Virus record (IMG/VR): IMGVR_UViG_3300031521_000245
Coordinates: 1-32,006 of that record
Source: a virus
Length of the DNA stretch: 32,006 nucleotides
Direction: 5' to 3' (one strand)
Positions 1 through 32,006 of the stretch are shown piece after piece. The stretch's first letter is position 1. Each line of letters starts with the position of its first letter. A program made the position numbers and the translations under genes. Under the pieces are notes generated by a model. That model was not told the DNA's origin and did not search any database. It saw nothing but the letters and a program-made list of their open reading frames with translations.

Positions 1-1624
1 AACTTCCAGTCGTGTTTGCAGATAATGCACCATAACCAACCCCAACATTTCCAATTCCTGATGTTAATGAATTTAATGCATTTACACCAAATACCGTATT
101 CTGACAAATACTAGAACCGCTCGCCAGAGTCCCACAACCAGCCACCGTACTACCATTACTTAAATTAGACCATCCCAAATTATCTGATTTAAGTAAAAAG
201 GAAGAAGCATGACAACCATCCAATAAATCGGCGTTAAGATTCGTGTTTAATGTCGTACTTTGAAGAGAAATTGGCGCAGTTCCTGTAACTACTGTGCTTT
301 TAAATGTTGAGCCACTAATTTGGCTTGTCGAGGCAATTCCACCAGTAACAAACATTCCAGATTTTAAGTCACAATATTTAATTGCATCATTAGCATAATG
401 ATAAATATCGCTTCCAGCAACTGTGTTCATTACCGCAATAAGTTGATCTGCACTAAGCGAATAAATACCACCTTCATTAGTTGTATCAATTGTCATTTCA
501 CCGTTGCCAGTGTAAATAGTGTTTGCAACTACTTTTTCATTTGTCTGAATTACACCAACAACGCTAAGTGGATATGCAGGTGTTGTTGTGCCAATACCCA
601 CGAAAAATGCTGTTGAACCATCACCAGCACCTAATAAAGAAAGTGTGTTATTTTGCGTAAGAGTATCTCCAGTATATTTTCCCAAATTAACCATCATTGA
701 GGGGCTTAAAGTACTTGCAACAGAACCATAACATCCGATTACAATATCTCCACATCCAGAAGCCGTATTAGAACTCCCAATAATTATTTGTTTATCGTTA
801 TTTGCAACATTATCGAATCCGAATAAAATATTGAAATTACTAAACGTACTATTACCATTGCCTATTCCTATATTACTATACCCCTCTAAATCATTATTTT
901 GACCAATACCAACTGAACTACAAATAACAGTATTAGTTCCGCCTATACCTAAACTAAATTGGTCTTGAACAGTATTATATTGACCAATCGAAATACTTAA
1001 ATCGGGATAGTCAGAATATAGACTATTAATTAACTTACTACCATTCCATTTTGGTGCAAAATTAGTTGTTAGTCCAGTAAATTGTCTTATATACGAAGAC
1101 CCATGAAAACCGTCTAATAAATCAGCATTCAATTGAGTAACTAGATTCATATTACACATCGTTCCACCACTTAGTGGTAAATGATGTATTTGGGAATAAT
1201 TAAACGCCATTTTCCCTCTATCCCCCCGATATGCGGTTGTTGAAGTTTCGCCCAATGTTAATGATGTTGAATATACTACAACATCATTTCCAACTCGACT
1301 AAGTGTTGTCGATCCACTTCCCAACAATCCATAGAATTGCAACGTATTTCCACTTTTCACTTTATATAACCCATATCCAGCACCAACATTAAGTGCATTT
1401 GTTGTTATTCCGCTTAGCATACCTATCGCAGCAATTTCTGTATCGACATATTCTTTATCAACAACAGACCTTAGTGTATATGTTCCACTTAAATTTGAAG
1501 CATACTTAATACTTGCACCATTTTCAATAATAGTATTACCTGAAAGTCTTAAATCCTTACCGGGTTTTTGATTAAATCCTTTGTTGGATAAATCTAGTTT
1601 TGTTTCAAATTTGTTTACTGACAT
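1..1624 (-). CDS. Partial tail-fibre/adhesin-like virion protein (C-terminus outside window)
   Basis: The frame is open from an ATG at 1624 to the window edge (541 codons, no stop), so the C-terminus is missing. The protein starts MSVNKFETKLDLSNKGF. Near residue 60 it has a VDKEYVD motif, shared with the next gene upstream (VDKGYVD). It contains two copies of a fibre repeat, LNADLLDGFHGSS (about 1100-1135) and LNADLLDGCHASS (about 205-240), and GIGNVGVGYGALS-type repeats at the open end resembling YadA-like head repeats. Composition is rich in G, S, T and N with no membrane segment. These traits are typical of trimeric phage tail-fibre shafts that bind the host surface. Only 9 bases separate it from the upstream structural gene, so they are probably co-transcribed. 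The exact fibre type is not determined, and a C-terminal chaperone or receptor-binding domain may lie beyond the window. Confidence 0.75.
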   Translation of the reverse strand, partial: MSVNKFETKLDLSNKGFNQKPGKDLRLSGNTIIENGASIKYASNLSGTYTLRSVVDKEYVDTEIAAIGMLSGITTNALNVGAGYGLYKVKSGNTLQFYGLLGSGSTTLSRVGNDVVVYSTSLTLGETSTTAYRGDRGKMAFNYSQIHHLPLSGGTMCNMNLVTQLNADLLDGFHGSSYIRQFTGLTTNFAPKWNGSKLINSLYSDYPDLSISIGQYNTVQDQFSLGIGGTNTVICSSVGIGQNNDLEGYSNIGIGNGNSTFSNFNILFGFDNVANNDKQIIIGSSNTASGCGDIVIGCYGSVASTLSPSMMVNLGKYTGDTLTQNNTLSLLGAGDGSTAFFVGIGTTTPAYPLSVVGVIQTNEKVVANTIYTGNGEMTIDTTNEGGIYSLSADQLIAVMNTVAGSDIYHYANDAIKYCDLKSGMFVTGGIASTSQISGSTFKSTVVTGTAPISLQSTTLNTNLNADLLDGCHASSFLLKSDNLGWSNLSNGSTVAGCGTLASGSSICQNTVFGVNALNSLTSGIGNVGVGYGALSANTTGS

Positions 1625-1633
1625 GTTTATATT

Positions 1634-3523
1634 TTAAAACGAATATGATGGTGATGCTGTAAATGCAATAACATTCCAAAATGTTCCATTATATAGAAAC
1701 GTTATTGAGCCAAAATTAGTGTTTATTGCTGCGACATTCCAATCCAAAATTAATTTACCGTTTCCATTCACAGTAATATTATTATTCGGTGCTGCGCCAG
1801 CAATTCCATCTTTATCAAAAACAACTACCTTATGAGACAAATATGGCGATGGGGGTAAAAATATTGTACATCCACTTGGAGTGCTTCTACCACCAACATT
1901 ATTGTCGCTCTGAGTTACAAAATAACTAGTTCCAGTAACATTTATATAGTTTCCTGTGTTAACCTTATAATCAACATATCCCTTATCAACCAATGAACGG
2001 TCAACGAATGTTGTTTTATAATCATCACTATATTTTACGCCAATTCCATAAGTATCTTTGATTAACGTAGTCCCGCTTCCAATTAGATCACCACCCAATG
2101 AAACTGTTTGTCCAACTTTAGTTAAGCCATTATTTGCTGTTGTAATTGCATTACTTTGGGTTGCACCTGAGATATAAATAAAATTATCGTCGTGCGTTAC
2201 TTTTATAAATTCTTCATTTTTGCTTAAAATCGTTCTTAAATTTAAATTACTATTTGATTTATTCGAAAAAATAGGACCACCACTTAAATATGTTGTTCCT
2301 GTAGTTGTACTACCTGTTACTTGAAAAACTAAGTCTCCACCGTTATTATAATATACTCCATGCGTGAATGTTACTTGATTATATGGTGTGTTGGTGTATG
2401 TTATTCCACTTAATCCTAAGCCAACACTTTCTGAAATATTACCATCAACAATTATCCATCCAACATGATTACTATTACCAGTATATGTGTTCCAAACCCA
2501 AGATTTTGCCGGAAGCGTATTTCTTAAAAATCCACGTCTTTTAATGCCGCTTTCAGGTGCTCCGATTCTGATTATTCCATTAGTATCACGATAATAATAA
2601 TTATATAAAGAGACATAATTTCCGTCATTAGTACTTCCATATGCATCAATTCCAAGTCTTTGTTGACCAGTATACCCAGTAAAGTAGCCAATATTCGTTG
2701 CTCCTGTTATTGTTTTATCCAAAAACGTTTGAGTATTGGCACTATATGGATTAAAAACTGAATAACTAACCCCATCATCGAATTTTCTCTTACCTCTATA
2801 TTGTAACACAATGCCTTTAGTGCCGCCACTAAGAGTAGCTAGCATTGGTTTCGATATATCATATAGTCCTGTTGGTGAGATTGCTGATAATTTGCCAGCA
2901 ATATTTGAAATGTAATATACAGTACCTGCACTTAATGCAGTACTTACATAGTCAGTTATGCTCGTAGTGTCAATATAACCACTAAACGTTAACGTAAAAC
3001 TATTAGCATTAATAATTTCACTTACAATTCCTAATGGTTCGAATGTACTCGCATTGCTTATTGTGGATTTTTGAAATAATCCAATTGATTTATTATATCC
3101 AATAACACTACCCTTAATAAACCCATGAGTTAACTGAGTAAATGTTTTTGAAATACATTCACCTGCCGCAGTTAAACTACTTGAGCTAAAGAACGACACC
3201 CAATTATTATTATCTGCCAAAGCACTTATTTTCTGCCCCGATGTATATCCGCTCCATATGCTATATGCTACTGGTGGTTGTAGATGATAAACAACATTAT
3301 CTTCATACACATGTACTAACATTCCCAGTCTTCGTTGTCCTGAAGATAAACCATCAAAATATACGTCATTATATATGTCAACAGGTATTGCATTTCTATC
3401 CGCAACTGTTCTAACTTCCATAAACCCACCAATACCCAAAACTGAGTGGTGTGTTCCATAGGTATTTCCTGATGATCCTTTTACTATTGGTGATGGGATT
3501 AGTGTCCCTGCAAAATATGCCAT
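1634..3523 (-). CDS. Probable tail fibre or baseplate-attached structural protein
   Basis: 629 residues starting MAYFAGTLIPSPIVKG. The protein is rich in G, S, T, N and Y, with many short beta-type segments and no membrane span or enzymatic motif. Near residue 515 it contains SLVDKGYVDYKV, the same VDKxYVD connector as in the downstream fibre gene, and a TYLSGGPIF/NSNLNLRTIL stretch typical of extended fibre shafts. It lies between two other structural genes (gaps of 9 and 24 bases) behind the GTATTTATA motif at 4628, so it is probably expressed late. The start is the first ATG; its A-rich leader has no Shine-Dalgarno sequence, as for other genes here. Function is inferred from composition and context. 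A head fibre rather than a tail fibre is possible. Confidence 0.6.
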   Translation of the reverse strand: MAYFAGTLIPSPIVKGSSGNTYGTHHSVLGIGGFMEVRTVADRNAIPVDIYNDVYFDGLSSGQRRLGMLVHVYEDNVVYHLQPPVAYSIWSGYTSGQKISALADNNNWVSFFSSSSLTAAGECISKTFTQLTHGFIKGSVIGYNKSIGLFQKSTISNASTFEPLGIVSEIINANSFTLTFSGYIDTTSITDYVSTALSAGTVYYISNIAGKLSAISPTGLYDISKPMLATLSGGTKGIVLQYRGKRKFDDGVSYSVFNPYSANTQTFLDKTITGATNIGYFTGYTGQQRLGIDAYGSTNDGNYVSLYNYYYRDTNGIIRIGAPESGIKRRGFLRNTLPAKSWVWNTYTGNSNHVGWIIVDGNISESVGLGLSGITYTNTPYNQVTFTHGVYYNNGGDLVFQVTGSTTTGTTYLSGGPIFSNKSNSNLNLRTILSKNEEFIKVTHDDNFIYISGATQSNAITTANNGLTKVGQTVSLGGDLIGSGTTLIKDTYGIGVKYSDDYKTTFVDRSLVDKGYVDYKVNTGNYINVTGTSYFVTQSDNNVGGRSTPSGCTIFLPPSPYLSHKVVVFDKDGIAGAAPNNNITVNGNGKLILDWNVAAINTNFGSITFLYNGTFWNVIAFTASPSYSF

Positions 3524-3547
3524 AATTTTTTATTTTCTTATCTATTG

Positions 3548-4537
3548 TTATGATATACATATATTAAATGTCCCACTAATTCTATTATCCGATCTAGCAA
3601 CATAATATTTATTAGCATAGCCTTTCGTATTCACAAACGTTGTTGTGAATAGTGTTCCCGAACCTATATTTCCCCAAGCATTGTTCGAAAAACCGTCTAT
3701 TGTAAATGTTGGCGTTCCATATACTTTAGGATATGCGTAGTAGAAAAATTCATTATTAAACGTCATCCCAGTGCTTAATGCTATAGTAGTAGATAAATGA
3801 CCTGTTGTTGCACTAAGAACAGCACCAACAGTATATTGAGTCAATAACACTGGGTCTTTAAAATAAAAATTTTTATTACTCCAAATAATTGCAGTTGCTC
3901 CAGATGTTGGTTCGTTTATACACGTATTAGCACATACCTTAAAATTAACTGACGTTGATGTAACCCCACTTCCCGGTGCTGCACAACTAAACGAATAGCT
4001 ATAGCCAGTTAATCCATTTTGACTTCCACCGTTAGGAATTACGATACTATTAAAAGCACCACTGCCATCTATACTCAATTTAATGTCACTTATAGGCATC
4101 GTATTCCTAACCACACTCCAACACAGGTTACCTACAGAACAGTCGCCATACTCTCTTATATTGCCCCCTGTGACGATACTAATACTTGAACTAGGAACTA
4201 CCGATGGAAAGAAATAGCCTTCAAGGAAATTTTGTACTGAACAAACCCCCCCGACATCAACTGTTGGAATTCCGACTCTAGTCGTGGGTCTGCACGTATT
4301 AAATATTGGTGTAGTTGAGATATTTGGTGCTCTGAAGACCACTTGACCATTAATATATGTTAATGTTTCACCACTAGTCCCCCCAGTTAAAATTATTGGG
4401 ACATAACTACCAGCACCGTTACTTAATGTCAAACCAGTTGTTTTGGCTATCTTTGTTTGACCTGATAAGGTCAACGTACTACCCACTAATTGTTTAAATT
4501 GAAGGTCTTCTAATGATGGTCTTGAAAAGAAGCTCAT
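3548..4537 (-). CDS. Probable virion structural protein (fibre/baseplate cluster)
   Basis: 329 residues starting MSFFSRPSLEDLQFKQLVG. The N-terminal third reads like a fibre attachment region (STLTLSGQTKIAKTTGLTLS, then an ILTGGTSGETLTYINGQVVF turn-rich segment). The rest is beta-rich with an unusual number of cysteines (motifs FNTCRPTT, GDCSVGNLCW, FKVCANTCINE, ending NICIS). I do not recognise a family. It is the first gene after a double hairpin and the GTATTTATA motif, and it leads the three-gene fibre cluster. Cysteine pairs could form disulfides or bind metal in the particle. The role is inferred from neighbours and composition only. Confidence 0.5.
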   Translation of the reverse strand: MSFFSRPSLEDLQFKQLVGSTLTLSGQTKIAKTTGLTLSNGAGSYVPIILTGGTSGETLTYINGQVVFRAPNISTTPIFNTCRPTTRVGIPTVDVGGVCSVQNFLEGYFFPSVVPSSSISIVTGGNIREYGDCSVGNLCWSVVRNTMPISDIKLSIDGSGAFNSIVIPNGGSQNGLTGYSYSFSCAAPGSGVTSTSVNFKVCANTCINEPTSGATAIIWSNKNFYFKDPVLLTQYTVGAVLSATTGHLSTTIALSTGMTFNNEFFYYAYPKVYGTPTFTIDGFSNNAWGNIGSGTLFTTTFVNTKGYANKYYVARSDNRISGTFNICIS

Positions 4538-4595
4538 ATTGATGTGTTTTATAGTTTAAATTATGTCTAACTAACCGACCGTTCAGCGAGTTAAA

Positions 4596-4622
4596 AAATA
4601 TCGGTCACTTAAACCGATATTT
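4596..4622 (-). terminator. Hairpin at the leader of the fibre operon; terminator or 5' stabiliser
   Basis: A perfect 10-bp stem (AAATATCGGT pairing with ACCGATATTT) with a 7-base loop. Read on the minus strand it is followed by a run of T, so it could terminate transcription. It starts only 5 bases after the GTATTTATA motif at 4628-4636, so if that motif is a promoter the hairpin would sit at the very 5' end of the fibre mRNA and might stabilise it. Confidence 0.5.
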
Positions 4623-4627
4623 ACTAC

Positions 4628-4636
4628 TATAAATAC
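4628..4636 (-). promoter_or_regulatory. GTATTTATA motif, putative phage promoter of fibre genes
   Basis: Exact GTATTTATA on the minus strand, about 90 bases upstream of the structural gene starting at 4537 and just after the terminator at 4661-4688. The same 9-mer recurs in other gaps (8246, 16013, 21745) with near matches at 14542 and 20498. No transcription data; the role is inferred from recurrence and position. Confidence 0.5.
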
Positions 4637-4660
4637 ATGAGAATATGTAATAATAACAAA

Positions 4661-4688
4661 CCCCCAATAAGATTTCTCCTATTGGGGG
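4661..4688 (-). terminator. Rho-independent terminator after the Ro/ARPP-1-like operon
   Basis: A 9-bp stem (CCCCCAATA with TATTGGGGG) lies 18 bases beyond the stop at 4707. On the minus strand it is followed by TTTGTTATTATT. This closes the transcript of the 4707-5804 gene. Confidence 0.85.
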
Positions 4689-4706
4689 AAAGGGGGGAAA
4701 GGTCTT

Positions 4707-5804
4707 TTATATTGTGAATCTATCTTGTCTTCGTGCCTTTTCTCTCATTAGATTTACTACTCTAAGAGCATTGGCGTCAAAAGCTTCTTTTCTTACTATC
4801 GAAACCAAATGATTATACTCGGTTTCACATAGTACTTGACCAATATATCCCTCGTTCTTTAAGGTATAACTTTTAATACCACTACTATTGGCAGAAGGAT
4901 TACCAATTTCATCGATTTTTGCATCGAATGTCATATCGAGTATTTCCTGAATTCTATCAGTAACGCTTGTAGTTATGGTTTCTTTCGTTTTCTTAAGTGC
5001 TTCATCTAAGCGATCAACCAAGGTTTTATTGCTCGTTTTTAATGAATTAAACGCATCTGTGAATATAGTTTTTGATGTTCTGTTTTTTAATTCAGAAATA
5101 ATTGCAAGAGAACCATAACAATCACGAATCATTAAGTCCCATACCTGTTCTGCGTAACTAAATGATGGAAATTTATCTATGGCAATAATTTCACCATCAA
5201 TAAGTACGACAATACCAATAAGTCTTTTAGGACGCTCAAAATGCGCAATAAATTGTTCGAGTTTTGTATCATATTTACTGTAATACTTATCAATGTATTC
5301 GGTCGTTTGAGAATCTGTTATTACTCCTAATTTCCTAACTGCAGGATACATTCTACTATGATCATGACCCCGACCAATGGTATCATATGCCATTTCACGA
5401 ATACTAATCGGTATCATCCTATATTCCTGACTTCCTTGAAATACACCACATTGACTCCCTTGAACACAAGCTGCATCATCAAACATAACCACCTTTTTTG
5501 ACCCAACATATCCGGCTTTAATCATACCGTGATTCTGTGCTGCTTGCTTGGTAATAACAGCTATTTGGGTAGGAACAATAACTTCTTTATCATCCTTATT
5601 AGTAAACGTTATCTGTCCATAGTTGCTATTACTTGCAACAAGCGAAGTTAATGGATTGGCGAATCGTTCATCTAAAGAAAATTCAGGGTCTGTAGTTAAA
5701 CAAACAATCTGCATATTCATAATAGATTGTACCACGACATTACCAGTTAAATCTTTTACCGGACGACAACCCTTAAGTAATTCTGAAAATTCTCTTGTGT
5801 TCAT
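4707..5804 (-). CDS. ARPP-1/DUF6569-like protein encoded next to the Ro-like gene
   Basis: 365 residues. The segment at about 194-236 (RLIGIVVLIDGEIIAIDKF, then an aromatic-rich VWDLMIRDCYGSLA) and an earlier DDAACVQGSQCGVF segment (about 109-122) resemble the ARPP-1 family. As I recall, that family is found beside Ro/TROVE-vWA and RNA-repair or ADP-ribose genes, and its biochemical activity is not established. Residues about 240-290 are Lys/Glu-rich and probably helical. No signal peptide or membrane segment, so cytoplasmic. The gene starts 12 bases after the Ro-like gene ends and is closed by a strong terminator, so the two form one operon and probably one pathway. The family assignment is from memory of sequence features, not a search; if wrong, the gene is an unknown Ro-linked protein. 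Confidence 0.5.
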   Translation of the reverse strand: MNTREFSELLKGCRPVKDLTGNVVVQSIMNMQIVCLTTDPEFSLDERFANPLTSLVASNSNYGQITFTNKDDKEVIVPTQIAVITKQAAQNHGMIKAGYVGSKKVVMFDDAACVQGSQCGVFQGSQEYRMIPISIREMAYDTIGRGHDHSRMYPAVRKLGVITDSQTTEYIDKYYSKYDTKLEQFIAHFERPKRLIGIVVLIDGEIIAIDKFPSFSYAEQVWDLMIRDCYGSLAIISELKNRTSKTIFTDAFNSLKTSNKTLVDRLDEALKKTKETITTSVTDRIQEILDMTFDAKIDEIGNPSANSSGIKSYTLKNEGYIGQVLCETEYNHLVSIVRKEAFDANALRVVNLMREKARRQDRFTI

Positions 5805-5816
5805 ATACTCTAATTA

Positions 5817-7448
5817 TTAATTATTTACACTAATTTTTGTTCTTGCAATATGTGATTCCTCTAATACTAGTATTTGATTTTTCAACCAAAGTTTAGTATC
5901 GATCTCAAGAAGTCTTGCGTTAATTTGTGGCATTATTGCTGAAGGATTATTAACAGCCATACTAACTACAGTCTTTCCTAGTTTCCTCACATTTGCATTC
6001 ATTTCAGCACCAGTTATTGGTGAAATTTGAAACACTGGCACATTTCTACCACTTTCGCTATTGAAAATAGTTAGTACTTCATCCATTAAACCATCGTACG
6101 AGTTTTCATACCCATCAGTTAAAATGAAAATCGCATCATATTCATCAACTTCCGACTTTAATAGTTCAACAAATGCTGAAGCTAAATCAGTCATTTCACC
6201 ACTCGTTTTTACCGTAAAGCTTGTTGTTGCTGATTTTTGTAATATTAATGCAGTATAATCGACAATAGCTTTTGGCGTATTTTTCGACTCGATTTGATTT
6301 CCAGTCATCGAAACACTTCCATCTATAATGATTCCAATATTTGCATATGGAAATCCATTAATTTTCTTTTTTTCACCCAATACATTAATTGCACTATTTA
6401 GCTCTGGCGTAAAACCATTTTCATAACCTGTCTTATATAGCGCAAGAAAATCAGTTGCATCGCTAACATTAACCGTTTTCTCCACACCGAGTTTCGCCGT
6501 AGATTTAGTCTGACGAACTTGCTGATTAATTGAGGTAACAGTAACATTAGTTCTTATTAACGCCTTAGTTGCTTGACGTTGTTCTTTAGTTGACCACATT
6601 GTAGCATTTTGTGGATGCTTAGGTGATGAAATCAGTCCTAATAACACTTCTTCCGGCACTAATTTTATGTTAGTAATGTCAGTCTTAGCATTTACATATG
6701 CACTCAATATTGGAAACATATCTGGATTATATGAAACGTGAGAATCTTTCTTAAAAAGAAACAGCAATAGTTTTAGTACCTTCGTTGCTTCTTCGTTCGA
6801 ATATTTGAATATATTCTCGCTCAATATTCCCATTTCATTATTAGTTCCTCTAATAACACTAACCAATGATGAAGAATTGTCTTGTTTTAACGCAATTGAA
6901 ATTAATATGGATGTTTTCTTAACACCATAGATATGCTTCAATATTTCTGAAATTTTATTACGATATTTCAAAGCATAAAACTCAAGATTTGACTGTCCCC
7001 AGATATACCCAAGCATAATCTTCCTTGCACGTTCATTATTAATATGTTCGTTTTTCATTTTTATGAATAAACGTAAAACATAAGGAATTCCATTTTCTCC
7101 AAGATTATGTAGTGCAGTTAAAATTGCCTTATCTCCTAAACGATTATCGTACCAGTCGATCGGATTAATTATATTACATGCTCCACCATTATTGGTGTGT
7201 TTGAATTCATTCAGCAATACTTCCGAAACAAAAAATCCAGTAGCTCCCTTTTGGGTTGCAACAATTAATGGAAGCTCCTTAGAGACACCATACATTTTCT
7301 CTATCTGACTTTTTATTGCAGCCATTTGATCTTCCTTACTATGATAATATGTTGCAGATGATTTTGCTCCACTTGAAATAGTAAGACCTTCAATTAAACT
7401 TACCTTAATTGGTTCAAGATTGGTATTTGCTAAAACGAGATTTTCCAT
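5817..7448 (-). CDS. Ro60/Rsr-like TROVE-vWA RNA-binding protein
   Basis: 543 residues, close to the length of Ro60/Rsr proteins. The N-terminal two thirds is helical and repeat-like (about 35-345, with FFVSEVLLNEF, LTALHNLGENGIPYVLRLFI and RARKIMLGYIWGQS), as expected for the HEAT-like TROVE ring. The C-terminal third is a von Willebrand A domain with the MIDAS motif DGSVS at 376-380, a Thr near 420 and ILTDG at 442-446. Ro proteins are ring-shaped, bind the 3' ends of misfolded RNAs through the central hole and bind Y RNAs on the outer surface; some tether exonucleases. Immediately upstream lies an RNA with a circularly permuted tRNA-like fold, which matches the bacterial Y RNA plan. The gene forms an operon with the ARPP-1-like gene. 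An intact MIDAS suggests metal binding is retained. Ro identity is by pattern, not by search. Confidence 0.82.
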   Translation of the reverse strand: MENLVLANTNLEPIKVSLIEGLTISSGAKSSATYYHSKEDQMAAIKSQIEKMYGVSKELPLIVATQKGATGFFVSEVLLNEFKHTNNGGACNIINPIDWYDNRLGDKAILTALHNLGENGIPYVLRLFIKMKNEHINNERARKIMLGYIWGQSNLEFYALKYRNKISEILKHIYGVKKTSILISIALKQDNSSSLVSVIRGTNNEMGILSENIFKYSNEEATKVLKLLLFLFKKDSHVSYNPDMFPILSAYVNAKTDITNIKLVPEEVLLGLISSPKHPQNATMWSTKEQRQATKALIRTNVTVTSINQQVRQTKSTAKLGVEKTVNVSDATDFLALYKTGYENGFTPELNSAINVLGEKKKINGFPYANIGIIIDGSVSMTGNQIESKNTPKAIVDYTALILQKSATTSFTVKTSGEMTDLASAFVELLKSEVDEYDAIFILTDGYENSYDGLMDEVLTIFNSESGRNVPVFQISPITGAEMNANVRKLGKTVVSMAVNNPSAIMPQINARLLEIDTKLWLKNQILVLEESHIARTKISVNN

Positions 7449-7521
7449 AAAAGTACTGTTGTTTAGTAATTAGTAATGTGCTTATACGTATTATTTTTAA
7501 AAATGTTACAAAAGGGAGAAA

Positions 7522-7552
7522 AAAAATGAGCGATTTATTGTCGCTCATTTTT
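7522..7552 (-). terminator. Strong terminator of the tRNA/Y-RNA-like transcript
   Basis: A 12-bp stem (AAAAATGAGCGA with TCGCTCATTTTT) and a 7-base loop, with T8 following on the minus strand and A-rich sequence before it. It begins a few bases after the 3' end of the Y-RNA-like structure and 73 bases before the Ro-like start codon, so some Ro-like expression must come from read-through or a separate promoter. The symmetry could make it work in both directions. Confidence 0.88.
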
Positions 7553-7559
7553 AAATAAC

Positions 7560-7714
7560 TAGAGAATAGGTTAAATGTATTTTTTGTTTTTGTGTCAATT
7601 CTTGAATGAATCTGCCTTTACCGCTTGGCTATTTCCCCAATTTATTTTTAAAGTTTGTGGGGAAAACAGGATTCGAACCTGTGATTATACTGTAAATACC
7701 TTCAGTTTTCTCTA
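7560..7714 (-). ncRNA. Circularly permuted tRNA-like RNA, putative Y RNA (YrlA-type)
   Basis: Reading the minus strand, the order is: outer stem strand TAGAGAA (7714-7708); AGGT (7701-7698); T-arm ACAGG-TTCGAAT-CCTGT (7682-7666); acceptor 3' strand TTTCCCC (7665-7659); a 20-base loop; acceptor 5' strand GGGGAAA (7638-7632); TA; D-arm GCC-AAGCGGTAAA-GGC; a short GATTC/GAATT hairpin (7612-7597); then ACCT (7571-7568) and TTCTCTA (7566-7560), which close the outer stem. All tRNA parts are canonical but in permuted order, with the acceptor closed by a loop. This is the known plan of the tRNA-mimicking domain of bacterial YrlA RNAs, which partner Ro/Rsr proteins. The adjacent Ro-like gene supports this. 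A CTGAAGG near 7706-7700 faintly resembles the Ro-binding motif of Y RNAs. The exact ends and the Ro-binding stem are uncertain. Alternatives are a genuinely permuted tRNA or rearranged tRNA remnants. Confidence 0.72.
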
Positions 7715-7836
7715 TGTGTCATACACTTAATTACGATAATTAAGCTCAATAAGTTTGAAGAATTTTGTTAGTGTCGTTTTTGTAATTTTTGATTTTTCGT
7801 CATATTTTACTGAAAACACTATCAGTTCTTCTTTTG

Positions 7837-7908
7837 TAGCGGGAGTGGGATTCGAACCAACGACCTTTTGGTTATGAGCCAAACGAGCTACCTCTGCTCT
7901 ATCCCGCA
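7837..7908 (-). tRNA. tRNA-Met(CAT), initiator-like
   Basis: A 72-base cloverleaf: acceptor TGCGGGA/TCCCGCT, D-arm GAGC/GCTC, anticodon arm TTTGG-CTCATAA-CCAAA (anticodon CAT), variable AGGTC, T-arm GTTGG-TTCGAAT-CCCAC. Position 1:72 is T-T and therefore unpaired, and the D and variable arms closely match bacterial initiator tRNA, which also has a mismatch at 1:72. The three G-C pairs of a classical initiator anticodon stem are only partly kept (TGG/CCA). The genome encodes CA rather than a complete CCA after the discriminator. It lies in the tRNA/Y-RNA transcript. Confidence 0.85.
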
Positions 7909-7922
7909 ATGTTTTTAATTAG

Positions 7923-8010
7923 TAGCGGGAATCCGATTCGGACGGATGATGACCTTCTGAGTCATGTTGGGTTATGAAGCCAGTGAGTTAGTCCACTACT
8001 CTATCCCGCA
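7923..8010 (-). tRNA. Aberrant tRNA-Met-like gene or pseudo-tRNA
   Basis: An 88-base paralogue of the neighbouring tRNA-Met, with the same acceptor strands (TGCGGGA/TCCCGCT), a good D-arm (GAGT/ACTC) and T-arm (ATCCG-TCCGAAT-CGGAT). The anticodon region GGCTTCATAACCC has one extra T relative to the normal tRNA-Met loop, and the stem pairs poorly. It is followed by an extra perfect hairpin ATGAC/GTCAT with a 7-base loop, in the position of a long variable arm. It may be a degenerate copy, a tRNA with an expanded loop, or another tRNA-like RNA. Decoding is not assigned. Confidence 0.55.
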
Positions 8011-8049
8011 ATATATTTTAAAAAGGATAATTTGTTTGTTATTGTTTGT

Positions 8050-8121
8050 TGTAATTTGTGGGTTTGAACCACAGACATTTTGTTTAGGATACAAATGCTC
8101 TAACCGACTGAGCTATATTAC
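8050..8121 (-). tRNA. tRNA-Arg(CCT)
   Basis: Cloverleaf: acceptor GTAATA/AATTAC with a mismatch at its inner end, D-arm GCTC-AGTCGGTTA-GAGC, anticodon arm TTTGT-ATCCTAA-ACAAA with anticodon CCT, variable ATGTC, T-arm TGTGG-TTCAAAC-CCACA. It would read AGG, a codon AT-rich phages often favour over the host. It is the first gene after the promoter at 8178-8208. Confidence 0.85.
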
Positions 8122-8177
8122 TGAAATAACCTACAGTTTCCTTTTATGCTTTAATCTTATTTTAAAGAACGATTCTG

Positions 8178-8208
8178 CAAAAGTACAACCGTTTTTTTGA
8201 TATTGCAA
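8178..8208 (-). promoter_or_regulatory. Bacteroidota-type promoter for the tRNA/Y-RNA transcript
   Basis: TTG (8208-8206), a 20-base spacer and TACTTTTG (8185-8178) match the Bacteroidota housekeeping sigma pattern TTG-N19-21-TAnnTTTG. The predicted start near 8170 is about 50 bases upstream of tRNA-Arg. Confidence 0.8.
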
Positions 8209-8245
8209 GTCTTTTATGAAAAAAGATTTAAAAACTGATTGGAAC

Positions 8246-8254
8246 TATAAATAC
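8246..8254 (-). promoter_or_regulatory. GTATTTATA motif upstream of the tRNA cluster
   Basis: Exact copy of the recurrent 9-mer on the minus strand, 40 bases downstream of the helicase stop and about 40 bases upstream of the host-type promoter. It may give the tRNA/Y-RNA unit a second, phage-dependent start. Confidence 0.45.
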
Positions 8255-8293
8255 GTAATAAAAGCAAAAATGTTACAAAAATTAAGAGATTTT

Positions 8294-10198
8294 TCAATCT
8301 TTTTTTATAACTCTTTGATTATCAGCTAATTTATTTAGTGTTTTTTTCATTTCATTATCGTTGTTTTCGAGTTCGTCTGGGTCAATTAGGGCATTTTCAA
8401 CATCTGAGATATTTGTGTTTGTGTCCAATACTTCCATATTATTTGTGATTGGAAGAAATTTAATTGGTAATTTTATTCCCTCATTTGCTCCCTCACTTGT
8501 TCCCCCATTAATAACGTCACACACGGTATCATCCATTGCATCACTACTTAAAGCAACAATGTTACGCAGTAGAGGCATTTCTATTCTCTCATTTACACCA
8601 TCATTTACCCCCTCATTTATACCATCATTTTGTGATGATGTTGGCAAATCTTTTCTCAATTCGCTTAATTGCGGTATTGGCATTACCGGACTTTGACTAA
8701 TTGCTACATGTATGTCGCTCTGAACCGATTTTTTGCTCATTTCAGCAAACTTACCTGCCATATCATCGAATAGTGGATTTGGCTTCAATTCATTAAAGTC
8801 ATCCAGCCTCTTTTGTGTTACTTTTGGTATTCCCCTACTATATCTAAACCCATACTCTTCATCATTAAGCGTAATTTCTAGGGTATCATTATTAAATATA
8901 CTACTTTTGAATACTTGACCGTCTTTTGCAAACCTCGCTTTAAGGATAGCAACATTTGCTAAGTCAGCTTCTTTCATATCAGGTGGTTTAGCAATCGACA
9001 TAAAAAAGTGTGCTTTTTGTATTCTCTTTACGTTACCACCAGTCTGATTCACTGCAATTAATTCAGAACCAAATCCAGAACGATTACTCTGTAGTGCCGA
9101 CCAACAAGGCACATCAAAATCTGCAGCTAAAGCCAAAAATGATTTTACTATAATTAATTCAGCCTCATTTCTATCTACAACCTTTTTATGTGATTCTAAG
9201 CAATCCAAATAGTCAAGTACTATTAGATCAAATTTATAGCCATGCTTCTTTTCGTAACGAATAATCCAATTACGAATGTCGATCATTGTTGTGTTTTCTT
9301 GCGAAAACTTTTTAATGATTAGTTTTCCACCATCAATCGTTTTTATTTTTCCGTAGACTCTTTCGGCAACTTCTTCTCGCCTATCATCGATTTCACTTAA
9401 TGGTATTTTTGACCAAATACCATAATGTTTACGTTTAATTTGGTCTTCGGTGTCTTCAAAAATGATCTGTAATACGTTTTTGCCGATTTCATAGCCTGTG
9501 TTAGCAACCTTAGTTAACATGGTTGTTTTACCAACACCACTGGGGGTTAGAATTAAACCAATTTCTCCCTTACCTAATCCGCCACCAGTTAATTCATCAA
9601 TAACAATTACGCCCGTTGGAATGGTTTCACGAAATTCCTTTCTCAGTGCATGTTCTATGCCCTCAATAACTTCGCTACCCATATCTTCAGTATCACCAAT
9701 ACGACTAATCTTATTGATTTTCTCTTCAATAGTACCGAGGATTTCTTTTTGTCTTATTTCACCAGTACGTGTTTTATTTAATATAAACTCCCCTAATTTA
9801 CGATATTCTTGTTGCTTAACAAATCCAGTTGTTTCTTTTTGGATTGCACTTCCATTATGTGGAATTTTATTATTTAAAATTCTATCGTTCCACAATTGAA
9901 TTCTTTCGATAATCGCAAATAGCGATTCTTCTTCAATAACATTATTTGGGGTTTTATATTTATTGATCGCATGTTGAATACTACGATTTAATAAATTAGG
10001 TGGTTTTTCGAACTCTTTATTGTATTCTTGAATAATAATAAATAGTCTTTTAACATTAGGGTCATCGAAATAATCAACGCTTAAGTCTGGAATGATCTTT
10101 TCAGCAAATTCTGGTTCGACCAATATTTGCCACATTAAACTTTGTTGGAATTCAGCACCTAAATAGGCAGTAAGTGTATTTTCAATTATTTCAGACAT
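8294..10198 (-). CDS. Replicative DnaB/gp41-type DNA helicase with long C-terminal tail
   Basis: 634 residues. The N-terminal domain (1-160) is helical, as in DnaB-family helicases. The RecA-like core has a Walker A motif TPSGVGKTT at 218-226, an FEDTEDQ segment near 247-253 and a Walker B motif LIVLDYLD at 325-332; a QSNRSG segment follows, as in DnaB motif H4. This hexameric ATPase would unwind DNA 5' to 3' at the phage fork and work with a primase. T4 gp41 is about 475 residues; the extra 160 or so residues after 465 look disordered and carry repeats such as GINEGVNDGVNERI and GTSEGANEGI. The gene lies downstream of the recombinase and SSB genes. The start ATG has no Shine-Dalgarno sequence. 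Enzyme class is secure; the role of the tail is unknown. Confidence 0.92.
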   Translation of the reverse strand: MSEIIENTLTAYLGAEFQQSLMWQILVEPEFAEKIIPDLSVDYFDDPNVKRLFIIIQEYNKEFEKPPNLLNRSIQHAINKYKTPNNVIEEESLFAIIERIQLWNDRILNNKIPHNGSAIQKETTGFVKQQEYRKLGEFILNKTRTGEIRQKEILGTIEEKINKISRIGDTEDMGSEVIEGIEHALRKEFRETIPTGVIVIDELTGGGLGKGEIGLILTPSGVGKTTMLTKVANTGYEIGKNVLQIIFEDTEDQIKRKHYGIWSKIPLSEIDDRREEVAERVYGKIKTIDGGKLIIKKFSQENTTMIDIRNWIIRYEKKHGYKFDLIVLDYLDCLESHKKVVDRNEAELIIVKSFLALAADFDVPCWSALQSNRSGFGSELIAVNQTGGNVKRIQKAHFFMSIAKPPDMKEADLANVAILKARFAKDGQVFKSSIFNNDTLEITLNDEEYGFRYSRGIPKVTQKRLDDFNELKPNPLFDDMAGKFAEMSKKSVQSDIHVAISQSPVMPIPQLSELRKDLPTSSQNDGINEGVNDGVNERIEMPLLRNIVALSSDAMDDTVCDVINGGTSEGANEGIKLPIKFLPITNNMEVLDTNTNISDVENALIDPDELENNDNEMKKTLNKLADNQRVIKKD

Positions 10199-10201
10199 TT
10201 C

Positions 10202-10269
10202 GTATATTTAAAACAAAGCCATTACCATAGTAATTTACCATAGCTTCATTCAATGAATCACTTTGCTAC
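10202..10269 (-). promoter_or_regulatory. Helicase leader with two short repeats
   Basis: The 71-base gap before the helicase contains two copies of CTATGGTAA on the minus strand about 15 bases apart (+ strand TTACCATAG near 10220-10245) and a small palindrome ATTCATTGAATGAAT (about 10248-10262). They could be binding sites for a translational repressor or other regulator, but no known operator is recognised. Confidence 0.3.
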
Positions 10270-10905
10270 TTAATCAAGCCTACTGATCAGAATTTTTCTT
10301 TCGTGTGGTAGGAGTTCACGGATTTGATTGATTGATAAACCAGTTTGTTTTATTAGTTCATAATCATCCCAAATATTCTTTATATCGGTAGCTCTTATCT
10401 GCTCTGATATTACACGTACCGTTTCTAAAACAACATCAACGATGTCACCAGAATAGCGTGACAATGGATTAAACCCATCAACGTAAAACTCTCTTTCAAC
10501 AATAGGATGATTGTTGAGGTACAAACCTAATTTAAATTGAACTCCACGTATTGTCCTTCCTTCAAATTCTTGAAGGATTGGCTGAGGATCGTATTTTAGT
10601 TCTTCCTTAATACAATCCGGGTATCCTTCGATTGCTGAATAGTATTCGCCCAGCAAATCATAGACCAATTCTGCTGAATTATCATCAGTTGCATCAACCC
10701 TACCAACCTCAATATCGGTGTTATAATTTCTTCGAGACAATGCCTTTTGTAGTTTTGAAATTGTTGCAGGTAAAATATTTCTCACGTTGATTGAATATCT
10801 TGTGAAGGGAGTATACATATCTGCATCAAATGCTTTTTCGCAAATTAAAACGTCATTTTGTTTTAGTATAAATCTAAAAACGTTGCCTTGATCTTTGTCA
10901 TTCAT
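10270..10905 (-). CDS. Conserved-looking unknown protein of the replication cluster
   Basis: 211 residues starting MNDKDQGNVFRFILKQND, soluble, mixed alpha/beta, no cysteine cluster, signal peptide or membrane span. Notable segments are LICEKAFDADMYTPFTRYSINVR near the N-terminus and LSINQIRELLPHERKILISRLD at the C-terminus. Two similar halves are hinted at: FILKQNDVLICEKAFDAD...PFTRYS early and FKLGLYLNNHPIVEREFYVDGFNPLSRYS later, which may be an internal duplication. It lies between the FEN-like nuclease and the helicase with a weak host-type promoter upstream, so a role in replication is plausible. I do not recognise the family. Confidence 0.75.
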   Translation of the reverse strand: MNDKDQGNVFRFILKQNDVLICEKAFDADMYTPFTRYSINVRNILPATISKLQKALSRRNYNTDIEVGRVDATDDNSAELVYDLLGEYYSAIEGYPDCIKEELKYDPQPILQEFEGRTIRGVQFKLGLYLNNHPIVEREFYVDGFNPLSRYSGDIVDVVLETVRVISEQIRATDIKNIWDDYELIKQTGLSINQIRELLPHERKILISRLD

Positions 10906-10936
10906 GTTCTATAAAATTAGATTGTTAATATTTCTG

Positions 10937-10967
10937 CAAATATATGTCGAATATCTTTAATGTGAAA
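10937..10967 (-). promoter_or_regulatory. Weak Bacteroidota-type promoter upstream of the 10905 gene
   Basis: TATATTTG (10944-10937) matches the -7 box. At the expected 20-base spacing the -33 box is TTT instead of TTG (10967-10965). It could drive the 10905 gene and the helicase. Confidence 0.5.
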
Positions 10968-10973
10968 GTCTTT

Positions 10974-12017
10974 TTATTTATTTCGAAGACTTCTTTTATA
11001 TTTTTCATATAATTCTTTTTCAAATTGAATTACTGTGTAAAAGGGTTCAACGTAATTAACGAACGTACTACCATATATTTGTAAAAATTCATCTTCGTTC
11101 ATTAATTTTATTAAATTTTTACTTCCTCTATTAGTTGGGGACAATGGCATATTTAATTGTTGTAGAGCTTCTATTGCTATGTCATTTAACATGGGCTCTC
11201 TAAGATTAACCAGTTTATAGTTTATTTTTAACCTTTCAATATTACTCAATAGTTCAACTAACGATTTTAATGGTTTTTTCTTTAGTAGTATTCTTTCTTT
11301 ATTTAAATCGTCCGCTAATTTACATACGTCTCTTACTGTAAGTGGTTTATATTTCATTTCTGGAAATAACTTAAGTAATGTTCCTTCAGCAAGACCGGGA
11401 ATCCCTTTAATGTTATCTGAAGTATCGCCACAAATTATTTTCATAATTAATGCATTTGAATAGAAATATTCAAATGCAAAAAAGAAATTAGTACTATTAA
11501 TTGGTTGAGGTATGTTGGAAAAGATGATTTGTATGTTTAAATCCAATAACTGTAAAAAATCTCTATCGTTAGTAAATATAAAAATTTCCTCAAGGTTATT
11601 ATGACTTATACAATATGATGCAATTAGATCATCTGCTTCAATTTCTTCAATTTCAATTTGTCGTAAGAATAACTCTTCTGAATATGCCTGAATGCGTACT
11701 TTTTGTTTTAGTATTGATATTCTTTTTTCTTCCTCTATCTTGATTTGAGCACTAGATAATACGATTTTTTTATTCTTATTTTTTCTATTTGCCTTATATT
11801 CATGATCAATATTACGTCTATAAATTCCCCCATTTTCACCATCCCAAACAACTATTACCTTATTAATTTTATGTTCTTTAATTAATTTTCTTGTTGTAGT
11901 TAAAAACGAATATAAGCCACCGCAATGTCCAAAAGACCTAGTATATGTATCCTTTGCACCGTGAAACGATCTCTGTAATAAATAATTTCCGTCAATTAAT
12001 AGTGTTCTGATTCTCAT
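10974..12017 (-). CDS. FEN-family 5'-3' exonuclease (T4 RNase H-like)
   Basis: 347 residues. The PIN-like nuclease domain has LLIDGNYLLQRSFHG at 6-20 (Asp9), VVWDGENGGIYRR at 56-68 (Asp59), EADD at 127-130 and FTNDRDF at 148-154. An H3TH-type segment, GDTSDNIKGIPGLAEGTLL, starts at 197. These are the metal-binding carboxylates and DNA-binding loop of flap endonucleases. In T4-like phages this enzyme removes RNA primers and flaps from lagging-strand fragments. The length is slightly above T4 RNase H (305 residues). It starts 5 bases after the recombinase stop, so the two are translated from the same mRNA. A DNA polymerase I fragment is unlikely because no polymerase domain follows. Confidence 0.9.
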   Translation of the reverse strand: MRIRTLLIDGNYLLQRSFHGAKDTYTRSFGHCGGLYSFLTTTRKLIKEHKINKVIVVWDGENGGIYRRNIDHEYKANRKNKNKKIVLSSAQIKIEEEKRISILKQKVRIQAYSEELFLRQIEIEEIEADDLIASYCISHNNLEEIFIFTNDRDFLQLLDLNIQIIFSNIPQPINSTNFFFAFEYFYSNALIMKIICGDTSDNIKGIPGLAEGTLLKLFPEMKYKPLTVRDVCKLADDLNKERILLKKKPLKSLVELLSNIERLKINYKLVNLREPMLNDIAIEALQQLNMPLSPTNRGSKNLIKLMNEDEFLQIYGSTFVNYVEPFYTVIQFEKELYEKYKRSLRNK

Positions 12018-12022
12018 TTAAA

Positions 12023-13162
12023 TTATTCGATAACATCATCGCTATTTCCAGCTTCAACTAACTTAAAATTAGTCATTGAGAACTCTTCTTCATTATTATC
12101 TTCAACATACGTTACTTCATCAATACTACCACCGCCCAATAATTTCATAAACATTTCAGAATGTTCTTTAAAATATTGTTTTGCTAAAACATCATCCTTT
12201 GAATCAGGAATAAATCCGTGTGGAGTTGCAACTATTTTTGTTGATAATGAAATACCAGTTGAATGGTTTTTTGCTATATTAACTTTAGTTCTCGTAGCAT
12301 ATGTGATTTCGGTATTATTCTTCTTTATTTTAAGTGCCGATGTGCCACTATTGGTTACATTACCAAAAACAATTTGTATTGTACTATTAAATGGTATTGT
12401 ATCTCCGCCCTTTGCAGCTAATTTAGGTAATCCCTTGAAGACTTCTGGTTTTCTTACCCAAACTTGACAAATTAATGCCATATAATTATCATATACATGC
12501 CCGTCTTTTTTTCCAATATTTATTCTTGGTACTACACTCTTTCCAAAAACTCTAGAGATTGCTCCCGCATCCCATTCATTATTACTTTTGTTGCTGCTTA
12601 TACTAAGATCACACTGAATAGTTCCAATACTATCAATAAGAAAACACAAATCCCTTGGTAGTTTTCCTGATTGTTGATAATCTAAGAGTTCATTTATTCT
12701 TTCTCCCATTTGTTCGATACTGTCAAATTGTGACCTATCAATAAAAAGAAAATCACCATCGTATGTAATTTCGCCAGTTTGGGGGTCAACTTCTGTTGTG
12801 TATTCAATACCCATCATTTTCATGTGTTCCCAACTAACTTTTAATTCAGTAATTACGAAAACAGGTAACACACCGTTTTGCTGTGCCGAATACGCTATCT
12901 CATTTAATAAACAACTTTTACCAGTATTTGTATGACCAATAATATTCACTAATTCGTTAGCTGGAATTCCGGGAAGCCCTGTAGCGTCACAAAATGAACT
13001 ATTACCTAATACATTTTTTATTGGTAACCATTTGGTTGGCTTAAATTTAACAACATTTCCAATTTTTGTATTTTGTTTAAATTTATTTAAATCGAAATCT
13101 TTTTTTTCTGTTGGTTTCCTTACTGGTTTATTGTCTGGAACTCCATCTTTTTCTTTTGCCAT
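12023..13162 (-). CDS. uvsX: RecA/UvsX-type recombinase
   Basis: 379 residues. Walker A GHTNTGKS at 76-83 and Walker B LCFLIDSIG at 172-180 are in a RecA-like ATPase fold, with LICQVWVRKPEVF and KGGDTIPFNSTIQIVFG in the expected places for the DNA-binding loops and core. A basic N-terminal 45 residues and an acidic C-terminal tail (EDNNEEEF...DDVIE) resemble UvsX and RecA proteins. It would form filaments on ssDNA and catalyse strand exchange in recombination-dependent replication. It is next to the gp32-like gene, its usual partner in T4. A G7/C7 hairpin separates the two genes, so expression may rely on partial read-through. RadA or DnaB identity is less likely given the tail, size and neighbours. 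Confidence 0.85.
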   Translation of the reverse strand: MAKEKDGVPDNKPVRKPTEKKDFDLNKFKQNTKIGNVVKFKPTKWLPIKNVLGNSSFCDATGLPGIPANELVNIIGHTNTGKSCLLNEIAYSAQQNGVLPVFVITELKVSWEHMKMMGIEYTTEVDPQTGEITYDGDFLFIDRSQFDSIEQMGERINELLDYQQSGKLPRDLCFLIDSIGTIQCDLSISSNKSNNEWDAGAISRVFGKSVVPRINIGKKDGHVYDNYMALICQVWVRKPEVFKGLPKLAAKGGDTIPFNSTIQIVFGNVTNSGTSALKIKKNNTEITYATRTKVNIAKNHSTGISLSTKIVATPHGFIPDSKDDVLAKQYFKEHSEMFMKLLGGGSIDEVTYVEDNNEEEFSMTNFKLVEAGNSDDVIE

Positions 13163-13178
13163 TTTTTTATATTTAAAT

Positions 13179-13206
13179 TAATGGGGGGGAACATTCCCCC
13201 CCATTA
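13179..13206 (-). terminator. GC-rich hairpin terminator after the ssDNA-binding protein gene
   Basis: Inverted repeat TAATGGGGGGGAA/TTCCCCCCCATTA with a very short loop, 21 bases after the stop at 13227 and 17 bases before the recombinase start. The following bases (AATTTAAATATAAAAAAA) are only partly T-rich, so it may attenuate transcription rather than stop it, giving more SSB than recombinase. Confidence 0.75.
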
Positions 13207-13226
13207 AAGCTATTTTATGTTATTTT

Positions 13227-14471
13227 TTAGAAAGGTAAATCGTTGTAATCTTCAGGTGCATCAGGTACTGGCTCATTATTTTCAGTAACTGGCGGTGTAA
13301 CTGGCGGTGTAACTGGCGGTGTAACTGGTGCAGTTTCACTCATTGCTACTTCACCAAGATTAACTGAATCTTCCTTATATGCATTAACGTTACTCGGCTG
13401 TACGTTACCTATTGTAACACTTTGTGTGTCGGATAAATCAGATGCTTGTTCAAAATTTTCATCTTGACTATCGAGATTCTGAGTACGAGTATTAGCTAAT
13501 TTTTCCAATTCGGGATTGTTTGGAAATACCCAATGTTTATTATTGGTATCTGATTCGTCCCAATATGGAGTTTCGCCTTTTGAAACCATGACAAGATAAT
13601 CGTATTCACTTGTATTAGGAGCTTTCTTAGGAAGAAAAACTTCTCTCCAAGTAGATTTATCTTCAAGCCATTGCTGAGCAACCATCGGGTCGCTATGTAG
13701 CGGTGTTTTAGCACGAGTAGTAATCGCTGTAATTTGTTTATATGTGATATTATTAAATTCAGCATCTGCCATTGTTATGATTAAATCACAACCGTTAATT
13801 GGATGCGCATAGTCTGCATTATGTTGTTTAATATAATCATCCAATATTGGCATTAGTTTGTCGAGAGTTCCTTGTTTCTTGAAGTTGTATTTAAACCTCC
13901 AGAATTTTACACCGTCTTTTTCCGCACCCTTATCTATACCCTTAATTATGTAGAATTTCTTTGCTTCCCAGCTAATAGCTTCCTTATAGATTGCGTCATT
14001 TGATGCTTTAATTTTCAATTGAGCATCGTCCATTTGCTCTTTCTTCATCATTTTAATTGACGGGTCTTGTTTTGCGATAAGTTTTTTATACTTTTCACAT
14101 AGTGGACACGGTGCTGGCACTAAAACTGGTTTGCCATTCTGATCAAATAACGGCTTGCCATCGGCATCCATTTTTTGAACTTTAGGGTCGTTGTGAGCCG
14201 GACAATAGATTACGGTATTATGATTCTTTTTACCGCCAGAACCGATAGTACTGACAACATGGAAAAATGCTTCTTCGATTGGCTTTCTTCCGTTAGAGGG
14301 TAGAATTCTAAATTTTTCAGTGTTGTTGCGTGGAACAAAATACTTAGCAAGAATTTCTGCTTTTGTTTTTCGTTTTGGCTTTTCTTGATTTTTTTGGAAT
14401 TCAGCGAATTGTGCTTTGAGTTGTTCAAGATTCTGAGCATCTTGAAGGCTGCTGTTTGGAGTTGTTTCCAT
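13227..14471 (-). CDS. gp32-like single-stranded DNA-binding protein
   Basis: 414 residues. After an N-terminal basic and Gln-rich region (1-40) comes a core with FRILPSNGRKPIEEAFFHVV and a zinc site CPAH (90-93) with CPLC (122-125), as in T4 gp32 where zinc holds the OB fold. The C-terminal 100 residues are disordered, acidic and Pro-rich, with VTPP repeated and a final PEDYNDLPF. The tip looks like the D-x-LPF peptide of bacterial SSBs that recruits partner proteins; T4 gp32 does not use that form, to my knowledge. The protein would coat ssDNA during replication, recombination and repair, together with the neighbouring recombinase and helicase. It has its own host-type promoter with a GTATTTATT element overlapping. 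Assignment is strong by zinc site, tail and context. Confidence 0.87.
   Translation of the reverse strand: METTPNSSLQDAQNLEQLKAQFAEFQKNQEKPKRKTKAEILAKYFVPRNNTEKFRILPSNGRKPIEEAFFHVVSTIGSGGKKNHNTVIYCPAHNDPKVQKMDADGKPLFDQNGKPVLVPAPCPLCEKYKKLIAKQDPSIKMMKKEQMDDAQLKIKASNDAIYKEAISWEAKKFYIIKGIDKGAEKDGVKFWRFKYNFKKQGTLDKLMPILDDYIKQHNADYAHPINGCDLIITMADAEFNNITYKQITAITTRAKTPLHSDPMVAQQWLEDKSTWREVFLPKKAPNTSEYDYLVMVSKGETPYWDESDTNNKHWVFPNNPELEKLANTRTQNLDSQDENFEQASDLSDTQSVTIGNVQPSNVNAYKEDSVNLGEVAMSETAPVTPPVTPPVTPPVTENNEPVPDAPEDYNDLPF
13285..13328 (-). repeat. 12-bp tandem repeat encoding VTPP
   Basis: Three full copies plus a partial of GTAACTGGCGGT (+ strand) within the SSB tail. Each encodes Val-Thr-Pro-Pro. 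Copy number could change by slippage without a frameshift, altering the length of the linker before the SSB tip. Confidence 0.9.
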
Positions 14472-14521
14472 TGTTTTGAAATTTACAGTTATTATTATTT
14501 ACAATTAAAAAATTTACAATG

Positions 14522-14552
14522 CAAAAGTATTACAGATTTTTAATAAATACAA
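14522..14552 (-). promoter_or_regulatory. Bacteroidota-type promoter of the ssDNA-binding protein gene, overlapped by phage motif
   Basis: TTG (14552-14550), a 20-base spacer and TACTTTTG (14529-14522) are followed by a leader of about 45 bases. GTATTTATT, a one-base variant of the recurrent phage motif, lies at 14550-14542 inside the spacer and touches the -33 box, so two kinds of polymerase may use this gap. Confidence 0.8.
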
Positions 14553-14586
14553 GAGATTCTAAAAAAAATCTAATAATAATAAAATA

Positions 14587-15999
14587 TTAATTACTTGTTT
14601 TAATTAATCCGTTGGATATCACCGTGAAAGATAGTGTTTCTTTTGTTTCATATGAATCACCATTAGACATTCTTATTTGTAGCTTGTAGTCTTGTGGTAT
14701 CAACCAAGACGTATCTAGATTAAATTCATAACCTTTACTTGTTCTATTTGCTTTAGTGAAAGGTATGACATCAATTTCGTATTTTCCACCTACTGTCGTA
14801 AATAGTCTATATTCTATATCTAATGGAAGATTATTGTTTTGATTTGGGTATAATTCTCTCATTAGTATTTTTACTTTTCTTACGATGCCCGAACTAATCT
14901 TTTCGCCTTCCCCAATTCCCCAAAACGTAAAATAGTAGTTCTTGGTGTTAATTTGGTTAGATAAATCGAATGTATAATACCTATCTTGAGATATTAAATA
15001 GAATTTATTCGTGAATTTAGATTCCCTACCATTTATCGTCACAGTCCATTCGTCTTTAAATATTACGGCATCCGGATATGTTTCAGAATCCACATTAATA
15101 CTTATCTTATAAATCCCCTTTGTTACATTGGTGATTGAATTTCCTGTTAATACTGCTACTTCATTATTTTCGTAATCATATATTACGACCTGATTAACAA
15201 CAATATTTTGTGAATTATTTCCAACTCCAACATATAAATATAAACTATTATCCTTATCTAAATAGAAAAAATTACGATCATCAATAACTTCATCGCCTAT
15301 TGTTGTTTCAATATATGGTTCATAATAAGTATTAGTGCCTTTAGCATGAAATGCAACTGCTTGCCTGAATTCCGTCGTAGTTGCTTCATATTGATCACCA
15401 AATTTAATTCCAAGTCCGTATGAAGTACCTGTATACGTTGTACCACTTCCAGCTATTCTTTGATTAATGTAATTAGTAACGTCAATCTCAAAATTTTCAT
15501 TGCCATTATCAAATGATTGTGTTCCAATAATCGTGGTTAATCCGCTTAAATATGCACCACCATTTACCGACCAAGGTAAATTAGTTTTTCTCTCATACCA
15601 GTTACTAGCATGTGACGGTTGTTGTGGATATGTTAAATCATTATATACAAAAGTATATCCTGCTCCTTCATCCCAATCTTCATTAACATTAAATAATTCT
15701 AAATCAAAACTAGATGCCCTATCGATCGTACTTAAATATGATTTACCCCCAATTAATTCAGGAGCATATCTGATTGTATTTGTCAAATGAAGTACATGCT
15801 TAGTGACATTAGTGGGGTTTATTGTACCGTCACTATATTTCATCTGTAAATTACTTAAATCTACGTCAAATAAAAATCTACTCACTTGCTTGCTCTCCGT
15901 GCCATATGAAATTTCGGTAACAGGATTACGTGAATTGTTTGATAATACATTATCAACAAGTGTTGAGTTCTTTTTGAAATATGATCTATAGATAGACAT
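14587..15999 (-). CDS. Probable virion structural protein with DNRLRE-like N-terminal part
   Basis: 470 residues starting MSIYRSYFKKNSTLVDNVLS. The N-terminal half (about 1-235) has features of DNRLRE-like beta domains found in adhesins and virion proteins: SRFLFDVDLSNLQ, a DWDEGAGYTF loop, NFEIDVTNYINQRIAG and a YGLGIKF turn. The C-terminal half is beta-rich, with Ig-like segments and many Tyr and Asn. No catalytic motif, signal peptide or membrane span. It starts 13 bases after the GTATTTATA motif and follows a terminator, so it is its own transcription unit, probably late. A role in a capsid decoration, neck or baseplate structure is plausible; which one is unknown. Confidence 0.6.
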   Translation of the reverse strand: MSIYRSYFKKNSTLVDNVLSNNSRNPVTEISYGTESKQVSRFLFDVDLSNLQMKYSDGTINPTNVTKHVLHLTNTIRYAPELIGGKSYLSTIDRASSFDLELFNVNEDWDEGAGYTFVYNDLTYPQQPSHASNWYERKTNLPWSVNGGAYLSGLTTIIGTQSFDNGNENFEIDVTNYINQRIAGSGTTYTGTSYGLGIKFGDQYEATTTEFRQAVAFHAKGTNTYYEPYIETTIGDEVIDDRNFFYLDKDNSLYLYVGVGNNSQNIVVNQVVIYDYENNEVAVLTGNSITNVTKGIYKISINVDSETYPDAVIFKDEWTVTINGRESKFTNKFYLISQDRYYTFDLSNQINTKNYYFTFWGIGEGEKISSGIVRKVKILMRELYPNQNNNLPLDIEYRLFTTVGGKYEIDVIPFTKANRTSKGYEFNLDTSWLIPQDYKLQIRMSNGDSYETKETLSFTVISNGLIKTSN

Positions 16000-16012
16000 A
16001 ATAATTCTTTCT

Positions 16013-16021
16013 TATAAATAC
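16013..16021 (-). promoter_or_regulatory. GTATTTATA motif, putative phage promoter of the 15999 gene
   Basis: Exact 9-mer on the minus strand, ending 13 bases before the ATG at 15999 and just after the terminator at 16032-16060. It is the only promoter-like element in this short gap. Confidence 0.55.
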
Positions 16022-16031
16022 CCATAAAAAA

Positions 16032-16060
16032 TTAAAAGACTGCATTTAGCAGCCCCTTAA
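16032..16060 (-). terminator. Rho-independent terminator after the 958-residue gene
   Basis: A hairpin with stem core GGCTGC/GCAGTC and loop TAAAT, extendable with TTAAGG/TTTTAA pairs, followed on the minus strand by TTTTAATTTTTT. It lies 21 bases past the stop at 16082. Confidence 0.75.
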
Positions 16061-16081
16061 TTTAATTGTTTGTGAGTAATT

Positions 16082-18958
16082 TTATTTATAACCCGATGCA
16101 GCAGCACCACCTAATTTTTGCAAGCCAGATGATCCTTCTTTATATATTAAATGAACCATTCCATCGGCTCTTGATTTAATTGCAACTACGCTACCTTTCC
16201 AATTATTTGTTTCTGCTTGTTGTAATAAACCCTCTTTACTTCTCTCTAGCGTTCCACCAGTAAGTGCACATAAATCTGGGTGTTTTTGCATTTGAGCTAT
16301 ACTATCGTCAATGTCCTTAATAATCTTTGCTTTAGCAGTTTCTAGTTCGCCATTAGCATGCCCAGTTAGGAATTTTTGACCAAAATATTCATCAATACCT
16401 CCACCAATACCATTCTGAGACAATATATTTTTCGCTTCCTCTTTCGTCATTCCACCCATTACCCCCAACATTGCATCATTCATTTTTAACGTTTTCTTTG
16501 CTATTTGTATTTGATGCCAAAGTGCTGGGTTTTTTGACTTTATTTCACTTTCTTTTGATTCATCAATACCTTCACCATCATCTGTAAGCTGTACCATAAC
16601 AACACTTGGCATTATATCGAACCTACTTGAGAATTCATACGGATTGCTTAATGTGTTCGATAATCTTTCTTGTGCTATTTTAGCTTCTTCTGGTGTTTCA
16701 AATTTTAAATACAGAGTATTATTTTTTATATCGAACATAATTCTACCAAAATCGCCATCACTAAGACCTCTTTGTTGATCACTACTAAAATCAACTCTAT
16801 CGTCCTGACCAATTATCTCCATAAATTCACTAATTGAATTTTTATCCCACCCAGTTGATATGCCTTCGCTTATTTCATTAATTTGTGGTTCGTCGCCAAT
16901 ATTAGCTGGCTTAAAGCCTAATAGTATATCAGCATCATCGGTGTCCTTCTGTGCACCACATTGAGCGGCTTGCTCAGGGTCTTGGGTTTCATCTCCATAA
17001 TACATGGGGTCTTCAGTTAAGTGATCAAATACGATGTCTAATGCAGTCATGGGGTCATCTGTGTGTTCCATTTCAACAGCAATACCTTTCCTTATTTGTT
17101 CGCCGCTAAATTTACTCTCACCAGCATCATCGCCAATACCGCCGGGAATCTGATCGTCAGATTCAGGTTGATCTGAACTACTGTCGAAGTCTTTCACATA
17201 TCCCGGAGAATTTTTATCTACAAACATTCCCTCATCGGGCATTTCATCTTCCTCTTTAATTTTTAGACCATTGCTACATGCCACTCTCATACTTCCTCTC
17301 GATGTAAAATCTTTAGGATTATCTGTAGAATTAAAACCAATTTTATCTGGTTTTCCAGTAGTTTTACTTTGTTCTAAACCATTACTACACGCCTGTCTTA
17401 CGTTTCCACTTGGGATTTCTTCTTCAGAAAGTTCGTCCATAGGTTGTCCGTCTGTATAGTTTAAGTCGTACTGTAAGCCAATATAACCGATTCGTGGATT
17501 CCATGACATGATATAGCCATCTTTTTCATACTTCTGATCATTAGTACCTAGACCCAATTCGCTTGAACCCTCATGCTGACCGAAATTATGCCATTGTTTT
17601 AAATAATTTAATGCGGCGTCTTCGCCTTTTCTATCTAAAAGTTCAAGTGGCTCATACGCTTCATCGCCTTGCATAAAAACAACATTTTCATATTTGTCCA
17701 TATCTGTAGATTCTTCGATATTTGCAGAATTACTACCATCAACAGGCATTGTGTTTACGTCTAAAGGCTTTTCAGTCCCATTAACCGGAACTATTGTTTT
17801 TGTGTCTTGTTTAATTTTATAACCTTCTTGGGTTAAGAATTCTTGACCAGCTTTACCTTGTAAATATGCCACATCCGGACGACCCAGAAAATCTTCTTTT
17901 ACAAAAAGATACGGAGTTTTACCTAAGTGTTCTCCCTTAAATAATTTCCAACCACTACCCATCATATCCCTACTAAATAGAACTATTTTAACCCCAGAAA
18001 TCAGTGAATCCCATAAGTGAACGGCAACATATTTATGTTTATCTCTATTAATTCCGCTAGTTTTTCTCAACGTTGACATTTCATAAATTTCTCCTGCAGT
18101 ATTCATCTTTCTAATTTCATCATTAATATCTTGAGCCGTAGGTTTATATGATGCTCCCCTTTGAATAATTACACTATCATATGCGTTTCTTACTAGGTTT
18201 TTATTATCTTTACCTCTTTTACCCATTTGTGTTATTGGGCTTGCGCTAGCTGTTACTGAACCCTTTTCATCCCCGATTGAATCGATGATATTCATTGATT
18301 CCTCGTCGATTTCAATATTGCCATTCATATCGGTTTCAACTCCACCAGTATAATTACTATGTGCCCTTAAATTGGATTTATTATCCCAGCTATTCTTTTT
18401 AACTTTACTAACTGCAACATATCCGGGTGGTGAATCGAACGTCTTTCCAATCATTTCTGGATAGTGTGCTTTATTAAAATCATTATCTGCAACAAGATAT
18501 TCATATTCTGAAGCACTATCTTCGTCTATTTCTCTTCCTCTTAAATATGGAACTTCAGAGCTATTATCATTTTTTCCATATGGATTATTTACACCATCAA
18601 CATTAAAGCCACCTTCAGGAATTAATACTTCCTGTAGATCGTTAGGAGTTTCAAATTGCTGTCTGCCACTTTCTGTAAATAACCAATTAAAATTATTGGA
18701 TTCTTGAATATAATCATTATTCACTAAATACTCAACAACCCATGAAGGGTAGTGATCTCTAACATCAGGAATACCTTCATTCATTAAGTATGTCCAAATT
18801 TCTTTAACCTCTCTAATGTCAAGGGGATTAAATTTCGGTTTTTTTGGCGCATCGTGTTGATATGAATCACCCCATTCTTCCTTTAAAGTAATTTTATTGA
18901 CATTTTTCATCATTTCGAAAAGTCTTTCTTTAGTTCCGGGTTTGTTATATATTTTCAT
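16082..18958 (-). CDS. Large modular probable capsid-internal protein with targeting motif
   Basis: 958 residues. Residues 10-21 (KERLFEMMKNVN), followed by LKE at 25-27, match the N-termini of the next two genes upstream and look like a capsid-targeting peptide with an LxE protease site. The rest is modular: an N-terminal helical part (30-90), a long acidic middle, two ACSNGL motifs about 40 residues apart (RQACSNGL and RVACSNGL), then a segment IRKGIAVEMEHTDDPMTALD followed by HLTEDPMYYGD, which resembles the DUF5661 type from memory. The C-terminus is rich in Gly and Lys (LQKLGGAAASGYK). It is last in the four-gene capsid-type operon. It may be an internal protein packed into the head; no enzymatic motif is visible. 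Length and composition suggest fusion of several small phage domains. Confidence 0.65.
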   Translation of the reverse strand: MKIYNKPGTKERLFEMMKNVNKITLKEEWGDSYQHDAPKKPKFNPLDIREVKEIWTYLMNEGIPDVRDHYPSWVVEYLVNNDYIQESNNFNWLFTESGRQQFETPNDLQEVLIPEGGFNVDGVNNPYGKNDNSSEVPYLRGREIDEDSASEYEYLVADNDFNKAHYPEMIGKTFDSPPGYVAVSKVKKNSWDNKSNLRAHSNYTGGVETDMNGNIEIDEESMNIIDSIGDEKGSVTASASPITQMGKRGKDNKNLVRNAYDSVIIQRGASYKPTAQDINDEIRKMNTAGEIYEMSTLRKTSGINRDKHKYVAVHLWDSLISGVKIVLFSRDMMGSGWKLFKGEHLGKTPYLFVKEDFLGRPDVAYLQGKAGQEFLTQEGYKIKQDTKTIVPVNGTEKPLDVNTMPVDGSNSANIEESTDMDKYENVVFMQGDEAYEPLELLDRKGEDAALNYLKQWHNFGQHEGSSELGLGTNDQKYEKDGYIMSWNPRIGYIGLQYDLNYTDGQPMDELSEEEIPSGNVRQACSNGLEQSKTTGKPDKIGFNSTDNPKDFTSRGSMRVACSNGLKIKEEDEMPDEGMFVDKNSPGYVKDFDSSSDQPESDDQIPGGIGDDAGESKFSGEQIRKGIAVEMEHTDDPMTALDIVFDHLTEDPMYYGDETQDPEQAAQCGAQKDTDDADILLGFKPANIGDEPQINEISEGISTGWDKNSISEFMEIIGQDDRVDFSSDQQRGLSDGDFGRIMFDIKNNTLYLKFETPEEAKIAQERLSNTLSNPYEFSSRFDIMPSVVMVQLTDDGEGIDESKESEIKSKNPALWHQIQIAKKTLKMNDAMLGVMGGMTKEEAKNILSQNGIGGGIDEYFGQKFLTGHANGELETAKAKIIKDIDDSIAQMQKHPDLCALTGGTLERSKEGLLQQAETNNWKGSVVAIKSRADGMVHLIYKEGSSGLQKLGGAAASGYK

Positions 18959-18970
18959 ATCAATTTGTTT

Positions 18971-19468
18971 TTATTCGAAAATTATTGGATTGGCTTGACC
19001 AAATTCTCTCAGTAGTACGCCAGCAAGCGAATTCGCCTCATTTTCAGCGTCACTTCCGGTTGTACCAGAATCTTGATTTAGCTCATTATTTATTTTTTGT
19101 TTATGATGAACCAGTTCATGACCTAATGTTCTTAGAACATCAGCTAAGTTTCTGTTTTTTCCAACCACCCTTATTGTTTCGGTTTGTGGCATATAACCAC
19201 CAAAAGACCTTTGTTTTTCGGCTTCATTTTCAACATAACTAATTTGAATCTTAGGTAATTTATTTTCATCTAAATTAAATTTACCACAAACAAAATCAAT
19301 AAAGTCTTTAATTATGTCTTTTTTCTTTTCGATTGGTAGCTGTTGTTCACTCAATACGATTGGCTTTTCGGTGGAAATTACGTTAAACGTATTTTCAGCA
19401 AGATGATTCACTCGAATCATCATTTCCATAAGACGTTCTTTACTACCATTCGCACTGCGTATTCTCAT
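18971..19468 (-). CDS. HExxH metalloprotease-like protein with capsid-targeting-like N-terminus
   Basis: 165 residues. Residues 10-21 (KERLMEMMIRVN) and LAE at 23-25 match the shared N-terminal motif. The C-terminal half holds HELVHHKQ (117-124), the zincin HExxH signature, with acidic residues at 140-144 (DAENE) that could supply a third zinc ligand. Residues 75-105 form a beta region (KIQISYVENEAEKQRSFGG, then ETIRVVG) as in small M78-like zincins. A peptidase carried in the capsid could act during head maturation or in the host after injection. The known T4 prohead protease is a serine enzyme, so this is a different type. It starts by TAATG overlap with the upstream gene and ends 12 bases before the 958-residue gene. 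Activity is inferred from the motif. Confidence 0.7.
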   Translation of the reverse strand: MRIRSANGSKERLMEMMIRVNHLAENTFNVISTEKPIVLSEQQLPIEKKKDIIKDFIDFVCGKFNLDENKLPKIQISYVENEAEKQRSFGGYMPQTETIRVVGKNRNLADVLRTLGHELVHHKQKINNELNQDSGTTGSDAENEANSLAGVLLREFGQANPIIFE

Positions 19469-20268
19469 TACACTAATTCATTAAAACTTTTCTCAATATC
19501 TATTGTTGATTGCTTTGGAAGATCATCGAAATCGGCAACATATGTTCCATCCGGTAATTCTTTTATGCCGTGCTCGTTTTCTTCTTTTCTTTTTTGGTTG
19601 AACCAATTATCACCCCACATATCATTCAAATTAAAATAATAAGGGTACGATACCTGAGTTTTGTTCATGAGTTTTTCAACATTCGTTGGTTCACGTACTT
19701 CTTCAACATCAGAACTAAGTAACTTCATTTTATCATCCAAACCCTGAACATATCCATTTAGTGTTTCTAATTGATCGTGAATTGCTTGCATTGCTGCAAC
19801 ATTATGTTTAATTATATCGTTCTGTATATCATCCACAGGTGGCGTTGTTGGAACTGACGCACCCATTGGATTTAATTCGTCAGAAGGCATGTCGGTTGGC
19901 ATGTCTGTTGGAGGTGCATTCATTGGGTCGGCAGGTGTGGCAGGAGGTGGTGGAGTTCCCGTTGGTTCTCCCCCGGCGGGTGGTGCATTCAATCTAGGTT
20001 CTTCTGTCGATGGATCGGTGTCTAATGGGTTTTTTGAACCAATTTGCTGTGCATCTTCTTGTTCTCCTGCTTCATTTGTAAAACTTTGGGATGTTGGGAT
20101 TGGTTGACCATCATCGGTATTGTATATTTCAACCGGGAGCTTATCAAACTCATCTGAGCTATCTATAATTGGATGATATCTTGGAGATTCATTTACTCTA
20201 TAGTTCACACGATACATTATTTCATTAAGATGATTATTCTTAACTACACGTTTCTTATTTTCCATCAA
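19468..20268 (-). CDS. Pro-rich, coiled-coil protein with capsid-targeting-like N-terminus
   Basis: 266 residues. Residues 11-22 (NNHLNEIMYRVN) followed by VNE at 25-27 match the motif of the two downstream genes. Residues about 55-150 are disordered and Pro-rich (LNAPPAGGEPTGTPPPP, then two TDMP copies). Residues 155-195 form a helical, probably coiled-coil part (MQAIHDQLETLNGYVQGLDD). The C-terminus has aromatic segments (YPYYFNLNDMWGDNWFNQ). This architecture fits a scaffold or internal head protein, a role inferred from the motif and context. It overlaps the metalloprotease gene by one base (TAATG). I do not recognise the family. Confidence 0.65.
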   Translation of the reverse strand: MMENKKRVVKNNHLNEIMYRVNYRVNESPRYHPIIDSSDEFDKLPVEIYNTDDGQPIPTSQSFTNEAGEQEDAQQIGSKNPLDTDPSTEEPRLNAPPAGGEPTGTPPPPATPADPMNAPPTDMPTDMPSDELNPMGASVPTTPPVDDIQNDIIKHNVAAMQAIHDQLETLNGYVQGLDDKMKLLSSDVEEVREPTNVEKLMNKTQVSYPYYFNLNDMWGDNWFNQKRKEENEHGIKELPDGTYVADFDDLPKQSTIDIEKSFNELV

Positions 20269-20278
20269 CTGAATATTT

Positions 20279-20467
20279 TTAGTATTGTTCTCTTAGTAAT
20301 TGGCGACCATCTTCTGTAACTAAAATCGGGTCAAGCCTTTCAATAATTGTGAAATCTTTCCCAATAAATTTCTTTTTGTCTGTAATGGGTTTTTCGTTAA
20401 GTAAGTTTTCCCTATCTACATCGTTAGATAAAAAATTATCTAACGTACTTTCAATTGATTTTTCCAT
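20279..20467 (-). CDS. Small unknown protein leading the capsid-type operon
   Basis: 62 residues starting MEKSIESTLDNFLSNDVDREN, soluble, charged, probably helical at the N-terminus. The C-terminal part DFTIIERLDPILVTEDGRQLLREQY reads like a small structured domain. It has a clear start and stop, ends 10 bases before the next gene and lies 30 bases after the GTATTTATG motif, all of which support a real gene. Family not recognised. Confidence 0.65.
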   Translation of the reverse strand: MEKSIESTLDNFLSNDVDRENLLNEKPITDKKKFIGKDFTIIERLDPILVTEDGRQLLREQY

Positions 20468-20497
20468 GTTATTATTATTTATTGTATTATTATTTTA

Positions 20498-20506
20498 CAT
20501 AAATAC
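20498..20506 (-). promoter_or_regulatory. GTATTTATG, variant of the phage promoter motif
   Basis: One base from GTATTTATA, 30 bases upstream of the 20467 start. It would drive the four-gene capsid-type operon. It overlaps the TAG codon that ends the displaced frame of the GIY-YIG gene. Confidence 0.45.
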
Positions 20507-20724
20507 TACAAAAACTCTAATGTTTCATTTGGAAAGAAAGAATATAACCATCCACTTCTTTTTGCTATTTCATATAGTTCAACATCACAATTAAAAAATT
20601 CGTTCGAATTTTCATATCTTTCTGCAATTTCTTTTACTCTATTTAGATTCCAAACATTAGAACAACTACCAACACCTCCAGTTTTAGCTCTATTTAACGG
20701 TATCCATCCATCGTTTATATATTT
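20506..20724 (-). pseudogene. Out-of-frame C-terminal part of the GIY-YIG endonuclease gene
   Basis: In the frame one base over from the intact reading frame, 72 codons run from 20724 to a TAG at 20506-20508. They encode KYINDGWIPLNRAKTGGVGS, then VWNLNRVKEIAERYENSNEF and ELYEIAKRSGWLYSFFPN. This is the expected end of the GIY-YIG domain (DGW-x-x-LN-x-A-K-x-GG) plus a sixth copy of the N-terminal W..C..A..GW repeat. The shift point is the A5 run at 20722-20726. An extra A, a +1 programmed shift or a sequencing error would all explain it. Confidence 0.8.
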
Positions 20725-21733
20725 TTAAAAATTTACCTTCTAATTTAACGGCAACATCAACAGCAAGATATTCAGTTAGTTGTTTAAATATTGGTACTAG
20801 TCCTGTTTTAGTTTTATGAATTACAACAGCATCTGTTTTATTTTTGTTTCTTGATTTTTTTCTAACATCAATGTTGTAAGTCAATCCGACATATACGTGT
20901 TTGTCTGGAAACTCGTAAGAATATATGCATTTATTGTATCTGTCCCCAACAACTATCATGTGTGAGCATATCTTCTCTATCCAACCAAGTCTTAAAGAAA
21001 CATTATATGCATGTTGAGAGCTTCTTATGAAATCTTTTTTATATTGATATTTCAATGCCTCTGATTTACAATTTTCGAAATTATTCCAATAATTATTTGG
21101 TAGTTTTTTATAAATCATATGTGAACAAATATCATCCAACCATCCGCTATATAATGCCGCAGCATATGCTTTAATGTTGTTCTTTTGAAATTCTTTTCTA
21201 TATGTATATTGCTTGGCGATTTCTTTACATGTTTCATAGTCCCAAATAATGCTAGATGAATAGGGCACGCCCATATGTATACATATGTCATTCATCCAAG
21301 AGTTTCTATTTGCTGCAGCATATGCACCGGGAGAACCTTTATAAAATTCAATCCTAGTATTATATTTTTTTGCCTCAATTCTGCATTTCTCAATATTCCA
21401 AAATCTAAATTTAGTGTTTGACTTCATATGTGAGCAAATATCACCAGTCCATCCATTTTTTTGTGCAATTTTATATGCTCTCTCAAACGTTTTTCTAAAA
21501 TCACTAACGCATTCAAAATTTTGAGCGCACTCTCTACATTTTTCGTATGTCCATTTTATTTTATTTAAGTTAATTAGTGTTTTCATGTGAGCACATGATT
21601 CATCAAATAATTTATTTTTTCTTAAATACTCATAAGCACCAGCATATTCTCTCTTAAAATCTCTTTTATTGGTGAATTCCAGTGCTGCGCTGAAAGAACT
21701 TTCTTTATCCCAATAATTTCTTTTTCTTCTCAT
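20690..21733 (-). CDS. GIY-YIG homing-endonuclease-like protein with tandem CxHM repeats (frameshifted end)
   Basis: 347 residues in the intact frame. Five tandem repeats of about 45 residues each follow the pattern W-x-x-E-x-C...A-x-x-Y...F...AY-x-A...GW-x-x-x-IC-x-HM (near 45, 100, 152, 200 and 255). Then comes a GIY-YIG-type domain, CIYSYEFPDKHVYVGLT, followed by a conserved Arg in NIDVRKK. The C-terminal catalytic part is split by a frameshift near 20724; the reading frame ends YKRWMDTVK at 20690, and the displaced frame continues the domain. Such proteins are homing endonucleases or repair nucleases, often mobile in phage genomes, and the repeats probably bind DNA or zinc. It has its own GTATTTATA motif and sits alone between a sugar operon and head genes, typical of an inserted mobile gene. 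Confidence 0.8.
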   Translation of the reverse strand: MRRKRNYWDKESSFSAALEFTNKRDFKREYAGAYEYLRKNKLFDESCAHMKTLINLNKIKWTYEKCRECAQNFECVSDFRKTFERAYKIAQKNGWTGDICSHMKSNTKFRFWNIEKCRIEAKKYNTRIEFYKGSPGAYAAANRNSWMNDICIHMGVPYSSSIIWDYETCKEIAKQYTYRKEFQKNNIKAYAAALYSGWLDDICSHMIYKKLPNNYWNNFENCKSEALKYQYKKDFIRSSQHAYNVSLRLGWIEKICSHMIVVGDRYNKCIYSYEFPDKHVYVGLTYNIDVRKKSRNKNKTDAVVIHKTKTGLVPIFKQLTEYLAVDVAVKLEGKFLKIYKRWMDTVK

Positions 21734-21744
21734 TATATTTTAAT

Positions 21745-21753
21745 TATAAATAC
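21745..21753 (-). promoter_or_regulatory. GTATTTATA motif, putative phage promoter of the GIY-YIG gene
   Basis: Exact 9-mer on the minus strand ending 11 bases before the ATG at 21733. A 7-bp inverted repeat CGTTGAG/CTCAACG with a 28-base spacing lies just upstream (21788-21794 and 21753-21759), overlapping the stop of the previous gene and the first base of this motif. Confidence 0.5.
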
Positions 21754-21788
21754 GTTGAGAATTACAATTATTTAATTTTAAAAGACGC

Positions 21789-22430
21789 TCAACGATTATT
21801 TGACAGTATAATAACTAGATATCTTTTAAGATAGGAAAAATTTGGAAAGATTCTCAGGTATTGTTGATAACTAATTCCTTCTAAATCAATAAGCGATGCC
21901 TTGGTACGCTTGCTGATTTCTAAAATGATTTCGTCTGGGCTAAATTTAAAAAATTCGAACATCTTTAAATCAATTCCCATAATTGTTTCACCAGAAAGAA
22001 GATATAACATTTCGTTTTTATAATTATACATCGTATCGATATCCCCAACTAAATGATCAATAATTTCATTCGTTGTGTAGATGTTTGAAATAACTGGGTC
22101 AATGACGAAATATTTATATCTACTCTCAAAATAAAATCGAGGTGCTAAATTTACAAACTTATTAACACCCTTAATGTGTGATGTTTTATTTTCGCTAAAG
22201 GCAAATTCCCAATAAAGTTTATTGGGAACAATTATAGTTTCAAGAATGGATAGTTTTTCTCTCGTATCGGAATTAGTGATGTTATTTTTAATGAACGACC
22301 ATCCCACATATAATGTAGGTAGGTCAAAATCAATACTACTTGGGACTGTATCGCCCCTATAGTAATTAATGAATTCAACTTCAACGTGATTAACTAATTC
22401 GCTCTCATAGACAATATTAGCTATTTTCAT
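21789..22430 (-). CDS. Unknown phage protein with own host-type promoter
   Basis: 213 residues starting MKIANIVYESELVNHVEVEFINYYRGDTVPSS (continuing). Mixed alpha/beta, soluble, rich in Tyr, Phe and Ile, with no nucleotide-binding, DxD or metal motif that I can see. A segment TLYVGWSFIKNN (about 40-51) and a C-terminal helix-rich part (KMFEFFKFSPDEIILEI) are notable. It stops with TGA, showing that TGA is a normal stop here. A consensus host-type promoter precedes it, so it is expressed separately from the sugar operon upstream and perhaps early. Family not recognised. Confidence 0.65.
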   Translation of the reverse strand: MKIANIVYESELVNHVEVEFINYYRGDTVPSSIDFDLPTLYVGWSFIKNNITNSDTREKLSILETIIVPNKLYWEFAFSENKTSHIKGVNKFVNLAPRFYFESRYKYFVIDPVISNIYTTNEIIDHLVGDIDTMYNYKNEMLYLLSGETIMGIDLKMFEFFKFSPDEIILEISKRTKASLIDLEGISYQQYLRIFPNFSYLKRYLVIILSNNR

Positions 22431-22463
22431 ATCGATTATTTATGGTGAGATTTTAAATTTTTA

Positions 22464-22494
22464 CAAAAATAGTCATTATTCCACAATAAATCAA
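22464..22494 (-). promoter_or_regulatory. Bacteroidota-type promoter of the 22430 gene
   Basis: TTG (22494-22492), a 20-base spacer and TATTTTTG (22471-22464). The -33 box lies just past the stop of the last sugar-operon gene, and the leader is about 27 bases. Confidence 0.75.
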
Positions 22495-22497
22495 CCA

Positions 22498-23349
22498 TTA
22501 CCTGTAGTTAGTTCCATATTTAGTTAGATAATATTCATATGGTGAACTTCCATCAAGCCCATGATAATTCTTAAGTACTTCGAGATTAAAACCATACCCA
22601 TACTTACTAAACTCAGGAACTTTTCCAATATATTGTCCAAACTGTAAGGTATTTTCAATAATAGCCCCCATTCCAACCAACCATAAAATATCATCTATTT
22701 TTAACCCCAATACATTGGTTTTACCCGGATATCTGTTTGATAATGCCGTTTCGCCCATATGCATACATGCATATTTACCTCTAGTGCCGATTATCTTCTT
22801 ATTATCGTTACACATATGAGCAGTTTCAAAATTCCAAGGATTAGTACTTTTAGATAGAATTGAAAGCAGATAGTCTTTTCTCCAAATCGACGGTTGCGTA
22901 GTTATTCTATATTGAGAGTTTTGATTTTGTTCAATAATATGATAGTCATCGATATTTTCGATTATTTTACACGGCAAAAACTGTAAATCAACACACAATG
23001 CACATCTTACAATATTTTCATCTACTCGACATTTTTGAATGAGGAGATTTAAAATTCCCTCATTAACATAATCCAACGCTAGCATATCATCAAGCATAAA
23101 TATAATGTGATCGTTGGGGTCATTAATAATAATTGAATATATGTCTTTTGCCCAATGATCAATAGTTAATTGTTTGGGTCTCATTGAGATAAACTCGTAA
23201 TCCTCTGGTAGTTCGATACCACTACTGTCAAACCCTAAAATCTTAATGTTTTTCTTTACATTCCAGTATTTTTCCATTAAAGGAATTGCCGCTTTTAGAA
23301 TGTGTTTTGTTTTATCGCAAGTAACAATATACGTATTAATGTTTTCCAT
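22498..23349 (-). CDS. GT-A-like glycosyltransferase
   Basis: 283 residues. The N-terminus NTYIVTCDKTKHILKAAIPLMEKYW is a GT-A-type Rossmann start. IIFMLDDMLALDYV near 82-95 supplies a DD metal/nucleotide-sugar site, and RITTQPSIWRKDYLLSIL (about 148-165) resembles the acceptor-side region of small capsule glycosyltransferases. A late segment with GKYACMHMGETAL may be a substrate loop. It would transfer a sugar in the cytoplasm, with donor and acceptor unknown. It is the last gene of the sugar operon, 2 bases after the epimerase. GT-A fold is likely; the exact family is not identified. Confidence 0.6.
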   Translation of the reverse strand: MENINTYIVTCDKTKHILKAAIPLMEKYWNVKKNIKILGFDSSGIELPEDYEFISMRPKQLTIDHWAKDIYSIIINDPNDHIIFMLDDMLALDYVNEGILNLLIQKCRVDENIVRCALCVDLQFLPCKIIENIDDYHIIEQNQNSQYRITTQPSIWRKDYLLSILSKSTNPWNFETAHMCNDNKKIIGTRGKYACMHMGETALSNRYPGKTNVLGLKIDDILWLVGMGAIIENTLQFGQYIGKVPEFSKYGYGFNLEVLKNYHGLDGSSPYEYYLTKYGTNYR

Positions 23350-23351
23350 TT

Positions 23352-24212
23352 TTATATTAGCTTGAATATTTCTTCGTATGTAAAGTGTTCTGATTCAGCA
23401 CTACTTAAACCATTTTCTTCAATTTTTTCATGCTTATTATTTCCATTTTCAATTCCAATAATATTAACTTTAATATCCTTTCCGTTCGATCTATATTTAT
23501 TAATCATAGCCATCAATAAACCGTTTATTGTGATCGATTTTAGTTTGGGTATATATGGTGCAAAATCAATTGGTGAATTTAGTGAATCATATATTAATTG
23601 AACCGCTTCAGTAATGGTTAGGAAGAATCGGGTTGCATCACCGTCCGTTATCGTAATTGTTTCATTATTTAATATTGATTTTTTCCATTTACATAAAACA
23701 GAACCAGTAGAATATAATATATTACCATATCTTAAAACCCTAAACCTTATATCTCGATGAAGTCTTTGATATTCAAAAAACAATTTTTCGTTTAACATTT
23801 TTGTTGCACCATACGTACCAGATACCTGTACTGCGGCAGCTCCTGTAATTCCAATCACAAATTGAACTTTTGATTCTGCAGATACTTCTAATATGTTCAT
23901 CGTGCCAATAACGTTACTATTTATACACTCCAAAACATTATTCTCTGCCTCACCAACATATTTATATGCGGCTAAATGAAAAACCCCAGTAACTTTATTT
24001 GTTATTAGCGATCGAACTAATTCAATATCCTTAATATCCCCAACAAGATAACTAAAAGAATTACCATATTTCGCCTGTAGTTTACCTAGCTCTACCCAAT
24101 TTCTACCTATTGTCGCAACTCGCCCACCCTTTAAAATAATGTCATCAATTAAGTGACTTCCAAGAAAGCCATAACCACCAGTGACAACATATGTTTTATT
24201 TTTTTCTATCAT
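23352..24212 (-). CDS. NAD-dependent sugar-nucleotide epimerase/dehydratase (extended SDR, CapD/PseB-like)
   Basis: 286 residues. The N-terminal NAD-binding motif TGGYGFLGSH is at about 11-20, GDIKD near 58-62, HLAAYKYVGEAENN near 79-92 and NSNVIGTMNILE near 98-109. The catalytic Tyr-Lys pair is in YGATK, as in SDRs, and a late FFLTITEAVQLIYDS segment matches polysaccharide dehydratases of the CapD/PseB/FlaA1 type. PseB-type enzymes usually have TDKA before this site; here the corresponding segment is ITGAAAVQVSG, so the reaction may be epimerisation rather than 4,6-dehydration. It would make an activated sugar for the surrounding transferases. The gene overlaps the upstream GT-D-like gene by four bases (ATGA). 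Confidence 0.82.
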   Translation of the reverse strand: MIEKNKTYVVTGGYGFLGSHLIDDIILKGGRVATIGRNWVELGKLQAKYGNSFSYLVGDIKDIELVRSLITNKVTGVFHLAAYKYVGEAENNVLECINSNVIGTMNILEVSAESKVQFVIGITGAAAVQVSGTYGATKMLNEKLFFEYQRLHRDIRFRVLRYGNILYSTGSVLCKWKKSILNNETITITDGDATRFFLTITEAVQLIYDSLNSPIDFAPYIPKLKSITINGLLMAMINKYRSNGKDIKVNIIGIENGNNKHEKIEENGLSSAESEHFTYEEIFKLI

Positions 24213-24973
24213 ACAATATATCTCCCATAATATGAATTATATTCCCTAATTAATCTATCGAAAATTAATCTATGGTGTATCATCGTATATTTACGTGATT
24301 GAAAGAAATAATCCCATGCACTTCCAATATCATAATAGCTGTTTTTATTGTCGGTTTTCGAAAACTTATGTATTATAATACCAGACATCATCCCGGCAAT
24401 AAAACAGTAATTAATTTTTTCTGTCCCGGTATTAATTGTTTTGATTCTTTCGTTCACCGAATTCATCGATAAGTAACAGTTTTTTGAAGGTATTTCAATT
24501 ATTTCAAAGTTTTTAAATAGTTTTAAGTCCCTCATGTGAGAAGGGGCAATTAATACTACCTTCCTTTGATTTAAAAAATCATTAAATTCTTCGAAATAAC
24601 TCGGTTTCATTAATACATCATAATAAAAATACCCGCTATTCATTTTTAAATCGGGATTTTCACTATATATTTCTTTGAACATTTCTATATAGTTCCAAAA
24701 ATAGTTCCTTCCACCCGAAATAATATAATTATCCCTATACCTATATTCAGTTAAAACCTGCTTAGTATCAACACCCAATTGTTTAAAATACTGATGACCA
24801 TCACAATTGGTATGATGTTCATTATTGATGTTTTTTAATGTTAGTATTGAATTAAATTCACCGTCATTATATCTCCCATGAAAAAAATTATCGGCTTTAG
24901 CCAATTTCATGAAATCTTCAGTTGGTGTATCGTAATAAATATCAATATCTTTTAGGTCTTTAATATTTGCCAT
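24209..24973 (-). CDS. GT-D-like glycosyltransferase
   Basis: 254 residues. The N-terminal FFHGRYNDGEFNSIL resembles the RxGDGE motif of GT-D fold (DUF1792-like) glycosyltransferases. Further matches are RKVVLIAPSHMRDL (about 137-150), a NCYLSMNSV segment, and INYCFIAGMMSGIIIHKF with NSYYDIGSAWDYF, typical of the C-terminal part of such enzymes. It would add a sugar, usually glucose, to an acceptor glycan or protein. In this operon it overlaps neighbours at both ends. The fold call is by motif memory. Confidence 0.65.
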   Translation of the reverse strand: MANIKDLKDIDIYYDTPTEDFMKLAKADNFFHGRYNDGEFNSILTLKNINNEHHTNCDGHQYFKQLGVDTKQVLTEYRYRDNYIISGGRNYFWNYIEMFKEIYSENPDLKMNSGYFYYDVLMKPSYFEEFNDFLNQRKVVLIAPSHMRDLKLFKNFEIIEIPSKNCYLSMNSVNERIKTINTGTEKINYCFIAGMMSGIIIHKFSKTDNKNSYYDIGSAWDYFFQSRKYTMIHHRLIFDRLIREYNSYYGRYIV

Positions 24974-25644
24974 TCTTCAATTTTAATTAAATATTGTAGA
25001 AATTTATTTTTTGTTGTTATAAAATCTATTGTTGATTGATCTTTTCCATCGACAATTTGTGTCATAAAATCACCTTGAATTGCTCTTAACTTCATATTTA
25101 AATAATGATTACCTACAAAACATAACCACAAGTCTTCAACAAATGAAAATTCATTGGGTATAATATATAGTTCTTCACACTTAAAAACTTTTGACGGTAA
25201 TATCATGCCCCCAGTACCGCAATAATGAACATTTTGATTATCTTCAAAGACTTGATACCTATCCGTATAATTACTGCTTCTAAATCTGAATGCCCACCTA
25301 GATTTTATTGCATTTTCATCATAATTGGAGTGAAAGATGTTTACCATATTTTCATTAAAAACTTGATCGTCATCAATAAAGATTATTTTATCGTGTTCAT
25401 CAGCTATATATTTAGCAAATTTAAATCTTCCAAAACCACCAATATTGATCGGGGAATGACGTACTTTAATTTTAAAATTGTGTTCTATTTCGATTTTTTT
25501 ATTGATTACATCTTCTATGTCTGGATTATTATTCCAAATATAGAAGATAAAATTTAAATTCTTTTGTTTATCTAATAGCTCTAGTGTTCTATCTAGGTTT
25601 TTAATACGTTTCCACGTACACATTATTATTGCAGTTGGTTTCAT
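24952..25644 (-). CDS. GT2-family glycosyltransferase
   Basis: 230 residues. AIIMCTWKRIKNLDRTLELL is a GT2 start, followed by FYIWNNNPD and the metal-binding IIFIDDDQVF near 88-97. NIGGFGRFKFA and a later YCGTGGMILPSKVF acceptor region fit the family. It ends in overlap with the GT-D-like gene by 22 bases and begins by ATGA overlap with the next transferase. It would use a UDP- or other NDP-sugar; the acceptor is unknown. Confidence 0.75.
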   Translation of the reverse strand: MKPTAIIMCTWKRIKNLDRTLELLDKQKNLNFIFYIWNNNPDIEDVINKKIEIEHNFKIKVRHSPINIGGFGRFKFAKYIADEHDKIIFIDDDQVFNENMVNIFHSNYDENAIKSRWAFRFRSSNYTDRYQVFEDNQNVHYCGTGGMILPSKVFKCEELYIIPNEFSFVEDLWLCFVGNHYLNMKLRAIQGDFMTQIVDGKDQSTIDFITTKNKFLQYLIKIEEWQILKT

Positions 25645-26411
25645 TTAAATATCGTATTATATTTCTTAACGTCAAACTCTCGGCTCTTTTTTGCTTCTTC
25701 GAATTTAAGTAAATTAATTTTCATTAATGTCTGAACATCGCCGGGATGAAATGGTTTATGAAATTGGTGCACTACCAACGGATTTTCTATTATCTTAACA
25801 GTCATTCCCTTATTTTGTATTCTCAGGATAAACTCATTGTCGTCATATCCTAAACCATTATAATATCTCTCATCAAACCCACCCAATTCATATAGGTCTT
25901 CCCTTGTAATTGCCGAGCAAAAATGAAGCATTTCCGGTCTATATATTGGGTGATTGTACCATCCAATCCAAGCATTTATATATCGGGTTAGATATGGATT
26001 TATTATTGAATTAATTTCCTCTCCGGCATATACACGTTCAGTTAATGCTGAATCAATTGAAAATGCTGAGTAATTAAGATACGTGCCCTTTTCGATGTTA
26101 TTTATTACATGACCAACAATGTCACCATTATGAATACATTCAGCATTTTGTAAAATAACGATGTCTGTGTCTGCAAGAGCCAATCCAGTATTAAATGGAA
26201 TGCATGGATTAATCCAAGTTTTATTTTTCATTGTGATGATCTTAACATTCTCCTCTTCGAAACAACTAATGTCGTTTCCATCGGTGCTTGCATCATCAAC
26301 AATAATTATTTTAACGTCGTGACCGTATTGCTTTATTGACTTCAAAGTATTTTCTAGTTGGCGTTTTCTATTCCAATAGGTCATTACAATAGTTACTGAT
26401 TTATCTTTCAT
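25641..26411 (-). CDS. GT2-family glycosyltransferase with GT7-like C-terminus
   Basis: 256 residues. SVTIVMTYWNRKRQLENTLKSI at the N-terminus, VKIIIVDDASTDGND near 34-48 (metal site) and DTDIVILQNAECIH near 82-95 are GT2 traits. FCSAITREDLYELGGFDERY and GYDDNEFILRIQ near 165-200 are the C-terminal GGFDE/DDxEF region seen in galactosyltransferase-like GT2/GT7 domains. It is clearly a paralogue of the 27235-28014 gene and of the C-terminal half of the 28018-29907 gene. Confidence 0.85.
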   Translation of the reverse strand: MKDKSVTIVMTYWNRKRQLENTLKSIKQYGHDVKIIIVDDASTDGNDISCFEEENVKIITMKNKTWINPCIPFNTGLALADTDIVILQNAECIHNGDIVGHVINNIEKGTYLNYSAFSIDSALTERVYAGEEINSIINPYLTRYINAWIGWYNHPIYRPEMLHFCSAITREDLYELGGFDERYYNGLGYDDNEFILRIQNKGMTVKIIENPLVVHQFHKPFHPGDVQTLMKINLLKFEEAKKSREFDVKKYNTIFK

Positions 26412-27232
26412 ACTTTTAATTTAAAGCTATTAATAATTTCTTTCCAATATTCGAAATTTAGTTTTTCTAAGTTCCAGTTTTTCGATTTGATTCTATAGTA
26501 TTCACTTAAAAGAAAATCCTCAGTTAATTCTTCCCATGAACTAACAAAACATATGGGCAAATCAGTGTAAAATTGATTATTTATGTTAATTTTCTCTATC
26601 GGTATTGTGTTCATATATAGACACTCCCACGTTCGATGAGTATCAATTCCATTCCCTTCTGGAGACACAACAAATTTATGTGAATATATATCATTAAGAT
26701 ATTCATCGAAACCACTACCATTTTTCCCGTATTTTAGAGTCGCATATGGCTTATCTTTCAATATCTCATATGGAAGATTTCTTTCTTTGGGATTTGTACT
26801 GATCGCATGATTCACATAAATAAGGTTTTTATATATTTTGGGTTCGGTTAGTTTATTCAACATTTTCCCCTTTTTATTTGTTTCTATGAACCACCATCTA
26901 TTTTCAAGTCCGATTGGTATTGATTGTATTTTGGGGTTGACAGTATTTACGTTTTGAGCAAACCACATAATTATATTCTCTGGAACAATATAGCTATTAT
27001 CGATATTATAATCGTAATTGTGTGTAATAACAATAACTCTTTTATTTATTGTTTCAATAATTTTAAGCAATTCTTTCGCATATACAGTATGTGTATATAT
27101 TGTACATCCATTAAATAGATTATCTATTTTGAGTGTATTTGGAAGATTATTATAATCCCCACTCGCTTTCGCATTGGGAGAGAATGTGAAATCTGCCATA
27201 TTTTGAAAATGTTCTCCAGTTATGAGTTCCAT
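26408..27232 (-). CDS. Exostosin/GT47-like glycosyltransferase
   Basis: 274 residues. The diagnostic segment YSHKFVVSPEGNGIDTHRTW followed by ECLYMNTIPI (about 188-217) matches the C-terminal nucleotide-sugar site of exostosin-like GT47 enzymes. RVIVITHNYDYNI near 65-77 and QSIPIGLENRWWFIET near 104-119 fit its GT-B-type N-terminal part. It would transfer a sugar, possibly a hexuronic acid or galactose, but specificity cannot be read. It overlaps the next gene by four bases and follows the previous one by two. Confidence 0.78.
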   Translation of the reverse strand: MELITGEHFQNMADFTFSPNAKASGDYNNLPNTLKIDNLFNGCTIYTHTVYAKELLKIIETINKRVIVITHNYDYNIDNSYIVPENIIMWFAQNVNTVNPKIQSIPIGLENRWWFIETNKKGKMLNKLTEPKIYKNLIYVNHAISTNPKERNLPYEILKDKPYATLKYGKNGSGFDEYLNDIYSHKFVVSPEGNGIDTHRTWECLYMNTIPIEKININNQFYTDLPICFVSSWEELTEDFLLSEYYRIKSKNWNLEKLNFEYWKEIINSFKLKV

Positions 27233-27234
27233 AC

Positions 27235-28014
27235 TTAATTAGCTCTATAGGTTTTTTCAATTTTAGTTATTTCATTAAATAATCTTTTATTTTTTTCGTG
27301 TAGATATCCCATATCAGGAAGATTATAATATACACTATCGTGGTATTGATGTATTACCGATACATTATCTGGAATTACAACCTTTAACCCTAATCTCCTC
27401 ACTCTTTCAAGAAACTCATTATCGTCGTATGCAATTCCATACGCATATCTTTCATCAAAACCATTCAATAAATCCAAGTTATTTTTAGTTATTGCTGAAC
27501 AAAAATGAAATCCGGTTGGTCTATATTTAGAATGATTATACCACCCAATTATTGGACTTCCACCTGTTGGTCTTTGTGGTAGTGTTTTAAAATACTCGCC
27601 AATTGTTTCGCTCTCAAAATAGCTTGGTAAATTTTTGGTTATCTCATGATTTACAGCATATGCAGATATTGAAATATAGGTATTTTCGTCTATATACTCG
27701 TTTATGTGAGTAAGTACATCTTGAACATGTATACATTCTGGATTCTGTATAACTACAATCTCTCCACGCACTGCACGAAATCCAATATTATACGGAACAC
27801 ATGAATTCACATACCATTTATCCTTTTCATTAATTCTAACAACATTTAAAAAAGAAAACTCCGTCTCAAATTCTTCTACCCTATGCTCAGGAAAACTACA
27901 ATCATCAACAATAATAACTTCAAAATCCCTAAATTTTGATTTATTTATCGATTTTAGAGTTTCATATAGTTGTCTTTTCCTATTATAATATGACATTACT
28001 ATTGATATCTTCAT
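27235..28014 (-). CDS. GT2-family glycosyltransferase (paralogue of neighbours)
   Basis: 259 residues. MKISIVMSYYNRKRQLYETL and VIIVDDCSFPEHR form the GT2 donor site. EIVVIQNPECIHVQDVL and FHFCSAITKNNLDLLNGFDERY, then YDDNEFLERVRRLG, form the C-terminal acceptor/metal region. About half its residues match the second domain of the adjacent 28018-29907 gene, which indicates tandem duplication. The gap to the upstream gene is only 3 bases, so they are translated together. Confidence 0.85.
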   Translation of the reverse strand: MKISIVMSYYNRKRQLYETLKSINKSKFRDFEVIIVDDCSFPEHRVEEFETEFSFLNVVRINEKDKWYVNSCVPYNIGFRAVRGEIVVIQNPECIHVQDVLTHINEYIDENTYISISAYAVNHEITKNLPSYFESETIGEYFKTLPQRPTGGSPIIGWYNHSKYRPTGFHFCSAITKNNLDLLNGFDERYAYGIAYDDNEFLERVRRLGLKVVIPDNVSVIHQYHDSVYYNLPDMGYLHEKNKRLFNEITKIEKTYRAN

Positions 28015-28017
28015 TTT

Positions 28018-29907
28018 TCAATATATGTTAATGGAATTATTTGCTTTATGTGCTGTCTCAATTTTGGTCACGGTTCTTAATAGAACTTCATTTATTGCAC
28101 AAAGTTTGTCTGCCTTAAGGATATTATAATATACACACTCGTGATATTGATGTATAACCGCAACATCATCAACTATTGATGATTCTAAGCCTAATCTTTC
28201 AATTCTAGCAATAAACTCATCGTCGTCTTTCGCAACACCCTTTGCATATCTTTCATCAAATCCATTTAACTTATTCATATTGCTTCTGGTTATTGCTGAA
28301 CAATAGTGATATTTTGTTGGATTATATTTTTTATGATTCAACCATCCGTTTTTATCGACAGAATTCCATTCGTGTTGTGGAAAATTATTCAGTAATTCAC
28401 TAACATTTTCATATTCGCCTAATAGTTTTGTTTCTTCATCAATAGCATATGTTTGTATGGTAATATAATTACTATCGTTAACGTTACGATCAGCGTAGCT
28501 TAAAATATCTCCAACATGAAAACATTCCGGGTTTTGTAACATTATTATTTCACCCCTAGAAGCACGTATTCCAATATTGAAGGGAATACATGAATTTACG
28601 TACCGTTTATTTTTCTTCTCCAATCTAATAATTTTTAAATATGGGAAATCAGTAAGAAATTCTTCCACTCTTTGCTTATCGTCACTACCATCATCAACAA
28701 CAATCAATTCGAAGTCACTAAATTTTGAACGACTTATGGATTTAAGGGTTTCATGAAATTGCATTTTTCTATTATAATATGACATTACAATCGATATTCT
28801 AGGTCTTTTGGCTAACATTACTTTAATTTCGTCGTCCTTTAAATTAATTACGTAATTAGAAATGGCACTAAATGTTATTTTATGGTTAGAATAGTTTAGA
28901 TGTGTTAATATGTTGTTATATTTTTGTGATGTTGGATGTCCACCATACCAATGATACCCAACTGAGTCGTAGTTAAACTCATTGACTGTTTTTTGTTCCC
29001 TATAACATGAATTGACCTTTCCACAATCAAAATCATAAATTAATTCGGTGGGTAAATTATAGAATTTTAATGTTGGAAATCTACTAATTAAAATATTCCA
29101 GACCTTTTGGCTTCCAGTCATTTCGTGCACCAATTCTACCCCCATTGACTGATAGCCCTTTTTTGCCAAATGTATATTATTTACACCAAATTCAAACAAC
29201 GTTTTGAAGTATTCGTTATTTATTGATGAACCCAAGAATCCTATTGTTAATGCCCATTCATTTGGTAAATATTCATATTCATGAATAATAGTATCGAATC
29301 CTTCGGCATTTATTTTATTATAAAAATCATTTAGCGGTCTAAAAAATAATACATCCATGTCACAATAGAACCCGCCTCCAATAAATAATTGGTAATACCT
29401 AAATAAATCACTCTCATGAATTGGTGACAAGTCTTTTAATGTGATTTCTAATTCTTTAGGAAAAGCGACGTTTTCAATTTTAACTCCTAACTTATATAGC
29501 TCAGTAAAATAACACTTACCTTCATAATTATGGTAGTCTTGTAGTTCAGCCCCTCCCCAAGTTTTAGTTTTCGATTTATTAGAAGACAAATATAGTGTAA
29601 CGTCCCAATTTGGGTTCATCTTTTTGAATGAATATATTGTCATATATCTCATCCAAGATAATGTCGTATTGTTCCAATAAAAAAACATCCTTTTGGGTAT
29701 CTCTTTTTTTAGTATAAAATTTACCTTATTAGATGTGGATTTTGAAGATATTTGTTTTATTGTGTTTTTATTGGGCACTATGTCCTTTTTTAAAACCGGA
29801 ATTTCATTTTGGTTTAATCTATTGAGATTCCTATCATTTTCTTTGCTCATGTTTCTGATACTGATTGATTTAATGATCTCTTCTTTTGTAGTAAATCGTT
29901 TTTTCAT
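28018..29907 (-). CDS. Two-domain glycosyltransferase: GT32-like plus GT2-like
   Basis: 629 residues. After a basic, disordered 65 residues, the first domain has IPKRMFFYWNN (70-80) and SDLFRYYQLFIGGGFYCDMD, with a DxD motif (DMD, 183-185) typical of GT32/capsular transferases. The second domain starts near 367 with RISIVMSYYNRKMQFHETLK and has VVDDGSDD, IIMLQNPECFHVGDIL, YHYCSAITRSNMNKLNGFDE and DDDEFIARIE, and is closely similar to the next gene. Two transfers by one protein, perhaps successive sugars of one glycan, are likely. TAATG overlap with the upstream gene. Confidence 0.85.
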   Translation of the reverse strand: MKKRFTTKEEIIKSISIRNMSKENDRNLNRLNQNEIPVLKKDIVPNKNTIKQISSKSTSNKVNFILKKEIPKRMFFYWNNTTLSWMRYMTIYSFKKMNPNWDVTLYLSSNKSKTKTWGGAELQDYHNYEGKCYFTELYKLGVKIENVAFPKELEITLKDLSPIHESDLFRYYQLFIGGGFYCDMDVLFFRPLNDFYNKINAEGFDTIIHEYEYLPNEWALTIGFLGSSINNEYFKTLFEFGVNNIHLAKKGYQSMGVELVHEMTGSQKVWNILISRFPTLKFYNLPTELIYDFDCGKVNSCYREQKTVNEFNYDSVGYHWYGGHPTSQKYNNILTHLNYSNHKITFSAISNYVINLKDDEIKVMLAKRPRISIVMSYYNRKMQFHETLKSISRSKFSDFELIVVDDGSDDKQRVEEFLTDFPYLKIIRLEKKNKRYVNSCIPFNIGIRASRGEIIMLQNPECFHVGDILSYADRNVNDSNYITIQTYAIDEETKLLGEYENVSELLNNFPQHEWNSVDKNGWLNHKKYNPTKYHYCSAITRSNMNKLNGFDERYAKGVAKDDDEFIARIERLGLESSIVDDVAVIHQYHECVYYNILKADKLCAINEVLLRTVTKIETAHKANNSINIY

Positions 29908-31523
29908 TATGGTTCATATAATATCGACCCATATAAATCAAGCACCAGTTTTGCAGAAAATTTACTATCGTACTTATTTATATCCTCTGGAACTTGGTAA
30001 AGCTCTTTAGTTAAAATAACACCATCTTTATCTACTGTATATATCCATCCGGGTTTTCCACAAAGAAATCCTTCAATTGTTGTCCTGCCCTTAAAAATAC
30101 CTGCTGTATAATCGCATTTTTTTATGTAGTCTTCAACATTCGCTTTAACCCCCAAATATTTAACGTGTTCATTCTCCTCATATCTATTACCTAAATTTAG
30201 ACCGCTATTATCAGAACCAATAATCCAAAGCAATTGACCGTTCTGTTGGGTTGTGTTTATTAAATCCTCAATTATATTCACTCTAAGGTGGTCTATTGTT
30301 CCAACGAATAGAATTACCTCCCTTTCATTTTTAATGTGCTTATATCTCGTATTAAAGCGTGTAGTGTCAAATGGATTGTCAATTGTTACTATCATACTAC
30401 TATCAATTCCAAATGATTCGATATATTCAGTAATTGATTCTCTGATTGAAATGTATTTCTTTATTGCGGGATTAATAATTGGAACTTCGAAATTAGGTAT
30501 AACTTCACTTCTTATGTGCATTACCGCAGGAGTATTTGGATATAATTGTAGTATTACATCACCAATTGGCTTATGATTTATATGTATAATATCAAACTCC
30601 GCTTCATTCTTAGTGAACCGAAACTTACCTTCATCATTTAAAACGTAATTAGGTAAATTATTAAATGAATAAACCTTTACTCCATTTTTATTCGCTTTCG
30701 ACACTAATGGCTCACCAACAACTACCGAAACTATACTTACATCACATCCGAGTTTCATAAGTTCTTTAGATAGTTCATAGTTTGATACCTCAGAACCAGT
30801 ATAATTCTTAAAAAATTGGCAGCATATTAATACACGTAATTTATTTTCAGAAACATGACGTATTGGAAGGCAATAGCTCTCGGTGAATTTAACCCGATTC
30901 TCTTCCCAGCTCTCGTTGACCTGACCTATTGATTTATGTAAAATTCTAATGTTTCCAATAACACCAATATTAACATTTTCATAGTAATTATCTAAAGCAA
31001 AACTTAAATCGTAAAAATGAAATTTACCAAAATTTTCATTAAATCCGCAAACTATTTTTTCCGGGTCAATAGCAATAAACACACCATCAATAATTGCAAC
31101 ATCTTTAATTCCTCGAATTTCTGAAGAAAATTCACTAGCCCAAACATCTATTTCATTACAATGCTCAACAGTTCCGTACATTTTACTCCTATCTTCCCAC
31201 CATATTCCGCTCTCAGGAACGAAAGTACTACCTGCAACACCAAGTATACCAAAATCAGAGCCATTAAAGTGTCGCAATAACACTTTCCCCCAGTCCTTAG
31301 TTTTTATTATTATGTCATTATGGCACATAAGAAAAATTGAATTTGGGTCAGCGTGTTCTCTTAATGCTTTATTATATATCTCAGATAACGAGTATTCATT
31401 ATGGTTTTGGTAACACACTATCTTATGTTTAACACCAATGCCACCACCTATTTCTTTAATAAATTCACTGTTTTCTTCTTCGGATAGGTGCGAAGAAAAT
31501 ACCACAACGATGCTATTTTTCAT
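29907..31523 (-). CDS. Two-domain glycosyltransferase: GT2-like plus GT1/GT4-like
   Basis: 538 residues from the ATG at 31523. I prefer this start to an in-frame ATG at 31619, because the longer form would overlap the gp53-like gene and because a consensus promoter lies at 31545-31575, inside the longer form's 5' end. The N-terminal part (SIVVVFSSHLSEEENSEF, NHNEYSLSEIYNKAL, IFLMCHNDIIIKTKDW) is GT2-like. The C-terminal part from about residue 235 (VLICCQFFKNYTGSEVSNYE, then ELMKLGCDVSIVSVV, ending GIFKGRTTIEGFLCGKPGWI) is a GT-B GT1/GT4-type domain. It is the first gene of the sugar operon. The two domains suggest two transfer steps. Confidence 0.78.
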   Translation of the reverse strand: MKNSIVVVFSSHLSEEENSEFIKEIGGGIGVKHKIVCYQNHNEYSLSEIYNKALREHADPNSIFLMCHNDIIIKTKDWGKVLLRHFNGSDFGILGVAGSTFVPESGIWWEDRSKMYGTVEHCNEIDVWASEFSSEIRGIKDVAIIDGVFIAIDPEKIVCGFNENFGKFHFYDLSFALDNYYENVNIGVIGNIRILHKSIGQVNESWEENRVKFTESYCLPIRHVSENKLRVLICCQFFKNYTGSEVSNYELSKELMKLGCDVSIVSVVVGEPLVSKANKNGVKVYSFNNLPNYVLNDEGKFRFTKNEAEFDIIHINHKPIGDVILQLYPNTPAVMHIRSEVIPNFEVPIINPAIKKYISIRESITEYIESFGIDSSMIVTIDNPFDTTRFNTRYKHIKNEREVILFVGTIDHLRVNIIEDLINTTQQNGQLLWIIGSDNSGLNLGNRYEENEHVKYLGVKANVEDYIKKCDYTAGIFKGRTTIEGFLCGKPGWIYTVDKDGVILTKELYQVPEDINKYDSKFSAKLVLDLYGSILYEP

Positions 31524-31544
31524 GCAAAAGATTTTAAATCGGTG

Positions 31545-31575
31545 CAAACGTAGTTCTTTTTTTCCTAATATGCAA
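31545..31575 (-). promoter_or_regulatory. Bacteroidota-type promoter of the sugar operon
   Basis: TTG (31575-31573), a 20-base spacer and TACGTTTG (31552-31545) are followed by a leader of about 15 bases to the ATG at 31523. Its location between the gp53-like stop and the first glycosyltransferase shows the sugar genes can be transcribed by host polymerase independently of the baseplate genes. Confidence 0.78.
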
Positions 31576-31578
31576 GGT

Positions 31579-31890
31579 TTATTTGTTACGATACGCAGCC
31601 AATTGTTCTTCGTAATCACCTTTTGCTTTAGAAAGCGGAAATGGTATTCTAATTAAATCTCCCTGAGCAATATCGAATTCTGATACATATTGTGGATTTG
31701 CATATGTTATCAGAAAATCAAAGAAGGGATTTCCATAATATTTATTTGCGTACTTATCGTATCTACTAAATTGCCCCCAATATTCATATTTATCACTGCT
31801 ATTAATTGGTAGTATAATAAATGGCATTAATTCAGTAGTACCATTCCCATTTTTTAGTATTGAATATCTGTTATAATCTGTGTGTGGCAT
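31579..31890 (-). CDS. 53: gp53-like baseplate wedge protein
   Basis: 103 residues, shorter than T4 gp53 (about 196). YEYWGQFSRYDKYANKYYGN and PFFDFLITYANPQYVSEFDI are followed by QGDLIRIPFPL. This pattern (RYD-x-x-YGNP-x-x-x-x-LI-x-x-ANP...EFD-x-x-x-G-x-x-IRIP) is typical of the gp53/LysM-like baseplate wedge family, which holds the wedges together in contractile tails. It starts 1 base after the stop of the previous gene. The short length suggests only the core domain is kept. Confidence 0.75.
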   Translation of the reverse strand: MPHTDYNRYSILKNGNGTTELMPFIILPINSSDKYEYWGQFSRYDKYANKYYGNPFFDFLITYANPQYVSEFDIAQGDLIRIPFPLSKAKGDYEEQLAAYRNK

Positions 31891-31891
31891 C

Positions 31892-32006
31892 TTATTTGTT
31901 TTTATTTGCTGCTAATTCCGCATTTCTTCTATTGTTTTCGGTATCATCCAGTGTTTTTGATTCAGTAGCTAGAATGCCCGTAATATATGAATTTTGTTTT
32001 GTGCTT
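31892..32006 (-). CDS. 3' end of an upstream gene, probably baseplate cluster
   Basis: 37 codons and a TAA at 31892-31894, in frame to the window edge. The visible C-terminus is ILATESKTLDDTENNRRNAE followed by LAANKNK, hydrophilic and probably helical. It ends one base before the gp53-like start, so it is in the same operon and probably another tail or baseplate gene. No family can be named from this fragment. Confidence 0.6.
   Translation of the reverse strand, partial: STKQNSYITGILATESKTLDDTENNRRNAELAANKNK

Follow-up and report, generated by a model that had tools for sequence, protein, structure and literature searches.

Islands of glycosyltransferase (GT) genes have been noted in phages for years without agreement on what they modify, and islands comparable to the one described here have already been published. 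The virus record analyzed here (the window; a whole linear IMG/VR record of 32,006 bases) carries such an island of nine genes, and the question it raises is which molecule receives the sugars. The initial annotation had named three candidates: virion proteins, phage DNA bases and the host surface.

Gene content of the island

ORF calls place nine minus-strand genes in close succession across positions 22498-31523. Rechecking of the ORFs gave spacings, from 22498 upward, of +2, -4, -22, -4, -4, +2, +3, and -1 bases, in agreement with the overlaps of 1-22 bases and gaps of 2-3 bases first described. The genes, designated below by their lowest coordinate, are as follows.

29907..31523, minus strand: head enzyme, 538 aa, Glyco_tranf_2_5 domain (PF13712, E 2.6e-23) and GT4-type second domain (PF13439, E 8e-8)
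28018..29907, minus strand: two-domain GT, N-terminal GT32-type (Gly_transf_sug; PF04488, E 1e-7) and C-terminal GT2 (PF00535, E 3e-11)
27235..28014, minus strand: GT2, paralogue of the 28018 C-terminal domain (PF00535, E 3e-14)
26408..27232, minus strand: GT114, relative of the PBCV-1 beta-xylosyltransferase A075L (phmmer E 2.5e-44; Foldseek 8asa/8avq/8q8i)
25641..26411, minus strand: GT2, third paralogue (PF00535, E 6e-12; alignment)
24952..25644, minus strand: GT2-like, marginal (PF00535, E 1.3e-4, 22.4 bits, just under the cut-off of 23.3)
24209..24973, minus strand: GT-D-like transferase (GT-D, PF08759, matched in four of the seven members of its family; DGE motif invariant)
23352..24212, minus strand: SDR nucleotide-sugar enzyme with an altered active-site motif (Polysacc_synt_2; PF02719, E 2e-53)
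22498..23349, minus strand: probable GT-A transferase, on weak evidence (invariant DD; low-confidence model; best Foldseek match KfiA, E 7e-3)

The proposed inventory of eight GT genes and one SDR gene is backed by folds or motifs, its weak part being 22498, which gave no match in family searches and is at best a probable GT-A-like transferase. About ten transferase domains are present, and the earlier figure of at least ten requires that 22498 be included. The window copy of 24209 had no Pfam GT match of its own, the GT-D matches being those of other members of its family. GT-D is described from a protein O-glycan pathway in the published account (PMC6973325). Alignment showed three paralogous GT2 domains, those of 25641 and 27235 and the one at the C terminus of 28018, with 68% DNA identity between 27235 and the 28018 C-terminal domain (28123-28797), so the operon grew in part by duplication. 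The 23352 SDR has TGAAA in place of the STDKA found in its homologue on contig L004, and it retains YGATK; it lacks the Asp-Lys pair, which we take to be the catalytic motif of FlaA1/PseB-type 4,6-dehydratases. Its best PDB match, 6bwc, is likewise without TDK. The start of 29907 was placed at the ATG at 31523, at or near which nearly all of its homologues begin; an alternative, longer GTG frame reaches 31619.

Megablast and tblastn searches of 50,697 phage records gave no hit to the island DNA, the head enzyme, the gp53-like gene described below, or the 27235 GT2, and remote matches were obtained for 26408 and the SDR only. Scans of viral contigs with 22498 and 28018 as queries likewise returned nothing.

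Position of the island in related phages

The island of the window lies between two genes that recur in its relatives.

31579..31890, minus strand: gp53-like gene of the baseplate wedge, the constant border on the upstream side (phrog_7145, baseplate wedge subunit, E 6e-4 for this copy alone)
21789..22430, minus strand: conserved gene for a 213-aa protein, constant downstream border

A helicase search recovered 50 relatives, records of 99-365 kb among them, and 12 jumbo relatives (99-365 kb) that were found through the helicase rather than through a GT served as an independent set for linkage to gp53. A gp53-like gene was present in 12 of 16 relative records searched (59-69% identity), and all 12 members of the family matched phrog_7145, the best at E 2.7e-6. 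The T4-type major capsid protein gp23 was found in nine of ten relatives searched (E 1e-62 to 1e-65), and no capsid gene lies in the window. The phage is a T4-type jumbo phage and probably has a host among the Bacteroidota.

Gene order in the fetched regions was fam5 (900-1000 aa), gp53, GT island, 213-aa gene. The island directly follows the gp53-like gene and precedes the 213-aa gene, with both borders present in 12 of 13 phages; L072 is the one fetched region inside which the 213-aa gene was not found. The window contig stops 116 bases past the gp53-like gene, and a fam5 gene of its own would fall beyond the contig end. A gp26-like baseplate gene was also seen farther upstream in one relative. 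The operon and the baseplate neighborhood first proposed from the window are supported.

Within these borders, the head enzyme is present in 13/13 phages and is single-copy in 12/12 relatives, and at two distinct loci (L134 and L140) it is the sole gene between gp53 and the 213-aa gene. Its identity across homologues is 35-65%, and that of the GT-D-like gene is 16-35%. As for the other island genes of the window, one has relatives in six other phages, one in four, and one in a single phage, and the rest have none. The islands of the relatives hold many GT2 genes together with methyltransferases, sugar epimerases, dehydratases, and aminotransferases. Position, head enzyme and usually the promoter are kept, and nearly every other gene is swapped among relatives. 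Among 80 loci collected through the head enzyme, a set in which linkage to gp53 is partly ascertained, 39 had no detectable gp53 nearby, and most of these belong to a more distant group; this is a point against the reading favored below.

Several other observations were made around these loci. In several relatives a conserved GT2 of ~270 aa (L081:125-922) and its ~390-aa neighbor (L081:947-2128) were seen close to phoH, beyond the baseplate genes and outside the window. The cassette of a distant phage (L102:14099-16296) contains frames that by eye resemble two transketolase halves. In the window, 20690-21733 encodes an internal-repeat protein matching phrog_20046, between the 213-aa and 266-aa genes, and the proteins of 16082-18958, 18971-19468, and 19468-20268 share an N-terminal motif like KERLxEMMxxVN (by eye in 16082), also seen in relatives, a possible signal for targeting or assembly.

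A Bacteroidota-type promoter precedes the island

A match to the pattern TTG-N20-TAnnTTTG lies between the gp53-like gene and the head enzyme.

31545..31575, minus strand: Bacteroidota-type promoter, TTG-N20-TACGTTTG (TTGCATATTAGGAAAAAAAGAACTACGTTTG)

This promoter (31575-31545) falls within the longer GTG frame of 29907. With spacers of 19-21 bases allowed, 26 of 37 distinct loci carried a promoter of this type no more than 130 nt past gp53. It also stood ahead of gp32 in all eight cases; none was found upstream of gp53 (0/41) or fam5 (0/34), and the background was 3.3%. Matches in the window also occur at 8208 (minus strand), upstream of a tRNA cluster, and at 14552 (minus strand), upstream of a gp32-like gene. 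A scan with the sigma-70 consensus was at chance (87 sites vs. 80.2 ± 8.3). The single host-type promoter that had been proposed is supported as one of Bacteroidota type, conserved in position. According to the published description, housekeeping genes of Bacteroides fragilis have TAnnTTTG and TTTG as their -7/-33 consensus, and the match suggests a Bacteroidota host and transcription by the host polymerase. Because the island starts at a host-type promoter, its enzymes are probably made before virion proteins accumulate, and transcription of the island would be early.

Gene 26408 is related to a chlorovirus capsid-glycan transferase

Gene 26408, initially described as GT47-like, is better placed in GT114. 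It matched A075L across residues 66-267 (phmmer E 2.5e-44), and its D74, R151, and R200 align to the A075L catalytic residues Asp73, Arg158, and Arg208 and are invariant in three homologues. In a test for the GT-B fold, a model of 26408 matched A075L at a Foldseek E of about 1e-15; the model is of low confidence (pLDDT 55.5), as is that of 22498, because the alignments hold three sequences. Among the structure matches for these two proteins we relied on that to A075L alone, which phmmer confirmed independently. Beta-xylosyl transfer is a candidate activity of 26408.

A075L is a beta-xylosyltransferase that acts on the N-glycan carried by the major capsid protein of PBCV-1 (PMC11571054, PMC9614988). 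In the published descriptions, GT114 is reported chiefly in viruses and bacteria, and the PBCV-1 GTs number eight, all of them expressed early and most predicted to be soluble. The bacterial GT114 relatives that we found were in three MAGs (Spirochaetota, Bacteroidales, and Flavobacteriia), too few for a host to be named from them. A copy of 26408 with 51% identity was present on L004, an unrelated siphophage-like contig, in a different GT cassette amid head and tail genes. Since GT114 has bacterial homologues, the acceptor is not fixed by homology alone.

The likely acceptor

Genes for the Wzx flippase family were sought in 12 relatives and found in none, while 13 of 14 control genomes scored, and membrane-like segments were predicted in 2 of 140 island ORFs. 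With no Wzx and so few membrane proteins, the sugars are more likely to be added in the cytoplasm to an acceptor that is soluble, and the constant place of the island beside baseplate genes favors a virion protein. On these grounds, and given the capsid-glycan relative of 26408, we favor glycosylation of a virion protein, a reading to which we give about an even chance. The operon would then be a cytoplasmic glycan-assembly cassette in which the conserved head enzyme starts or founds a glycan and the exchangeable GTs encoded downstream lengthen it with sugars that differ between phages. The acceptor would be conserved, most likely a virion protein and probably a tail or baseplate component. 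Transcription would proceed from the host-type promoter, as for the phage gp32 gene, and the particle would bear a strain-specific sugar coat that may benefit the phage by shielding it or changing its adsorption. The glycan may be long and specific, as was originally suggested. A Ser/Thr-rich C-terminal extension was sought on the major capsid protein of relatives and was not found, which counts against the virion protein as acceptor. The Ser/Thr/Asn-rich fibers earlier proposed as targets were sustained in composition (28-32% Ser+Thr+Asn in the proteins of 2-4537 and 14587-15999 vs. 19.4 ± 3.2%); their identity as fibers drew no support from family searches, which gave no match except a weak one to CBM96 in 14587.

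The same enzymes might instead alter the host surface, acting in the cytoplasm on lipid-linked O-antigen or capsule intermediates that the host flippase then exports, with the result that competing phages are excluded. The missing flippase and the scarcity of membrane proteins speak against this, although products of GTs in the cytoplasm could be passed to the flippase of the host, and the islands of the relatives do encode UDP-GlcNAc 2-epimerases, GDP-mannose dehydratase, DegT aminotransferase, PfkB kinase, and cytidylyltransferase-like proteins, all typical of O-antigen loci. Change of the host surface is also how the islands of pelagimyophages and cyanophages have been interpreted in print. 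Against it stand the constant position of the island within the baseplate region and the fact that the nearest characterized relative of 26408 works on a capsid protein glycan, and we regard this explanation as possible and on balance rather unlikely.

The idea that the GTs glycosylate phage DNA found little support, and we consider it improbable. T4 puts glucose on hydroxymethylcytosine, and thymidylate synthase family proteins are encoded in 11 of 12 relatives. Of three such proteins that were read, the one from G012 is divergent, whereas those from G001 and G013 keep PFN(I/L)AS, presumably the ordinary thymidylate synthase motif. Moreover, the island sits in the baseplate region, and nine enzymes is a large number for modifying a base. 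Least probable of all, and in our view very doubtful, is that the cassette is for the most part neutral cargo that takes up room in a large head. High gene turnover would fit such cargo, and stuffer DNA was raised as a possibility for cyanophage LPS clusters in the published discussion (PMC3037559); however, the frames are open and tightly packed in nearly every relative, and the head enzyme and promoter are strongly conserved.

Comparison with known systems

Moraphages (PMC12619734) are described as large aquatic phages with genomes of 200-307 kb and predicted hosts that are mostly Bacteroidota; their core genes include PhoH, gp25, uvsW, and four GT orthogroups whose role that description leaves unresolved. 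The present phage may resemble them in its size, probable Bacteroidota host, and GTs; the description gives no gp53 island, conserved head gene, or promoter. The host recognition cluster of pelagimyophages (PMC7029224), interpreted by its authors as changing the host O-chain, is likewise a hypervariable GT island within a T4-type structural region; it is placed between VrlC and gp14 with tail fiber genes, and the account mentions no constant head GT. The LPS clusters of cyanophages P-SSM2 and S-SSM7 (PMC3037559, PMC7824862) are also large sets of GT and sugar-nucleotide genes in T4-type phages, one of them near phoH, but lie in another place and another host, and GT114 is not mentioned in these descriptions.

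PBCV-1 capsid glycosylation (PMC11571054) is similar in that 26408 belongs with GT114 and keeps the catalytic residues and in that the PBCV-1 GTs are described as mostly soluble and early; PBCV-1 infects a eukaryotic alga, and the relation covers one of the nine island genes. Mycobacteriophage particles carry glycans on structural proteins (Freeman 2023, via PMC12619734). These are reported at the C-termini of the capsid and tail tube, whereas the present relatives lack such a capsid extension.

We tentatively propose, as a reading somewhat short of an even chance, that large T4-type phages of Bacteroidota possess a glycosylation locus with a constant head and a variable body, a counterpart of the capsule locus, whose soluble enzymes, including a relative of the chlorovirus capsid-glycan transferase, would build a lineage-specific, protein-linked coat. 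The fixed head enzyme, constant neighbors, and recurrent promoter offer a defined place to test whether giant phages diversify the sugars of their own particles, as chloroviruses do. Diversification of this kind could influence adsorption and the evasion of host defense.
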